Shown: piece by piece, positions 1 through 64,000 of the stretch
Position numbering within the stretch: position 1 is the first letter of the stretch
Layout: each line of letters starts with the position of its first letter
NCBI RefSeq assembly: GCF_034259325.1
Contig: NZ_JAXIVS010000001.1
Coordinates: forward strand, 930,001 to 994,000
From: Hyalangium ruber
GTDB lineage: Bacteria; Myxococcota; Myxococcia; Myxococcales; Myxococcaceae
Direction: 5' to 3'
DNA: 64,000 nucleotides
Notes under the pieces: generated by a model
What the model saw: the letters and a program-made list of their open reading frames with translations, nothing else
The model's database searches: none
What the model was told of the DNA's origin: nothing
Made by a program: the position numbers and the translations under genes

Positions 1-125
1 TTCTTCATGGGCCCTTCCCTACCCCGTCTTCCGCCCGGAGGCGACCCCCGTACGCGCGGGGGCCGTTTTCACGGAAGATGGGGCGGGCAGGCGTGTTGAG
101 GGGTGACTGGAGGCACGGAGAGACG

Positions 126-866
126 ATGCAGACTGCGAGCGGAGCCAGGCTGGACACGAAGCGGGTGGCCCTCCTCCTGCTGTTCCTGGGGGTGGGCTGG
201 TACTTCTGGGATTCGCGCGTCCTGCTGCCGCTCAAGCTGCTGGTGGTGATGATGCATGAGAGTGGCCATGCGCTCGCCAGCCTCCTCGTCGGAGGGAAGG
301 TGGACTCCATCACCCTGCGGATGGACGAGTCGGGTGCCTGCCTCTCGGCGCTGCCGCCCGGGGTGCTTCGGAAGGTCGTCGTCTTCTCGGCGGGCTACCT
401 GGGCAGCGCGGTGATGGGGGCGGTGCTGCTGCTGGCCACGTTCCGCTTCCGGCTGTGTCGCTGGGTGCTGGGCGCGGCGTGCGTGTGGCTGGCGGTGATG
501 GGGGTGCTGTACGCGCGCGACTCGTTCACCCTGCTCTTCTGCCTGGGCACCTCGGTGGTGCTGGGGCTGGCGGCGAAGTTCCTGCCGAGCGAAGTGGTGG
601 ACGTGGTCAACCTCTTCCTGGCGGCCTTCACGGCGCTCTACGCGCTGTTCGACTTCCGGGATGACCTGTGGAACAGCCAGGTACGGGCGGGCAGCGATGC
701 GGCCCTGCTGGCCCAGCAGACGTGGGTGCCCGCCATCGTCTGGGCGGCGATCTGGACCCTGCTGGGAATCGCGCTGCTGGGCTGGGCCGCGTACAAGTCG
801 ATGCATGGGGAGCACCGCTCCTCGCAGATGCGCATGCCTCCGCTGTCCTCCGCCCGGCGCTCCTGA
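126..866 (+). CDS. M50-like (site-2-protease type) membrane peptidase
   Basis: A 246-residue multi-pass membrane protein. A zinc-protease HEXXH motif (HESGH, residues 44-48) lies at the end of the first hydrophobic segment, the arrangement of M50B-like intramembrane proteases. About six hydrophobic segments follow. The start at 126 is preferred over an in-frame ATG at 78 because the extra 16 residues are polar and a GGAG stretch lies just upstream of 126. The substrate is unknown. A second metal-ligand motif of the NPxxD type is not obvious; the best acidic candidates lie around residues 170-200. Family assignment is fairly firm, proteolytic activity is inferred. Confidence 0.75.
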   Translation: MQTASGARLDTKRVALLLLFLGVGWYFWDSRVLLPLKLLVVMMHESGHALASLLVGGKVDSITLRMDESGACLSALPPGVLRKVVVFSAGYLGSAVMGAVLLLATFRFRLCRWVLGAACVWLAVMGVLYARDSFTLLFCLGTSVVLGLAAKFLPSEVVDVVNLFLAAFTALYALFDFRDDLWNSQVRAGSDAALLAQQTWVPAIVWAAIWTLLGIALLGWAAYKSMHGEHRSSQMRMPPLSSARRS

Positions 867-938
867 TGACGTGACTGGTTACCCCCGCAAACCCAACGAG
901 TCACGGTGGCAGGCATCGGACGGTGATACCTTGTCCTC

Positions 939-2489
939 ATGCCTCGCTGGTTCAACACCGCCGGCCCCTGCAACCCGGCCGACCACTACATGCTCCCGGC
1001 CCTTCGGCGCTTGCCCGAGGTGCGGCGACTGATTGACCAGAAGAGCTATTTCGTCGTCCACGCGCCCCGTCAGGTGGGAAAGACGACGGCCCTGCTCTCC
1101 TTGGCTCGCGAGCTGACAACCGAGGGGCGCCACGTCGCTGCGCTGGTCTCCATGGAAGTGGGCGCCGCCTTCCCTCGCGACGTGGGAGCCGCCGAGGCGG
1201 CCGTGCTCGAGAGTTGGCGAAACGCGACGCGCTCCCAACTCCCACCGGAGCTGTGCCCGCCCTCCTTCCCGGAGGCGCCTCCCGGCAGCCGCATCGCCGC
1301 CGCACTCGCGGCCTGGACGGAGGCCGCACCCAGACCGCTGATCGTCTTCCTGGACGAGATCGATGCGCTCCGCGACGAGGTGCTGATCTCCGTATTGCGG
1401 CAACTGCGCGATGGTTACCGCAATCGCCCCGAGCACTTCCCCCTCGCGCTGTGCCTCATCGGCCTGCGCGACGTCCGGGACTACAAGGTGGAGGTTGGCG
1501 ACAGCGACACCCTGGGCACCGCGAGTCCCTTCAACATCAAGGTGCGCTCGCTCACCCTGCGCAACTTCACCGCCGAGGAAGTAGCCGAACTCTACGCCCA
1601 GCACACCGCCGACACCCGCCAGCCTTTCGAGCCCGAGGCCCTGGCCCGCGCTTTCGAACTCACCCAGGGCCAGCCCTGGCTCGTCAACGCCCTGGCCAAG
1701 GTCGCGGTCGAGGAGCTCGTCCCCAACACGGCCCAGCCTGTCCGCCGCGCGGACATCGACCGCGCCAAGGCCCTGCTCATCGAGCGTCGGGAGACCCACC
1801 TGGACAGCCTGGCCGAGCGCCTGCGCGAGCCCCGAGTGCGCCACATCCTCGAGCCCATGCTCGCCGGCCTCACCCTGGGCGACGTGCCCGAGGATGATCT
1901 GCGCTTCATTCAGGACCTGGGGCTGGTCCGCATGGCGGCGACGGGAGGTCTGGAGGTAGCCAACCCCATCTATCGGGAGATCATCCCCCGAGTGCTGGCC
2001 AACACGGCCATGGCCTCGCTTCCTCGGCTCCCGGCCACATGGCTGCGCGCCGATGGCCGCCTCGACATCGAGCGCCTCATGGAGGCCTTCATGGCCTTCT
2101 GGCGGCAGCACGGCCAGCCGCTCCTGAGCACCGCGCCCTACCACGAGATCGCCCCCCACCTGGTGCTCATGGCCTTCCTGCACCGCGTGGCCAACGGGGG
2201 CGGCTCCCTGGAGCGCGAGTACGCGATCGGCACGGGACGAATGGACGTGTGCCTGCGCCATGGGCCCGACACCCTGGCCATGGAGCTGAAGGTGTGGCGC
2301 GACGGGGAGAAAGACCCCCTGGACGAAGGCCTGGCCCAGCTCGATGGCTACCTGGCGGGACTGGGGCTCTCCAGCGGATGGCTGATCATCTTCGACCGCC
2401 GCAACGGACAGCCCCCTCTGGCCGAGCGAACCCACGCCACCACGGCCGTGACGCGCGCGAGCCGCCGCGTCACTGTCCTGCGCGCCTGA
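939..2489 (+). CDS. AAA ATPase with C-terminal PD-(D/E)XK-like nuclease domain
   Basis: A 516-residue protein. It has a P-loop APRQVGKT (residues 42-49) and a Walker B LIVFLDEID (134-142), as in the AAA-like/AAA_35-type ATPases common in cyanobacteria and myxobacteria, with a winged-helix-like stretch around 250-330. The last 100 residues contain D436 followed by E449-x-K451 in a predicted strand-turn-strand, the core signature of PD-(D/E)XK nucleases. No partner gene lies beside it. The ATPase call is strong; the nuclease call rests on the D...ExK pattern only. Possible roles are defence or mobile-element control, but this is speculative. Confidence 0.8.
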   Translation: MPRWFNTAGPCNPADHYMLPALRRLPEVRRLIDQKSYFVVHAPRQVGKTTALLSLARELTTEGRHVAALVSMEVGAAFPRDVGAAEAAVLESWRNATRSQLPPELCPPSFPEAPPGSRIAAALAAWTEAAPRPLIVFLDEIDALRDEVLISVLRQLRDGYRNRPEHFPLALCLIGLRDVRDYKVEVGDSDTLGTASPFNIKVRSLTLRNFTAEEVAELYAQHTADTRQPFEPEALARAFELTQGQPWLVNALAKVAVEELVPNTAQPVRRADIDRAKALLIERRETHLDSLAERLREPRVRHILEPMLAGLTLGDVPEDDLRFIQDLGLVRMAATGGLEVANPIYREIIPRVLANTAMASLPRLPATWLRADGRLDIERLMEAFMAFWRQHGQPLLSTAPYHEIAPHLVLMAFLHRVANGGGSLEREYAIGTGRMDVCLRHGPDTLAMELKVWRDGEKDPLDEGLAQLDGYLAGLGLSSGWLIIFDRRNGQPPLAERTHATTAVTRASRRVTVLRA

Positions 2490-2498
2490 ACCTCCCGC

Positions 2499-3164
2499 TC
2501 ACCGGCGCGGGCGCATCCGGAACGCCACGAAGGAGGCCACGTCCGGAAACGAGAAGTACGGGTTGGTGCGCCGCACCTCGCCCATCTCCGCCACCGGCAC
2601 CTGCCCGTAGTCGTGCCCCGGCCACAGCCGCGTCTCGTCCGGCACGCGCAGCAGCACCTGGCTCAGCGATCGGTACATCTCCTCCGGGCTGCCTCCCTTC
2701 AAGTCACACCGCCCGCAGCCGTTGATGAACAGCGTGTCCCCCGACACCAGCGCGTCCCCCGCCAGCAGGCAGTGCGAGCCCGGCGTGTGCCCCGGCGTAT
2801 GCAGCGCCTTGAAGTTCCGCGCCCCCACCGGCACCGCGTCGCCCGGGCCCAGCGCACGCAGCGCCTCTCCCGCCAGCGCGCGCAGGTCCTCCGAAAAGTC
2901 CACCTCCTCGCGCTGCGCGTAGACGGGGATGTCATGGCGCGAGAGCAGCTCGGGCAGACCGTTGGTGTGGTCCTTGTGGCAGTGCGAGACGAACGCCCCC
3001 ACCACCCGCTTGCCCTCCTCCGCCACCGCCCGCTCGATGGCGGGCACGTCCCACGCCGGGTCCACCACCACCACTTCCGGCGAGCCCTGCGCCCCGACCA
3101 GGTACACGAAATTGTCCATCGGCCCGAGCTTGAGCTGGCGGACGTACGGCGCCTCCTGGGACAT
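2499..3164 (-). CDS. ETHE1/glyoxalase-II-like metallo-beta-lactamase-fold hydrolase
   Basis: A 221-residue MBL-fold enzyme. The zinc motif HxHxDH is present (H61, H63, D65, H66), followed by the HTPGH motif, the GDTLF motif with metal-bridging Asp, a GCGRCDL segment and a final WPGHDYG histidine. The GCGR and PGHDY signatures are typical of persulfide dioxygenase (ETHE1-like) and hydroxyacylglutathione hydrolase relatives; which substrate applies cannot be told from sequence. The start at 3164 has GAGGAGG at a normal distance, whereas the upstream in-frame ATG at 3188 lacks one. The gene is divergent from the exported protein at 3277. Confidence 0.85.
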   Translation of the reverse strand: MSQEAPYVRQLKLGPMDNFVYLVGAQGSPEVVVVDPAWDVPAIERAVAEEGKRVVGAFVSHCHKDHTNGLPELLSRHDIPVYAQREEVDFSEDLRALAGEALRALGPGDAVPVGARNFKALHTPGHTPGSHCLLAGDALVSGDTLFINGCGRCDLKGGSPEEMYRSLSQVLLRVPDETRLWPGHDYGQVPVAEMGEVRRTNPYFSFPDVASFVAFRMRPRR

Positions 3165-3202
3165 GCGTGCCTCCTCGTGTGAACCCACCTCGGACTCTAA
3201 TC

Positions 3203-3245
3203 CTCAAGAGCCACCTTGAGATGCACCCCACTTCGCACATCTAAT
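3203..3245 (+). promoter_or_regulatory. Putative sigma-70-type promoter with overlapping inverted repeat
   Basis: TTGAGA (3216-3221) and TCTAAT (3240-3245) are separated by 18 bases and sit 30-60 bases upstream of the GTG at 3277. An inverted repeat CTCAAG (3203-3208) / CTTGAG (3215-3220) overlaps the -35 element and could be an operator. Seen by eye only. Confidence 0.4.
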
Positions 3246-3276
3246 GTGCTCCAACGACTCCCCAGGAGGCCCTCGC

Positions 3277-3969
3277 GTGAAGAAGCCGCTGCTGACGCTC
3301 GCCTGTACCCTACTCGCTGGCGCCAGCGCCGCCGCGCCTCCCCGCTCCACCTTCCGCTACACCCCGCCCGCCGACGAGGAGCGCCCCGTCATCGCCGACG
3401 CCACCATCGGCCCCCAGGGCAGTGACTTCGCCATGCGCCTGCGCTTCGACAAGGAGCCCTGGGGCGAGGCCTGCAAGAACCGCTGCGCCAACGCCACCCT
3501 CTACCTCGACACCGACAGCAACACGACCACCGGCATGCAGCTGGGCAAGGGCGACCCCAAGACGGGCGCGGACATGGCCGTCATCGTCCAGGGCGCGCGC
3601 GAGTACAAGGGCACCAGCCCCGACACCTTCCTGCGCGTGAAGGTGCGCCTGCTCACCAACGACGCCAAGAACGTGGACGAGGGCGAGGCGCTCGCCGACC
3701 TCGACCACCGGCAGGACCCCGAGCGTGTGCAGCTCGACGAGAAGACCGTCTACCTGCTCGTCGACGCCACGGCCCCCGCCCTGCCCTCCGCTCGCAAGGT
3801 GCGCGTGCTCTACCACCCGCCCGCCGCCAAGCCGGTCCAGGGCTCCATCGCCGGCATGCTCGGCGGGGGCTCGAGCGGAAACGTCCGCATCTTCCGCGGC
3901 GGGGGCAGCAAGAAGGGCTGGGGCAAGGCCAAGGAGGCCGGCACTCCCATGCGGGGCGACAACGGGTAG
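3277..3969 (+). CDS. Exported protein of unknown function
   Basis: A 230-residue protein starting with a Sec-type signal peptide (KKP, hydrophobic LLTLACTLLAG, cleavage near ASA-AAP). The GTG at 3277 is chosen because AGGAGG lies 7 bases upstream and the signal peptide starts right there; an ATG at 3244 adds unrelated residues. The middle carries an acidic segment (around residues 80-100) with Asp-rich turns that could bind calcium, and a Gly/Ser-rich basic C-terminal tail. I recognise no domain. Confidence 0.7.
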   Translation: MKKPLLTLACTLLAGASAAAPPRSTFRYTPPADEERPVIADATIGPQGSDFAMRLRFDKEPWGEACKNRCANATLYLDTDSNTTTGMQLGKGDPKTGADMAVIVQGAREYKGTSPDTFLRVKVRLLTNDAKNVDEGEALADLDHRQDPERVQLDEKTVYLLVDATAPALPSARKVRVLYHPPAAKPVQGSIAGMLGGGSSGNVRIFRGGGSKKGWGKAKEAGTPMRGDNG

Positions 3970-4091
3970 TCACCTCCCGCACACACCCCAAGTCTCGGTC
4001 GGACTCCAGGCAGGCGGGCCTCAACGCCCGTGTTTTCGCTGCCTTACGGGTTGCTTTGTGTGGCGCGACCCACTGAACGCCTGTATAGTTA

Positions 4092-4111
4092 AAGACCCCA
4101 TGAGGGGTCTT
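4092..4111. promoter_or_regulatory. Inverted repeat upstream of parC
   Basis: AAGACCCC (4092-4099) and GGGGTCTT (4104-4111) form a perfect 8-bp inverted repeat with a four-base loop. It sits in an unusually AT-rich patch about 130 bases before the parC start and just after a TATAGT hexamer (4084-4089). It could be an operator, or a weak terminator for the upstream gene; no clear T-run follows. Confidence 0.35.
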
Positions 4112-4239
4112 AACCCCTCGATTTTGTTCCCTCTGTCAGAAGGCCATGGTAGGGGGCCCGCCAGACACACATCCGCCGGGAGCGAGGAGTGCGCGAGGCG
4201 CGCGCCGCGTTCGGAGATGGATGTTCCTCGCCTGAACAC

Positions 4240-6627
<2,388 letters not shown>

Positions 6628-6639
6628 CCGAGGAACGCC

Positions 6640-8568
<1,929 letters not shown>

Positions 8569-8576
8569 TCACCCCT

Positions 8577-8606
8577 GGAGGGGGCCTCCGAGCGTGGCTC
8601 CCCTCC
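8577..8606 (+). terminator. Hairpin after parE
   Basis: GGAGGGGGCC (8577-8586) pairs with GGCTCCCCTCC (8596-8606) with a one-base bulge, starting 8 bases after the parE stop. There is no marked T-run, so this may be a Rho-independent-like or pausing hairpin. Confidence 0.45.
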
Positions 8607-8692
8607 GGATCTCCGGGGGTTGGGTAGGAGAAGGCCTGGAAACCCGGTCAGGAATGGTGTCCGGGGGCCTTGCTCGGGTAGCATCCGCGCCC

Positions 8693-10111
8693 GTGTACAC
8701 CACACGCCTTTTCCTCGTCCTCGCGCTCGCCCTGAGCGTCTCCGCCGAAGCCCAGACTTCTCGCCGTTCGAAGAAGTCGAAGTCGAAGAAGCCGGCTATC
8801 ACCAAGCCTGTGCCGATGACGCAGGAGCCGGACGCGGAGCCCGCGCCCTCGGATCCTGGCGAAGATCCCGCGCCGACCTCGCAGATCGCGCCCGAGCCCA
8901 CCGCCACCAAACCGGCGGAGCCCGCGCCGCCCCCGGCCAAGCCCGCCGCCAACAGCACCGTGGTGCTCGCCGTGGCCCGCACCGCCAACGCGCAGCCGTC
9001 CGCCGCGCGCATCCAGGCGGAGCTGCATGACTTGCTGGGCCAGAAACCGGACGTGCAGGTCATCGACCTGGCCTCCGCCTTCCCTCCCCCCGAGCCCGCC
9101 TCCCTGAAGGAGGCCGACGCGCTCTACGAGCAGGGCAAGGAGCAGTACGACAACCTGGATCCCGAGGCCGCGGCCGGGAAGTTCCTCGCGGCGGCGGACG
9201 CCTATGAGAAGTACCCGGGCGAGCTGAAGCCGGAGCGGCTGGGCAACACCTTCATCTTCCTGGGCGCCTCGCAGCTGCTCAACGGGGACAAGGAGGCCGC
9301 CAAGCGCTCCTTCGTGCGCGCGCTGGCCGCCAACCCCGGCGCCCAGCCCGAGACGGCGATGTTCGGCGCGGACGTGCAGACGGCCTTCACCGACGCGCAG
9401 CAGGAGTTCAACGCGCAGGGCAAGGGCACGCTCACCATCGACTCGCAGCCCTCGGGCGCGCGCGTCACCGTGCGCGGTGAGGACCTGGGCGTCACGCCCC
9501 TGAAGAACGTGGAGGTCCACGCCGGCCGTCACCCGGTGGTCATCTCCCTGCCGGGCTACGTGCCCTATGCCTCCTACCCGCAGGTGGCGCCGGGCAAGAG
9601 CGCGGACCTGAAGCCCCAGCTCGAGCCGCTGCCGGCCATGGCCGCCGTGATCGACGCGGCCGCCAAGGCCACCACCGAGCGCGCCTTCGACTCCGACCGC
9701 ATGCCGCCCGAGGCCAGCCTGATCGCCGAGAAGGTAGGCGCGCGCTACGTGGTGCTCGCCGCCGTCACCCAGAAGAAGACCAACCCGGCCGAGGCCGAGC
9801 TGCAGGTGTGGGACGTGCAGACGAAGAACCGCATGCGCGGCGTGGAGATCGAGCTCCAGTCGAAGGATCCCGAGGTCGGCACCGTGGCCGCCGCCAACCG
9901 CGTCTACAGCTTCATGACCGGCGCGATGCTGCCGGGCTCGGAGTCTGCCTCCTCCTCCTCGAGCACGGTCCAGGTCATGAAGAAGCCCTGGTTCTGGGCG
10001 GCGGTGGTCGGCGGCGCGGCGGTGGTGACTGGCGGCATCATCTACGCCACCCAGGACCGTGGCGGGCGTCCCAACGGCCCCGTCTCCGGTTTCCCTGGGT
10101 GGGGCTTCTAG
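8693..10111 (+). CDS. PEGA-domain exported protein with TPR-like region
   Basis: A 472-residue protein. The GTG at 8693 begins a good signal peptide (hydrophobic LFLVLALALSVSAEA), followed by a Lys-rich then Pro/Ala-rich linker to about residue 85. A helical TPR-like segment (residues 135-245) precedes a PEGA domain (about 245-315, beginning GTLTIDSQPSGARV and ending GYVPYAS). A C-terminal transmembrane helix (WFWAAVVGGAAVVTGGIIY) is near residue 440-460. PEGA domains usually bind cell-envelope components. The gene is followed by a second PEGA protein with similar architecture, so they probably work together. Confidence 0.75.
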   Translation: MYTTRLFLVLALALSVSAEAQTSRRSKKSKSKKPAITKPVPMTQEPDAEPAPSDPGEDPAPTSQIAPEPTATKPAEPAPPPAKPAANSTVVLAVARTANAQPSAARIQAELHDLLGQKPDVQVIDLASAFPPPEPASLKEADALYEQGKEQYDNLDPEAAAGKFLAAADAYEKYPGELKPERLGNTFIFLGASQLLNGDKEAAKRSFVRALAANPGAQPETAMFGADVQTAFTDAQQEFNAQGKGTLTIDSQPSGARVTVRGEDLGVTPLKNVEVHAGRHPVVISLPGYVPYASYPQVAPGKSADLKPQLEPLPAMAAVIDAAAKATTERAFDSDRMPPEASLIAEKVGARYVVLAAVTQKKTNPAEAELQVWDVQTKNRMRGVEIELQSKDPEVGTVAAANRVYSFMTGAMLPGSESASSSSSTVQVMKKPWFWAAVVGGAAVVTGGIIYATQDRGGRPNGPVSGFPGWGF

Positions 10112-10167
10112 GGCCAGGATTGAATGGCTGCCTCCACGTGTTCGTCGGCAGCTCTCGAGGTGTCCGA

Positions 10168-11376
10168 ATGAAAGCCCTGGTGCTCGCCCTCCTCCCCGCA
10201 GTTGCCCTGGCCGCGCCGCCGCCCACGCCGCGGCGCGTCAGCGCGCTGCTCATCCCCATGGACCAAGGGGCTGAGTCCAACAGCGTGAAGTTCGAGACGT
10301 ACATGAACGAGGCGCTCGAGCAGTTCTCGGGCTTCACCGTTCGCAAGCCCGAAGAGCTGTTCGGCATGCCGGCGGATGACGAGGCCGAGGCCTCGCTCAA
10401 GCGAGGCAGCAAGGGCCTGGAGGAGAGCCTGGCCGCCTACGAGGCGCGCGAGTACGAGGACGCGGAGCGCAAGCTGCGCGCCACCCTCAAGGAGCTGCAC
10501 CAGGCCATCGGCGCGATGCGCTCCTGCGCGGACCTCTGCGAGGCCACGGCCCTGTACGCCGCCGTGCTGCACCAGCGGGGCGACATCGAGGAGGCCAAGC
10601 TCAACCTCATCGATCTGATGGCGCTCAACCCCACCTTTGAGCTGAACCCCAAGCGCTACAACAAGGACTTCATCTCCCTGCGCGCCCAGGTGGCCACCAG
10701 CCGCAGCGCGGCGCTGCGCGGCAGCGCCGTCGTGAAGTCGCGGCCCGCGGGCGCGCGCGTCTACGTGGATGGCGAGTTCCAGGGCTACACGCCGGTGACG
10801 GTGAGCACGATGCAGGTGGGCAACCACATGCTGCGTCTGGATCGCCCCGGCTTCCGCCAGCACGGGCAGCTCCTGGAGGTGACGCCGGACGATGTGGAGG
10901 TCAACGCCGAGCTGACCCCCACCAACAACTATAAGAAGTACGACTCGCAGCTGGACAAGGTGGCCACCGAGATCATCAAGACGACGCCGAGCCAGGCGGC
11001 CGTGGCGATGGGCAAGTCGCTGTCGATCGATCGCGGCCTGGTGGGCACGGTGAAGGACCTGGGCCCCAACGGCACCGAGGTCGTCGTGGGCTTCTTCGAC
11101 CTGCGCAACGGCAAGAAGATCGCGAGCCGGCGCGTGGTGCTGCAGGGCGACGAGTACGGCCAGGAGAAGGCGGAGATGGTTCGCCTGGTGAACTACCTGG
11201 TCAACAACGGCATGGGCGGCGGGGAGCAAAAGGTGAAGAGCTCGGACCCGCTGGACAACCGCCACGGCATGGAAGACTGGAACGGCGAGGACCAGGGTGG
11301 CCGCCGGCGCGTGACGGAGAAGCGCAAGAAGGACGGCGATCCGCTGGATACAGTGAACGGTACCGAAGAGTGGTAG
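10168..11376 (+). CDS. Second PEGA-domain exported protein
   Basis: A 402-residue protein with a short signal peptide (MKALVLALLPAVALA). A TPR-like helical segment (about residues 75-165) contains two Cys in MRSCADLC that could form a disulfide. A PEGA domain follows (about 185-260: SRPAGARVYVDGEFQGYTP). The C-terminus is charged and has two short repeats (DPLDNRHGMEDW and DPLDTVNGTEEW). The ATG at 10168 is chosen because the signal peptide begins there, though the reading frame stays open upstream. It shares domain order with the preceding gene, 56 bases away, suggesting an old duplication and a common cell-envelope role. Confidence 0.75.
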   Translation: MKALVLALLPAVALAAPPPTPRRVSALLIPMDQGAESNSVKFETYMNEALEQFSGFTVRKPEELFGMPADDEAEASLKRGSKGLEESLAAYEAREYEDAERKLRATLKELHQAIGAMRSCADLCEATALYAAVLHQRGDIEEAKLNLIDLMALNPTFELNPKRYNKDFISLRAQVATSRSAALRGSAVVKSRPAGARVYVDGEFQGYTPVTVSTMQVGNHMLRLDRPGFRQHGQLLEVTPDDVEVNAELTPTNNYKKYDSQLDKVATEIIKTTPSQAAVAMGKSLSIDRGLVGTVKDLGPNGTEVVVGFFDLRNGKKIASRRVVLQGDEYGQEKAEMVRLVNYLVNNGMGGGEQKVKSSDPLDNRHGMEDWNGEDQGGRRRVTEKRKKDGDPLDTVNGTEEW

Positions 11377-11426
11377 CGCGCGACGCTTGCCCTCCTGGAG
11401 CGGGAGCAGCCTAGAGTCCGAGGCGT

Positions 11427-13907
11427 ATGCGCCTCCAGGCCCTGCTGCTGCTCCTGCCCTCCCTCGCCCTCGCGCAGACTCCGGCCATCCTCCGCCCGGC
11501 CGTGAGCTCGCGAGGGGTGACGCTGCCCCCCGAAGCCACCGCCATCGTGGATGAGGCCACCGCCCTCTCCTTGAACCCGGGTGGCCTGCGCTACGTCGGC
11601 TCCCCCCAGCTCTTCTACGTGCATGAGCGCAACCGCGCGCTGGATCAGGTCGGCAACGGCCTGTTCGCCGGCGCCACGTTGCTGGGCACCGTGGGCCTGG
11701 GCTTCGGCGTGGAGTGGATCCGCAACCAGACGGCGCTGGACTACCGCCGCAGCTCCCTGGGCTTCGCGCTGGGCACGGACACGCTGGCGCTCGGCGCCAC
11801 CTACCACGCCTTCTCCTCCGAGGATGCGGAGTTCGAGAAGCTCTACAGCTGGGACATCGGCCTGTCGGCGCGGCCCTGGCGCGAGTTCTCCTACAGCGTG
11901 GTGGCCCGCGACATCAACGCACCCACGCGGGGCCCGCACACCCTGCCGCGCACCTTCGACGTGGGCATCGGCGTGCGCCCCTTCGGAGAGCGGTACACGC
12001 TGGGGGTGGACTACCTCTTCCGCTCCGGAGACCTGGACCGGGGGCGCCTGGCCTACGCGCTGAAGGCGGAGCTGGTGCCGGGCGTGGGGCTGAGCGCGGG
12101 CCTGTCACACGGCCTGCGCGGCGGCGAGGAGGTGGCCTTCCAGCTCGCCGCCACGCTGGACACCTCTGGCTTCGGCGTCACCTACGCGGGCGGCCGGACG
12201 GAGTCGAGCTGGGACCACGTGCTGGGCGTGCGCCTGTCGAGCGAGCGCTACCGCAGCCTGCGCCTGTCCTCGGGCGTGGTGACGATGGTGGACCTCAATG
12301 ATCGGCTCGCGGGTGGCGTCAGCCCTCCGCTGGCGCTATTCGGGGTGACGGGGGCCGACCCGTACCTGAAGCTGATGCGCTTCCTGGACCTGGCCACCAA
12401 GGATCCGGAGCTGCGCGGCGTGGTGCTGAAGATCGAGGGCATGGGCGGGGTGGACTGGGGCCAGGCCGAGGAGCTGCGGCAGGCCGTGCTGCGCCTGAAG
12501 GGGAACGGCAAGAAGGTGATGGCGGTGCTGCTCTCGTGCGACGACAAGTGCTACTTCGTCGCCTCCGCCGCCGATCAGATCCACGCGCTGCCGGAGTCCT
12601 CGCTGCTCATCAACGGCCTGACGGCGGGCGTCATGAGCCTGGGCGGGACGATGCAGAAGCTGGGCGTCACCTGGGACGTGGCGCGGGTGGGCGAGTACAA
12701 GACCGCGCCCGAGCAGCTCACCCGCACGGAGATGAGCGAGGCGGAGCGGGAGACGGTGAACGCGTACCTCGACACGCAGGTGGCCTGGTACGAGGAGTCG
12801 GTGACGAACGGACGCAAGCTGCCCCCCGGGCGCCTGCGCGAAGCGTGGGCCGTGGGCCTCATCCCCTCCCGGCGCGCGGTGGCGTTGGGGCTGGTGGACA
12901 GCGTCATCCAGAAGCAGGAGGAGCTGGAGCAGAAGGTGCGCGACCTCGCCCCCGGCGCCACCTACAACGCCAGCTACTCGCCGCGCAGCGAGCGGGAGAC
13001 GCGCTGGGGCATCCGCCGGCGCATCGCCATCATCCCCGTGCTGGGCGCCATCGCCGGAGGCAAGAGCCGAGAGGATCCGCTCGGCGCCTCGCGCATCGCC
13101 GGGGCCGAGACGGTGGTGCTCGCGCTGACGCGGGCCCAGGAAGACCCCTCCGTGGTGGCCATCCTGCTGCGGGTGGACTCGGGCGGCGGGGACGTGCTCG
13201 CCTCGGACCTCATGTACCGGGCGGTGCTGGAGGCCAAGCGGCACAAGCCCGTCGTCGCCTCCATGGGCGATGTGGCGGCCTCGGGCGGCTACTACGTGGC
13301 CATGGGCGCGGATGAGGTTCTGGCCAACCCCACCACCATCACCGGCAGCATCGGCGTCTTCTACCTGAAGCCCGCGCTCAAGGGCCTGCTGGGGGACAAG
13401 CTGGGGGTGAACCAGGAGAACCTCCCGCGCGCCCCGCTGGCGGACCTGATGGACTACTGGCGCCCCTGGACGCCCGAGGAGCAGACCGCGGTGCAGTCGT
13501 GGGTGAACCAGACCTACGACGACTTCATCACCTACGTGGCCGAGGCCCGGAAGATGGAGAAGGAGAAGGTGGACGCCATCGCGCGCGGGCGGGTGTGGTC
13601 CGGCAAGGACGCCCAGGCCCGTGGGCTGGTGGACCGACTGGGTGGCTTCGCCGAGGCCGTCGAGGCGGCGCGCACCCGCGCCCGGGTGGACGCGGCCGAG
13701 GAGCTGGACCTGGAGGTGTACGGCGAGCCCAAGGGCCTGCTGTCCTCCCTGGGCGGTGAGCCGAACGTGCTGACGCGGCTGCTGCCCCAGCCCCAGCCTG
13801 CCCTGCCCCCAGGCATGCAGACGCTCCTGCGGCAGGCAGGGCTCACCGCCGAGGGGCTGGAGCCGGGCATGAAGGCCCAGCTGCCCTTCTCCCTGCGCAT
13901 CCACTGA
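11427..13907 (+). CDS. sppA: Outer-membrane beta-barrel fused to signal peptide peptidase SppA
   Basis: An 826-residue fusion. A signal peptide (ending ALAQ) is followed by about 270 residues of alternating aromatic/hydrophobic strands with Gly-rich turns, as in FadL/PorV-like barrels. Two tandem S49 (ClpP-like) domains then fill about residues 310-790. The SppA catalytic dyad is present: Lys425 in GEYKTAPE and Ser619 in AASGGYY. Ordinary SppA is about 600 residues with an N-terminal membrane anchor; here a barrel replaces that anchor, which would put the peptidase on the periplasmic side of the outer membrane. SppA clears cleaved signal peptides; this variant may process other outer-membrane or exported substrates. 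Confidence 0.82.
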   Translation: MRLQALLLLLPSLALAQTPAILRPAVSSRGVTLPPEATAIVDEATALSLNPGGLRYVGSPQLFYVHERNRALDQVGNGLFAGATLLGTVGLGFGVEWIRNQTALDYRRSSLGFALGTDTLALGATYHAFSSEDAEFEKLYSWDIGLSARPWREFSYSVVARDINAPTRGPHTLPRTFDVGIGVRPFGERYTLGVDYLFRSGDLDRGRLAYALKAELVPGVGLSAGLSHGLRGGEEVAFQLAATLDTSGFGVTYAGGRTESSWDHVLGVRLSSERYRSLRLSSGVVTMVDLNDRLAGGVSPPLALFGVTGADPYLKLMRFLDLATKDPELRGVVLKIEGMGGVDWGQAEELRQAVLRLKGNGKKVMAVLLSCDDKCYFVASAADQIHALPESSLLINGLTAGVMSLGGTMQKLGVTWDVARVGEYKTAPEQLTRTEMSEAERETVNAYLDTQVAWYEESVTNGRKLPPGRLREAWAVGLIPSRRAVALGLVDSVIQKQEELEQKVRDLAPGATYNASYSPRSERETRWGIRRRIAIIPVLGAIAGGKSREDPLGASRIAGAETVVLALTRAQEDPSVVAILLRVDSGGGDVLASDLMYRAVLEAKRHKPVVASMGDVAASGGYYVAMGADEVLANPTTITGSIGVFYLKPALKGLLGDKLGVNQENLPRAPLADLMDYWRPWTPEEQTAVQSWVNQTYDDFITYVAEARKMEKEKVDAIARGRVWSGKDAQARGLVDRLGGFAEAVEAARTRARVDAAEELDLEVYGEPKGLLSSLGGEPNVLTRLLPQPQPALPPGMQTLLRQAGLTAEGLEPGMKAQLPFSLRIH

Positions 13908-14153
13908 GTTCCCTGGCCGACACCCTCACGAAATTCTCCAAGCCCCACGCCGGTCTCTGTTAATGTAGGTGTGCTTTCGGGCCGGCTCTCGGGCCGCCTG
14001 AAGGCTCCAGGGACCGGTGGTTCGGTCGACGAGAACCCGGCGCGTCGAGCGCAGGCGCCTCGAAGATCCCGCGTCAGGCTCCCTGTCCCACACGTCGAAC
14101 CGTGCGCCCCCGGCCGAACCGGGGCCTCTTGCGTGCACAGCCTCTGGAATTTC

Positions 14154-15725
14154 ATGAGCGAGAACACCGACAACAACGATCCCCGTGAACCCCTCCCGCC
14201 CGCCGCGGCCGCTCGGCCCGAGTCTCCTGGAATGGACGACGACGGCGGGGACGAAGGCGACGACGAGGGTCCCGATGAGGGCGGAGATGCCGCCGCCGGC
14301 CCAGGGCAACCGGGCGCCGCTGGACAGGCAGGCCCGGGGGGAGGCCGCCGCCGCCGCCGCCGTCGCCGTCGCCGTGGCGCCCAGGTCCACTTCACCCCGG
14401 AAGGCCAGGCCTACCGGATGCAGCCGGGCCCGGACGGGCAGATGGTGCAGGTGTTCCTCACGCCGCAGGAGCTCCAGCAGTACCAGCAGCGCATGGCCCA
14501 GCAGGCCCAGCAGCAGCAGGGCCAGCCCCAGCAGGGCCAGCAGCACCCGCAGCACCCGGGCGGCCAGCCTCAGGGCCAGCGCCAGGAGCACCGCGGGGGC
14601 CACCAGGGCCACGCCGCGCCTCAGCAGAACCTGGCGCCCGTGGAGGGCGTGCTGGACACCGAGGCCAAGGGCCCCAACGCGTTCCTGCGCCAGCTGAAGA
14701 AGAACCTGCTGCCCTCGCCGGATGACGCGGAGCTGCCCAAGAATCTGGTGCAGAAGCTGCGGCTGCGCCAGGGCCAGTACGTCACCGCGTTCGCGCAGAT
14801 GCGGGGCACCAAGGGCCTGGTGCAGAAGGTGGACACGGTGGACGGCCGCCCGCTGGAGAGCAACCCGCGGCTGCCGCACTTCGCGGACCTCACCTCGGTG
14901 GATCCGCTCGAGCGCATCAAGCTGGAGCACGGCCACCGCGAGATGGTGACCCGGGTGCTGGATCTGATCTCCCCCATCGGCAAGGGTCAGCGCGCGCTGA
15001 TCGTCGCCCCGCCGAAGACGGGCAAGACGATCATGCTCCAGAAGATCGCCCAGGCGGTCATCACCAACCACCCCGAGATGCACGTGATGGTGCTGCTCAT
15101 CGACGAGCGCCCCGAGGAAGTCACGGACATGCGCCGCAGCATCAAGGCCGAGGTGCTGGCCTCGAGCTCGGATCGGCCCACGGGTGACCACCTCAAGGTG
15201 GCGGAGCTGGCGCTGGAGCGGGCCCGGCGACTGGTGGAGAGCGGCAAGGACGTGCTCATCCTCCTGGACTCGATCACCCGCCTGGCGCGCGCCTACAACA
15301 AGGAAGTGGACAGCTCGGGCCGTACGCTCACGGGCGGCGTGGACAGCCGCGCGCTGGAGCGCCCCAAGCGCATCTTCGGCGCCGCGCGCGCCACCGAGGA
15401 GGCCGGCACGCTGACCATCATCGGCACGGCGCTCATCGACACCGGCAGCCGCATGGACGAAGTGATTTTCGAGGAGTTCAAGGGCACCGGTAACTCCGAG
15501 GTGACGCTGGACCGACTGCTGGCCGAGAAGCGCATCTTCCCCGCCATCAACATCGCCCAGTCCGGCACGCGCAAGGAGGAGAAGCTCTTCACCCAGAAGG
15601 AGTACGAGAAGGTGAAGAAGCTGCGCCAGATGCTCTTCTCCGTGAAGCCCGTCGAGGCCATGGAGGCGCTCGGCAAGCGGCTCACGCGCTACACCTACAA
15701 CGACGAGTTCCTCGAGGAGTTGTAG
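14154..15725 (+). CDS. rho: Transcription termination factor Rho
   Basis: A 523-residue RNA-dependent helicase. The ATPase core has the P-loop APPKTGKT (285-292), a Walker B in DVLILLDSITRLARAYN, and the conserved C-terminal GTGNSE and RIFPAI motifs. The RNA-binding cold-shock-like domain starts near GVLDTEAKGPNAFLR (165-179) but is short. Residues 1-160 are an added disordered region: acidic, then a run of ten arginines (65-74), then Gln/Gly/His-rich. Such N-terminal insertions occur in other high-GC phyla. The ATG at 14154 is taken because the frame upstream looks non-coding; the 246-base leader may carry autoregulation. Confidence 0.92.
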   Translation: MSENTDNNDPREPLPPAAAARPESPGMDDDGGDEGDDEGPDEGGDAAAGPGQPGAAGQAGPGGGRRRRRRRRRRGAQVHFTPEGQAYRMQPGPDGQMVQVFLTPQELQQYQQRMAQQAQQQQGQPQQGQQHPQHPGGQPQGQRQEHRGGHQGHAAPQQNLAPVEGVLDTEAKGPNAFLRQLKKNLLPSPDDAELPKNLVQKLRLRQGQYVTAFAQMRGTKGLVQKVDTVDGRPLESNPRLPHFADLTSVDPLERIKLEHGHREMVTRVLDLISPIGKGQRALIVAPPKTGKTIMLQKIAQAVITNHPEMHVMVLLIDERPEEVTDMRRSIKAEVLASSSDRPTGDHLKVAELALERARRLVESGKDVLILLDSITRLARAYNKEVDSSGRTLTGGVDSRALERPKRIFGAARATEEAGTLTIIGTALIDTGSRMDEVIFEEFKGTGNSEVTLDRLLAEKRIFPAINIAQSGTRKEEKLFTQKEYEKVKKLRQMLFSVKPVEAMEALGKRLTRYTYNDEFLEEL

Positions 15726-15735
15726 GCCGCTGCCA

Positions 15736-15766
15736 GGCGACGACGGAGATGTTCACCGTCGTCGCC
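15736..15766 (+). terminator. Hairpin terminator after rho
   Basis: A perfect 11-bp stem, GGCGACGACGG (15736-15746) and CCGTCGTCGCC (15756-15766), with a nine-base loop, lies 10 bases after the rho stop. There is no T-run. Confidence 0.55.
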
Positions 15767-15819
15767 TCGCCTGTCAGGCGGGTAGCGAGGGCAGACGCGG
15801 CACGCTAGCTTCCGCGCCC

Positions 15820-17847
15820 ATGCGCACTTTCCCCTACCCGCTTGTCCTCGCCGCGATGCTCGCCGCCTGCGCGAGTTCGCCGCAACCGCAGCCTGACGCC
15901 GCTTCCACCCCGGCCCCCGCCGCTCCCGCCGCGGTGAGCCCTCCGGCTTCTCCGGCCAGCAGTGCCGAGACGAAGAAGGAGGCCCCCGACCCGGTCGCCA
16001 GCGCGGACGCCGCGCGCGTGGCCGAGTTCGCGCGCCAGGTGACGCCGCTGGTGGATGCTTTCATCAACTCCGAGGCGCTCTTCACGCGAGACGGCAAGCA
16101 GGTGCTGCTCTCCTCCAACCGCGACGGCCTGCCGCAGATCTACATCGCCGACGCCGCGCGCCCCGACTCTCCCGCGAAGCGCCTGCTCAACTGGAGCGAG
16201 CGCATGACGATCACCGCGACCACCCCGGACGGCAAGTCGCTCCTGTTCCGCTCGGACAAGGGCGCCGATGAGAACTGGTCCCTCTGGAAGGTGAACCTCG
16301 ACGGCTCGCAGCCCGTGGAGCTCACCCCGGGCGAGAAGCTCAACCGCGATGGCGCCTTCGTGCCGGACCTCGCGCCGGACACCGTCTACTTCAGCGCCCG
16401 CCGCATGAACGAGGCCTCGTCGGCCGTGTACGCCGTGCCCCTCGCCGGCGGCCCCTCGCGGCAGGTCCTCCGGGACGACAAGCCGGGCTTCCTCTCCGAC
16501 GTGAGCCGCGACGGCAAGCAGGCCCTCTTCCTGCGCTACCTGTCGGGCTCGGAGAACTACCTGCAGCACCTGGACCTCGCCACCGGCAACACGCGGCCGC
16601 TCTACCCGCAGAGCGGCAAGGTCACCATCTTCTCCGCCCGGTTCTCCCCGGACGGCAAGACGGTGTACGTGGCGACCGATGGCGGCGGTGAGCAGGCGTG
16701 GCTGCTCGCGCTCGACGCGCAGAGCGGCAAGGAGCTTGCCCGCTACGTCGAGAAGAACCCCACCACGGCCACCATCGGCGGCGTCGCGGTGGCTCGGAGC
16801 GGGGATGCGATCGCGCTCTCCCTCGACGCGGGCAACCGCAGCGAGGTCCGACTGCTCGACGCGCGCACCCTCAAGCCGCGCGCTCCCGTCGCCCTGCCGC
16901 TCGGCCAGGGCGGCGTGATGGACTTCTCCGAGGACGGCAAGCGCTTCACCGCCATCTGGTCCACGCCCTCCGCGCCCGCCGACGCGTGGGTGGTGGACGC
17001 GAAGACGGGCAAGGTCGCCGCGCTGCGCACCGAGCCGCGCCCCTCGCTCCCGGAGGTGCCCGCCATCGAGACGAGCATCACCGAGATCCGCTCCCATGAC
17101 GGGCTCACGCTGCCCATCAACGTGTACCTGCCGAAGAAGCGCTCGGGGAAGCTGCCCGTCATCGTCTCGTACCACGGCGGGCCGGCGGGCAGCTCCAAGG
17201 TCAAGTGGTCCGCGTCCATCGCCTTCTTCGTGGCGCAGGGCTACGCGTGGGTGGAGCCCAACGTGCGTGGCTCCGGTGGCTTCGGCCGCGCCTTCGAGGA
17301 GGCGGACAACGGGCGTGGGCGCGTCGAGGCCTTCAAGGACATCGAGGCCACGGGCCGCTGGGCCGCCTCGCAGCCCTGGGCGGACTCCAACCGCGTCATC
17401 ATCTACGGCGGCAGCTATGGCGGCTACACGGTGCTCATCGGGCTCACGCGCATGCCCCAGCTCTGGCGCGCGGGCGTGAACCTGTTCGGCGTGGCCAACA
17501 TGAAGACGTTCATGGCCACCACCAGCGGCCTCATCCGGGAGATCTTCCTGCTCGAGATGGGAGACCCGGACAAGGACGCGGCCTTCCTCAGCTCCATCTC
17601 TCCGCTGGAGGACGCGAACAAGATCGTCGATCCGCTCTTCGTCTACGCGGGCGCGAATGATCCGCGCGTGCCGCGCGGCGAGTCGGACCAGGTCGTCCGC
17701 GCGCTGCGCGACCGGAAGATCCCCGTCGAGTACATGGTCGCGGAGAACGAGGGCCACTCGCTGGCGCGCAAGGAGAACCTGATCGAGTTCCTCGCGCGCT
17801 CGGCCCGCTTCCTGGAGAAGCACGCCGGCCCCACGCAGGCGCCCTGA
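15820..17847 (+). CDS. S9-family (prolyl oligopeptidase) lipoprotein peptidase
   Basis: A 675-residue predicted lipoprotein: signal peptide with lipobox AAMLAAC, Cys about residue 18. A Pro/Ala-rich linker leads to a WD40/TolB-like beta-propeller (about residues 80-410) and then the alpha/beta-hydrolase domain. The catalytic triad is visible: Ser532 in GGSYGG, Asp614 in GANDPR, His646 in EGHS, with the oxyanion-region HGGP. The protein should cleave peptides in the periplasm or at the outer membrane. It stands alone between hairpins. Confidence 0.88.
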   Translation: MRTFPYPLVLAAMLAACASSPQPQPDAASTPAPAAPAAVSPPASPASSAETKKEAPDPVASADAARVAEFARQVTPLVDAFINSEALFTRDGKQVLLSSNRDGLPQIYIADAARPDSPAKRLLNWSERMTITATTPDGKSLLFRSDKGADENWSLWKVNLDGSQPVELTPGEKLNRDGAFVPDLAPDTVYFSARRMNEASSAVYAVPLAGGPSRQVLRDDKPGFLSDVSRDGKQALFLRYLSGSENYLQHLDLATGNTRPLYPQSGKVTIFSARFSPDGKTVYVATDGGGEQAWLLALDAQSGKELARYVEKNPTTATIGGVAVARSGDAIALSLDAGNRSEVRLLDARTLKPRAPVALPLGQGGVMDFSEDGKRFTAIWSTPSAPADAWVVDAKTGKVAALRTEPRPSLPEVPAIETSITEIRSHDGLTLPINVYLPKKRSGKLPVIVSYHGGPAGSSKVKWSASIAFFVAQGYAWVEPNVRGSGGFGRAFEEADNGRGRVEAFKDIEATGRWAASQPWADSNRVIIYGGSYGGYTVLIGLTRMPQLWRAGVNLFGVANMKTFMATTSGLIREIFLLEMGDPDKDAAFLSSISPLEDANKIVDPLFVYAGANDPRVPRGESDQVVRALRDRKIPVEYMVAENEGHSLARKENLIEFLARSARFLEKHAGPTQAP

Positions 17848-17865
17848 GTCAGGGACCGAGCGGAC

Positions 17866-17895
17866 GGCGGTTCATCACACCTGGGATGAACCGCC
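17866..17895 (+). terminator. Hairpin between the S9 peptidase and the precursor peptide gene
   Basis: A perfect 11-bp inverted repeat, GGCGGTTCATC (17866-17876) and GATGAACCGCC (17885-17895), with an eight-base loop, 18 bases after the peptidase stop. It lacks a T-run, so it may be a terminator or an RNA element ahead of the next gene. Confidence 0.5.
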
Positions 17896-17952
17896 CTCAC
17901 TCCGGGGGCCTGGACTCGACTTCAGGCGCAACCCCCACCCGGAGCCTGAGAC

Positions 17953-18210
17953 ATGAACAAGGAACGCATCGTCCAAGCGTGGCGCAACCCTGAGTACCGC
18001 GCGAGCCTCTCCGCCGAGGAGCGCGCCCTGCTACCGGAGAGTCCCGCCGGAGCCCCCCTGACCGAGCTCGGCGAGTCGGAGCTGAGCGACATCACGGGCG
18101 GAGTAACCCCCTGTGGAGATACCCGGACCAAGGGGCCCCTGGCCTGTACGCTCAACTCGTGCGGCATCGTCGCGTGCGTGCCCCCGAGCTACCGCATCTG
18201 TGTGGAGTAG
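17953..18210 (+). CDS. Mersacidin/lichenicidin-type lanthipeptide precursor (orphan)
   Basis: An 85-residue peptide. The leader begins with the IVQAWRNPEYRASLS pattern seen in mersacidin/lichenicidin-family and related class II leaders, is acidic (TELGESELSDI), and ends in a double-glycine site (TGG, G49-G50). The following 35-residue core has five Cys (54, 65, 70, 75, 83) and six Ser/Thr, as expected for lanthionine formation. A GAG-rich site precedes the ATG. No LanM synthetase, C39 peptidase-transporter or immunity gene is in the window, so the modifying enzyme would have to act in trans. The family call rests on the leader pattern and double glycine. Confidence 0.72.
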   Translation: MNKERIVQAWRNPEYRASLSAEERALLPESPAGAPLTELGESELSDITGGVTPCGDTRTKGPLACTLNSCGIVACVPPSYRICVE

Positions 18211-18225
18211 CCGCGCGCGAGGCGA

Positions 18226-18251
18226 CCGTCGGGCACGCGTGTGCCCGGCGG
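18226..18251. terminator. Bidirectional hairpin after the precursor peptide gene
   Basis: An 11-bp stem with one G-T wobble: CCGTCGGGCAC (18226-18236) and GTGCCCGGCGG (18241-18251), loop GCGT. It lies between two convergent genes and could stop transcription from both. Confidence 0.5.
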
Positions 18252-18267
18252 TCCGCCCATCGGTACA

Positions 18268-19788
18268 TCAGGACGACTGCGCGCCCATCGCCTTCTTCAG
18301 CGGCTTGTTGAACAGGGCGATGGCGACACCGGCGGCCACGCCGAGCACCATGAGCATCAGGAAGAAGGCGTCCTTCGACATCGTCGTGTAGAAGCGGCCG
18401 ATGAAGCCCGAGAGCAGGTTGCCGAAGAAGCTCGACAGGTACCAGATGCCCATCATCAGCGAGACGATGCGCACCGGCGCCACCTTCGTCACCAGCGACA
18501 GGCCGATGGGCGACAAGTAGAGCTCGCCGATCGTCAGCAGCAAGGTGCAGAAGACCGGCCAGAACAAGCTGCCCTTGCTATCGCCCACCACGCGGGCGCC
18601 GATCACCATCACGATGAAGGACATGCCCAGGATGAGGCAGCCGATGGCCATCTTCGCCACGGAGGAGGGCTCCTTGCCCTTCTTGTTCTGCATTGACCAG
18701 AAGATGTCGAGCAGCGGGGCGAACATGAAGATGAAGAGGGGGTTGGCCGACTGGAACCACGTCGAGGAGGCCCAGTCCGGCCAGAACGTGTTCTCGTCGG
18801 CCCAGGTCTGCATCGTGTTGCCCTGCTGCTCGTAGACCGCCCAGAAGACGATGTTGAGGCCACACAGGCCCGCCAGTGCCCAGACGCGCTTCCACTCATC
18901 GGAGGTCAGCGGCTGCTTGGGCGCTTCGACCTTGGCGCCGCCCTTGCGCTCCTGCAGCGTGTCGGGGGCCAGGGTGTTGCGGCCGACGAACTGCACCACC
19001 AGGCCGATGCACATGCCGATGCCCGCGGCGAGGAAGCCGTAGCGCCACCCGTACACGGCCGCCAGGGTGCCGCAAACGAAGTTGCAGATGAACGCGCCCA
19101 GGTTGATGCCCATGTAGAAGATGGTGAAGGCACCATCGCGGCGGCGATCACCCGGAGGGTAGAGGTTGCCCACCTGCGTGGAGATGTTGGGCTTGAAGAA
19201 ACCGTTGCCGATGATGAGCAGCGCCAAGCCGATGAAGAACAGGTTGTCGGCGCCGAAGAGGACGAACTGCCCCAGCGCCATGACGATGGCGCCCAGATAG
19301 ACCGACTTCTTCTGGCCCAGGTACTTGTCGGCCATAAGGCCGCCGAACACGGGGGTCAGGTAGACGAGGCCCGTGTAGATTCCGTAGAGCAGTGAGGCAT
19401 TCGGCTCGACGCTGCACGTCTGGGTGGCGATGTTCTGCGCGGTCTCGAGCGCCATGCCTGCGTTGTCAGCGAGGATGCTCTTGGCCTTGTTCGCGACGCA
19501 GGCCTGGATCTCCGAGGGCTCCACCGCCGGCAACAACCACTTGAAGAAGCTCCAGCCGATGACGTCGTCCGGATTGCCCACCCCGTCATACGCCTTGCCC
19601 TGGAGCGTCTGGCGGGCGGTGATGAACAGGTAGTTCACCATGTACAGCTTCAGCAGCCCGCGCATCCCGTAGTACGAGAAGCGCTCCCACATCTCGGTGA
19701 AGAACAGGACGAAGAGGCCTACCGGGTGCCCCATGAACGTCTTGTTCGAGGGCGGTCCCTTCCACTCCGCGGGCTCGGCAGATGCCAT
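18268..19788 (-). CDS. POT/PTR-family proton-coupled peptide transporter
   Basis: A 506-residue major-facilitator protein with about 14 hydrophobic segments. The POT signature ExxERFxYYG is present (E32-x-x-E35-R36-F37), as are the GGLMADKYLGQKK motif and the GNGFFKPNIS segment. These transporters import di- and tripeptides with protons. The start at 19788 has AAGGAG a few bases upstream; the frame is open further upstream but that part has no RBS and is rich in arginine. It is convergent with the lanthipeptide-like gene; a functional link is not implied. Confidence 0.9.
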   Translation of the reverse strand: MASAEPAEWKGPPSNKTFMGHPVGLFVLFFTEMWERFSYYGMRGLLKLYMVNYLFITARQTLQGKAYDGVGNPDDVIGWSFFKWLLPAVEPSEIQACVANKAKSILADNAGMALETAQNIATQTCSVEPNASLLYGIYTGLVYLTPVFGGLMADKYLGQKKSVYLGAIVMALGQFVLFGADNLFFIGLALLIIGNGFFKPNISTQVGNLYPPGDRRRDGAFTIFYMGINLGAFICNFVCGTLAAVYGWRYGFLAAGIGMCIGLVVQFVGRNTLAPDTLQERKGGAKVEAPKQPLTSDEWKRVWALAGLCGLNIVFWAVYEQQGNTMQTWADENTFWPDWASSTWFQSANPLFIFMFAPLLDIFWSMQNKKGKEPSSVAKMAIGCLILGMSFIVMVIGARVVGDSKGSLFWPVFCTLLLTIGELYLSPIGLSLVTKVAPVRIVSLMMGIWYLSSFFGNLLSGFIGRFYTTMSKDAFFLMLMVLGVAAGVAIALFNKPLKKAMGAQSS

Positions 19789-19954
19789 GCAGTCTCCTTG
19801 AGCGTCTTCGCCGCTCCTCGCACAAATGCTCCGGCCCAACAAGGGGACTGTGCTCTTTTCAGGGCGGCGGCGAGAGCGCTCCCTCCTCGGGAGGGCCCCC
19901 GCCCACCCCGGTTGAGGGGTGACGAACCTGCCCGGGATTGCGTAGGCTGCGACC

Positions 19955-20224
19955 ATGCTCCAGGGGTCGGGCCGCTGCCATTACCACCCGGATCGCGCGG
20001 GGCTCGGCATCTGCGTCGAGTGCCGGCGCGTCATCTGCCGCGAATGCACCACGCAGTTCGAGGGAATCAACCGCTGCGCCAGCTGTCTGGAGAAGCGCCT
20101 CAAGGTGCTCGAGGGGCCCGCGGTCCGCGCTGACTGGTCGCCGGGAAACGTGGTGCTCGCGCTGATGACCGTGGGCATCTTCTACGGGGGGCTCCGCCTG
20201 CTGCTCGAGCTGGTGGATCGCTAG
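19955..20224 (+). CDS. B-box zinc-finger membrane protein
   Basis: An 89-residue protein with Cys/His pairs in the B-box pattern: CHYHP, CVEC, CREC and CASC within residues 8-43. A C-terminal transmembrane helix follows (about 66-85). It is separated by one base from the DUF4129 gene and is probably the first gene of the MoxR-type block. Such small B-box proteins often precede membrane operons in myxobacteria. Function unknown. Confidence 0.72.
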   Translation: MLQGSGRCHYHPDRAGLGICVECRRVICRECTTQFEGINRCASCLEKRLKVLEGPAVRADWSPGNVVLALMTVGIFYGGLRLLLELVDR

Positions 20225-20225
20225 C

Positions 20226-22082
20226 ATGGCCGTCTCCGCGCTCGAGCTCCGCCCCCGAGGCGCCGTCGCCATCCTGGATGCCGCCCTGCGGCTGTGCTCG
20301 CGCAACACGGGCGTGTGGGCGCTCACCCTGCCCGCGGGAGCCCTGGTCACCGGCGCCCTCTTCCACCTGATCGACGCGGTGACGCACCACCGGGCCTTGG
20401 GACTGCCCACCCTCTGGCTCACCCTGGCGTGGTTCGCCCGAGGCATCTTCCAGGGCGCCGCCAGCCACTACACGCAGGAGCTGCTGCTGGGCCAGAAGGA
20501 GCCCAACGCCCTGGTCAGCCTGCGCACCGCCCTGGCCCGCGCCCCCAGCCTCATCATCGCCGTGGGCTACCTCTTCTTCTTCAACCTCTTCACCCTCAGC
20601 CTCTCGCTGGGCCTGTCCTTCTTCCTGCTCTCCGCGCACGTCGTCGGCTACGCGGTGATGGTGCAGGGCCGGGGCAGCCCCATGAAGCTGTATGGGCTGT
20701 GCTCGCGGCTGCTCGGGCCGGCGCGCGCCACCGCCGTCGGCGTGCGGATGATGCTGCTGGTGCAGGTGCTCACCTTCTTCAACCTGCACATCGCCACCAA
20801 CTTCTTCTTCTGGCTCGCCCGGAAGCTGCTCGCCATCGACTTCACCTTCGCCGAGCGCTTCACCTCCATCGACAACCCCTCCTGGCTGCTGTTCCTGGCC
20901 GCGGTCACCTTCACCCTCTTCGAGCCCATCAAGGCGGCCTCCTCCACCCTGCTGCTGGTGGATGGGCGGGTGCGCCAGGAGGGGCTGGATCTGCTCGCCG
21001 CCGTTCAGCAGCTGCCCAACCGGAGCACGGGGCGCGCGGCGGCCCGGAGCGCGGCGCTCGTGCTGCTGTGCGTCCTGTTTGGCGGTACGGCGGCGCGGGC
21101 GCAGGAGGCCGAGGTGGTGCCTCCCTCGGTGTTGCAGCAGCGGCTGCGGGATGTGGCCTCCGACTGTGAGTACAGCGAGGAGGAGCTGAGCGACGCACTG
21201 GAGTCCACCCAGCACCTCGGCCCGGCCGAGCAGGAGAAGCTGGGGCGGATGGTCCGCACCGTCGAGCGCCAGGCTTACGACAACGAGGACTGCGAGCAGG
21301 CCACCCAGACGCTGCGGCAGGGCCTGTCGCTCGCGTCGCAGACGGCGCGGCTGGAGCAGGCCCAGGCGGACTCCAAGGCCTCCGCCGCACGAGCCAAGGA
21401 GATCCTCTCACGGCCGGAGTTCGCGGTGGACCCCGCCCGGCCGGAGAAGGCCCAGGAGGAAGAGACGCCCCGGCAGCCCCCCGGCTGGTGGAAGCGCTTC
21501 ATGGATTGGCTGGAGGAGCTCTTCAAGCGCGAGCGGGAGAGGCCTCCGCCGCCCGCTCGGGATCCCCTGCCGGTGAGCGGCGCGAGCGCGGCCAACGCGC
21601 TGGTGGTCATCGTCATCGGCGTGGTGCTGGCGGTGCTGGCCGCCGTGCTGCTGCGCGCCCTGGGCAAGCGGGAGCAGGACGAGGGCGCCCAGCTGGAGGT
21701 GAGCACGCTGCAGTCCTCCGCGCTCTCTCAGGATCCGCTGAGCGCCCTGTCGCGCCCTCCCGAGGGCTGGGCCCACCTGGCCGACGAGCTGGCCGCCCGG
21801 GGCGAGTACCGCGAGGCGGTGCGCAGCCTCTACCTGGCGCTGCTATCGCGGCTGCACCGCGATGGCGCCATCCTCTATGACTCGACGCTGAGCAACTGGG
21901 ACTACCTGCGCAACTTCAAGGGCCGCCGCGACTGGCTGCCCCCCTTCCGGGAGCTGACGCGCCGCTTCGACTTCGCCTGGTACGGCAACCTGCCCGTGGG
22001 CGCCGACGGCTACCGCGACTTCCGCGCCCTCACCCAGCCCATGCTCTCGGCGCCCGCGCCCCAGGAGGCCGCCGGTGCGTGA
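20226..22082 (+). CDS. Membrane protein with C-terminal DUF4129 domain
   Basis: A 618-residue protein. Residues 1-260 hold about six membrane segments, then comes a second signal-like helix (near 280) followed by a periplasmic helical region rich in Glu/Gln. One more transmembrane helix is near residue 460, followed by a cytoplasmic DUF4129 domain (about 510-610, with SNWDYLRNFK and FDFAWYG). DUF4129 proteins accompany MoxR/DUF58/DUF4350 systems. It overlaps the next gene by 8 bases. Role in envelope quality control or complex assembly is inferred from the neighbourhood. Confidence 0.75.
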   Translation: MAVSALELRPRGAVAILDAALRLCSRNTGVWALTLPAGALVTGALFHLIDAVTHHRALGLPTLWLTLAWFARGIFQGAASHYTQELLLGQKEPNALVSLRTALARAPSLIIAVGYLFFFNLFTLSLSLGLSFFLLSAHVVGYAVMVQGRGSPMKLYGLCSRLLGPARATAVGVRMMLLVQVLTFFNLHIATNFFFWLARKLLAIDFTFAERFTSIDNPSWLLFLAAVTFTLFEPIKAASSTLLLVDGRVRQEGLDLLAAVQQLPNRSTGRAAARSAALVLLCVLFGGTAARAQEAEVVPPSVLQQRLRDVASDCEYSEEELSDALESTQHLGPAEQEKLGRMVRTVERQAYDNEDCEQATQTLRQGLSLASQTARLEQAQADSKASAARAKEILSRPEFAVDPARPEKAQEEETPRQPPGWWKRFMDWLEELFKRERERPPPPARDPLPVSGASAANALVVIVIGVVLAVLAAVLLRALGKREQDEGAQLEVSTLQSSALSQDPLSALSRPPEGWAHLADELAARGEYREAVRSLYLALLSRLHRDGAILYDSTLSNWDYLRNFKGRRDWLPPFRELTRRFDFAWYGNLPVGADGYRDFRALTQPMLSAPAPQEAAGA

Positions 22083-23370
22083 CCGTTTCCCCCTGCTGGT
22101 CGTCGGCGGCCTGGTGATGACCGTCATCCTCGGCAGCTTCCTGCTGCGAGGAGCCTCGCGCGGTGGCTTCGCCGACACCCTCTCCACCTACCGCGCCGCG
22201 CAGGACGGGGCACGCGCCCTCTTCGTGCTGGCCGAGGAGAGCGGTCTGCCCGTCACCCGGCGCGCCGCGGACCTGCAGCTCCTCGACGAGGAGTCCACCG
22301 CCACGGTGCTCCTGCTGGCGGTGGAGGTAGAGGGCAGCCGCGAGGATGACCTGGACGAGACGCTGCTGGCCTCCGAGAAGGACTCCAAGCTGGAGGACGA
22401 GGAGGTGCCGCACGAGGGCCTCAACGCCCTGCACGCCGCCGAGCTGACGAAGGACGAGCGCGAGAAGCTGCTCGAGTACGTGAAGGCGGGGCACACCCTC
22501 GTCTACGTCCCCTGGGGCTCGAAGGAGAACCCGCTGCTCGATGCCCTGCAGGTGAAGCTCGCCAAGGCGGACATCTCGCTGCAGATGCGCACGCTGGTGC
22601 CGCCGCAGCCCACGCCGTACACCCTGGGCGTGGAGCGCGTGGAGGCCAAGGTGCAGGCCTACCTGACGCTGCCCAACGACGCGGTGCTCTTGCTGGAGGA
22701 CGCACAGCTCGAGCGCCCGGTGGCGGCGGTGGTTCCCTACGGCCTGGGCAAGGTGCTGGTGGTGGGCGCGCCGGAGCTGGCGATGAACCAGGCGCTGGCG
22801 CGCGCCGACAACGCGCAGTTCTGGCTGAGCGCCCTGAACGCCCTGGGCCCCGGCCCCTACGAGTTCAGCGAGTTCCACCACGGCTTCACCAACGAGCGCT
22901 CGGTGGTGGACTTCGCGCGGCGCTATGGCCTGCACTTCGCCGTGGCGCAGCTGCTGCTGGGCGTGGCCCTGTGGGCCGTGGCGCTCAAGCGCTTCGGCCG
23001 CCCACGCCCGCCCCCCGAAGCAGTGCGCGTGGGCGCCACCGATGCCCTGTTCGCCATGAGCCGCCTCTACCGCGAGGGCCGCCACCACTCCTTCGCCGCC
23101 GGCCTCATCTCCAAGGGGCTCACGCAGGAGCTGGCCCTGTACGCCGGCCTGCCCGCGCACTCGGCGCCCTCCTCCGTCGCCGAGGGGCTCACCGCGCGGG
23201 GCCGGGAGGATCTCTCCCAGGGCCTGCGCGCCATCGCTCGGCGCTCCGAGGAGATCGCCAGCGACAAGGAACTCCAGCAGCTGGCCTCCCGCGCCGCCGA
23301 GCTGCGCAACCGCATCCATCCCACCGGGCCCCAGCGCGCGCCCACCGTCACCCCCGTCGAGGAGTCATGA
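22075..23370 (+). CDS. DUF4350-domain membrane protein
   Basis: A 431-residue protein with a transmembrane helix near the start (PLLVVGGLVMTVILGSF). A DUF4350/GldG-like extracytoplasmic domain (about residues 40-270, ending in GLGKVLVVGAPELAMNQ) and a second helix (about 285-305, FAVAQLLLGVALWAVAL) follow, then a helical cytoplasmic tail. It uses a GTG start that overlaps the previous gene by 8 bases, and its stop overlaps the MoxR start in ATGA, so the genes are translationally coupled. Confidence 0.75.
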   Translation: MRDRFPLLVVGGLVMTVILGSFLLRGASRGGFADTLSTYRAAQDGARALFVLAEESGLPVTRRAADLQLLDEESTATVLLLAVEVEGSREDDLDETLLASEKDSKLEDEEVPHEGLNALHAAELTKDEREKLLEYVKAGHTLVYVPWGSKENPLLDALQVKLAKADISLQMRTLVPPQPTPYTLGVERVEAKVQAYLTLPNDAVLLLEDAQLERPVAAVVPYGLGKVLVVGAPELAMNQALARADNAQFWLSALNALGPGPYEFSEFHHGFTNERSVVDFARRYGLHFAVAQLLLGVALWAVALKRFGRPRPPPEAVRVGATDALFAMSRLYREGRHHSFAAGLISKGLTQELALYAGLPAHSAPSSVAEGLTARGREDLSQGLRAIARRSEEIASDKELQQLASRAAELRNRIHPTGPQRAPTVTPVEES

Positions 23371-24374
23371 ACGCCCCCCCCGTCCCCGCCCCTTCCTTCG
23401 CCATGACCGGCCAAGGCAACGCAGTGCAGGCCGCCAACACCATCCGCGAGGGCGTGCTGAACGAGGTGCGCAAGGCCGTCGTCGGCCAGGATGAGGCGCT
23501 GGAGCTGATGCTCTGCGGCCTCATCGCCGGCGGCCACGTGCTGCTGGAGGGCGTGCCCGGCGTGGCCAAGACGCTGATGGCCAAGGCGCTGGCGCGCAGC
23601 GTGAGCGCGGACTTCAAGCGCATCCAGTTCACCCCGGACCTGATGCCCTCGGACATCCTGGGCACCAGCGTGTTCGACCTGAAGACACAGTCGTTCGTGC
23701 TGGTGCGCGGCCCCATCTTCACGGACCTGCTGCTGGCCGATGAGATCAACCGCGCCCCGGCCAAGACGCAGTCGGCGCTGCTGGAGGCGATGCAGGAGCG
23801 CAGCGTGTCGCTGGAGGGCCGCCACATCGTCCTCTCGCCGCTGTTCACGGTGTTCGCCACGCAGAACCCGGTGGAGTCCGAGGGCACCTACCCGCTGCCC
23901 GAGGCGCAGCTGGACCGCTTCCTCTTCAAGATCGAGGTGGGCTACCCCGCCCCCGAGGAGGAGGACGCCATCCTCGCCTCGGTGCACCGGGGCTTCGACG
24001 CGGGAGACCTGGCGCGCGCCGGCGTGGGCGCGGCGGTGGCGAAGGACGGGCTGATGAGCGCGCGAGCAGCCCTCAATGAGGTGACGGTGGAGCCGCCGGT
24101 GCTCGGCTACATCCGCAAGCTGGTGTCGGCCACGCGCACCTCCACGCGCATCCGTCTGGGTGCGGGCCCGCGCGCGGGCGTCCACCTGCTGCTGGCGGCC
24201 AAGGCGCTGGCGGCGCTGCGGGGCCGTAACTTCGTCACGCCGGATGACATCCGCTTCCTGGCGGGCCCCGTGCTCAAGCACCGGCTGCTGCTGTCGCCGG
24301 ACGCGGAGCTGGACGGCGCCACCCCGGGGGACGTGCTGCGGGAGGTGGTGCAATCCGTCGAGGTTCCTCGGTGA
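23367..24374 (+). CDS. MoxR-family AAA+ ATPase
   Basis: A 335-residue AAA+ protein with Walker A EGVPGVAKT (61-69), Walker B LLADEINRAP, sensor-1 FATQNP and the ESEGTYPLPEAQLDRF motif of MoxR. MoxR proteins act as chaperone-like ATPases with a von Willebrand-type partner, here the DUF58 protein whose GTG start overlaps this stop. The start at 23367 is chosen over far-upstream starts because of the ATGA overlap and GGAG just before it. Confidence 0.9.
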   Translation: MNAPPVPAPSFAMTGQGNAVQAANTIREGVLNEVRKAVVGQDEALELMLCGLIAGGHVLLEGVPGVAKTLMAKALARSVSADFKRIQFTPDLMPSDILGTSVFDLKTQSFVLVRGPIFTDLLLADEINRAPAKTQSALLEAMQERSVSLEGRHIVLSPLFTVFATQNPVESEGTYPLPEAQLDRFLFKIEVGYPAPEEEDAILASVHRGFDAGDLARAGVGAAVAKDGLMSARAALNEVTVEPPVLGYIRKLVSATRTSTRIRLGAGPRAGVHLLLAAKALAALRGRNFVTPDDIRFLAGPVLKHRLLLSPDAELDGATPGDVLREVVQSVEVPR

Positions 24375-25678
24375 TTCCCACCACGCGCCTGTGGGCGTTG
24401 CTCGCCACACTGGCCATTCCAATGATGGTGGCGGGCTTCAAGCCCGGGCTCGGCGGCCTGGTGCTGGCGCTGGACGTGCTGGTGGTGGGGCTGGCCGCGG
24501 TGGACTTCGCGCTGGCGCGCCGGGTGCGGCTGGAGGTGCATCGGCTCCTGCCCCAGAAGCTCTCGGTGGGCGCGCCCAACCGGGTGGAGCTGCAGCTGCT
24601 GCACCGCTCCAACCAGGCCGTGAAGGTGCGCGTGAAGGATGACGTGCCGGAGGCCTTCACCGCCTCGCCGGAGGAGGCCCCGCTCACCCTCGCGCCGCAG
24701 AGTGAGACGCGCTGGGTGTACCGGGTGACGCCCTCCAAGCGGGGCAAGTTCAGCTTCGGCGATATCCACGTGCGGGTGCGAGGCCCGCTGGGGCTCGTGT
24801 TCCAGGAGCGCACCTTCCCCGCCCAGGAGAACGCGGCGGTGTTCCCGGACCTGCGCGGCGCCACCCGGCTGCTGCTGTCCGGCGCGGCGTTGGACCTGGT
24901 GAACCTGGGCCTGCGGCAGCTTCGCCGGGACGGACGGGGCAGCGAGTTCGCCCGCCTGCGCGACTACGCCCAGGGCGACTCGGTGCGCGACGTCGACTGG
25001 AAGGCCACCGCCCGCCGCAGCAAGCCCGTCACCCGGGTGATGGAGTCCGAGCGCTCCCAGTCCATCCTTATATGTGTCGATGCGGGCCGCTCCATGGCCG
25101 CGCAGGTGGACGGGCTGACCAAGCTGGACCACGCGGTGAACGCGGCGCTCTTCCTGGCCTTCGTCGCCGTGCGCAACGGGGACCGGGTGGGCCTAGCCGT
25201 GTTCGCCGATGGGGTGAAGGCGTACCTGCCCCCGGAGGCCGGGCGCGGGCAGTACCGGAAGATCATCGACACGCTCTACTCGGCCACCCCGAGCCTCACC
25301 TACGTGGACTACCTGGCGCTCTTCAAGGAGCTGAACATCCGGCTGAACCGGCGCAGCCTCCTGTGCGTCTTCACGGACTTCCTGGACGAGGAGCAGGCCT
25401 CCACGATGATCGACCCGCTGCGGCGGCTGGCGCGTCGCCACGTGCCGCTGTGCCTGTCGGTGAAGGACACGGCGCTGCTGGGCCTGCTGCGCAAGCCGCC
25501 GCCCGGCCCGGAGGAGGCCTTCCAGCAGGCGGTGGCCTCCGAGCTGCTCTCGGACCGCGAGACGCTCAAGGCCCGGGTGAGCATGGGCGGGGTGCAGATG
25601 ATCGACGTGCTGCCCGACGAGCTGAGCCTGGCCGCCGTGAACCGCTACCTCGACATCAAGGCGCGCGGAGTGCTGTAG
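24371..25678 (+). CDS. DUF58 (vWA-like) partner protein of MoxR
   Basis: A 435-residue protein with two N-terminal membrane segments, then the DUF58 signature LRDYAQGDSVRDVDWKATARR and a vWA-like domain (ILICVDAGRSM resembles a MIDAS DxSxS, with GRS instead of SxS). The GTG start overlaps the MoxR stop. It is the expected effector partner of MoxR. Its 3' end overlaps the convergent SpoIIM-like gene by 23 bases. Confidence 0.88.
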   Translation: MIPTTRLWALLATLAIPMMVAGFKPGLGGLVLALDVLVVGLAAVDFALARRVRLEVHRLLPQKLSVGAPNRVELQLLHRSNQAVKVRVKDDVPEAFTASPEEAPLTLAPQSETRWVYRVTPSKRGKFSFGDIHVRVRGPLGLVFQERTFPAQENAAVFPDLRGATRLLLSGAALDLVNLGLRQLRRDGRGSEFARLRDYAQGDSVRDVDWKATARRSKPVTRVMESERSQSILICVDAGRSMAAQVDGLTKLDHAVNAALFLAFVAVRNGDRVGLAVFADGVKAYLPPEAGRGQYRKIIDTLYSATPSLTYVDYLALFKELNIRLNRRSLLCVFTDFLDEEQASTMIDPLRRLARRHVPLCLSVKDTALLGLLRKPPPGPEEAFQQAVASELLSDRETLKARVSMGGVQMIDVLPDELSLAAVNRYLDIKARGVL

Positions 25679-26675
25679 CCGCTACCGCCGCCTCCTCGCG
25701 CCGCGCGCGCAGGAAGTCCGAGCACAGGTACGCGTAGACGCCCGTGCCCACCGCCAGGGCGAAGGACACCTTGAAGGCCACCGACAGCTTGGGCGGGTGG
25801 ATCTGCGACACGGTGCCCTCGATGAAGCCGGCGAGCACGAACAGCGCCAGCGTGCCGAACAGCAGCTTCACCGCCGTCACCGCCTCCTGCCGCAGCGCCA
25901 TGCCCCGGGGCAGCCCCTTGGGCGCCGCCATGCCTCGGGCGATCACCAGCCCCGCCGCGCCCGCGATGCAGATGGCGGTGATCTCCGGAATGCCGTGCGG
26001 GAGGATCCACGCCCAGAACCAGCCGGCCATTCCCTTGGCGGTGTAGACCTGGGCCAGCGCGCCCAGGAACAGCCCGTTGACGAACAGCATCAACGCGGTG
26101 CCGATGCCCACGGTGATGCCCAGCGCGAACGCCAGGAAGGCCACCTGGATGTTGTGGGTGAACAGGAACGCGGAGAAGTTCGCCTGCTGGCCCACGGACA
26201 TGCCATCGCCCGCCGCCTCGTCCTGGGCGCGCTCGACGGGGTCGAGCTTCAGGTGCTCCTCGGGCACCAGGTAGTGCGCGGCGTCCGGGTCCATCACCAT
26301 GCCCAGGTAGCCGAAGCCGGTGCCGGCCATGAACATCAGCAGCGAGGCGATGTACATGCGCCACTCGCGCCGCATCAGCGCCGGGAAGCCGCGCGCCACG
26401 AAGCCCCACACGTCCGCCATGCGAGGCCGCTTGCCTGGGTAGGTGATCGCGTAGGCGCGGCCGACCAAGTCATTGAGGTAGGCGCTCACGTCCGCCGAGC
26501 CGCTGCGCGAGCGCACCCAGAGTAAATCGCTGGAGACGGCCCGGTACATCTTCCCGAGCGAGCGAGCCTCCTCCAGGCTGAGCGCCCGCAGGCCTCCGGC
26601 CTCGGCCTTGTCGAGCAGGTTCTCCAGCTTCTCCCACCGGGGGCGCCGCGACTCGATGAACTCGGCCACTTCCAT
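25656..26675 (-). CDS. SpoIIM/DUF95-like integral membrane protein
   Basis: A 339-residue protein with a cytoplasmic helical N-terminus (about 100 residues) and then about six membrane segments, including the HNIQVAFLAFALGITVGIGTALMLFVNGLFLGA and ILPHGIPEI regions typical of the stage II sporulation protein M family. In many bacteria such genes cluster with RDD, MoxR and DUF58 genes; here the DUF58 gene is convergent and the RDD gene is at 37082. Homology does not imply endospores. Confidence 0.82.
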   Translation of the reverse strand: MEVAEFIESRRPRWEKLENLLDKAEAGGLRALSLEEARSLGKMYRAVSSDLLWVRSRSGSADVSAYLNDLVGRAYAITYPGKRPRMADVWGFVARGFPALMRREWRMYIASLLMFMAGTGFGYLGMVMDPDAAHYLVPEEHLKLDPVERAQDEAAGDGMSVGQQANFSAFLFTHNIQVAFLAFALGITVGIGTALMLFVNGLFLGALAQVYTAKGMAGWFWAWILPHGIPEITAICIAGAAGLVIARGMAAPKGLPRGMALRQEAVTAVKLLFGTLALFVLAGFIEGTVSQIHPPKLSVAFKVSFALAVGTGVYAYLCSDFLRARREEAAVAATALRAP

Positions 26676-26779
26676 GGGAGCGACTCTAGTTCATCCCCTC
26701 CAGGTTTTGCCTGACCCGATTTGACGCTCGAAAGGCCGGGCACCTACAACACTTGCACCCCCAACCTGGAGTCGAGCGC

Positions 26780-28720
26780 ATGCGTTCACCGCGGCCATCC
26801 CTGGTCCCCTTGATCTGTTGTCTGGCCCTCCTTCCCACGCTGGCGCTGGCGCAGAACCTGCGCTTCACCACGATCGACATCGGCCAGGGGGACTCAGCGG
26901 TGCTCGTGGCCCCTAGCGGCTGCGCCGTGCTGTTCGACGGTGGCCCCACCGGCTCGGGGAGGACGATCAAGACCTACCTCAAGTCGATCGGCGTCACCCG
27001 CCTCCAGATGGTCTTCGTCTCGCACATGCATGCCGACCACATGGGCGGCATCGATGAGGTGGACGTGGGCACGGACGCGGTGCCCATCGACGCCGTGTAC
27101 GACCACGGCGGCACCTACGACTCCGGCGCCTATGACGAGTACGTCGCCCACTTCGGGGCCCGGCGCCAAACCGCCAGCCTGGGACAGACCTTCTCGCTCT
27201 GTAACGAAGTGACGCTGAAGGTCGTCAACTCGGGCAGCACCCACAGCGATGAGAACTCCAAGTCGGTGGCGGTGAAGATCTCCTATGGCTCCTTCGATGC
27301 GCTGGTGGGCGGGGACCTCACGGGCATCTCGCCCGATATCGAGGCGGTGCTGGCTCCCCGGGTGGGGGAAGTCGAGCTCTACAAGGTCCATCACCACGGC
27401 TCGAAGTACTCCTCCAACGCCCCCTTCCTCGCCGCCCTGCTGCCCACCGTCTCCTTCATCTCCGTGGGCATCGGCAACACCTACGGGCACCCCACCCCGG
27501 AGTGCCTGGCCCGGCTCGCTGATGTGGGCTCGGCCGTGTGGATGACCGAGGATCCCTCCATCAACCAGAAGCTGGGCCACATCGCGCTGACCAGCGCGGA
27601 CGGCAGCAGCTTCACCGTGTCGCAGGGCAGCGTCTCCACCACCTATCCCTCCAAGACCCCCGACACCCAGGCCCCCACCGCGCCGGGCTCACTGGTGGCG
27701 AGCGCCGCCTCCTTCTCCGAGATCGATCTGTCCTGGAGCGCCTCCACCGACAACAAGGGTGTGACGGGCTACCGGGTCTATCGCAGTGACAACGGGAGCA
27801 GCTTCTCTCAGGCCGGTACCTCCAGCACCCTGGGCTTCGCCGACCTGGGGCTCTCCAGCAACACCCCCTACTGGTACCAGGTGTCCGCACTCGACGAGGC
27901 GGGCAACGAGTCCCCCGTCAGCAACACCGCCTCGGCCACCACTCCCGCCGAGCCCGGCCTCCACCTCACCCTCACCTCGCCCAATGGCGGAGAGATCTGG
28001 AAGGGCGGCAGCCGCCAGAACATCACCTGGAGCTCGAGCAGCGTGTCCAACGTGAAGATCGAGTACACGCTCTTCAACAGCGGCCCCTGGACCGTCATCG
28101 CCAGCAGCGTGGCCGCCTCCACGGGCAGCTACACGTGGACGCTGCCCAACACCGACTCCGCCCGGGTGCGCATCCGGGTCTCGGATGCCCAGAACGGCAT
28201 TCCGGTGGATACCAGCGACAACGTCTTCACCCTCACCGCCTCCCGCCCGAGCCAGGTCATCATCAACGAAATCCTCGCCAACGAGCCGGGCTCCAGCACG
28301 GGCAGTGAGTTCATCGAGCTGGTGAACGCGGGCGGAGTCACCGTGGACCTCGCCGGCTGGACGCTCTGGGACGGAGCAGCGGCGCGGCACACCTTCCCCA
28401 CCGGCACCCTCCTGGCACCCGGCAAGGCCCTGGTGGTGTTCGCCAGCAGCACGGCCATCCCCAGCGGCATGACCAACGCCATGGGCGCCTCCACCGGCGT
28501 GCTCTCGCTGAACAACACCGGTGACACCGTGTCTCTGCGCACCGGCGCGAAGAATCTCCTCGTCGACTCGTACACCTACACCGGCGCTCAGGCCTCCGTC
28601 GACGGCGTGTCGATCAACCGCAACCCCGACGCGTCGGCCACCGGCGCCTTCGTCCTCCACACCACCCTGTCGCCGCGCAGCAGCTCGCCCGGCGCGCGCA
28701 CCAGCGGCGCCGCGTTCTGA
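26780..28720 (+). CDS. Secreted ComEC-type metallo-beta-lactamase with FN3 and lamin-tail domains (copy 1)
   Basis: A 646-residue secreted protein. Signal peptide (to ALAQ, residue 25), then a ComEC/Rec2-like MBL domain (about 26-285): IDIGQGDSA, HxHxDH at H82, H84, D86, H87, GGDL, VHHHGSKYSS and GNTYGHP. Next a fibronectin type III domain (about 290-390), a Kre9/KNH-like beta domain starting SPNGGEIW (about 395-490) and a lamin-tail domain starting VIINEILANEPG (about 500-620). ComEC MBL domains have been linked to nuclease activity and lamin-tail domains to secreted nucleases, so an extracellular nuclease or phosphodiesterase is plausible. The start at 26780 is the one conserved in copy 2. 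Confidence 0.85.
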   Translation: MRSPRPSLVPLICCLALLPTLALAQNLRFTTIDIGQGDSAVLVAPSGCAVLFDGGPTGSGRTIKTYLKSIGVTRLQMVFVSHMHADHMGGIDEVDVGTDAVPIDAVYDHGGTYDSGAYDEYVAHFGARRQTASLGQTFSLCNEVTLKVVNSGSTHSDENSKSVAVKISYGSFDALVGGDLTGISPDIEAVLAPRVGEVELYKVHHHGSKYSSNAPFLAALLPTVSFISVGIGNTYGHPTPECLARLADVGSAVWMTEDPSINQKLGHIALTSADGSSFTVSQGSVSTTYPSKTPDTQAPTAPGSLVASAASFSEIDLSWSASTDNKGVTGYRVYRSDNGSSFSQAGTSSTLGFADLGLSSNTPYWYQVSALDEAGNESPVSNTASATTPAEPGLHLTLTSPNGGEIWKGGSRQNITWSSSSVSNVKIEYTLFNSGPWTVIASSVAASTGSYTWTLPNTDSARVRIRVSDAQNGIPVDTSDNVFTLTASRPSQVIINEILANEPGSSTGSEFIELVNAGGVTVDLAGWTLWDGAAARHTFPTGTLLAPGKALVVFASSTAIPSGMTNAMGASTGVLSLNNTGDTVSLRTGAKNLLVDSYTYTGAQASVDGVSINRNPDASATGAFVLHTTLSPRSSSPGARTSGAAF

Positions 28721-28740
28721 TGCTGGGCCTTCGGGCATGA

Positions 28741-28784
28741 AAAAGGGGCGGGCCCTGACTCCGGGTCCCGCCCCTGTTCTTTTC
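28741..28784 (+). terminator. Rho-independent terminator of copy 1
   Basis: GGGGCGGG (28745-28752) pairs with CCCGCCCC (28767-28774), extended by an inner CCC/GGG and by A-tract/T-tract flanks (AAAA before, TGTTCTTTT after). The same element follows copy 2. Confidence 0.8.
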
Positions 28785-28896
28785 AACCCCTTGTCTGGGA
28801 TTTTTTCATTTTCTGAGAATTCGAGTAAACCGAATTGATCCCCTAAATACAGTTCCGTAGAACGTTTGCATCCCCCTCGAAAATGGAGTCGAGCGC

Positions 28897-30840
28897 ATGC
28901 GTTCACCGCGGCTATCCCTGGCGCCCCTGGTCTGTTGTCTGGCCCTCCTTCCCACGCTGGCGCTGGCGCAGAACCTGCGCTTCACCACGATCGACATCGG
29001 CCAGGGGGACTCAGCGGTGCTCGTGGCTCCCAGTGGCTGCGCCGTGCTGTTCGACGGCGGTCCCACCGGCTCGGGCACCACCATCAAGGCCTACCTCAAG
29101 TCGATCGGCGTCACCCGCCTGCAGATGGTCTTCGTCTCACACCTGCACGCCGACCATATGGGCGGCATCGACGAGGTGGACGTGGGCACCGACGCGGTCC
29201 CCATCGACGCCGTGTATGACCATGGCGGCACCTACTCCTCCGGCGCCTATGACGAGTACGCCACCCACTTCGGGGCCCGGCGCCACACCGCCAGCCTGGG
29301 GCAGACCTTCTCGCTCTGTAACGAAGTGACGCTGGAGGTCGTCAACTCGGGCAGCACCCACAGCGATGAGAACTCCAAGTCGGTGGCGGTGAAGATCTCC
29401 TATGGCGCCTTCGACGCGCTCGTGGGCGGAGACCTCACGGGCGCCACGCCCGATATCGAGACGGGGATGGCGCCCCGGGTGGGGGAAGTCGAGCTCTACA
29501 AGGTTCACCACCACGGCTCGAAGTACTCCTCCAACGCCCCCTTCCTCGCCACCCTGCTGCCCACCGTCTCCTTCATCTCCGTGGGCATCGGCAACACCTA
29601 CGGGCACCCCACCCCGGAGTGCCTGGCCCGGCTCGCTGATGTGGGCTCGGCCGTGTGGATGACCGAGGATCCCTCCATCAACCAGAAGCTGGGCCACATC
29701 GCGCTCACCAGCGCGAACGGCAGCAGCTTCACCGTGTCCCAGGCCAACACCTCCACCACCTATCTCTCCAAGGGTGGCACCCCCGACACCGAAGCGCCCA
29801 CCGCGCCAAGCGCGCTGGTGGCGAGCGCCGCCTCCTTCTCCGAGATCGATCTGTCCTGGAGCGCAGCCACGGACAACGTAGGGGTGACGGGCTACCGGGT
29901 CTACCGCAGCACCAACGGCAGCAGCTTCGCTCCGGCCGGCACCTCCGGCACCCCGGGCTTCGCGGATCTGGGCCTCTCCAGCAGCACCACCTACTGGTAC
30001 CAGGTGTCCGCGCTCGATGCCGCGGGCAACGAGTCCCCCGTCAGCAACACCGCCTCGGCCACCACCTCCGCCCCGCCCGCCACTTTCCTCACCCTGACCT
30101 CGCCCAATGGCGGCGAGAGCTGGAGCGGCGGCAGCAGCAAGGCCATCACCTGGAGTTCCAGCAACGTGTCCAACGTGAAGCTCGAGTACACGCTCTTCAA
30201 CGGCGGCTCCTGGACCGTCATCGCCAGCAGCGTGGCCGCCTCCACGGGCAGCTACACGTGGACGCTGCCCAACACCGCCTCCACCCAGGCACGCATCCGG
30301 GCCTCGGATGCCCAGAACGGCACGCCGATGGATACCAGCGACGGCGTCTTCACCGTCACCGCCTCCGGCCCAGGCCAGGTCATCCTCAACGAGATCCTCG
30401 CCAACGAGCCAGGCTCCGACGAGGGCGGTGAGTTCGTCGAGTTGGTGAACGTGGGCGGCACGTCCGTCGACCTCAGCGGCTGGAAACTCTGGGACGGGGC
30501 CGCGGCGCGGCACACCTTCCCCACCGGCACCACCCTGGCGCCCGGCAAGGCCCTGGTGGTGTTCGCCAGCGGCTCGGCCATCCCCAGTGGCCTGACCAAT
30601 GCCATGTCGGCCTCCACCGGCGTGCTCTCGCTGAACAACACCGGTGACACGGTGTCCCTCAAGAACGCGTCGAAGAAGACCGTCACCTCGTACGCCTACA
30701 CCGGCTCGCAGGCGTCCACGGACGGGGTGTCGCTCAACCGCGGCCCCGACGCCTCGGCCTCCGGCGCCTTTGTCCTTCACACCACCCTGTCGACGCGTAC
30801 CGCCTCGCCCGGCACGCGCACCAACGGCACCGCGTTCTGA
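28897..30840 (+). CDS. Secreted ComEC-type metallo-beta-lactamase with FN3 and lamin-tail domains (copy 2)
   Basis: A 647-residue paralogue of the preceding gene with the same domain order: signal peptide, MBL domain with SHLHADHMGG, FN3, Kre9/KNH-like domain, lamin-tail domain. The N-terminal half is nearly identical to copy 1 (long identical stretches in the MBL part). The FN3 and later domains diverge more. The duplication includes the terminator and a short stretch before the ATG (GGAGTCGAGCGC), but the promoter regions differ, so the copies may be expressed differently. Confidence 0.85.
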   Translation: MRSPRLSLAPLVCCLALLPTLALAQNLRFTTIDIGQGDSAVLVAPSGCAVLFDGGPTGSGTTIKAYLKSIGVTRLQMVFVSHLHADHMGGIDEVDVGTDAVPIDAVYDHGGTYSSGAYDEYATHFGARRHTASLGQTFSLCNEVTLEVVNSGSTHSDENSKSVAVKISYGAFDALVGGDLTGATPDIETGMAPRVGEVELYKVHHHGSKYSSNAPFLATLLPTVSFISVGIGNTYGHPTPECLARLADVGSAVWMTEDPSINQKLGHIALTSANGSSFTVSQANTSTTYLSKGGTPDTEAPTAPSALVASAASFSEIDLSWSAATDNVGVTGYRVYRSTNGSSFAPAGTSGTPGFADLGLSSSTTYWYQVSALDAAGNESPVSNTASATTSAPPATFLTLTSPNGGESWSGGSSKAITWSSSNVSNVKLEYTLFNGGSWTVIASSVAASTGSYTWTLPNTASTQARIRASDAQNGTPMDTSDGVFTVTASGPGQVILNEILANEPGSDEGGEFVELVNVGGTSVDLSGWKLWDGAAARHTFPTGTTLAPGKALVVFASGSAIPSGLTNAMSASTGVLSLNNTGDTVSLKNASKKTVTSYAYTGSQASTDGVSLNRGPDASASGAFVLHTTLSTRTASPGTRTNGTAF

Positions 30841-30860
30841 CGCCGGGCCTTCGGGCATGA

Positions 30861-30904
30861 AAAAGGGGCGGGCCCTGGTTCCGGGTCCCGCCCCTGTGCT
30901 TTTC
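30861..30904. terminator. Terminator of copy 2, possibly bidirectional
   Basis: Same stem as at 28741-28784 (GGGGCGGG and CCCGCCCC arms with flanking A and T runs). It lies between convergent genes, and the A-run on the left would be a T-run for the minus-strand gene. Confidence 0.75.
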
Positions 30905-30929
30905 AGCCCGAGCCGACCGGGCGCGCGGA

Positions 30930-32558
30930 CTACTTGGGCAGCGACTTCTCGAGCGGCTTCTGCTCGGTGGAGGTCTGCTCCCGCGTCCACTCGATGACCG
31001 GCGTCTGCCAGGCCATGCCCGTCTCCACAGGCTCCGGCGCCAGCTTCTCGAACTCGAAGCCATCACCGCCGAAGTAGATGTACTCGACCGTCGCCACGTT
31101 GTACTCGCGCTTGGGGTCCAGCGGCTTGCCCTTGGCGTCCTTGAACTTGTTCTTGCCCGCCGAGGTGAAGCCCGACACGAGCGCCTCGGGCTTGGCCAGC
31201 TGCGTCGCCAGGTCCGAGCCCTTCAGCTTCACCTGCAGCAGCGAGTTCTCGAAGGGCAGCACCGAGTAGATGCTCCCCAGGGTGATGGGGCCCGCCGGCA
31301 GCCCCTGACGGATGCCCTTGCGGTTGATCACCACCGCGTCCACGCCCAGCCGCTCGCGCATGCCGCCCGCCACCCAGCGCGCCATCTCCGGCGAGTCCTG
31401 CTTGATGCCGGCCTTGGTGAAGCCGATCTGCTCGCCCAGGCGCTTGTCGAGCTCCGTCTTGAACTGGCTGATGAGCTGCACCGTGTTCGCGTCCGGCGCC
31501 GGAGCGCCCGCGCCGCCCTTCACCTCGACCAACGAGGTCTCCACCTTCGTCACCTTCTCGCCCGCGGGCTTGGCCGGCTCGAAGGTGATCTGCGCACGCA
31601 GGTACTTGTCGAAGCCGCGCTCCAGGGAGATGAGCGCCGTGTCACCCGCCTTGGTGTCCAGCGGCTGCGGGCAGCGGCCACCGGCCACCAGCGCCAGCTT
31701 CCACTCCGGGTGCTTCTCCACCGTCGGCTGCAGCTCGGTGGGGCACATGTCCGCGAGCACCACCACCACGTCCGCGCCGGCCGAGCGGGCCTGCGGCACG
31801 GCGCTGGCGAGGGCCTCCTCGGTGCCCACCATCTCGAGCCCCTCGACGCGGCCGGACATGGCGGCCGTCACCGTCTTGGGCGAGGTGAGCCCCACCACGC
31901 CCACCTTGAGGCCCTTGCGGTCGAAGACCTTGAAGGCCGGCAGCTCCATGTCCTTGGCGAGCGCCGCGTCCTTCACCTTCAGGTTGGCGGCGAGGAAGGG
32001 GAACTTGCCCGCGCTGGCGTTGCGCAGGAACTGCTCCCGCCCGAAGTTCAGCTCGTGGTTGCCCAGGGCCGAGGCGGCATAGCCCATGTTCGCCATCACC
32101 GCCGAGGTCGTCTCGCCGACGAAGAAGGACGAGATGGCCGGGCCGTTCCAGTGGTCACCCGTGCCGAGCACCAGCGTGGAGGCCTCCGGGCAGGCGCCCT
32201 TGCCGTCCGGGTACACCGGACCGGCACAGTGCTTCTCCTCGGCGACCCAGCGGCCCAGCGCCTCCGCCGCGCCACCCTTGGTCTCGCCCTCGCCCTCGGC
32301 GAAGAGCTTGCCACCCACACCGCCGGTGATGAGCAGCGTCACCGTCTGAGGACCCGCGGCGGGCTTGGGGCCGGCATCGGTCTCGGCCGTCTGCGTGGGC
32401 GGCGGCGGGGCCGGAGGAGTGCTCTTCTCGCAGGCGGCGAGGCCTCCGAGAAGCGCGAACGCCAGGGTGCCCGCGGCGCGGCGACGCCAGGTGCCCCCCG
32501 GGGCGTTCAGGGAGGAAGACTCACGACGAACGAAGGCTCGGAAAGAGATCGGGCTCAC
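30930..32558 (-). CDS. 5'-nucleotidase/UshA-family lipoprotein, probably metal-site defective
   Basis: A 542-residue lipoprotein (signal with twin arginines nearby, lipobox GGLAAC). A metallophosphatase domain is followed by a 5'-nucleotidase C-terminal domain (from about residue 320: KRLGEQIGF...). GD (in GTGDHWNG) and GNHELNFG are kept. However, the first motif that is normally DxHG reads TGGVGGK, the THMGH-type histidine is replaced (LADMC), and GGH is GGR. It may bind rather than cleave its ligand. GTG 32558 is chosen: it is followed by a plausible export signal and preceded by AGAGG. Confidence 0.75.
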   Translation of the reverse strand: MSPISFRAFVRRESSSLNAPGGTWRRRAAGTLAFALLGGLAACEKSTPPAPPPPTQTAETDAGPKPAAGPQTVTLLITGGVGGKLFAEGEGETKGGAAEALGRWVAEEKHCAGPVYPDGKGACPEASTLVLGTGDHWNGPAISSFFVGETTSAVMANMGYAASALGNHELNFGREQFLRNASAGKFPFLAANLKVKDAALAKDMELPAFKVFDRKGLKVGVVGLTSPKTVTAAMSGRVEGLEMVGTEEALASAVPQARSAGADVVVVLADMCPTELQPTVEKHPEWKLALVAGGRCPQPLDTKAGDTALISLERGFDKYLRAQITFEPAKPAGEKVTKVETSLVEVKGGAGAPAPDANTVQLISQFKTELDKRLGEQIGFTKAGIKQDSPEMARWVAGGMRERLGVDAVVINRKGIRQGLPAGPITLGSIYSVLPFENSLLQVKLKGSDLATQLAKPEALVSGFTSAGKNKFKDAKGKPLDPKREYNVATVEYIYFGGDGFEFEKLAPEPVETGMAWQTPVIEWTREQTSTEQKPLEKSLPK

Positions 32559-32634
32559 GGGCGCGCCTCTAGCACACTTCCAGCAGGCAGGCAGGTTCCC
32601 AGTGGACCTCCGGGCCTGTGGTACCGTTCGGGGC

Positions 32635-33876
32635 GTGTCGGAGCAGTCGGAGCAGAGAGCGAAGGACGCCACCCGCGGTGAGACCTGGGCTCACTCCGTG
32701 TGGGGTCATGTGCGCAGTGGCGCGACACACTTCCAGCTGCGGCAGACGCCCCCTCCGGGGAACCCGGTGCGGCAGTTCTTCCATGGGCTCAGCCTGCCGT
32801 TCCACATCGCGCGTGCCTTGCGCACGGATGCGGTGGCGTGGCGGCGCTACAGGCGGGTGGCCATCATCCAGTGCCTGGTCATCCTCGGGCTGGTCTTCTT
32901 CTTCAAGCGCTCGGCCTTCGACAGGGTGGACCTGGACTTGGGGCCGGAAGAGGCTCCGGCGGAGGCCATCGAGAAACCCGCGCAGGCCCGCCTCCAGCGG
33001 CAGTCGAGGCGGGAAGCCCAGGAGGCCGTACGCCAGGTCCGAGAGGAGCTCGCCGCGGCGGGAATCTCCACTCCCGAGATCAAGGTCGTCATCGATGAGG
33101 ACACCTCGCCCGCCGAGGCTCCACCGAAACCCCCGGCCGCCGCGGTAGTGAAGAAGCCCCAGGAGAGGCTCGGGTTCTTCGCCCGCCAGCTCCAGCTGTG
33201 GGCGGCGCTGTTCGCGACGATGCAGATCGTCCAGTGGGTGGTCATCGCCCTGTCGCGCGACTATCACGACGCCATCTCGCGGGATGCGAGCCTGCTCACG
33301 GCGGTGGAGCCGGAGGACGAGCCGCTCACCCCCCGGGTGCGCCTCGACGTGACGTGGATGCAGAAGAAGGTCTCCCGCCGCATCCGGGGCTTCGTGGTCT
33401 TCGCGGCGGGGCTGCCCGTGCTCCTGCTGCTGGCCGCGCCGCTGTGCTCCGTGCAGAACCTGCTCGCCGTGTTCATCCCCGTGTGGAGCGCGTACTGGCT
33501 GGTGGTGTTCACGGCGGGCAAGAGCGCCCGGGCCTGGGAGAGCACCTCCGGGCGCCCGCCCTGGTTCCTGCGCGCCTGGACATGGCTCACCACGCGCATG
33601 CCCGGCTTCCGCTGGGAGACGCTGCAGGGCTACGGCAGGTTCTGGGAGCGGCGCACCCTGTCCGTCTTCTCGCCCGCGATCGAGGTGGAGAAGCAGCCCT
33701 GGGCCTTCGCCGGGCTCGCGCTCGTGCGGGCGCTGGCGATGCTGCCCCTGGTGAAGTGCTTCCTGCGCCCGCTCATCCCCGTGGCGGCCGCGCACCTGCT
33801 CGTGGCACACCGGGCCGCCAGCACTCCGGCTTCCCCCGTGGAAGCCCCCGCGCCGACCACCGCCTCCGCGGCCTGA
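32635..33876 (+). CDS. Multi-pass membrane protein of unknown function
   Basis: A 413-residue protein with a polar N-terminus, a first membrane segment (about 78-92, IIQCLVILGLVFFFK), a charged Glu/Arg/Lys and Pro-rich linker (about 100-180), then four or five further hydrophobic segments in the second half. A GTG start at 32635 is chosen because the preceding in-frame sequence overlaps the divergent lipoprotein's leader. I recognise no family. Confidence 0.6.
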   Translation: MSEQSEQRAKDATRGETWAHSVWGHVRSGATHFQLRQTPPPGNPVRQFFHGLSLPFHIARALRTDAVAWRRYRRVAIIQCLVILGLVFFFKRSAFDRVDLDLGPEEAPAEAIEKPAQARLQRQSRREAQEAVRQVREELAAAGISTPEIKVVIDEDTSPAEAPPKPPAAAVVKKPQERLGFFARQLQLWAALFATMQIVQWVVIALSRDYHDAISRDASLLTAVEPEDEPLTPRVRLDVTWMQKKVSRRIRGFVVFAAGLPVLLLLAAPLCSVQNLLAVFIPVWSAYWLVVFTAGKSARAWESTSGRPPWFLRAWTWLTTRMPGFRWETLQGYGRFWERRTLSVFSPAIEVEKQPWAFAGLALVRALAMLPLVKCFLRPLIPVAAAHLLVAHRAASTPASPVEAPAPTTASAA

Positions 33877-33886
33877 GGCCCTGCGC

Positions 33887-36800
33887 TCAGCGCTTCGAGG
33901 GCAGCAGCACTTCCTGGGTGCTCGTGGTCGTGAGCGCGTTCTCCGCGGGAGCCGGCGCTGGGGCCGGCGCCGACTCGAGCAGCTCCCCGCTCTGCCGGGA
34001 TGACGGCAGGTCGATGAGGGTGCGGATCTGCTGGCTCACCGCGCGGAAGAAGCCAGTGAGCAGCTCCGGGCGGTCGGCGAGCAGATCGAGGAAGTCACGC
34101 CGGTCGATGACGAGCACGCGCGTGTCCTCCACCGCGACGACGTCGGTGGGGCGCGGCGCTCCATCCAGCAGGCTCACGTCGCCGAAGGTCTCCTTGGCCT
34201 GGTTCCGCATCACGTGCTCTTCGTCGCGGAAGTGGTCCACCGAGCCCTCGACGATGACGTAGAGGGCGTCTCCGGGGTCTCCCTGGCTGTAGATGCGCTC
34301 GCCGGCGCGGAAGCGGACCTCGCGGGCCACCGCCGCCACCGCCGCGATGTCGTCCACATCGCTCTGGGAGAAGACGCTCACGCCCTCCAAGGCGAACATC
34401 TTCTGTACGGTCGCTTCACTCATGTCGTTCTCCTGCGGGGGCGGCACGACCAGGGAGCTCTGGCGCCGGGCCACGTGCCGCGCACAGGCGCGCAGCACCC
34501 CGTCCTCGCTCTGGATGAGCCCCTCCAGGTGGGACTCCAGCCGCCCCGCCGCGCCCAGGGGCAGCTCGCGGTGGTGGGCCTCCACCTGCTCCAGCACCCG
34601 CTCGCGGTCCTGCTCGGCGACGAGGTTCTCCATCAACTCCAGCGCGTAGGCCTTACGGCGCACGTCCGTGCCCACCAGGTGCTGGTGGACGCGCCGCATC
34701 GTCTGCGGCGTGTAGAGCAGCCCCAGCAGGAAGAAGGACAGCTCCAGCGCCTGGTCCAGCCGGTCTCCCACCGCCCGCGTCAGCAGCGAGGTGTCCCCCA
34801 GGGCCGCGCGCAGGTCCCGGTAGGCCTCCACCAGCTCGCGGTAGGTGTCATGCCGCCGCTCGATGGCCTCTCGCACGCGCGAGGCATCCACCGGGTGCTC
34901 CGGGTGCTCGTCCCGCAGGCGCGACATCTCCGCGCCGAGGCGGAACTGCAGGAAGGCATCGTCACGCACGTTGGAGAAGAGGAAGGCGTGCAGCGCATCC
35001 GAGGTGCCGATGAGCCGCAGCACGCGCGGCAGTTGCAGCCGCATGGCCAGCGGGGCCGAGCGGTTGTTGAGCGTCACCTCCAGCAGGGGCATCACCCGAT
35101 CGCCCAGCTCCGCGAGCGCCTCGCGCGCCCGGCGCCGCTCCTCGCGCCAGGTGAGGAACGTCAGCAGCCGGGGCGCCAGCTCCAGGTAGCCGCCCACGCC
35201 CGCCGCCTGGATGGCCACGCGCCGCACGGAGGAGTCCGCGTCGGAGAAGTAGCGCGCCAGCGCCGAGGCGAAGCGCGCGTCCTTCAGCCGCCCGAGCAGC
35301 CGGGCCACCTCGCGGCGCTCGGCCACGGGAGACTGGGCGCCCCGGGCCAGCAGCGCGCTGAGCGAGGCGGTGGCCGCGCTGTTGACCTGGGTGTGCATGA
35401 GCGCCCCGATGGCCGCGCAGCGCAGCCCCACGTCCGGGTGCTCCAGCAGGGCCGGAAGCAGACGCTCGGCGCGCTCCGGCGACAGGCGCGCCAGGGCCCA
35501 CACGGCCTGGTCTCTCGGGCGCCGGGGCCCCGTCTCCACCAGCCGCTCCAGGGTGGGCGCCGTCTCGTAGGCGCCCAGCTCCAGCGCCAGCTCCACACCG
35601 CGCTCCACCACGCGCTCGTTCGGGTGGCTCAGCAGCGCGGGCAGGTGCTGCCGCAGAGGCACCTCGCCCTGGGACATCATGTCCACCGCGCGCAGCACGC
35701 GCTCCGGAGCGCTGGCCCCCAGCGCCTCCACGAGCAGCTTCTGCGTGGCGCCGCCCACCACCACCTCTTCCTCGACGGGGGCGCCCACCTGCTCCTCGAG
35801 CGCCTCCACGTACGCGGGCTTGAGGCGCAGGAGCAGCACGCCCAGCGCCATGCACAACCCCACCACCGCCACGGCCATGGTGGTACCGGTGGCCGCCCGG
35901 CCCGCGCCAATCAGCAGCACGCCGGCGAGCACCACGCCCGCCTTGCGCAGCAGCCCATCCACCGCGCTGCGCACCGCCTCGCGCTGCTCATCCTGCACCG
36001 CCGCGTAGAGCAGCTGGATGCCCACGGGGAGGATGGAGTAGCTCACCGCCGTCTCCACCAGCCGCAGCAGGTAGACGGGCCACAGGTCCGGGGTGACGAG
36101 CGTGGCGCCCGCCAGCGGCGCGAGCACCAGCGGCACCAGCGCCAGGTAGCTGAGCAGCCCCAGCCGCCCCAGCAGCCGCTGCGCCAGCACGAGCTGGAAG
36201 CCCACGCAGAACAGGCCGATCCACAGCTGCAGCGAGCCGAACAGCGCCGCCAGCCCGTCCTCGCTGAGGGTGCCCTCCACGCGCAGGCGGAACAGGTAGT
36301 CCACGAAGGCCGACAGCACGGCGAAGGCGACGCCCAGCGCGCCCAGCACCTGCGCATAGGGGCTCTGGGCGAAGTAGAGCCAAGGCGCCGCCGTCGTCGC
36401 TGCGTGCCGGGAACGAGGCGCCGCCGACACCGTGCCCGTGTGGTAGCGGAAGACGATGCCCGCCACGAGCAGGCCCAGGGCGCCGCTGGCCACCACCATG
36501 GGGGTACCCAGCCGCACGGCCATGGCCTGCACGAGCAGCCCGCCGACGATGCCGCCGCCCATGCCAAAGCCATTGAGGGCGGTGAAGGCGCGCCGGGACT
36601 CGCGGGCATCGAAGGCCGCGGACATCCGCCCCCAGAAACGCAGGGAGACGAATGTCGTGAAGGCATCCGCGAACAGGTAGAGCGCGATCGCGGGGATGCG
36701 CTGGCCCGCGGACACGCCGGCGGCCAGGCCCAGGGCGATGACTCCGCCCACGGCGGTGAGCATGCCGGGCGACTCGGTGAACGAGCTCGCCTTCCGGCGG

Positions 36801-36991
36801 GGCAGCACCGTGAGCGCCGCCGTCAGCAGCGCGCCCACCAGGTACAGGTAGGGCAGGGCCTGGGACTCGAAGCGTGACAGGACCAGGGCGTTGGCAGCCG
36901 TTTTCAGCTGCGTCACACCGGCGATGAGGGCGAACTGGAAGGTCGCCGCGGGCCATAGGCGCTGGCCCCAGGAGGACTCGGACTCTGCCAC
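33887..36991 (-). CDS. MFS-like (Npt1/Npt2-type) transporter fused to HEAT repeats and a cyclic-nucleotide-binding domain
   Basis: A 1034-residue protein. Residues 1-395 form about 12 membrane segments similar to the ATP/ADP antiporter/MFS group. About 410-760 are HEAT-like helical repeats (for example HPNERVVERGVELALELG, HPDVGLRCAAIGAL). Residues about 865-985 are a cyclic-nucleotide-binding domain (RAGERIYSQGDPGDALYVIVEGSV, FGDVSLLDGAPRPTD). The phosphate-binding cassette is altered (FGDVSLL instead of FGELALL, and PT in place of RAAT), so it may bind a different ligand or none. Likely a regulated membrane transporter or sensor. Confidence 0.78.
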   Translation of the reverse strand: MAESESSWGQRLWPAATFQFALIAGVTQLKTAANALVLSRFESQALPYLYLVGALLTAALTVLPRRKASSFTESPGMLTAVGGVIALGLAAGVSAGQRIPAIALYLFADAFTTFVSLRFWGRMSAAFDARESRRAFTALNGFGMGGGIVGGLLVQAMAVRLGTPMVVASGALGLLVAGIVFRYHTGTVSAAPRSRHAATTAAPWLYFAQSPYAQVLGALGVAFAVLSAFVDYLFRLRVEGTLSEDGLAALFGSLQLWIGLFCVGFQLVLAQRLLGRLGLLSYLALVPLVLAPLAGATLVTPDLWPVYLLRLVETAVSYSILPVGIQLLYAAVQDEQREAVRSAVDGLLRKAGVVLAGVLLIGAGRAATGTTMAVAVVGLCMALGVLLLRLKPAYVEALEEQVGAPVEEEVVVGGATQKLLVEALGASAPERVLRAVDMMSQGEVPLRQHLPALLSHPNERVVERGVELALELGAYETAPTLERLVETGPRRPRDQAVWALARLSPERAERLLPALLEHPDVGLRCAAIGALMHTQVNSAATASLSALLARGAQSPVAERREVARLLGRLKDARFASALARYFSDADSSVRRVAIQAAGVGGYLELAPRLLTFLTWREERRRAREALAELGDRVMPLLEVTLNNRSAPLAMRLQLPRVLRLIGTSDALHAFLFSNVRDDAFLQFRLGAEMSRLRDEHPEHPVDASRVREAIERRHDTYRELVEAYRDLRAALGDTSLLTRAVGDRLDQALELSFFLLGLLYTPQTMRRVHQHLVGTDVRRKAYALELMENLVAEQDRERVLEQVEAHHRELPLGAAGRLESHLEGLIQSEDGVLRACARHVARRQSSLVVPPPQENDMSEATVQKMFALEGVSVFSQSDVDDIAAVAAVAREVRFRAGERIYSQGDPGDALYVIVEGSVDHFRDEEHVMRNQAKETFGDVSLLDGAPRPTDVVAVEDTRVLVIDRRDFLDLLADRPELLTGFFRAVSQQIRTLIDLPSSRQSGELLESAPAPAPAPAENALTTTSTQEVLLPSKR

Positions 36992-37081
36992 GATGAGGAG
37001 AGCCTCAGATTAACCCAGCGCGCGGACTTTCCCACAATGACGCTCACCCGCTCGCGGGGCAGTCTGGCCTAGACTGGGGGG

Positions 37082-37894
37082 GTGACGCCCGCCTCCGACA
37101 CGCTCCTGGACGGAAACCACACCGTCCTTACCCCCGAGTACGTGGAGTTCCGCTTCACCCTTGCGGGCATCTACTCGCGCTTCCTCGCCTGGTTGCTGGA
37201 CGCGCTCATCGTCATCTTCGGCACCTCGGCGGTGCTCATCGTCCTCAACCTGGTGATGGCCTTCTTCCCCGGCGTCGCCAGCGCGCTGAGCATCGTCGTC
37301 TACTTCCTGGTGGACTGGGGCTACGCCATCACCCTGGAGACGGCCTGGAGCGGGCAGACGGTGGGCAAGCGGGTGATGAACCTGCGCGTCATCCAGGAGA
37401 GCGGCGTGCGCATCGGCTTCTACCATGCGGCGCTGCGCAACCTCGCCCGCCCGGTGGACAGGCTGCCGCTGCTGTACCTGGTGGGCGGCATCACCGCACT
37501 GGTCTCCCGCTCACACCAGCGGCTGGGAGACATGCTCGCGGGCACCATCGTCGTGCGCGAGCGCCGGCTGAAGGTGCCCTCCGCGCTGGGCACCTCCGGA
37601 GAAGAGGGGCTCCTGGCGGACCCGCTCTTCGTCGCCCGGGTGAAGAAGCTCTCCACCGAGGAGCGCGAAGTGGTGCTCTCGGCCGCCCTGCGCCGCGAGG
37701 AGCTGCGCCTGGAGGCCCGCCTCCAGCTCTTCTCCGCGCTCGGCACCCGGCTCCAGGAGGTGCTGGCCATGACGAAGCCCGCCCACCTCTCGGACGAGAA
37801 GTGGACGCTGCTGGTGGCCGCCGCGCTGCTGCCGCCGCCGGGCTCGAAGCGAAAGCTGCCGGGAGCCCGGTCCCGCGCGATCGCCGGCGCCTAG
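37082..37894 (+). CDS. RDD-family membrane protein
   Basis: A 270-residue protein with the RDD pattern: Arg in SRFLAWLLDALI (segment 1), a second and third hydrophobic segment, and TVGKRVMNLRVIQ followed by RSHQRLGDMLAGTIVV. The C-terminal 90 residues form a helical soluble tail. It uses a GTG start. RDD genes normally sit next to SpoIIM-like/MoxR genes, which here are about 10 kb away. Function not established. Confidence 0.82.
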   Translation: MTPASDTLLDGNHTVLTPEYVEFRFTLAGIYSRFLAWLLDALIVIFGTSAVLIVLNLVMAFFPGVASALSIVVYFLVDWGYAITLETAWSGQTVGKRVMNLRVIQESGVRIGFYHAALRNLARPVDRLPLLYLVGGITALVSRSHQRLGDMLAGTIVVRERRLKVPSALGTSGEEGLLADPLFVARVKKLSTEEREVVLSAALRREELRLEARLQLFSALGTRLQEVLAMTKPAHLSDEKWTLLVAAALLPPPGSKRKLPGARSRAIAGA

Positions 37895-38406
37895 AAGTAG
37901 GCCGCCGCGGTGGCGCCGAACGTCAACGAGTTCTGCGTGTCCTCGTTGAGGGCGATGTAGATGTTGTACTGCCCTCGCAGGCCCAGGCTCACCGAGTCGC
38001 TCACGAAGTACTCGAAGCCGACGTTGGGGCCGATGCCCACATACTGCCCGGTGGTGCCCTCCCGGAGCACGAACAGGTAGCTGATGTCCGAGCCCGCGAA
38101 GGGCCGGAACGACTCCTCCAGGAAGAGGTAGCGGATGCCGATGGAGGGGGCCAGGCCCACCACCCGCTTGCCGGTGGCCGGATCCTTGGGGAAGGTGATC
38201 TTCGTCAGGGACACGAGGTCGAAGCCGCCCTCGATATAGAGGCTGGCGTCGAGTCCCAGGAAGAAGCCTCCTTCCAGGCCGGCGGTGCGGTTGAAGTCCA
38301 TGTACCCCAGCGACAGGCCCAAGCTGCGGTTGGCGAACTGGGCGTGAGCGGGGGCGGCCCACAGCAGGGCCACGGTGAGACCAAGGGCACAGAAGAGCGT
38401 ACGCAT
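37891..38406 (-). CDS. Small outer-membrane beta-barrel protein
   Basis: A 171-residue protein with a signal peptide (to AHAQ) and alternating beta strands with aromatic girdles ending in a C-terminal aromatic residue (ATAAAYF), as for barrel proteins recognised by BamA. The ATG at 38406 begins the signal peptide; an in-frame start at 38457 adds 17 residues. Its stop overlaps the RDD stop by 4 bases. Confidence 0.7.
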   Translation of the reverse strand: MRTLFCALGLTVALLWAAPAHAQFANRSLGLSLGYMDFNRTAGLEGGFFLGLDASLYIEGGFDLVSLTKITFPKDPATGKRVVGLAPSIGIRYLFLEESFRPFAGSDISYLFVLREGTTGQYVGIGPNVGFEYFVSDSVSLGLRGQYNIYIALNEDTQNSLTFGATAAAYF

Positions 38407-38507
38407 GGTGGGGCGGACTCTAGCGGCGTAACCCTTGGAAAACAGCTTGGATTTCATCCCCAGGGGAATTGATCCCCCCGTGGGGCCTCCCCTACACTCC
38501 CCCGGCC

Positions 38508-39560
38508 ATGCGTCTTGTCCGTCTCCTCTGTACCCTGCCCCTGGTCACCGCCATCGGCTGTCTGTCCACCCCCGCCCCACACGAGCGCGCGCTCCTCAAC
38601 AACGAGCTGTGCGCCCAGCAGCTCTCCATCAATGATCTGGAGCGCGCCGAGGTCTACTGCGACCTGGGCCTGGAGTTCTCGCCCCAGTACGCGGACCTGT
38701 GGGTGAACAAGGGCCTCATCAAGCTCAAGTACGGGAAGATGGACGAGGCCAAGAACCTCTTCATCAAGGCGCTGCGCTACAACCAGGAGCAGGCCCAGGC
38801 CTACCAGAACCTGGGCTTCATCTACCTGCAGGAGGGCTCCTACGGGAAGGCGCACGACAACTTCCAGCGCGCCCTGAAGGTGAACCCGGACTACCTCGAG
38901 GCCCGCTACAACCTGGCCCTCACCTACATGAAGCTGGACAAGATTCCGGAGGCCCGCAAGGAGTTCAACACCATCATCGCGGTGAACCCCAACATCGCCG
39001 ACGCGCACCACAGCCTGGGCGCCATCGCCTACGAGCAGGGCAAGTACGAGGAAGCCGCCGAGCACATCGCCCGCGCGGTGCAGCTCTCGCCGGACGTGCC
39101 CACCTTCTGGCACGACTACGGCGCCACCCTGATGGAGCTCAGCCGCTTCACCGAGGCGAAGGATGCCTTCGGCTCCTGCGTGAACCTGGACCCGAAGAAC
39201 CCCCAGTGCCTCAACAACCTGGCCATCGCCCAGCGCAAGGCGGCCCTGACGGACTCGGCCCTCAAGGAGCTGAAGGACACGCAGACGGCGGAGAACACCG
39301 CCCCCTCCCTCTACGTCCTGGGCAAGCAGTACAACGGCCAAGGGCTGGTGGCCGAGGAGGAGCGCACCTACAAGAAGTGCCTGCGCCTGGATGGCAAGTA
39401 CGCGCCCTGCCATTACGGCCTCTTCGAGATCTACAAGGAGGCCCAGAAGAAGGACGCGGCCACCATCGCCTGCAAGAACTTCCTCAAGTACGGCTCCGCC
39501 GAGGAGTTTCCCACCGAGACCCAGACTTGTGAGAAGTTCCTGGCCGACGACAGCTTCTGA
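38508..39560 (+). CDS. TPR lipoprotein (PilF/Tgl-like)
   Basis: A 350-residue lipoprotein: signal with lipobox VTAIGC, then at least seven TPR units (for example DLWVNKGLIKLKYGKMDEA, AYQNLGFIYLQEGSYGKA, ARYNLALTYMKLDKIPEA). The first half resembles type IV pilus pilotins (PilF, and Tgl in Myxococcus), which help assemble the PilQ secretin; but the protein is longer than those and ends in a Cys-containing helical part (Cys at CLRLDGKYAPC). It could also serve the nearby secretion locus. The FHA gene follows 37 bases later. Confidence 0.75.
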   Translation: MRLVRLLCTLPLVTAIGCLSTPAPHERALLNNELCAQQLSINDLERAEVYCDLGLEFSPQYADLWVNKGLIKLKYGKMDEAKNLFIKALRYNQEQAQAYQNLGFIYLQEGSYGKAHDNFQRALKVNPDYLEARYNLALTYMKLDKIPEARKEFNTIIAVNPNIADAHHSLGAIAYEQGKYEEAAEHIARAVQLSPDVPTFWHDYGATLMELSRFTEAKDAFGSCVNLDPKNPQCLNNLAIAQRKAALTDSALKELKDTQTAENTAPSLYVLGKQYNGQGLVAEEERTYKKCLRLDGKYAPCHYGLFEIYKEAQKKDAATIACKNFLKYGSAEEFPTETQTCEKFLADDSF

Positions 39561-39597
39561 CCTCTGACTCCCCTTCTCCCCCGGTAATGCCTTCGCG

Positions 39598-40731
39598 ATG
39601 AGCGTCCGGCTCACCGTCACCCAGCGCAGTGAGGCCGGCAGTGCCGCCAAGCCCATCGAGCACCTGCTCGACGAGGCGAGCATCACCTTGGGCCGCGACA
39701 AGACCTGCCAGGTGGTGCTGGCGCAGCAGGCCGTGTCACGTAACCACGCGCGCATCTCCCAGGAGGGCAACCTCTTCTTCCTGGAGGACCTGGGCAGCGC
39801 CTATGGCACCCAGATCAACGGCAAGCCGCTGCCCAAGGGCGAGAAGCACCGGCTGAAGAACGGGGACGTCATCGCCATCGCGCAGTTCGACGTGAAGTTC
39901 ACCCACGTGGCGGACGTGCCGAAGAACATCGGCTCGGAGAAGACGTCCTTCGTGGCGCGCAGTCTGGTGAAGGACGCGATGCGCGGCATCGCCAGCGGCG
40001 AGGGGCCCTACTTCCGGGTGATGAACGGCCCCCGCGAGGGCGAGCGCATCGAGATCAACGACGCCCAGGAGATCATCATCGGGAGAGACGAGACGGCGGA
40101 CGTCATCTTCAAGGACGACCTCATCTCCCGCCGCCACGTGAAGCTGCGCCGCGACTGGTCCGGCACCCACGTGGAGGACCTGAACAGCCGCAACGGCATC
40201 AAGGTCAACAAGAAGAAGGTCAACCGCAAGACGCTCAAGGACAGCGACGAGATCGAGGTCGGCAACGTCCGCCTGCTCTATGTGGACCCCTCCGACGCGG
40301 CGGGGCCCTCGGTGGTCATCCCCGAGGAGCCGGTGGACGAGGGAGGCGGCGAGGAGGAAGAGGAGCACACGCAGAGCCTGCCGGCACACAAGGTCTCCTC
40401 GGTCTCCAAGCGCGTGGCGAAGCCGAAGGAAGAGGAGCCTCCGAAGGAGGAACCGCCCAAGGCGGAGGAGCCTCCCAAGGAGGAGGAGCCACCCCCGCCG
40501 GCCGAGCCGGATCCGCTGGCCTCCGAGCCGCCGCCCGAGGAACCGCCCCCGCCCGAGGAGCCGCCCCCGCCGCCCGTGATGCGGCCGCGCCCCATGCGCG
40601 AGGAGCCCATGGAGAGCGGGACGAGCCGGATCGGCGGATTCGACGTGCAGAAGATGGTGCCGCTGGCGCTGATGGGGCTGTTCGCCCTGCTGGCGATCGG
40701 CCTCATCATCGCGCTGATCGTCGGCGCCTGA
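39598..40731 (+). CDS. Double-FHA protein with C-terminal membrane anchor
   Basis: A 377-residue protein: FHA domain 1 (about 15-95: LGRDKTCQ, VSRNHARIS, NG), FHA domain 2 (about 130-225: IGRDETADV, SRRHVKL, SRNGIKVN), a Glu/Pro-rich linker (about 235-345), and a C-terminal transmembrane helix (about 350-376). Both FHA domains keep the Arg, Ser and Asn that bind phosphothreonine. It is convergent with sctV; SctD ring proteins also combine a FHA fold with a membrane helix, but lack a second FHA and have a periplasmic domain. Confidence 0.82.
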   Translation: MSVRLTVTQRSEAGSAAKPIEHLLDEASITLGRDKTCQVVLAQQAVSRNHARISQEGNLFFLEDLGSAYGTQINGKPLPKGEKHRLKNGDVIAIAQFDVKFTHVADVPKNIGSEKTSFVARSLVKDAMRGIASGEGPYFRVMNGPREGERIEINDAQEIIIGRDETADVIFKDDLISRRHVKLRRDWSGTHVEDLNSRNGIKVNKKKVNRKTLKDSDEIEVGNVRLLYVDPSDAAGPSVVIPEEPVDEGGGEEEEEHTQSLPAHKVSSVSKRVAKPKEEEPPKEEPPKAEEPPKEEEPPPPAEPDPLASEPPPEEPPPPEEPPPPPVMRPRPMREEPMESGTSRIGGFDVQKMVPLALMGLFALLAIGLIIALIVGA

Positions 40732-40738
40732 AGCACGC

Positions 40739-40765
40739 CGCCCCTCCCCCGAAGGGAGAGGGGCG
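40739..40765. terminator. Hairpin between the FHA gene and sctV
   Basis: CGCCCCTC (40739-40746) pairs with GAGGGGCG (40758-40765), with an inner CCC/GGG. It lies between two convergent genes and can serve both. Confidence 0.65.
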
Positions 40766-40782
40766 CATGCACGGCCCAGGAA

Positions 40783-42912
40783 CTACCGGGTGGAGATACG
40801 CGCCACGGGCTGGATGTTGAGGTCCGGCGCGAGCTCCTGGTAGCTGAGCACGGAGAACGGCGGGTTGAACTCGTACTCCAGCAGCTTGCGCACGTAGCGC
40901 CGGATGTCCATCGCCGTGAGGATGACGGGGCGCTGGGCGCTGGGCGGCAGGTGGCCGCACTCGGCCTTCACGGCCTGGACGATCTCCTGGGCCAGCTCCG
41001 GCTCCAGAGCCAGGTGCGTGCCCGCCGAGGTGCGCTTGATCGAGCCGCGGATGGCCTCCTCGATCTGCGGATCCAGCAGGTAGACGACCAGGGTGCCGGT
41101 ACCGCGCGCGTACTTGTGGGAGATGTAGCGCCGCAGGGCCGCGCGCACGTGCTCGGTGAGCATCACGTTGTCGGCCTCCACCTGCCCGTACTCGGACAGC
41201 GACTGGAGGATGCCGCGCAGGTCTCGGGTGGAGATCTCCTCCTCCACGAGGCGCTGGAGGATGTCCGTGAGCTTCAGCACGTTGACGACCTTCGGCACCA
41301 CCTCCTTGATGATGGCGGGGAAGGCCTTCTCCAACTGGTCCAGCATCGTCTGGACCTCCTGGACGCCCAGGAAGTCACGCGCGTTGCGGCGGAGGATGGC
41401 CGCCAGGTGGAGGATGATGTAGCCGGGCACGTCCCAGGTGGTGAGCCCCGCGGCCTCGAGCGTGTCCCGGTACTGCTCGGGCACCCAGGCAGCCGGCTGG
41501 CGCGTGGCCGGGTTGATGGCCTCGAAGCCCTGGATGTTCATCAGCTTCAACCGGTCCACCGTGTCGTTCACCAGCACGTGGCCGATGGTGGCCTGACCGG
41601 TGACGACGGGCACCTCGTTGATCTGGATCTGGTAGGCGCCCGGCGGCAGGCCCGAGTTGCCACGCGCGCGCACGCCCGGGAAGCGTACGCCCAGCTCCAC
41701 GAAGAGGCCGTCGCGCATGAACGGGATGAGCTCGAAGAGGAACTTGCCGCTGTCCTGCCGCGAGTCCACATAGGGCACCAGCGCGTCGCTCACCTCCAGA
41801 ACGATGGGGGTAACGACGGGGACGAACAGCTCGGACTCGGGGTTGATGGGCTCCTTGGGCGCCGGCTCGCTGGAGGACGGAGTGCCGTTCTCCGACTCGG
41901 TCGGCACCATGCCGCCACCGCCCTCCTCCGCGACGGCCTCCTCCTTCTGCTTCTTGAGCATCTTCCAGGCGCCGAAGCTCGCCGCGCCGCCCAGCGCCAG
42001 GAAGGGAATGGTCGGCAGGCCGGGGATGACCGACAGCAGGAAGAGCATGCCGCCGGCGATGCCGATGGCCTTCGGGTAGGCGGTCAGCTGCGTGCCGACG
42101 TCCTTGCCCAGGTGGTTGCCCTCCTCATCGCCTCCCACGCGCGTCACGATGATACCGGCGCAGGTGGAGATGAGGATGGCGGGGATCATACCGACCAGAC
42201 CGTCACCGATGGTGAGCAGCGCGTACTTCTGCGCGGCGGCGCCCACCTCCATGCCCTTCTGCATCACGCCGATGATGAGGCCACCGACGATGTTGATGAC
42301 GGTGATGATGATGGAGGCGATGGCGTCGCCCTTGACGAACTTCATGGCGCCGTCCATGGCGCCGAACAGCTGGCTCTCACGCTCCAGGTCGCGGCGCTTG
42401 CGCTTGCCTTCCTCCATGTCGATGGAGCCGGCGCGCATGTCGGCGTCGATGGACATCTGCTTGCCGGGCATGGCGTCCAGGGTGAAGCGCGCGGCCACTT
42501 CGGCGACGCGCTCCGAGCCCTTGGAGATAACGATGAAGTTCACCACCGTGAGGATGATGAAGATGATGGCGCCGACGACGAAGTTGCCCTGAACCACGAA
42601 CTTACCGAAGGCGACGACCACCTCGCCCGGGTCACCCGTCAGCAGGATGAGTCGCGTGGTGGAGATGGTGAGCGCCAACCGGTACATCGTGGTGATGAGC
42701 AGCAGCGTCGGAAACACCGACAGCCGCAGCGCCGTTGGCACGTAGAGCGAGATGAGCAGCAGCACCACCGAGATGCTGATGTTGAACGTCAGCAGCACGT
42801 CCAACAGCAGGGTGGGCAGCGGGACGATCATCATCCCGACGATCGCCACCACCACGCAGGCCAGGACGATGTCGGAATACTTGGAGAGGAAGCTGTTCGG
42901 ATTGGATGCCAT
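40783..42912 (-). CDS. sctV: Type III secretion export gate protein SctV (FlhA family)
   Basis: A 709-residue protein. About eight membrane segments fill residues 1-330, with the FHIPEP signature in RLALTISTTRLILL and the GKQMSIDADMRAG loop. A Gly/Ser/Pro/Glu linker (about 340-380) is followed by the large cytoplasmic ring domain to the end. SctV forms the nonameric export gate. The gene is separated from the main secretion operon by needle-like and lipoprotein genes. Neighbouring TPR genes are on the same strand. Confidence 0.92.
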   Translation of the reverse strand: MASNPNSFLSKYSDIVLACVVVAIVGMMIVPLPTLLLDVLLTFNISISVVLLLISLYVPTALRLSVFPTLLLITTMYRLALTISTTRLILLTGDPGEVVVAFGKFVVQGNFVVGAIIFIILTVVNFIVISKGSERVAEVAARFTLDAMPGKQMSIDADMRAGSIDMEEGKRKRRDLERESQLFGAMDGAMKFVKGDAIASIIITVINIVGGLIIGVMQKGMEVGAAAQKYALLTIGDGLVGMIPAILISTCAGIIVTRVGGDEEGNHLGKDVGTQLTAYPKAIGIAGGMLFLLSVIPGLPTIPFLALGGAASFGAWKMLKKQKEEAVAEEGGGGMVPTESENGTPSSSEPAPKEPINPESELFVPVVTPIVLEVSDALVPYVDSRQDSGKFLFELIPFMRDGLFVELGVRFPGVRARGNSGLPPGAYQIQINEVPVVTGQATIGHVLVNDTVDRLKLMNIQGFEAINPATRQPAAWVPEQYRDTLEAAGLTTWDVPGYIILHLAAILRRNARDFLGVQEVQTMLDQLEKAFPAIIKEVVPKVVNVLKLTDILQRLVEEEISTRDLRGILQSLSEYGQVEADNVMLTEHVRAALRRYISHKYARGTGTLVVYLLDPQIEEAIRGSIKRTSAGTHLALEPELAQEIVQAVKAECGHLPPSAQRPVILTAMDIRRYVRKLLEYEFNPPFSVLSYQELAPDLNIQPVARISTR

Positions 42913-42978
42913 CGGCGGAGACCATCCTAGTCCGCCCCACGCCCGCGCCCCAAGTCCCTGGGGGTGGAAGCGTGCCGC

Positions 42979-43764
42979 TTAGCGCCGCTTCCGGTCCCGT
43001 TGCTCTTCCGCCACCTGGAGAAGCTGCTGTGCTCGCTGGACCAGCGGGCTGCCAGCCGTGCCCTCCTCGAGCACGCGCTGCAGATCCTGCTGGGCCAGGA
43101 GCAGATCGCCCCGGGCCAGGCGGGCCTCGCCCCGGTACAGCAGGGAGCTGAGCTCCTGGGGATCCTTGGAGATCGCCTCCTCGAAGCGCTCCAGCGCTCG
43201 CTCGGTGGCTCCCTGTGCAAGGTAGATGGCGCCCAGCTGGGTGTGGACCGGGGCGGTGGCCACCCCCAGGGTGACGAGCCGCTCCAGTACGGTGCGCGCC
43301 TCGTCCAGCTTGCCCTCGGTAAAGAGGCGGCGCGCGGTGGCCAGCCGCTCGGCGACGGAGCCCGGAGCGGGCTCCACCTCCGAGGGGGGCGGTGCCCGGG
43401 ACGCCTGGGAGCGACGAGACTTACGAGAGGCGCGAGCAGGGGCCTCGGGCGCTTCCTTCGGAGCGGGAGGCGCCTCCACCTTGGCGGGGGGCGGCTCGGG
43501 CTTCACGGGTGGAGGGGGCTCGGCGGCCTGGGCGGCGGCAGGCGGCTCGGCCTTGGGCGCGGGCAGAGGCGGCGCGGGGTCGGCGGCGGCGCCTCCCTTG
43601 CGTGGGGGCCGGAGGGCGAGCTCGGGCACCGTGGGGCGAGCGCTGGCAAGCTCCTCCTCATCACGTTCCCGGCGCGACTTGGGCCGCGGGGCACGCTTCT
43701 CGAAGTGGTGGATCTTCACGGGGGCAGGAGGTTTCTTCCTGCCGGACCCCTGCGAATTGGCCAT
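42979..43764 (-). CDS. TPR protein, possible secretion chaperone
   Basis: A 261-residue protein. Residues 1-130 are Lys/Arg then Pro/Ala/Glu-rich and probably disordered. Residues 135-255 are TPR units (AERLATARRLFTEGKLDEARTVLERLV, APVHTQLGAIYLAQGATERALERFEEAI). TPR chaperones of the SycD/LcrH class bind translocators and needle subunits; the position between a second TPR gene and sctV fits that role. Confidence 0.7.
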   Translation of the reverse strand: MANSQGSGRKKPPAPVKIHHFEKRAPRPKSRRERDEEELASARPTVPELALRPPRKGGAAADPAPPLPAPKAEPPAAAQAAEPPPPVKPEPPPAKVEAPPAPKEAPEAPARASRKSRRSQASRAPPPSEVEPAPGSVAERLATARRLFTEGKLDEARTVLERLVTLGVATAPVHTQLGAIYLAQGATERALERFEEAISKDPQELSSLLYRGEARLARGDLLLAQQDLQRVLEEGTAGSPLVQRAQQLLQVAEEQRDRKRR

Positions 43765-43800
43765 GGTCCAAGGAGCGCCGGGAGCCCCGGCGCCAGCGGC

Positions 43801-44265
43801 CTACTTCTTCGGTTGTTCGGAGTTGGCGCTCCGCTGGGCGGCCTCGATGGTCTCGATGGCCGCGGCCGCCAGCAGACGCGCACGCATGGTGAGAGGATCC
43901 TTGTTCTCGGGATCCAGATCGACGGCTCGAGCGAAGTCCTGGGCTGCCTCCATGATGTTGCCCAGCCGCAGGTGGACCTCTCCTCGGTTCACCAGCGCGG
44001 CGGAGTCTTTGGGGTTGAGCCGCAGCGCGTGATGGAAGTGCTCCAGGGCCACATCGAGGTCATCTTCCGCGAGGCAGATGGCACCGAGGGCCGTCCGGTA
44101 ATACGCCTCGGCGGGGTCGCGCTCCGCCAGCTCCTCGAAGATGTGCCGGGCGTCCTCGTAGTTGCCTTGCTCGTACAGCTGGAAGGCATCCATGGCCCTT
44201 TCGAGCATCTCGGGGCCAGTGGTGCCCGCCTGCTGTGCGGTAGAGGCGTCGTCGGAGTTCGCCAT
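43801..44265 (-). CDS. Small TPR protein resembling SycD/LcrH secretion chaperones
   Basis: A 154-residue protein consisting of about three TPR units (residues 18-130), with the first helix pair DAFQLYEQGNYEDARHIFEELAERDP. The length matches class II secretion chaperones (about 150-170). It is divergent from needle-like copy 1. Its partner is not proven. Confidence 0.7.
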   Translation of the reverse strand: MANSDDASTAQQAGTTGPEMLERAMDAFQLYEQGNYEDARHIFEELAERDPAEAYYRTALGAICLAEDDLDVALEHFHHALRLNPKDSAALVNRGEVHLRLGNIMEAAQDFARAVDLDPENKDPLTMRARLLAAAAIETIEAAQRSANSEQPKK

Positions 44266-44385
44266 CGGCGGTCATCCTAGAACGAATGAGCGGAGCCCAC
44301 CTCTTCGCGGGCCTGGGTCACTTATCACGGTCCGCCGAGATCATGGAAGCCATCCCAACCCGGCAAGACCTGTTGCACGCGCCTG

Positions 44386-44408
44386 GGATCACGAACCCTT
44401 CGTGATCC
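44386..44408. promoter_or_regulatory. Perfect 10-bp inverted repeat between the chaperone gene and needle-like copy 1
   Basis: GGATCACGAA (44386-44395) and TTCGTGATCC (44399-44408), three-base spacer. This lies in the 301-base gap 44266-44566, between divergent genes and about 75 bases upstream of the -35 element of copy 1. The symmetry fits a dimeric regulator site. The rest of the gap holds the promoter of copy 1. Confidence 0.5.
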
Positions 44409-44481
44409 ATCGGCCTTCGAATCATCGAGCGCGGAGCCCCATTCGTTGCGCCCCGGGAAAAATGGGCGAAAAATGATCGGA

Positions 44482-44511
44482 GGAAACTCCGGGAGGGGTC
44501 CGACCCATAAT
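44482..44511 (+). promoter_or_regulatory. Promoter of needle-like copy 1
   Basis: GGAAAC (44482-44487), 18 bases, then CATAAT (44506-44511). The same elements at the same spacing precede copies 2 and 3, and a variant precedes copy 4. The downstream stretch TCCATTTGTAAGGGTTGCTG is also conserved. Confidence 0.65.
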
Positions 44512-44566
44512 CCATTTGTAAGGGTTGCTGCTCCCCACCTACCCCGCCTCTCTGAAGGAGACTGCC

Positions 44567-44794
44567 ATGTCGATCACGAACAACGCCAACAACGCCATCC
44601 GCGATGCCAAGAGCCCCTCGACCCAGCTGACCTCCATCGAGCAGGACACCCTGGCTGGCCTCACCGGTGACGACTACAAGCGCGCCTACGCCCAGCTCAT
44701 GCTCCAGAAGCAGCAGGAGACCGTCTCCTTCGTCTCCAACGTCATGAAGAAGCGCAACGAGATGATCATGGCCACCGTGGGTAACCTCCGCTAA
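44567..44794 (+). CDS. Needle-like (SctF-type) subunit, copy 1
   Basis: A 75-residue, mostly helical protein. The N-terminus is NAN-repeat-like (ITNNANNAIRDAKSP), a central turn reads LTGDDYKRAY and the C-terminal helix ends in GNLR. Known needle subunits are about 80 residues, two helices with a central turn, and end in a I-x-N-x-R-like motif; this fits, and the gene lies inside a secretion locus. GAAGGAG is 6 bases before the ATG at 44567, which is conserved in all copies. It encodes exactly the same protein as copies 2, 3 and 4. Identity as needle is inference. Confidence 0.75.
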   Translation: MSITNNANNAIRDAKSPSTQLTSIEQDTLAGLTGDDYKRAYAQLMLQKQQETVSFVSNVMKKRNEMIMATVGNLR

Positions 44795-44820
44795 GCCCTC
44801 GGTTTCTCTCGCTGTCTCTT

Positions 44821-44871
44821 CCGGCCTCGTGTGGCTCGCCCCTGGCGAACCTCACGGGGCCGGTTGCTTTT
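44821..44871 (+). terminator. Terminator of needle-like copy 1
   Basis: CCGGCCTCGTG (44821-44831) and CACGGGGCCGG (44853-44863) pair with one G-T wobble, followed by TTGCTTTT. Same hairpin as after copies 2 and 3. Confidence 0.8.
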
Positions 44872-44930
44872 CGGCCCTCTTTTGACGCACCGCATCATGC
44901 CCGGGAGAAAATCTCCGAAAAATGATCGGA

Positions 44931-44960
44931 GGAAACTCCGGAAGGGCTCCGTCCCATAAT
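44931..44960 (+). promoter_or_regulatory. Promoter of needle-like copy 2
   Basis: GGAAAC (44931-44936), 18 bases, CATAAT (44955-44960). A GGAG-GAAA-CTCC hairpin motif overlaps the -35 element. Confidence 0.65.
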
Positions 44961-45010
44961 CCATTTGTAAGGGTTGCTGCTCCCACCCACTTCTCCAAAA
45001 GGAATTCGCC

Positions 45011-45238
45011 ATGTCCATCACCAACAACGCCAACAACGCCATCCGCGACGCCAAGAGCCCCTCGACCCAGCTCACCTCCATCGAGCAGGACACCCTGGCC
45101 GGCCTCACCGGTGACGACTACAAGCGCGCCTACGCCCAGCTCATGCTCCAGAAGCAGCAGGAGACCGTCTCCTTCGTCTCCAACGTCATGAAGAAGCGCA
45201 ACGAGATGATCATGGCCACCGTGGGTAACCTCCGCTAA
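45011..45238 (+). CDS. Needle-like (SctF-type) subunit, copy 2
   Basis: 75 residues, same protein as copies 1, 3 and 4. The coding sequence appears identical, base for base, to copy 3. The distance from copy 1 start to copy 2 start is 444 bases. AAAGGAA precedes the ATG. Confidence 0.78.
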   Translation: MSITNNANNAIRDAKSPSTQLTSIEQDTLAGLTGDDYKRAYAQLMLQKQQETVSFVSNVMKKRNEMIMATVGNLR

Positions 45239-45264
45239 GCCTTCCGCTTCTCTCGCTGTCCCTT

Positions 45265-45320
45265 CCGGCCTCGTGTGGCTCGCCCCCCCCGGCGATCCTC
45301 ACGGGGCCGGTTGCTTTTTT
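45265..45320 (+). terminator. Terminator of needle-like copy 2
   Basis: CCGGCCTCGTG (45265-45275) and CACGGGGCCGG (45300-45310), followed by TTGCTTTTTT. Confidence 0.8.
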
Positions 45321-45374
45321 CACGTCCCCCACTGTTCCATAGCGCGCGACTCCGCCCGCCTCGAGGAACCCTCC

Positions 45375-47300
45375 ATGCGCCGCTTGCCCCTCCTCTTCCT
45401 GTGCGCCACCTGCGCCCTGATGCTCTCCACGGGCTGTGGAGGCGGGGATGATCCCGTCCCCGACTCGGGCACACCCTACGTGCCGCCCATCCCCGACGCG
45501 GGCACTCCGGACTCGGGCGTCCCGGACTCGGGGACGGTCGATCTCTTTCCTCCCTCCGTGAGCAGCCACACGCCCCCGAACAACGCCATCGCCGTGCCCC
45601 CCGAGAGCGTCATCACCGTGACGTTCAACGAGCCGATGCGGGCCGACCGAGGGACGCTGCAGATCTCCCCGGGCAACACCCTGATCCAGGTGCGCCCGGA
45701 GTTCTGGAACACCGCCCGGACCACGGTGACGTTCACCTTCGCTCAGGGCCTGCCGCTGAAGACGAAGCTGACCCTCAACGTGGTCGACTTCGCGGATGCG
45801 GCCGGCAATCCCCTGCCCGCCCCCTTCACCTTCACCTTTACGGTGAGCGACGGGCTGCCCCCGCGCGTCGCCGAGGCCGCTCCCATCGAGGGCGCCAGCC
45901 AGGTGCCCCTCAGCACCGCCCAGGTCTCCCTCACCTTCAACGAGCCCATGGACACCAGCGTGGGCACGCTCACTCCGGGCGGCGGCCTCACCCTGGGCAC
46001 GCCCACCTGGAGCGCCGACAAGCAGACCCTCACGGCCCCTATCTCCGGGCTCGTCAACAACGGCGTCTACTCCGTGCGGCTCCAGGGCTTCCGCAACCTC
46101 ATCGGCAAGGCCTTCGACGAGACCACCTACCTGGGAGACGGCAAGCTGGACTTCGGCACCGGCCCCGACGTCACCCCGCCCACGGTGGCCGAGACCAGCC
46201 CGGCGCCCGGTGAGCAGAACGTGCCCGCCGACAGCACCTCACTGATCTACGTCGCCTTCAGCGAGCCCATGAGCCCCGTTGGCACCGCGACCCTGGTGGA
46301 CAACGGCAACACCCCTCTGGCTGCCACCTGGTCGTCGGATGGGTTCATCGCCACCTTCGACGTGCTGGATCGCCTGCGCCCGGGCGCCACCCTGCGCGTG
46401 CAGTTCGCCGGCTTCAAGGATCGGGCAGGCAACGCCTTCAACCCGAACGTCTACCTGACCAGCGGCGCCATCACCTTCGCCACGGCGACCGATCGCACCC
46501 GGCCCTACGTGGTGAGCTCCAACCCCGCCGAGGGCGCACAGGAGGTTTACGCCTTCGAGCTCTACGTCAAGCCCGGCAGCCCGCCGACGGTGGGCCAGCG
46601 CAAGGTCATCACCTTCCAGTTCAGCGAGCCGATGAACACCGCCTTCATGGATGGCACGCTGTATTCCACCGGGGATGGCACCATCCCGCCTCGCACCCTC
46701 ACCGGCCAGTGGTCCACCAATCGCCGGACGCTGACCTTCACCCTCAACCCGCCGCCGACGGGCGGGCCTCCGCTGGAGCAGTTCCGCCAGTACAGCCTGG
46801 ACCTCTCCACGCTCCGGGATCCTTCCGGCAACCTGCTCGACACGATGCACCCGGTGCTGCAGGACGGCCGGCTCGACTTCAAGACCCTGCCCAACGACGT
46901 GGACCTCAACCAGGCGTGCGAGGACGTGCTGCTGAAGACGAACCTCATCTCCGTCACCGCCACCAGCACCATCACCGGCGCGACGCCCCGCACGGACGTG
47001 CTCCGCGAGCGCTACTCGGTGACGCTGCCCGCCAGCGGCACGCAGTTCCAGGGCTTCACCAAGTTCATCCCCAGCACCCACGCCGAGTACTCGCTGTTCC
47101 TCAGCACGAGCGTGTTGACCACGATGACGGACGCGACGGGCGAGTCCGCCATCGTCCGGCAGGGCAACGCTCCGGACGCGTGCCCCAACCACATCCGCTA
47201 CTACGTGGACTTCGCGGCCCGGAGCTACCCCGAGCTGCGCATGCGCTTCGGCCCCTCGGCGGAGTCCCAGTTCCAGCTCCTGCTCCTCGGGACGCTCTGA
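45375..47300 (+). CDS. Lipoprotein with Big_5-type Ig-like domains
   Basis: A 641-residue lipoprotein (lipobox LSTGC, Cys near residue 21). After a Pro/Asp/Ser-rich linker with DSGTP repeats there are four Ig-like units, each starting with a PP..SSxTP or similar turn and containing the motif F(N/S)EPM (about residues 80, 190, 295, 415), as in Big_5 domains. A distinct C-terminal domain (about 510-641) has three Cys. The ATG at 45375 begins the signal peptide. It is embedded between needle-like copies 2 and 3, so a surface role linked to the secretion locus is possible but unproven. Confidence 0.8.
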   Translation: MRRLPLLFLCATCALMLSTGCGGGDDPVPDSGTPYVPPIPDAGTPDSGVPDSGTVDLFPPSVSSHTPPNNAIAVPPESVITVTFNEPMRADRGTLQISPGNTLIQVRPEFWNTARTTVTFTFAQGLPLKTKLTLNVVDFADAAGNPLPAPFTFTFTVSDGLPPRVAEAAPIEGASQVPLSTAQVSLTFNEPMDTSVGTLTPGGGLTLGTPTWSADKQTLTAPISGLVNNGVYSVRLQGFRNLIGKAFDETTYLGDGKLDFGTGPDVTPPTVAETSPAPGEQNVPADSTSLIYVAFSEPMSPVGTATLVDNGNTPLAATWSSDGFIATFDVLDRLRPGATLRVQFAGFKDRAGNAFNPNVYLTSGAITFATATDRTRPYVVSSNPAEGAQEVYAFELYVKPGSPPTVGQRKVITFQFSEPMNTAFMDGTLYSTGDGTIPPRTLTGQWSTNRRTLTFTLNPPPTGGPPLEQFRQYSLDLSTLRDPSGNLLDTMHPVLQDGRLDFKTLPNDVDLNQACEDVLLKTNLISVTATSTITGATPRTDVLRERYSVTLPASGTQFQGFTKFIPSTHAEYSLFLSTSVLTTMTDATGESAIVRQGNAPDACPNHIRYYVDFAARSYPELRMRFGPSAESQFQLLLLGTL

Positions 47301-47340
47301 CCGAGGCGCCAGCCCTGGCGGCAAGCGCCGCCGCCGGGGC

Positions 47341-48126
47341 TCACGGGCCCTTCAGCTCGAGATCCAGCTCGTGGATCGCCGCATCCGGGAACGGGGTGTT
47401 GAAGATCGCCGTCACCGAGTCCTGCAGCGTCTCGGTGTTGCGCAGGCGCAGCTGCATCGGCTTGGGCGTCTGGCCCGCGGGCGCCAGGCGCGCGGTGATG
47501 ACGTAGCGGCCCAGTGCGATGTCCCGGACCGAGTCCGAGCCAGCCGGGGGCTTGGCCGTCACCGCCTGCCCCGTGCTGCCGTCGATCAACGGGCCATCGG
47601 GCGTGAACGTCAGCTCCACGTCCTGCCGCTCGAAGTACACCTCGTCCCCCGGCACCCGGTAGATGTTCACCGAGGCCCCGTAGAACCGATCCTGCTCGGC
47701 GCGAGGGCCCGTCAGCTTCCAGGTGAAGTTGCGCACCGCGCCTTCCGTGCCCGCGAACGCGTTGGGGTTCTCGGGGGCCAGGTCGATCTTGTAGGTGCGG
47801 CCCTGGAACGGGCGCTCCATCTGGATGGAGACCTTCCAGCTCCCGTTGGGCACCTCGACCCGGTAGCGCCCGTCCTGCCCCGTCGTCCCGAAGACGTATG
47901 AGGCGAGGAAGACCGTGTTCTCCACCACGACCTTGAGGTTCTGCAGGGGCTTGCCCTGGGTGTCGACGACCAGCCCCTTCACCACCCCGCCCTCCAAGCC
48001 CCCGGAGCCCCCTCCTCCCCCCGGGTTGTCCGAGCCCCCGTCCGGGACGGACGAGCCATTGCCAGAGCAGGCCACCAGGGCCGCGGCGAGCCAGAACGTC
48101 CATACCCCTCTCAAGAATGTGCGCAT
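47341..48126 (-). CDS. Lipoprotein with carboxypeptidase-regulatory-like domain
   Basis: A 261-residue lipoprotein (signal to LAAALVAC, then Ser/Gly-rich linker). Residues about 50-110 have a carboxypeptidase-regulatory/Ig-like fold pattern (VKGLVVDTQGKPLQNLKVVVENT followed by TTGQDGRYRVEVPNG). The rest is a beta-rich part without a known family. It lies on the opposite strand to its neighbours, convergent with the Big_5 gene and divergent from needle-like copy 3. The start at 48126 has AAGG upstream. Confidence 0.72.
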   Translation of the reverse strand: MRTFLRGVWTFWLAAALVACSGNGSSVPDGGSDNPGGGGGSGGLEGGVVKGLVVDTQGKPLQNLKVVVENTVFLASYVFGTTGQDGRYRVEVPNGSWKVSIQMERPFQGRTYKIDLAPENPNAFAGTEGAVRNFTWKLTGPRAEQDRFYGASVNIYRVPGDEVYFERQDVELTFTPDGPLIDGSTGQAVTAKPPAGSDSVRDIALGRYVITARLAPAGQTPKPMQLRLRNTETLQDSVTAIFNTPFPDAAIHELDLELKGP

Positions 48127-48193
48127 AACACCTACCTTGGTTGGAAGCATCGAAGGTTCACCCTGAGAGAAAATCCCCGAAAAAATGATCGGA

Positions 48194-48223
48194 GGAAACT
48201 CCTCAGGGGGTCCGTCCCATAAT
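48194..48223 (+). promoter_or_regulatory. Promoter of needle-like copy 3
   Basis: GGAAAC (48194-48199), 18 bases, CATAAT (48218-48223), with the conserved TCCATTTGTAAGGGTTGCTG downstream. Confidence 0.65.
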
Positions 48224-48272
48224 CCATTTGTAAGGGTTGCTGCTCCACCCACTTCTCCAAAAGGAATCCGCC

Positions 48273-48500
48273 ATGTCCATCACCAACAACGCCAACAACG
48301 CCATCCGCGACGCCAAGAGCCCCTCGACCCAGCTCACCTCCATCGAGCAGGACACCCTGGCCGGCCTCACCGGTGACGACTACAAGCGCGCCTACGCCCA
48401 GCTCATGCTCCAGAAGCAGCAGGAGACCGTCTCCTTCGTCTCCAACGTCATGAAGAAGCGCAACGAGATGATCATGGCCACCGTGGGTAACCTCCGCTAA
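48273..48500 (+). CDS. Needle-like (SctF-type) subunit, copy 3
   Basis: 75 residues, same protein as copies 1, 2 and 4. It looks identical to copy 2 through the whole coding sequence and most of both flanks (about 400 bases). Confidence 0.78.
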   Translation: MSITNNANNAIRDAKSPSTQLTSIEQDTLAGLTGDDYKRAYAQLMLQKQQETVSFVSNVMKKRNEMIMATVGNLR

Positions 48501-48526
48501 GCCTTCCGCTTCTCTCGCTGTCCCTT

Positions 48527-48580
48527 CCGGCCTCGTGTGGCTCGCCCCCCCCGGCGATCCTCACGGGGCCGGTCGCTTTT
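48527..48580 (+). terminator. Terminator of needle-like copy 3
   Basis: CCGGCCTCGTG (48527-48537) and CACGGGGCCGG (48562-48572), then TCGCTTTT. Confidence 0.8.
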
Positions 48581-48638
48581 GGGCCCCCGGCTTGATCCGG
48601 GACCGGAACTTCACGGAAAATGAAATTGGAAATCCGGA

Positions 48639-48667
48639 AGAAACTCTCAGTCCGGCTTCCCGATAAT
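48639..48667 (+). promoter_or_regulatory. Promoter variant of needle-like copy 4
   Basis: AGAAAC (48639-48644), 17 bases, GATAAT (48662-48667), then TCAGTTTGTAGG. It differs from the other three in the -10 first base, spacing and flanks, so this copy may be regulated differently. Confidence 0.5.
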
Positions 48668-48716
48668 CAGTTTGTAGGCAGTACCCCACCCCAATCAGCC
48701 TTCTGGAGTTACCGCC

Positions 48717-48944
48717 ATGTCGATCACCAACAACGCCAACAACGCCATCCGCGACGCCAAGAGCCCCTCGACCCAGCTCACCTCCATCGAGCAGGACACC
48801 CTGGCTGGCCTCACCGGTGACGACTACAAGCGCGCCTACGCCCAGCTCATGCTCCAGAAGCAGCAGGAGACCGTCTCCTTCGTCTCCAACGTCATGAAGA
48901 AGCGCAACGAGATGATCATGGCCACCGTGGGTAACCTCCGCTAA
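48717..48944 (+). CDS. Needle-like (SctF-type) subunit, copy 4
   Basis: 75 residues, same protein as copies 1-3 but with a different 5' leader and 3' flank. It lies 444 bases after copy 3, the same spacing as copies 1 and 2. GGAG precedes the ATG. It is followed by copy 5 without an obvious promoter in between. Confidence 0.78.
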   Translation: MSITNNANNAIRDAKSPSTQLTSIEQDTLAGLTGDDYKRAYAQLMLQKQQETVSFVSNVMKKRNEMIMATVGNLR

Positions 48945-48972
48945 CGGTCGCTGAAGTCCCGAAGCAGTCCCA

Positions 48973-49026
48973 GCCGGCCGCGCATCCCGGTTGCCCTCGA
49001 GGCAACCGGTGGCGTGGCCGGTTTCG
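48973..49026 (+). terminator. Two-step hairpin after needle-like copy 4
   Basis: An outer stem CCGGCCGCGC / GCGTGGCCGG encloses a perfect 9-bp stem CCGGTTGCC (48987-48995) / GGCAACCGG (49001-49009). A short TTTCG follows. It may let part of the transcripts read through into copy 5. Confidence 0.55.
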
Positions 49027-49059
49027 TATGCGGGTCTTCGCATTCCCTGGGAAGAAACC

Positions 49060-49281
49060 ATGGACATCTCCAAAGTCTCCGACGCAGCCATGCTCGCCGC
49101 GCTGCGGTCCAGCACCGGCCTGAGCCAGGTCGAGCAGGACACGCTGTCCGGCCTCACCGGCGACGACTACAAGCGCGCCTACGCTCAGCTCATGCTTCAG
49201 AAGCAGTCCGAGACCGTCTCCTTCTGCAGCAACGTGCTGAAGAACGGCTCGAAGATGACGTCGATCAACAACCTGCGCTAA
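49060..49281 (+). CDS. Divergent needle-like subunit, copy 5
   Basis: A 73-residue paralogue. It shares the core LTGDDYKRAYAQLMLQKQ with the others but has a different N-terminus (MDISKVSDAAMLAALRSS), a Cys (SFCSN) and the ending SINNLR. It could be a tip, rod or minor subunit while copies 1-4 provide the bulk. No promoter like that of copies 1-4 is visible upstream. Confidence 0.72.
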   Translation: MDISKVSDAAMLAALRSSTGLSQVEQDTLSGLTGDDYKRAYAQLMLQKQSETVSFCSNVLKNGSKMTSINNLR

Positions 49282-49307
49282 CCGCTGCGCGCCTTACCGC
49301 GGTTCCT

Positions 49308-49363
49308 CCGGCCTCACGCCAGGCGGCCCCCTTCGGGCCCCGGGTGTGGGGCCGGTTGCTTTT
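49308..49363 (+). terminator. Terminator of needle-like copy 5
   Basis: CCGGCCTCACGCC pairs with GGGTGTGGGGCCGG (with mismatches), followed by TTGCTTTT. An inner hairpin GGCCCCCTTCGGGCC sits in the loop. Confidence 0.7.
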
Positions 49364-49387
49364 CGGCCTCGCAGACGCCCGCTGGGC

Positions 49388-49447
49388 AAAAAAGAATCGG
49401 CCGCTCGGTCCAGGTGCGGGAAGAGCACCGAGGAACCGAACGGCCGA
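49388..49447 (-). terminator. Strong terminator of the minus-strand secretion operon
   Basis: On the minus strand a long nested hairpin (outer arms TCGGCCG/CGGCCGA, then TCGGT/ACCGA, then GGTGC/GCACC) is followed by TTCTTTTTT. It lies below the last gene (49504-49884). A second small hairpin (49459-49482) precedes it. Confidence 0.85.
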
Positions 49448-49503
49448 GGGGTATGCCCGCGGAGCCCTCGAGAGGGCCCCGCTTCATGAACGCTCTGGAG
49501 GAA

Positions 49504-49884
49504 TTACTCCCAGCGGTCCGACAGAAGCTCCTTCATGCGGCGCTTCATCTTGCCCACGAACGCGTCATCGCGGAGCTTGTTCGAGAACTCGTAGCCGTAC
49601 TTCTTGGAGGAGACCTCCTTGAACTTGTCGCCGATCTCCTGCTCGGAGGCGTTCGGGTTCTCCGCCAGCCACTTCTCCATGTCCTTCTTGATCTCGTCGC
49701 GCATGTGCGTCGCGCGGCCCTCGCCCAGGCCCTTCTTGCGAGACTCGAAGAACTTGTTGATCTCGCCGGCGACCGCATCCTTCGACATCGGAGCGGCCGG
49801 CTGATCGGCGCTCGCCTGCGCGGAGGAAGAGGCAGGGGCGGCCGGCGGAGTCGGAGAGGTGTAGCCCGAGATAGTGTTTCCCAT
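49504..49884 (-). CDS. Small secretion-locus protein, 126 residues
   Basis: N-terminus Ser/Pro/Ala-rich (about 1-35), then a helical, highly charged half (KFFESRKKGLGEG, MRDEIKKDMEKWLAENP). GGGAG lies upstream of the start (49884). It is the last gene before the operon terminator. I recognise no family; an exported substrate or chaperone is possible. Confidence 0.65.
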   Translation of the reverse strand: MGNTISGYTSPTPPAAPASSSAQASADQPAAPMSKDAVAGEINKFFESRKKGLGEGRATHMRDEIKKDMEKWLAENPNASEQEIGDKFKEVSSKKYGYEFSNKLRDDAFVGKMKRRMKELLSDRWE

Positions 49885-50012
49885 GGAAGTCTCCCTTTGA
49901 AAGTCGAAGGTCTTACTGAGTTATCGGGACCGCGCCGGAAAAGTTGCGCACCTGCGATCAGGGAGTGCTCCGAGGTGCGCGGAGCCCTCCCCAACGCTGA
50001 CGCGCGGCGTCA

Positions 50013-50585
50013 TCAGCCCTTGAGCTTGCCGAGGCTGGGGTTCTTCATCCAGTTCTTGAAGGACTCGATCTCCTTCTGCTCGGTCTTCGGATCCAGAGGC
50101 TGGTTCGAGGGCGGCGCGTCCGGGTTGCCCAGGGACATGGCCTTGGAACCCTTGCCCGACTCGAAGCCATCCTGGGGACCCTTGGCGCGGGGCGCCGAGG
50201 CCGGAGCCGACGCAGTGGCGGCGGGAGCCGGAGCCGCGGCCTGCTGCTCCGCGGGCGCAAAGCCGCGCGTGGACAGGTAGGCGCTCATCCACTCCAGGGC
50301 CTCCATGAGGACGTCGGGCGTGGGGCCGGCGGCGGCGTCCTTGGAGTAACGGAGGAAGGCCTCCTTCACGTCGTTGTAGAGCTGAACGTCGATCTGCGCG
50401 CCCTGCTTGGTGTTGCTCAACAGCGCGGCCGTCTTGCGCAGCACCTGCTGGAGCGAGCCAGTGGAGGTCTTGGCGATCTTCTCCATCTCGGCGGCGATCT
50501 TCTCGCGCTTCTCGAGCAGCTCGGGCGGAGCCTCGGGGGGAGCCATAGACGGATCAACGATCGGCTTCTTCTGCTCACTCGACAT
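50013..50585 (-). CDS. Secretion-locus protein, 190 residues
   Basis: A helical N-terminal half (PELLEKREKIAAEMEKIAKTS, then a stretch ending WMSAYLSTRGF) and an Ala/Pro-rich linker with a C-terminal motif SFKNWMKNPSLGKLKG. The start at 50585 (second ATG) gives a normal distance to GGAGG; the first ATG at 50594 would sit directly on it. No recognised family. Its place among the TPR genes and 126-residue protein suggests a substrate or regulator. Confidence 0.65.
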   Translation of the reverse strand: MSSEQKKPIVDPSMAPPEAPPELLEKREKIAAEMEKIAKTSTGSLQQVLRKTAALLSNTKQGAQIDVQLYNDVKEAFLRYSKDAAAGPTPDVLMEALEWMSAYLSTRGFAPAEQQAAAPAPAATASAPASAPRAKGPQDGFESGKGSKAMSLGNPDAPPSNQPLDPKTEQKEIESFKNWMKNPSLGKLKG

Positions 50586-50685
50586 GAAATCCATCCTCCG
50601 TGTAGGGGAGCAGGCAGCCTAGCAGAAAGACCCTTCCACCCGGAAAGATCCACCTAGACGTGCCCTTCCGTGCGGTCCGCCCGCC

Positions 50686-51162
50686 TCAGCGGCGCGAGAG
50701 CGCGGAGATCATCGCGTTGGCCTTGCGCGTCACGGGGTCATCCTCGGGCGCCAGCGTGGCGGCGCGGCGCAGGTCGTCCATGGCCTGCGTCTTCTGTCCC
50801 ATACTGAGCTTTACCTCGGCGCGGCCCACGTAGGCCTGGCCGTCGTTGGGAGCCAGCTTGATGGCCACGTCATAGGCGGCCAGCGCGCCCTGGCCGTTTC
50901 CGGCGGCCAGTTCCACCACGCCCAGCGCCTTGGCGAAGTAGGCGTCCGTGGGGTTCACCGCGTAGAGCCCCTGGAAGAGCGTGCGGGCCTCGTTCACCCG
51001 GCCCTGGTAGAAGAAGAAGTAGGCCGTCTTGGCGATGGCGTAGAGCTCTTCGTCCGAGTAGCCGCGCACCTCGCGCAGGGTGGCCTTGCCATCGGCCCAC
51101 TTCTGCAGCGCCGCGACGAGCTTGGCCTCTTCCTGGGGGCTGTTGGGATCCGGTGCGGCCAT
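50686..51162 (-). CDS. SycD/LcrH-like TPR secretion chaperone
   Basis: A 158-residue protein with three TPR units (AIAKTAYFFFYQGRVNEARTLFQGLYAVNP, YFAKALGVVELAAGNGQGALAAYDVAI, AYVGRAEVKLSMGQKTQAMDDLRRAA). YxxGrxxeAxxxFxxL is the SycD-like pattern, and the length fits class II chaperones. The start at 51162 lies just after the next gene upstream in the transcript. Confidence 0.8.
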   Translation of the reverse strand: MAAPDPNSPQEEAKLVAALQKWADGKATLREVRGYSDEELYAIAKTAYFFFYQGRVNEARTLFQGLYAVNPTDAYFAKALGVVELAAGNGQGALAAYDVAIKLAPNDGQAYVGRAEVKLSMGQKTQAMDDLRRAATLAPEDDPVTRKANAMISALSRR

Positions 51163-51166
51163 GGCG

Positions 51167-51646
51167 TTAGAAGCCCTCGTCCTTCTGTTCCTCGTGCATG
51201 CGGCGGCGGATCTCCTGCACCTCGGAGTGGACGTGGCCCACCAGCGCCAGCATCTGCGCCTCGCGCTGCAGCAGCGCCTTGAGCCGGTCCATGCGGTCCG
51301 GCGGCGCGTTGATGCGCGCCAGCCCGCGCTCCAGCAGCCGGCGCTGGTCGTTCTCGCCGCGCTCGGCCACCGACTCCAGGTGGGGCCGGTCCGAGAAGCC
51401 CTCGAGCGGGGCGTCGTTGTTGCGCGGGTTGGGCGGCGAGGGCAGCCGCATCTCCTCCGAGGAGTGCGCCGGCCCGATGAAGTCCAGCAGCGCCGCCGAG
51501 GCCAGGGCCGGGTTCTTCGGGTTGCCGGCCTTGCCCGCCTTCTTGCGGTTGAGCTGCGAGGGGTCGACGAGCTTCTCGCGAACGCTGCGCGGACCACCCC
51601 ACGGCCAGAGGGGCGCTTTCGGGGGCTGATTATTGATATTCGCCAT
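51167..51646 (-). CDS. Secretion-locus protein, 159 residues
   Basis: N-terminal half Pro/Asn/Lys-rich, C-terminal half helical (LKALLQREAQMLALVGHVHSEVQEIRRRMHEEQ, predicted coiled coil). Four bases separate it from the chaperone gene, so they are co-translated. No family recognised; a partner of the chaperone is a fair guess. Confidence 0.65.
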   Translation of the reverse strand: MANINNQPPKAPLWPWGGPRSVREKLVDPSQLNRKKAGKAGNPKNPALASAALLDFIGPAHSSEEMRLPSPPNPRNNDAPLEGFSDRPHLESVAERGENDQRRLLERGLARINAPPDRMDRLKALLQREAQMLALVGHVHSEVQEIRRRMHEEQKDEGF

Positions 51647-51696
51647 GGTGCTGACCCAACCTCACTCCAGAAGGGGTTCGTCCGTCCAGCCCTCTC

Positions 51697-51978
51697 CTAC
51701 CGCCGGCCGCCTGCCTGCTGCTCCTGCTGCAAGGCGTAGACGAAGTTGAGGACCTCGGCCACCGCGTCGTACAGCTCCTCCGGCACCTCGTTGCCCACGT
51801 CGATGCGGTAGAGGGCGTTGGCCAGGGCGACGTTCTTCATGACCGGGATGTTGTACTGCTTGGCGATCTCCCGGATCTTCTCCGCCTTCAGGCGCAGGCC
51901 CTTGGCCACCACGCGCGGCGCGGAGTCCTTCTCCTTGTCGTACTTCAGCGCGATGGCGATCTCGGTCTCGTCGTTCAT
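51697..51978 (-). CDS. Free-standing SctU/FlhB C-terminal domain protein
   Basis: A 93-residue protein similar to the cytoplasmic C-terminal domain of Sct[24 protein letters not shown] and [19 protein letters not shown]. It lacks the cleavage motif; the residues where NPxH would be read NDETE. In flagella similar short proteins (FlhX/FhlB) exist. It lies directly after sctU and its sequence repeats the last 80 residues of SctU with changes. Confidence 0.85.
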
Positions 51979-52009
51979 GGCCGCCTCCCATGATAGCCCC
52001 TGAGGGGTT

Positions 52010-53074
52010 TCACGCGCGAGCCGGGGCCCCGCCGCCCTTCAACCCGTAGACGAAGTTGAGGACCTCGGCCACCGCGTCGTACAGCTCCTCGGGGATGTCC
52101 TGCCCCACGTCCACCCGGAGAAGCGCGTGCGCCAGCGGCACGTTGCGCAAGAGCGGCACGTCCGCGCTCCGGGCGAGTTCCTTGATCTTCTCGGCCTTGA
52201 AGTCGAGCCCCTTGGCCAGCACCCGGGGGGCGGCGTCCTTCTCCCGGTCGTACTTGAGCGCCACGGCGACGTGGTCGGGGTTGGTGACGATCACGTCGGC
52301 GCTCTTGACGGACTCCATCTGAGCGCCCTCCATGATCTCCTGGTGCATCTGCTTGCGGTGGGCCTTGTGGTGCGGGTCGCCTTCGCTCTCCTTGTATTCC
52401 TTCTTCACGTCGTCCTTCGACATCATCATGTCCTTCATGTAGGACTTGCGCTGCCACCAGACGTCGAAGATGCCGAAGAGGATGAAGACGAGGCCCACCC
52501 GGGCGGCCACGCGGTACACCAGCTCGCCCATGACGGCCATGATGCCGACCACGTCCTGATTCACCGTCTGCACCACCATGCCCATGGCGTCGCGCACCAC
52601 ACCGTAGACGACGTAGGCGGCGATGCAGATCTTCGTGAGATTCTTGATCAGCTCGACCACGGCCTTCTTGGAGAACATGTTCTTCAAGCCGCCGATGGGG
52701 TTGAGCTTGTCGAACTTGGGCATCAGCGGGTCCATGGTGAAGAGCGCCCCCACCTGGAGGAACTCCACCAACCCGCCGATGATGGCGCCGCTCAAGGCCA
52801 CCGGAATGGTGAGCAGCACCACGGTGCGCACCGACATCTCCATGAGCTGATACGTGGCCACATCGAGCATCTCGGGCTTGCCGATGTGATCGAAGGTGAA
52901 GCGGAAGAGCGTCTTCACCTCCTCCTCGATCATGTCCCAGGTGCTCTTGAGGGCGCCCAGGCCGACGAGGAAGACGAACACGGCCGTCAGGTCCTTGCTC
53001 TTCCAGACCTGACCCTTCTTGCGTGAGTCGTCGAGCTTCTTTTGTGTGGGTTCTTCTGTCTTTTCGTCGGACAT
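52010..53074 (-). CDS. sctU: Type III secretion switch protein SctU (FlhB family)
   Basis: A 354-residue protein with four membrane segments (residues 28-210), a charged linker and a C-terminal domain. The autocleavage motif NPTH is here NPDH (N265, P266, D267, H268), followed by [12 protein letters not shown]. SctU sets substrate specificity. It lies next to sctT and a free-standing C-terminal domain gene. Confidence 0.9.
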
Positions 53075-53087
53075 GACGAACCCCGCC

Positions 53088-53906
53088 TCAGGTGAGGATT
53101 CTCAGCGCCTGCTTGAGGGACGCGAGCATGGAGACGAACTCTCTCTGAAAGCGCCCCATGAGCAGCGGCAGGGCGATGGCGGCGACGATCACGCCCACCA
53201 GCGGCTTGATGGCCATGGAGATGAAGAAGACCTGGATCTGCGGGGCCACGCGGTTGATGGCGCCCAGCGCCAGGTCCGTGAGGAAGGTGGCCAGCATGAT
53301 GGGGGCCGCCAGCGCGAGGCTGATCGCCAGCAGGTCCGCGAAGACGCGGATCATCAGGTCGAAGAACGGCCAGACGCCGCCGCTGAACTGGGGGAACTTG
53401 TCCAGGGGGATGGCGACGAGGCTGTCGGCCAGCGCCTCGATGACGATGTGGTGCCCGTTGAGCGTGAGGAAGAGCACCACGGCCAGTTGCACCTTGAGGC
53501 TGGAGAGGAGCGACACCTGCTGGCCGAGCTGGGGCACGTAGAGCTGGGCGTTGTTGCTGCCGGCCATGGTGTCGGCCAGGGTGCCGGCCACACGTGCGGC
53601 GTCGAAGACGACGTTGACGATGAAGGCCAACGTCACCCCGATGAAGATCTCCTTCAGCAGCAGAGCGATGTAGGGCAGCGCCGTGGTGGGCAGCGCGCCC
53701 ATGGTGCCGGACACCGCGGGGAACATCACGATGGCCAGGGTGATGCCCACGCCCATCTTCACCTCGGTGGGCACCACCTCGCCGCCGAGGAACGGGGAGA
53801 AGATCAGCACCGGCATCACCCGGCACATGAGCAAGCCCACCGTGAAGATGACGAGCGAGAGATTGGTCTCCGCTCGTAGCTGTGAGAGGACGTCCGAGAC
53901 GTTCAT
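53088..53906 (-). CDS. sctT: Type III secretion export apparatus protein SctT (FliR family)
   Basis: A 272-residue protein with about six membrane segments and FliR-like GWQQ/VWPFFDL features. The ATG at 53906 overlaps the sctS stop (ATGA). Longer starts overlap sctS and are unlikely. Confidence 0.9.
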   Translation of the reverse strand: MNVSDVLSQLRAETNLSLVIFTVGLLMCRVMPVLIFSPFLGGEVVPTEVKMGVGITLAIVMFPAVSGTMGALPTTALPYIALLLKEIFIGVTLAFIVNVVFDAARVAGTLADTMAGSNNAQLYVPQLGQQVSLLSSLKVQLAVVLFLTLNGHHIVIEALADSLVAIPLDKFPQFSGGVWPFFDLMIRVFADLLAISLALAAPIMLATFLTDLALGAINRVAPQIQVFFISMAIKPLVGVIVAAIALPLLMGRFQREFVSMLASLKQALRILT

Positions 53907-54169
53907 CGCGCGATGAGGGCCGGGAACTGGTCGAAGACGTGGAAGGTGAAACGCACGAGCTGGTGGCCGATCCACGGCCCCGTCATGGCGAGCACCATGA
54001 ACACCACGATGACCTTGGGAGCAAAGGTGAGCGTCTGCTCCTGGATCTGCGTGGTGGCCTGGAAGAGCGCGATGATGAAGCCCACCAGGAGGCTGATGAT
54101 GACGGGCGGCGCCGAGGCGACGAGCACCAAGTAGAGCGCCTGCTGGGTGATGACGGACAGTTGGTGCAT
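53903..54169 (-). CDS. sctS: Type III secretion export apparatus protein SctS (FliQ family)
   Basis: An 88-residue protein with two membrane segments separated by a polar hairpin (PVIISLLVGFIIALFQATTQIQEQTLTFAPK). The start at 54169 (MHQLSV) is chosen from the FliQ pattern. Overlaps sctT in ATGA. Confidence 0.92.
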   Translation of the reverse strand: MHQLSVITQQALYLVLVASAPPVIISLLVGFIIALFQATTQIQEQTLTFAPKVIVVFMVLAMTGPWIGHQLVRFTFHVFDQFPALIAR

Positions 54170-54179
54170 GGCGCGTCTC

Positions 54180-55007
54180 CTACAGGTAGCCGATGACCAG
54201 GCCCTTGGCGATGAGGTACCAGCCATCGACGAGGACGAAGAGCAAGAGCTTGAAAGGCATGGAGATGGTGGTCGGTGACAGCATGTGCATGCCGAGCGCC
54301 AGGAGGATGTTGGCCACCACCATGTCGATGACGATGAAGGGCACGAAGAGCAGGAAGCCGATCTGGAAGGCCTCCTTCAATTCGGACACCACGAAGGCGG
54401 GGATGATGATCATGAAATCCTTGTCCCCGATGCTCTCGCGGTCCTCCGCCTTGCGCATCTTCTTCGCCAGGTGGAAGAAGAGCGCGCGGTCCTTGTCCTT
54501 CACCTTGCGGATGAGGAAGTCGCGCAGCGGCTCCTTGGAGCGGTTGGCCGCTTCCAACATGGTGCCCACTGTCTCCGAGGAGAGGAGACTGGGTCCCTTG
54601 GCCCAGATGTCCACCGCCGCGGCCCGGTACATCTCCTGCCCCACGGGGGCCATGATGTAGACGGTGAGGATGATGGCCAGGCCCGTAATCACCTGGGTGG
54701 GCGGGATCTGCTGGGTGCCCAGCGCCGAGCGGACAATGGAGAGCACCACCGAGATCTTCACGAAGCTCGTCACCATCATCAACATGAACGGCACGAGCGA
54801 CAGAGCCGCCAGCGCCAGGATGAGGATGAGCGGCCGCGAGGCGAACGACTCGTTCGTCGCGGAGTTGATGACTTCTTCGGGAACGGCGTCAGGCCCCCCA
54901 CCCTTGCGGCGCTGGGCGAGGGCGACCGCCGGCTGAAGCGCGATCGCGGCGGCGAAGAGCCAGGGGGTGATTCGGGAGAGGGTCGAACGAGCGGACGAGA
55001 GAGTCAC
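54180..55007 (-). CDS. sctR: Type III secretion export apparatus protein SctR (FliP family)
   Basis: A 275-residue protein with an N-terminal signal-like helix, then four membrane segments; FliP signatures FVKISVVLSIVRSALGTQQIPP and LLFVPFIVIDMVVANILLALGM are present. GTG start at 55007. As in FliP, the cleaved signal-like N-terminus is expected. Confidence 0.92.
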   Translation of the reverse strand: MTLSSARSTLSRITPWLFAAAIALQPAVALAQRRKGGGPDAVPEEVINSATNESFASRPLILILALAALSLVPFMLMMVTSFVKISVVLSIVRSALGTQQIPPTQVITGLAIILTVYIMAPVGQEMYRAAAVDIWAKGPSLLSSETVGTMLEAANRSKEPLRDFLIRKVKDKDRALFFHLAKKMRKAEDRESIGDKDFMIIIPAFVVSELKEAFQIGFLLFVPFIVIDMVVANILLALGMHMLSPTTISMPFKLLLFVLVDGWYLIAKGLVIGYL

Positions 55008-55018
55008 GGGAGCGATCT

Positions 55019-55648
55019 TCAGGACTGAGGAGGCTGGGAGCCGGTCCGGCGGGAGAGGAGCTTCTGGAGAAAAGGGCTCAGGGGGACGACGTTGGCCCGG
55101 GGGCTCTCGGCGCGGATGCGCTCGACGGCCTGGGTATCGAGCTTCGACAGGAGCTGCAGACCGCCCTCACCGCCACCCACCAGCAGGTACTCGTCCGCGG
55201 CCTTCAACACGAAAAGGGTGCGACGCTGGTCCAGCGGGACGCGCTCCAGCACCGTCACCACCGACTGGCGCCCGGCTCCCACGTTCTGCAGCCCCATCAG
55301 CCGGCGCAGGCCCACGTTGAGCGTCAGGTAGATGGAGGCAATCACCGCCCCCAGCAGGAACAGCGTGCGCGCCAGCGTCCAGCCCAGCCCCTCCGGCTCT
55401 TCGGCGGTCGCCGAGGGTGCGAACGGGTCGGGCAGCTCCTTCTCGGTCTGCGCGGGCGCTGCGACAGGTGCCGGTGCCTCGGAAGCTGGCGTGGCCGGAG
55501 CCGGTGCGGCGACGGGGGCCGGAGCGGGAATGGGAGCCGCCGCGGCAGGCTGCGCGGGGGCCTGCGCCCCAGCGAACGTGGGCGCGAGCAGCAGCAGGGC
55601 GCTGGCCAGGAGGGCCGGACGTGATTGGGAGACGAGGAAAACCGCCAT
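55019..55648 (-). CDS. FliO-like membrane protein
   Basis: A 209-residue protein: signal peptide (to FAGA), Ala/Pro-rich linker (30-85), one transmembrane helix (about 100-125, TLFLLGAVIASIYLTLNVGLRRLM) and a small domain with SVVTVLERVPLDQRRTLFVLKAADEYLLVGGGEGGLQLLSKL, the pattern of FliO. It sits between sctQ and sctR, as fliO sits between fliN and fliP in flagellar operons. FliO is not usual in dedicated secretion systems. Start 55648 preferred; an in-frame ATG at 55690 is possible. Confidence 0.8.
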   Translation of the reverse strand: MAVFLVSQSRPALLASALLLLAPTFAGAQAPAQPAAAAPIPAPAPVAAPAPATPASEAPAPVAAPAQTEKELPDPFAPSATAEEPEGLGWTLARTLFLLGAVIASIYLTLNVGLRRLMGLQNVGAGRQSVVTVLERVPLDQRRTLFVLKAADEYLLVGGGEGGLQLLSKLDTQAVERIRAESPRANVVPLSPFLQKLLSRRTGSQPPQS

Positions 55649-55742
55649 GACTGGGAGCGAGGCTAGTCCATTCCACCGCGAGACCGCCATGGCTCCACGC
55701 CAGTTCCGGGGAGCCCCCCTGCCTGCCCTCCAACCTGCGCGG

Positions 55743-57098
55743 CTAGCCGGCGAGGGAGATCACCCGGACGCCCAGCTGACCTTCCACCTCCACCAGCTCA
55801 CCCCGGGCCACCACCTTGCCGTTGACCGACAGCTCCACCGGCTCGCCCGCGGAGCGGTGCAGCTCGATGACCTGGCCTACCTTCAGCGCCACCACCTCGT
55901 CGGCGGTGACAGGCACCCGCGCGAGCTCCACGGCGATCTGCAGCGGGATGTCGGCCAGTAGCTCGCCACCCTCTGGCTTGTTCGCGTCGTCCAAGGCATC
56001 CCCTTCCGACTCCGGAGGTACCTCGTTCTCCGGGTTGGTGAAAGCTTCTTCCTCTTCGGCGCGCGAGGCGCCGGGCTCGCCCTCGCCGGGCGTCGGGGGG
56101 ATGACCCGCTGGAAGGCCGGCTCCCCGATGATGATGTTCTTGACGCGCGCCTTGTACCGGCCGTCCTCGACGAAGACCTCGGCCTCCACCCGGGAGTTGC
56201 CGCTGCCCACGCGCAGCGTGGCCGTGCCCTTCTCTCCGCGGTCCGGGCGCGCCGTGAGCGCGTCCATCAGCACCACGTCCTTCACGCGGATGTAGGCCAG
56301 GTCGCTGCTGGCGACCTCCGCCTGGCCGATCTCCGCGCGCAGCCACGTGCGCACCGTGGACAGCATCTTCAGGTTGGCCTTGATGTCCGAGCGCAGCCGG
56401 ATGCGCCGCTCGGGGAGCTTGCGCCCCTCGTCCGCCGCGCTCACCACCGAGCCAGGAATCACCAGGCGCACCATGCCCGTATAGGGGCCGATGGTGGCAT
56501 TGAGGTGGACGGCGATGACCAGCTCGTCCTCGCCCAGCTTGGCGGCCACCTCGTCCAGGCCACGCGCCACCGACTCCAGGCGCAGGCGGGGCACGTTGGG
56601 CTCCAGCCCTGGGGTGAGCGCCTTGAGCGCCTCGAGGATGACGAAGCTCATCACCCCTTCCTCGATGTCCGTGAGCGGCCGCAGCCCCACCGTCTCGCCG
56701 GCCCCGCCCAGCAGCATGTCCACCACGTTGTGGGCCAGCGCCAGCTCCACCTCCATGATGACCCGGCTCTTGTGCGCGCCGGGCGCCAGCACGGTCAGGA
56801 AGGAGCTCTCGCCCAGGTGGCGGCGCAGCTCCGTGGCGGGACGGATCTGCACCGAGACGAGCGAGAAGCGCGGCTCGGCGTCGAAGAGCGCCTTGAGCCG
56901 GGAGTACAGCGTCTCCACGGAGCTGGGCAGCGGCAGCAGCCGCTGCGCCCGGGCGGACAGCCCGCTCTGCGTGCGGTCCACCCGCTCCAGGTTCTGGAAC
57001 CGGAACGGCTTCCAGGCCGGAGCCGGGCGAATCTGGCGGAGGTCCACCACCATCGTCCGCTCGTAGGTTCCGGGTTCGTCATCCCGGCTCAAGCTCAT
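55743..57098 (-). CDS. sctQ: SctQ, FliM-FliN-like cytoplasmic ring protein
   Basis: A 451-residue protein. Residues about 40-230 resemble the FliM middle domain including LLGGAGETVGLRPLTDIEE, where GGAG matches the GGxG motif with which FliM contacts FliG. Two SPOA (FliN-like) domains follow (about 235-325, and 375-450), separated by an acidic linker. It is 12 bases or less from its neighbours and overlaps sctP. Confidence 0.88.
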   Translation of the reverse strand: MSLSRDDEPGTYERTMVVDLRQIRPAPAWKPFRFQNLERVDRTQSGLSARAQRLLPLPSSVETLYSRLKALFDAEPRFSLVSVQIRPATELRRHLGESSFLTVLAPGAHKSRVIMEVELALAHNVVDMLLGGAGETVGLRPLTDIEEGVMSFVILEALKALTPGLEPNVPRLRLESVARGLDEVAAKLGEDELVIAVHLNATIGPYTGMVRLVIPGSVVSAADEGRKLPERRIRLRSDIKANLKMLSTVRTWLRAEIGQAEVASSDLAYIRVKDVVLMDALTARPDRGEKGTATLRVGSGNSRVEAEVFVEDGRYKARVKNIIIGEPAFQRVIPPTPGEGEPGASRAEEEEAFTNPENEVPPESEGDALDDANKPEGGELLADIPLQIAVELARVPVTADEVVALKVGQVIELHRSAGEPVELSVNGKVVARGELVEVEGQLGVRVISLAG

Positions 57099-58039
57099 GC
57101 GCGGGCCTCGAAGCGCAGCGTCTCGAGCTTCAGGCCGCGGCTGGTCAGCGCGCTCTTGAGCCCTTCGCTCTGCTCCTCGATCATCTTCAGCACGTCGCGG
57201 TCACTGCCGCTGAAGACGGCGGAGATCTTCCCGTTCTTCGCCGACAGCTTGATCGACAGGCCCTTGAGCACGTCGCTGCGCAGATCGATCTGGAACTCGG
57301 CGGCGCCCGCGCCGTTGGTGCCCACGCGCACCCGCTCGACGATCTTCTGGGCGATCTCGTTGGCGATGGCGCGCAGCCGGTCCGAGCCCGCGTTGGGCTT
57401 GGGCTTGGCCACGGGCACCGGCGCCATCAGCGCCGGGTTGAAGCGGAAGCCCGCCGCCGCGGCCGCCTCACCGCCCTGCTTGTTGTCCTTGTTGCCGCCG
57501 CCCTGGCCGCCGCCCGAGTCCGCGTCCGTCTTGAGCTCGCCCTTGGAGCGCCCGGAGGAGGCCTTGGCCGACGCGTTGCGCTCGCTGGAGGCCTCGCCAT
57601 CGGCCTTGGAGTCCGAGTCGCGCGACTCGGCGCGGGTCTCGGTGACGTGCTGGTCGTCCTTGCGGCTGACCGCCACCTGGCCGCCCTGGGCCGAGTCGGT
57701 CTGCCGGCCCTGCGTCATCCGCTCCGCCTCGCCGGACTGTCCCGCCTGCACGCGCTCGTCGAAGGACTTCGCCTCCTGGCGCTGGGTGGACTGCTTCGTG
57801 GCGGCGCCTTCCTTCGCGCCCGACTCCTTGAGCGCCCGCGCGAGCACCGACTGCGCCAGGTTCTGCTTGGTGTCCTGCTTCTGCGTCTGGGCCTTCTGCT
57901 CCTGGGGCTGCTGCATCAGCTTGGAGAAGGCCGCCTCGCCCTCCTTGCGCTGCTTGCCCTTGGCCTCGGCCAGCTGCTTCTCCTGGACGAGGCGCTGGGT
58001 GGCCCGTTCTGCCTGGCGATCGTCTTCGACTCGGCTCAT
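57095..58039 (-). CDS. sctP: SctP/FliK-like needle- or hook-length regulator
   Basis: A 314-residue protein. Residues 1-195 are low-complexity Gln/Lys/Ser/Glu-rich and probably disordered (ruler-like), then a C-terminal FliK-like domain (about 215-314, FQIDLRSDVLKGLSIKLSAKNGKISAVFSG). It overlaps sctQ by 4 bases and follows sctO. Confidence 0.8.
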   Translation of the reverse strand: MSRVEDDRQAERATQRLVQEKQLAEAKGKQRKEGEAAFSKLMQQPQEQKAQTQKQDTKQNLAQSVLARALKESGAKEGAATKQSTQRQEAKSFDERVQAGQSGEAERMTQGRQTDSAQGGQVAVSRKDDQHVTETRAESRDSDSKADGEASSERNASAKASSGRSKGELKTDADSGGGQGGGNKDNKQGGEAAAAAGFRFNPALMAPVPVAKPKPNAGSDRLRAIANEIAQKIVERVRVGTNGAGAAEFQIDLRSDVLKGLSIKLSAKNGKISAVFSGSDRDVLKMIEEQSEGLKSALTSRGLKLETLRFEARA

Positions 58040-58066
58040 CGCGTATCCCTGCGGAAGAAGGAGAGG

Positions 58067-58555
58067 TTACTTGCGCTGGCGCGCCTGGAACAAGGCGCTT
58101 CCAATCTCTTCCTGGTTCAGTTCCTCGCGCTGCTGGCGCTCGTGCTTGACCTGCTTCTGCCAGGTCTCCTTGTGCTTCTCGATGGCCTTGAGCTCCTTGG
58201 CAGCCTCCGCCATCAGCTCGCGCTTGCGCTCCACGGTGCGCTCGGCCACCTTCACCACTTCCTTCTGGCGCTCGATGTCGAGGGCCACCTGCGCCTCCTC
58301 ATCCTTCAGGCGCTGCTCGAAGCGGCTCATCATGTTCATGCCGTTGATGCCGGCGCCCTTGGCCATCACCTCGTTGAGGTAGGCCATGACCTTCTGCTTG
58401 CGCTCGGCCTTGCGGCGCTCCAGATCCTCCTCCAGGCGCTTCTGCTCCGCCTTCTCGCGCTCGAGGGCCTTGAGCGCCTCGGAGAAGGCCTGCTCCGCCT
58501 CCTCCTTGGCGCGGGCGCGCATCTCCATGAGGGTCTGTAACCGGTACGGGGGCAT
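58067..58555 (-). CDS. sctO: SctO/FliJ-like coiled-coil stalk protein
   Basis: A 162-residue, almost wholly helical protein, with alternating charged residues (AKEEAEQAFSEALKALEREK), as in FliJ/SctO that sits in the ATPase centre. It follows the ATPase gene sctN. Confidence 0.82.
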   Translation of the reverse strand: MPPYRLQTLMEMRARAKEEAEQAFSEALKALEREKAEQKRLEEDLERRKAERKQKVMAYLNEVMAKGAGINGMNMMSRFEQRLKDEEAQVALDIERQKEVVKVAERTVERKRELMAEAAKELKAIEKHKETWQKQVKHERQQREELNQEEIGSALFQARQRK

Positions 58556-58591
58556 GGGGAGCCCATTCTAACCCGGAAAACCCCGCGAGCG

Positions 58592-59902
58592 TCAGTCCTC
58601 GAAAAGGGTGATGAGACGGTTGACTGTCTCCTCGAAGGTCGAGTTCGAGTGGGTGTCCTGCTTGAGGTAGTCGATGATGGCGTCGTACTTGTCGATGGCG
58701 TAGTCCGTCCGGGGATCGGTGCCGATCTGGTAGGCGCCCAGCAGGATGAGATCCCGCTGTTTCTCGTAGGTTGCGAGCGTCTCGCGCAGCTTGCCTGCCG
58801 CCTTCTTGTGGTCCTTCGAGACGATGCCGCTCATCACACGGGAGAGGCTGGCCAGCACGTCCATGGCGGGCCACTGGTTGCGCTCGCCCAGGGCACGGTT
58901 GAGGATGAAGTGGCCGTCGAGAATACCTCGGACTTCGTCGGCGATGGGCTCCTCCATGTCACCGCCGGCCACGAGGCAGGTGTAGATGGCGGTACACTTG
59001 CCCTTGTCCGAGTTGCCGGTGCGCTCGAGGATGCGCGGCAGCATGGAGAACACGCTGGGCGGGTAGCCCTGGCGGGCCGGGGGCTCACCGACGGCGAGGC
59101 CGATTTCACGCTGGGCGCGGGCCAGACGCGTCACGGTGTCCAGCATGAACATCACGTTGCCGCCGCGCTCGCGGAAGTACTCGGCGATGGCGGTGGCCAC
59201 GTAGGCGGCGCGCAGACGCACGAGGCTCGGCTGGTCGGAGGTGGCGCACACCAGCACGGAGCGCTTGAGGCCCTCCTCGCCCAGCGCGTCCTCGATGAAC
59301 TCGCGCACCTCGCGGCCACGCTCGCCGATCAGGGCGATGACGTTCATCTCCGCCTTGGTGTTTCGGGCGATCTGCCCCATCAGCGTGGACTTGCCGACGC
59401 CGGAGCCGGCGAAGAGGCCAATGCGCTGCCCCTCGCCCACCGTGAGCAGCCCGTCGATGCAGCGCACGCCCAGGGGCAGCGGGTGCTCGATGCGCATGCG
59501 GGTGAACGGGTCCGGACAGTCGCGGTCCACGGACCAGTCCAGGAGCCCTTCCGGCAGCGGCTTGCCGTCGATGGGCTCGCCCGTGCCACCCAGCACGCGG
59601 CCCAGCAGCCCTTCGCCGCACTTGATGGTCAGCGGCTTGCCGGTGGGAATCACCTCGCTGTCCGGGCCGATGCCGTACAGCTCGCCCAGGGGCATGAGCA
59701 TCACCTCATCGCCCTGGAAGCCCACCACCTCCGCCTTCACCGCGCCACGCACGCGGCTCTTGATGAGCACCACCTCGCCCACGCGCACGTTGGGCACGCT
59801 GGCCTTGATGACCAGGCCCGTGAGCTCGGTGACGCGCCCACGCACGCGCACCAGCGAGGCGTCCTTCAGCAACTGGTAGTAGCGCTGGAGATCGATCGCC
59901 AT
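58592..59902 (-). CDS. sctN: Type III secretion ATPase SctN (FliI family)
   Basis: A 436-residue ATPase. Walker A AGSGVGKST (165-173), Walker B VMFMLDTVTR (250-259), and the ALIGERGREV and GYPPSVFSMLPRILERTGN signatures typical of FliI/SctN. It energises unfolding of substrates. Confidence 0.95.
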   Translation of the reverse strand: MAIDLQRYYQLLKDASLVRVRGRVTELTGLVIKASVPNVRVGEVVLIKSRVRGAVKAEVVGFQGDEVMLMPLGELYGIGPDSEVIPTGKPLTIKCGEGLLGRVLGGTGEPIDGKPLPEGLLDWSVDRDCPDPFTRMRIEHPLPLGVRCIDGLLTVGEGQRIGLFAGSGVGKSTLMGQIARNTKAEMNVIALIGERGREVREFIEDALGEEGLKRSVLVCATSDQPSLVRLRAAYVATAIAEYFRERGGNVMFMLDTVTRLARAQREIGLAVGEPPARQGYPPSVFSMLPRILERTGNSDKGKCTAIYTCLVAGGDMEEPIADEVRGILDGHFILNRALGERNQWPAMDVLASLSRVMSGIVSKDHKKAAGKLRETLATYEKQRDLILLGAYQIGTDPRTDYAIDKYDAIIDYLKQDTHSNSTFEETVNRLITLFED

Positions 59903-59905
59903 GGC

Positions 59906-60580
59906 CTACGCCGGTCCTTCCCGCTTGCCTGGGTCGGGCAGCAGGACGTTCTGCAGCATCTCGAACTGGGTGGGCAGCTGCGCGTCCACGGTGCCGAACT
60001 CCGTCTGGACGATGCAGCCCACCGGCGCCACGTCCTGATCCTCGCGGATGGCCAGGTCCACCGCCCGGCCGATGAGCTCCATCAGCTCCGGCTTGCGGGC
60101 ACGCAGCACCTGCGCCGTCTTGGGATGTACGCGCAGCACCATGGCGCGCGCGTTGCGAAGTTGCTCGATGGCGGTGGCGCACATGTCCACCATCAGCTCC
60201 GGCTGGCGCTCCAGGTCCCGGCCGATGATCTTCTCGGCGATCTTGCAGGACAGGGCGATGACGTCCTTCTCTTGGGAGGCCAGCATCTCGCCGGCCTGCA
60301 TCTTGGCACGCAGGAGGATCTCCGTGGACTGGGCGAGGCCTTCCTGGCGGCCCTGCTCACGCGCCTTGGCCAGCACGTCCTCGCGCTCCCGCTGGGCCTC
60401 GGCGAGGATGCGCTCCTTCTCGCGGTGGGCCTCCTCGATGATGCCCTGGGCGGACTGGCGCGCATCGAAGATCTCGGCGTTCATCACGCCGGCGCGCGCT
60501 GGACGCGGACCGGGCCGCTCCGAAGTCACGGCGGCAGGCTCCGCCGACCCGTCGCCCTTGATCACCTTGCCGATCGCCAT
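59906..60580 (-). CDS. sctL: SctL/FliH-like ATPase regulator
   Basis: A 224-residue protein: N-terminal tail, long helix (about 45-90, EEAHREKERILAEAQREREDVLAKAREQGRQEG), and C-terminal FliH-like domain (to about 210, with DVAPVGCIVQTEFGTVDAQL). It is 3 bases before sctN. Confidence 0.88.
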   Translation of the reverse strand: MAIGKVIKGDGSAEPAAVTSERPGPRPARAGVMNAEIFDARQSAQGIIEEAHREKERILAEAQREREDVLAKAREQGRQEGLAQSTEILLRAKMQAGEMLASQEKDVIALSCKIAEKIIGRDLERQPELMVDMCATAIEQLRNARAMVLRVHPKTAQVLRARKPELMELIGRAVDLAIREDQDVAPVGCIVQTEFGTVDAQLPTQFEMLQNVLLPDPGKREGPA

Positions 60581-60604
60581 GGACTGCTCCTTGTCGCCCG
60601 GATG

Positions 60605-62524
60605 CTAACGCGTTCCGCCGCGAGGTCCACGCCCCGAGTTACCAGAAGGCGGGTTCCGGGGCCGACGCCCGACGCTCGTCCCCTCCCCCTTCGAGGGAAT
60701 GGCCTGCAAGGAGGACGACGAGGGCCGGGCCGTCAGCACGCGCGGCGGGCGCTCAGGCTCTTCCCCCGCGAGTTCGGGACGTACGCCCGTCCCACGGCTC
60801 CGAGCACCTGGCGAGGAGATGACCCGGGAGGCTTCCGGATCCTGGGCGCCACCGGAGCGCTCGACCGGGCGAGGAGACACTCGCTCGGAGGCACCGCCCG
60901 CCCGGGAACCGACCTCGGGCGGAGGCCGCCGGGAGGAGCCAGCCCGGGAGGCCTCTCCCACTTCGGAAGGTGGGGGCCGGCTGGTCCGCGAGCCCTCCCC
61001 TACTTCGGGCGGTGGGGGCCGGCTGGTCCGAGAGCCCTCCCCTACTTCGGGCGGGAGGGGCCGCTGGGTCCGCGAGCCCTCACGCACCGGAGGAGGACCG
61101 ACGCGAGCACCCGCCGGATCCGCCATCGCGCCCCGGCGGGAGGTTCCTGGCTCCGGCGGGACTCCCACGCGGGGCTGCCGGCGCGAGCCTTCGGGGGAGC
61201 CCTCCCCCAGCGGCTCCGCGTTCTCCCGAGGATCCCGGAAGGAGAGCGCTCCGGCACGGCGGGCCGCGCGCTCGGCCATGGGATCGCGGCGCACGCCGCC
61301 CTCGGCCTGACTGGAGGCGCTCGCGACGCCCGCGCGACGCGCCTCACGCTCAGCCATGATGTCGCGCCGAGGCGCGGGAGGAGGCGGGACGCTCGGACGC
61401 GCCTCGCGCCCGGAGGTCCGGGACGGTGGAGCGGAGTCCCGAGCCGAGGGGGCCTGCTCACGATTCGAGGGAGCCTGCTCACGAACCGAGGGCGCGGGTT
61501 CCCGGCCCGAAGAAGGCGGAGCAGGCTGGGCGCCACTGCTCCGCACCGGAGGCGGGTTGAGGGCCGGGCGCGCCGGGGTGAGCCGCACCGGGCGCTCGAT
61601 GAGACCTCGTACCGCCAGCCGCTCCAGGTCCGCGACGATGTCCGAGCGTCCGCCATCGTTCGCACGCGAGGAGGGCTTGGTGCGCTCGTCCCGCACCCAT
61701 TTGGCCAGCAGCGAGCCGAACTCTCCACGGTGCCGCTCGACCATGCGCGCGGCGAACTCCGCCGACTGCGCCACGCACGCGCGGGCCAGGCGCTGCACTC
61801 CCGCGCTGCGGATGGCGCTCGAGAGGTTCTTCAGGCCGTCGTGTACCTCGAGCTGCGCCTTGGCCTCCTCCTCGGGAAGCTTGCGCGGAGCGTTGGCCGC
61901 CACCGACTTGGAGGCCAGCAGCTTCATGTCCGGAGGGAGCTGCGCGATGAGCGGCTCGCGCTGCGTGTCCGCGAGCCCCGCCAGCGCCGGCCCCAGCACT
62001 CGCGCGCCGAGCCGATCGCACACGGTGAACATCTCTCGCGGCTGCAGCATCAGCACGTCGCTGAACTTGAAGCTCACCTGGCCACCGGCGCTGCGCGCCA
62101 GCCGCTCCTCGAGCTTCCAGCGGACGATGTCCAGCACCTGCGGCCGCACCTCGCGCGTCAGCTTCACCGGCTTCTGCGGCATGTGGGCGCGCACGGCCTC
62201 GGCCAGCACCGAGGGCAACGCGCGCAGCACCACTTCCACCAGCGCCCCACGCTCCTTCTGCAGGAGCGCCGCGAGCTTCTCCGGCTCGGCGCTCCAGAGC
62301 TGCCCGCGCCGATCCTTCACCAGCCGCTTGATCTCCTGCACCAGCAGGGGAATGCGCTTCTCGCGCGGGATCTGCATGATCCCCTGCGCGCGGTGCTGCA
62401 GCAGCTCGGCCTCTTCAGGCGCCAGCTGCTCCAGCGCGGCCACGCCCTCCTGACCGCCGAAGGTGATGGCGGTCAGCAGCAGCATCGTCTGCCGCTTGTT
62501 GAGCGAGGTGAGTAGTTGATCCAA
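60605..62524 (-). CDS. FliG-like protein in the SctK position, with long disordered tail
   Basis: A 639-residue protein. Residues 1-280 look like FliG: LNKRQTMLLLTAITFGGQEG, LEQLAPEEAELLQHRAQGI and EKLAALLQKERGALVEVVLRALPSVLAEAVR match the FliG helix pattern. SctK proteins occupy this place in other systems but are shorter. Residues 290-639 are Pro/Arg/Ser/Glu-rich and disordered, with three tandem copies of the 14-residue unit RTSRPPPPEVGEGS. It follows sctJ and precedes sctL. FliG assignment is inference from pattern. Confidence 0.72.
   Translation of the reverse strand: MDQLLTSLNKRQTMLLLTAITFGGQEGVAALEQLAPEEAELLQHRAQGIMQIPREKRIPLLVQEIKRLVKDRRGQLWSAEPEKLAALLQKERGALVEVVLRALPSVLAEAVRAHMPQKPVKLTREVRPQVLDIVRWKLEERLARSAGGQVSFKFSDVLMLQPREMFTVCDRLGARVLGPALAGLADTQREPLIAQLPPDMKLLASKSVAANAPRKLPEEEAKAQLEVHDGLKNLSSAIRSAGVQRLARACVAQSAEFAARMVERHRGEFGSLLAKWVRDERTKPSSRANDGGRSDIVADLERLAVRGLIERPVRLTPARPALNPPPVRSSGAQPAPPSSGREPAPSVREQAPSNREQAPSARDSAPPSRTSGREARPSVPPPPAPRRDIMAEREARRAGVASASSQAEGGVRRDPMAERAARRAGALSFRDPRENAEPLGEGSPEGSRRQPRVGVPPEPGTSRRGAMADPAGARVGPPPVREGSRTQRPLPPEVGEGSRTSRPPPPEVGEGSRTSRPPPSEVGEASRAGSSRRPPPEVGSRAGGASERVSPRPVERSGGAQDPEASRVISSPGARSRGTGVRPELAGEEPERPPRVLTARPSSSSLQAIPSKGEGTSVGRRPRNPPSGNSGRGPRGGTR
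60969..61094. repeat. Three tandem 42-bp units in the FliG-like gene
   Basis: Units start near 60969, 61011 and 61053. The first two are nearly identical, the third is degraded. They encode the repeated RPPPPEVGEGS-type segment and keep the reading frame. Confidence 0.75.
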
Positions 62525-62589
62525 CGCGCACCTCGCGGGCCTCAGGGCACCGGGATCGAGGAGGCTGCGGACACTCCGTCAGGAGCGTC

Positions 62590-63402
62590 TCAGGCCTCGG
62601 AACGAGGCGGTCGCGCGCGGGCAGGCCGCGCCGCGCCACCGGAAGAGCCTCCGCGCATGAGCACCCAGGCCGACAGGGCAATCATGCCGAGGACGAAGAT
62701 GGAGACCACCGCCACCAGCACGCGGAACTGACTGGCGCTGGCCGCCGTCATGCGCAGGCCGAACACGTCCTGCAGGCGGCTCTCGGGGTTGGTCTCCGCC
62801 GCGGGCGCCAGCGCCGGGGTCAGCAGCACGGTGACGTTCTCCGGCTTGAGGTCCTGCACCGCCGAGGCGACGAACTGCTTCACTTCCTTCTCGCCCAGGG
62901 GCGCCTTGCCCTCCAGGCTGGGCCGGTAGCGGATCATCACCGAGGACGAGGGCAGCGGCTTGTTCTCCGGCTGCGTCAGGTCGTTGTTCTCGGGGATGTT
63001 GACGATGACGTTGGCCTCGAGCACGCCGTCGATCTTGTTGAGGGCGTTGGAGACCTCGCCGCCGAGCGCCTTGAGCGTCATCGCGCGCTCTTCGGCGGCG
63101 GTGGGCACCATGCTGCCCTTGGCGAAGTGGTTGAAGCCCTTCTCCATCGGCCGGGGCAGCGAGTTGCTGCGCAGCAGCTCCGCCGCCTGCGCCGCGTCCG
63201 CCTTGGGCACGACGATGTTGAACTTCATGTCCTGCCCTTCGCCCTCCTTCACCTTGGTGGCGTTGATGCCGTTCTTGCTCAGCAGGACGTAGATTTCGTT
63301 GGCGTCCTGCTCCGTCAGGCCGTGCTGCAGATCAATGGAGCAGCCCGTCACGAGGACCAAGGCCAGGAGCGGGGCGACGCGGGCAAACGATCGGTAAGTC
63401 AT
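62590..63402 (-). CDS. sctJ: Type III secretion inner ring lipoprotein SctJ (YscJ/FliF family)
   Basis: A 270-residue lipoprotein (lipobox LVTGCS, Cys about residue 21), two ring-building domains (LTEQDANEIYVLLSKNGINATKV and DGVLEANVIVNIPE), a C-terminal membrane helix (about 225-250) and a short basic tail. It has the size of SctJ, not of the larger FliF. Confidence 0.92.
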   Translation of the reverse strand: MTYRSFARVAPLLALVLVTGCSIDLQHGLTEQDANEIYVLLSKNGINATKVKEGEGQDMKFNIVVPKADAAQAAELLRSNSLPRPMEKGFNHFAKGSMVPTAAEERAMTLKALGGEVSNALNKIDGVLEANVIVNIPENNDLTQPENKPLPSSSVMIRYRPSLEGKAPLGEKEVKQFVASAVQDLKPENVTVLLTPALAPAAETNPESRLQDVFGLRMTAASASQFRVLVAVVSIFVLGMIALSAWVLMRGGSSGGAARPARARPPRSEA

Positions 63403-63462
63403 GTGCGGGGCCTAGCTTAGCGGCGCGAGCGCCCCGTTCCAACATGGGGCCCGGAAAACAGG

Positions 63463-63496
63463 AAGGGCGACCCCTCCACTCAGAGGGACCGCCCTT
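63463..63496 (-). terminator. Hairpin between sctI and sctJ
   Basis: AAGGGCG (63463-63469) and CGCCCTT (63490-63496) with an inner CCCTC/GAGGG stem. On the minus strand it is followed by TTCCTGTTTTCC, a weak T-run. It may attenuate transcription after sctI and raise sctI over sctJ. Confidence 0.5.
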
Positions 63497-63531
63497 GCCA
63501 GCGCCGCTCGAATGCAGAGCGGACGAGCGAG

Positions 63532-64000
63532 CTACACCTGGGTCTTGACGACGTCCTTGAGGCCGCTGGTGGCCTTCTCGACGACCTTGCTCGTCAGGTC
63601 CAGCTCCTGGGTGTACTTGTACATGGAGGCCTGGAGGCTGAGCAGCTCCGCGTTGGAGAACTGCTTGCCGGAGGCGCCCGCCTTCATGAGCTTCTCCAGG
63701 TTGCCCTGGCCCTTCTCCAGAGAGTCCAACATGGTGGTCATCATGTTGCCCTTCTGGGGCTCGGCCTTGGCGTTGACGGGCTCGGCGCCGCGCGCGGTCA
63801 GCGACTCGCTGTTAGCGCCGTTCACCTTGTTCAGGCCCGCCTTGTCCGTCTTGTTGACGGTCTCGACCTGGCGCACCTGGTCGGCCCGCTGGGTGGCCTG
63901 GGCCGCCTGAGCGGCCTGGGCCTTCTGGGCCGCCTGCGAGGCCTGGACCTGCTCGGGCCCACCCGCGCCCTGAGCCTTGTTAGCGAGAGCCCCGTCGAAC
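63532..64000 (-). CDS. sctI: Inner-rod protein SctI, partial (runs off window)
   Basis: The reading frame is open from 63532 to the window end, at least 155 residues. The upstream part is Ala/Gln-rich (QAAQKAQAAQAAQ). The C-terminus SNAELLSLQASMYKYTQELDLTSKVVEKATSGLKDVVKTQ matches the SctI/YscI/HrpB pattern: a helix with QxxxYxYxxxLxLxSKVVxKxTxxxKxxxxxQ. The start is outside the window. A GTG at 63876 is available but the frame upstream looks coding. It is the first visible gene of the secretion operon. Confidence 0.82.
   Translation of the reverse strand, partial: FDGALANKAQGAGGPEQVQASQAAQKAQAAQAAQATQRADQVRQVETVNKTDKAGLNKVNGANSESLTARGAEPVNAKAEPQKGNMMTTMLDSLEKGQGNLEKLMKAGASGKQFSNAELLSLQASMYKYTQELDLTSKVVEKATSGLKDVVKTQV

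Follow-up and report, generated by a model that had tools for sequence, protein, structure and literature searches.

Multi-copy needle-like genes in the type III secretion locus of Hyalangium ruber and the 'needleless' systems of predatory myxobacteria

Five small genes of Hyalangium ruber probably encode SctF-type (needle-like) subunits of the type III secretion system (T3SS) in whose locus they lie. Judged by sequence comparison, the C-terminal ~50 residues of their products fall within the family of T3SS needle subunits of solved structure, and outside that of the inner rod. By the same kind of evidence, each of copies 1-4 forms a small unit with a conserved promoter of its own and a hairpin downstream, and the four are kept nearly identical. 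The 'needleless' label of the predatory myxobacterial T3SS may be wrong. The genes were found in a 64,000-nucleotide stretch of contig NZ_JAXIVS010000001.1 (positions 930,001 to 994,000), here called the window, and the features of the array and its surroundings are collected in Table 1.

An earlier reading of this DNA (the first-pass annotation) had described a five-copy family, and both translation and a search of the genome confirm it: four open reading frames encode one identical protein of 75 residues, and the fifth encodes a variant of 73 residues with 60-62% identity to it. At the DNA level, copies 1-4 of the repeat family are 98-99% identical and copy 5 is 73% identical. Pairwise, copies 1-4 differ at 0-5 nucleotides and every difference is synonymous, while the flanks of copy 4 are down to background identity relative to the other copies. 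The pattern of copies 1-4 would fit homogenisation combined with purifying selection. A similarity search of the 10.8-Mb genome revealed no close copies beyond the five; long relatives of the array protein are found at C1:995785 and, as an orphan, at C6:331250. We consider the array to be more than a chance arrangement, since the promoters of copies 1-4 are specific to these genes in the genome, a hairpin follows each copy and arrays recur in related genera, where they occupy the same place of the T3SS locus. The gene for an Ig-like protein between copies 2 and 3 was considered as a part of the array and rejected, as it is absent from the other array loci tested.

Table 1. Array genes, their putative regulatory elements and neighbouring T3SS genes. 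Positions are those of the window; the prefix L036 marks features past the window end.
Feature	Position	Strand	Support or remark
SctD-like FHA / Yop-YscD_cpl protein, beyond sctV side	39598..40731	+	
sctV (FHIPEP)	40783..42912	-	E=2e-236
TPR protein	42979..43764	-	
TPR protein adjoining array	43801..44265	-	weak HrpB1_HrpK match
FliA/sigma28-like promoter, copy 1	44483..44512	+	pattern search
Copy 1, 75-aa needle-like protein	44567..44794	+	ORF translation, genome similarity search
Terminator-like hairpin after copy 1	44821..44863	+	z -6.0
FliA/sigma28-like promoter, copy 2	44932..44961	+	pattern search
Copy 2, protein same as copy 1	45011..45238	+	ORF translation
Terminator-like hairpin after copy 2	45265..45310	+	z -5.6
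Ig-like protein between copies 2 and 3	45273-47300		
FliA/sigma28-like promoter, copy 3	48195..48224	+	pattern search
Copy 3, same protein; coding DNA equal to that of copy 2	48273..48500	+	ORF translation
Terminator-like hairpin after copy 3	48527..48572	+	z -3.2
FliA/sigma28-like promoter, copy 4	48640..48668	+	pattern search
Copy 4, same protein; flanks diverged	48717..48944	+	ORF translation
Strong hairpin after copy 4, without clear T run	48972..49023	+	z -4.1
Copy 5, 73 aa, no own promoter motif	49060..49281	+	ORF translation
Terminator-like hairpin after copy 5	49308..49355	+	z -2.9
126-aa protein of unknown function, T3SS operon end	49504..49884	-	similar gene in Myxococcus loci
193-aa protein	50013..50594	-	conserved at T3SS operon end
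SycD/LcrH-family T3SS chaperone (TPR)	50686..51597	-	over cut-off
sctU	52010..53074	-	
sctT	53088..53975	-	
sctS	53903..54226	-	
sctR	54180..55007	-	
FliO-like protein	55019..55690	-	
sctQ	55743..57098	-	
sctP/FliK-like	57095..58039	-	weak match
sctO (YscO-like)	58067..58555	-	
sctN ATPase	58592..59902	-	
sctL	59906..60580	-	
FliG_C-like T3SS-operon protein	60605..62524	-	weak match
sctJ	62590..63402	-	
sctI, continues past window end	63532..64000	-	
FliA/WhiG-type sigma factor, adjoining sctI, past window end	L036:3980-4813	-	E=5.7e-33
188-aa protein, same C-terminal domain, ~2 kb past window end	L036:5782-6348	-	upstream of sctI

The proposal of the first-pass annotation that these proteins are kin to needle subunits stands at the level of the family but is not supported by the individual sequence. 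Taken singly, the 75-residue protein has no needle match in Pfam, NCBIfam or PDB; because it has no match of its own to the needle family PF09392, and hence does not reach the curated cut-off, we call it needle-like and not a member of that Pfam family. In contrast, when 14 short relatives were gathered for their similarity to the window protein, with no reference to needles, their profile (A1) had one significant match among 177,635 PDB sequences: chain F of 7y6c, 43 residues long (E=1.4e-4). When long relatives were added, likewise without selection for needles, the same chain was matched at E=6.5e-7. The 7y6c record is named after a needle co-chaperone, and chain F appears from its sequence to be a needle fragment, from the C-terminus of the needle, bound to that co-chaperone. 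With the profile of all relatives, which includes members found with PF09392, PrgI and MxiH come next at E-values of 0.008-0.05 and are aligned to the extreme C-terminus. The claim of homology rests on alignments A1 and A3, whose members were picked solely with the window protein, since A2 and A5 hold members picked with PF09392 and using them would be circular. PF09392 is also the commonest Pfam family among the members (9/21 of those found without needle selection and 18/29 overall), and in two genomes a long member exceeds its curated cut-off.

Like SctF (MxiH, PrgI and the 7y6c fragment; PF09392), the array proteins are about 75-80 residues long and carry the domain at the extreme C-terminus, with a C-terminal helix of the form S-N-x-x-K ... 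I/V-x-N-L/F-R in equal spacing. On direct reading, the last 19 residues are spaced as in MxiH and PrgI, with S-N, K three positions on and a final N-L-R or N-F-R. The domain ends at most two residues from the protein C-terminus in 112 of the 122 distinct matches, and in the window both small size (75 and 73 aa) and C-terminal position, as expected of needles, are found together. Against needle sequences, hhalign gave 93.9% when the profile held just the short forms and 96.5% when it held 66 members; the array family compared with the SctI of its own system gave 3.2%, and SctI compared with needles 6.8%. Since the values are high against needles and low against SctI, the kinship is to needles and not to rods, even though SctI/YscI and the array proteins are alike in being small axial T3SS proteins with C-terminal helices. 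An identity as inner rod was rejected on this value of 3.2% and on the presence of a separate, clear sctI in the system.

One might object that the array encodes unrelated small helical proteins, for instance chaperones or one half of a ferritin-like bundle of the DUF4142 type, and that the similarity to needles reflects convergence of short amphipathic helices. The matched stretch is indeed short and helical, the confidence of the AlphaFold models is low, and copies 1 and 5 match DUF4142 weakly; it is the sole Pfam match of the 75-residue protein and lies below threshold (18 bits, the cut-off being 27). However, DUF4142 is found in 2/29 members as compared with 18/29 for PF09392, a needle fragment comes first among all PDB sequences searched, and the genes are syntenic with the T3SS, which leaves convergence scarcely credible in our view. 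A DUF4142 or ferritin-like origin was itself rejected, the matches being confined to single sequences, below the cut-off and limited to those 2/29 members. The structure predictions add little on either side. Two AlphaFold runs gave pLDDT of 59 and 66, both of low confidence, and the model with mean pLDDT 66 (pTM 0.33) has helices at residues 3-18, 23-31 and 35-74. The long predicted C-terminal helix (35-74) following shorter ones is only compatible with a hairpin. Given the low confidence, and a Foldseek/VIA search in which this low-confidence model had no match, a hairpin fold is not established.

The array, on the plus strand, lies between sctV (40783-42912) and the run from sctU to sctJ (52010-63402), the T3SS genes being on the minus strand. 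It is flanked by the sctU-to-sctI side and the sctV side and is therefore inside the T3SS locus, as the first reading had it. No secretin is encoded in the T3SS locus; the genome has three, of which a single one shares the contig of the array, at a distance of ~97 kb. The remark of the first-pass annotation that no other SctF is present in the locus holds inside the window but not beyond it, as the 188-residue protein with the same domain is encoded ~2 kb past the window end. There, upstream of sctI, genes for a FliA/WhiG-type sigma factor, a 131-aa protein, a SycD-like TPR chaperone and this 188-aa needle-tail paralogue follow one another (L036:3980-6348). The nearest named relative of the 188-aa paralogue is in Hyalangium versicolor. 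In classical systems SctF directly precedes the rod gene, as in prgI-prgJ-prgK and mxiH-mxiI-mxiJ. The gene directly before sctI-sctJ is here not the array; it is the long paralogue in short loci, whereas in long loci the TPR, 131-aa and sigma factor genes intervene.

Long relatives come in two architectures having a common tail. In both T3SS loci of myxobacteria, M. xanthus included, the first (about 146-190 aa) is encoded ahead of sctI-sctJ. The long paralogue upstream of sctI, the N-terminal part of which is rich in Gly, Ser and Ala, might be a second needle-domain component. The second architecture (MGF-type, about 190-250 aa) is encoded beside a gene for a SycD-like chaperone, of the type located after sctU, and one genome (G007) has four MGF-type copies with the same promoter ~10 kb from sctN. 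SycD-like chaperones are a class best known for translocators. Needle ancestry is no proof of a needle, and long relatives with varied N-termini could be other axial or secreted proteins. The short proteins might likewise be other secreted T3SS substrates (early substrates, caps, translocator-like proteins or effectors), in which the needle-type helix acts as an export or docking module. This possibility draws on the occurrence of the same tail on longer, N-terminally varied proteins beside SycD-like chaperone genes, on the long paralogue upstream of sctI, which could be the true SctF, and on the promoter being found before non-needle genes in other genomes. Nonetheless, the short forms (71-76 aa) comprise little beyond the needle-like domain, are as long as classical needle subunits and are nearly identical in multiple copies, and we consider it unlikely that they are substrates other than the shaft.

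With the short-form profile, members were found in 95 of the 96 genomes of the host's bacterial family, and the sole genome without a member is also without a sctN match. Among the 109 short copies sharing a contig with sctN, 100 are 8.9-15.1 kb from it, with one to seven per genome, and the chance of such proximity in 10-Mb genomes is well under 1% per copy; some solo short copies are far from sctN. A location between the sctU side and TPR-sctV is likewise seen for the array in genera such as Myxococcus and Citreicoccus. Copies within an array are nearly identical, while identity to the window protein is mostly 24-56% in other genera, with short forms of 71-76 aa across relatives.

In Bacteroidota, Acidobacteriota and others, proteins with signal-peptide-like N-termini bear tails that are 61-67% identical to the long paralogue, and most genomes with such signal-bearing proteins have no homologue of FliP/SctR, so that the needle-type domain may have a life outside T3SS. 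Occurrence of the family in genomes without secretion genes had been named in the first-pass annotation as evidence against needle subunits. A related tail does occur in genomes without FliP/SctR, but the short multi-copy form was not seen there or in any other genome outside the host's bacterial family. The related tails weaken the inference from domain to needle without removing it. They also fit a reading in which the tail serves as a module for self-assembly or for the surface in general, with or without a T3SS, and the array product is a surface or matrix protein encoded in the T3SS locus by happenstance; the solo short copies distant from sctN could be counted in its favour too. Yet across the family the array follows the T3SS locus in both position and copies, the one family genome without a member has no sctN match either, and no signal peptide was found on the short forms. 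We therefore regard a surface or matrix protein as very improbable and the SctF-type assignment as the better account.

Each of copies 1-4 is preceded by a FliA/sigma28-like promoter motif ending 49-55 nt before the start codon. A pattern with a spacer of 12-15 proved too narrow for copies 1-3, which have one extra spacer base, and was widened. The strict pattern GAAACT-N13..17-CSATAATC has four sites in the 10.8-Mb genome, all preceding copies 1-4, and its reversed control has none; across 96 genomes, the reversed-pattern control with spacer 14-16 gave no matches. Inspection of the upstream region of copy 5 revealed no promoter motif of its own. A short T run lies 3' of the hairpins of copies 1, 2, 3 and 5. 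In many genera, most array copies are preceded by GAAACTCC or GAAACTTC, a spacer of 11-12 nt and CCGATAATC or CCCATAATC. The arrangement GAAACTCC-N11..12-CCGATAA or CCCATAA upstream of most array copies was likened to the FliA consensus, TAAAGTTT-N11-GCCGATAA. Elsewhere, the promoter stands before a few further, non-needle genes of other genomes, including one for a LysM-CHAP protein. The FliA/WhiG-type sigma factor of the T3SS operon, whose match to the FliA/WhiG subfamily model (E=5.7e-33) is below the curated cut-off of that model, is the obvious candidate reader of the array promoters, as promoter resemblance and gene neighbourhood suggest. That the neighbouring 131-aa protein acts as an anti-sigma factor like FlgM is a guess that found no support in PDB or Pfam.

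As in the case of SctF, the array genes are in a T3SS locus and homology is significant at the family-profile level. In classical systems, however, SctF is encoded by a single gene before sctI, whereas an array often comprises 2-7 near-identical genes in the vicinity of sctN, the majority of them under separate promoters. Moreover, the array family has long relatives with extra N-terminal parts, and the T3SS is without a local secretin. It would be unusual for the dosage of a T3SS structural protein to be raised in this way, through multi-copy, nearly identical needle genes under their own promoters. Flagellin genes form the late class in flagella. Like flagellin (FliC) and the FliA class, the array consists of genes for a filament-type substrate that lie apart from the core operon and have a sigma28-like promoter, and the genes of the export apparatus are accompanied by one for a FliA-family sigma factor. 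It differs in that its protein is needle-like, the -35 element is GAAACT and not the enteric TAAAGTTT, and no FlgM was found, the 131-aa neighbour being without a convincing Pfam or PDB match.

A bolder reading goes one step further, and we hold it to be slightly less likely than not. In it, the 'needleless' T3SS* would build a needle or filament after all, out of array genes that are amplified for dosage and turned on late by a FliA-type sigma factor of the T3SS itself; a flagellum-style programme would then operate in an injectisome-like machine used against bacterial prey. As for the SctF-type assignment itself, the subunits would most likely work as follows. The sigma factor would transcribe the needle genes as a late class, both timing and boosting synthesis, and the gene copies would raise the dose, so that subunits are made in quantity. 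SycD-like TPR chaperones of the locus would assist the 75-residue subunits for export, which would proceed via SctRSTUV once the base is built. The subunits would then assemble on the SctI rod, polymerising through their C-terminal helix to give a needle or a short filament. With no secretin encoded in the T3SS locus, the polymer may stay periplasmic or cross the outer membrane by the secretin of another system.

Myxobacterial T3SS have been described as needle-less, in agreement with what the first-pass annotation said. Abby and Rocha found Myxo systems without SctF and inferred its loss, on the argument that their profiles should have detected SctF (PMC3459982). The label has been kept by a review (PMC10433427) and by recent work (PMC12075869). 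In M. xanthus predation, T3SS* is taken as needleless and may borrow the Kil pilus for effector delivery (PMC12075869, PMC10433427). In a literature search limited to one library, we found no paper reporting needle candidates in these systems. Array proteins could have been missed before, since most short forms escape detection by single-sequence searches. The promoter is at a contig end in one draft genome, which indicates that arrays can break assemblies, and such breaks may have helped to hide the array genes.

If the array proteins are needle subunits, the needleless premise of M. xanthus predation changes and there is a candidate for an axial protein in each of the two T3SS loci; a handful of small genes would then be direct test targets in an organism that is tractable in the laboratory. 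The genome-specific promoter offers a route to further T3SS* genes, possibly including effectors. The 'needleless' T3SS* of Myxococcus xanthus (MXAN_2434-2464) has the same gene set and order as the locus described here, with sctN at 90% identity in strain AM003. Although this system was published as needle-less, AM003 has both long and short needle-type genes. A long needle-tail gene is present in both of its T3SS loci, and one full short copy of 74 aa with the promoter, accompanied by a second fragment at a contig edge, shares its contig with a FliP-family (sctR) match ~5 kb away.

The FliA/sigma28-like motif that precedes most of the short needle-like genes of the array (the array-type promoter) is, in other genomes, also found upstream of other genes. 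Since this promoter precedes both a LysM-CHAP protein and a 247-aa protein, we consider the two as candidate substrates of the Myxococcus xanthus-type T3SS, published as needleless. In genome G007, each of the four copies of the long needle-tail protein at the T3SS locus has the array-type promoter, and no short copies were detected in this genome.

Feature coordinates (L-numbers, DNA stretches from other records; L036, just past the window end)
Feature	Location	Strand	Remarks
Ig-like (Big_5) protein	window 45273-47300	+	between array copies 2 and 3; lipoprotein-like start
Two similar neighbouring proteins	window 26753-30840	+	each with metallo-beta-lactamase and lamin-tail domains
639-aa T3SS-operon protein	window 60605-62524	-	weak FliG C-terminal match, no other
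131-aa protein	L036:4821-5216	-	adjoins T3SS FliA/WhiG-type sigma factor gene
Four-copy long (188-aa) needle-tail protein	L187 (G007:C1:3855800-3860000)		at T3SS locus
LysM-CHAP (cell-wall hydrolase-like) protein	L192:788-1459	-	behind array-type promoter
247-aa protein	L188:583-1323	+	behind array-type promoter
FNLQYLQLQSQMQHENRSYTAISNIMKTKHDTVKNSISNVR-tail proteins	L108, L110, L114, L116, L121-L124, L126, L127, L132

The 131-aa protein has a Gly-rich N-terminus and a conserved C-terminal half; a search for a family match to the L036 protein found none. Its gene lies beside the sigma factor gene in most long loci, a position with which an anti-sigma role would fit. The Ig-like protein was not detected in the other array loci tested.

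A nearly invariant C-terminal tail, FNLQYLQLQSQMQHENRSYTAISNIMKTKHDTVKNSISNVR, conserved across phyla, occurs on proteins of Bacteroidota, Alphaproteobacteria, Acidobacteriota, Rokubacteria and Chlorobi. Most of these proteins have signal-peptide-like N-termini, and most of their genomes have no FliP homologue.

Identical copies seem to break draft assemblies, so that an array can go unseen, as suggested by a G101 contig that stops right after the array promoter (L185, G101:C3:766700-767272). Finally, BNCN01000014.1 (L072), whose record bears the name Comamonas sp. KCTC 72670, is probably misnamed or contaminated; it carries a Myxococcus-like T3SS locus, with sctN 90% identical to that of the window.
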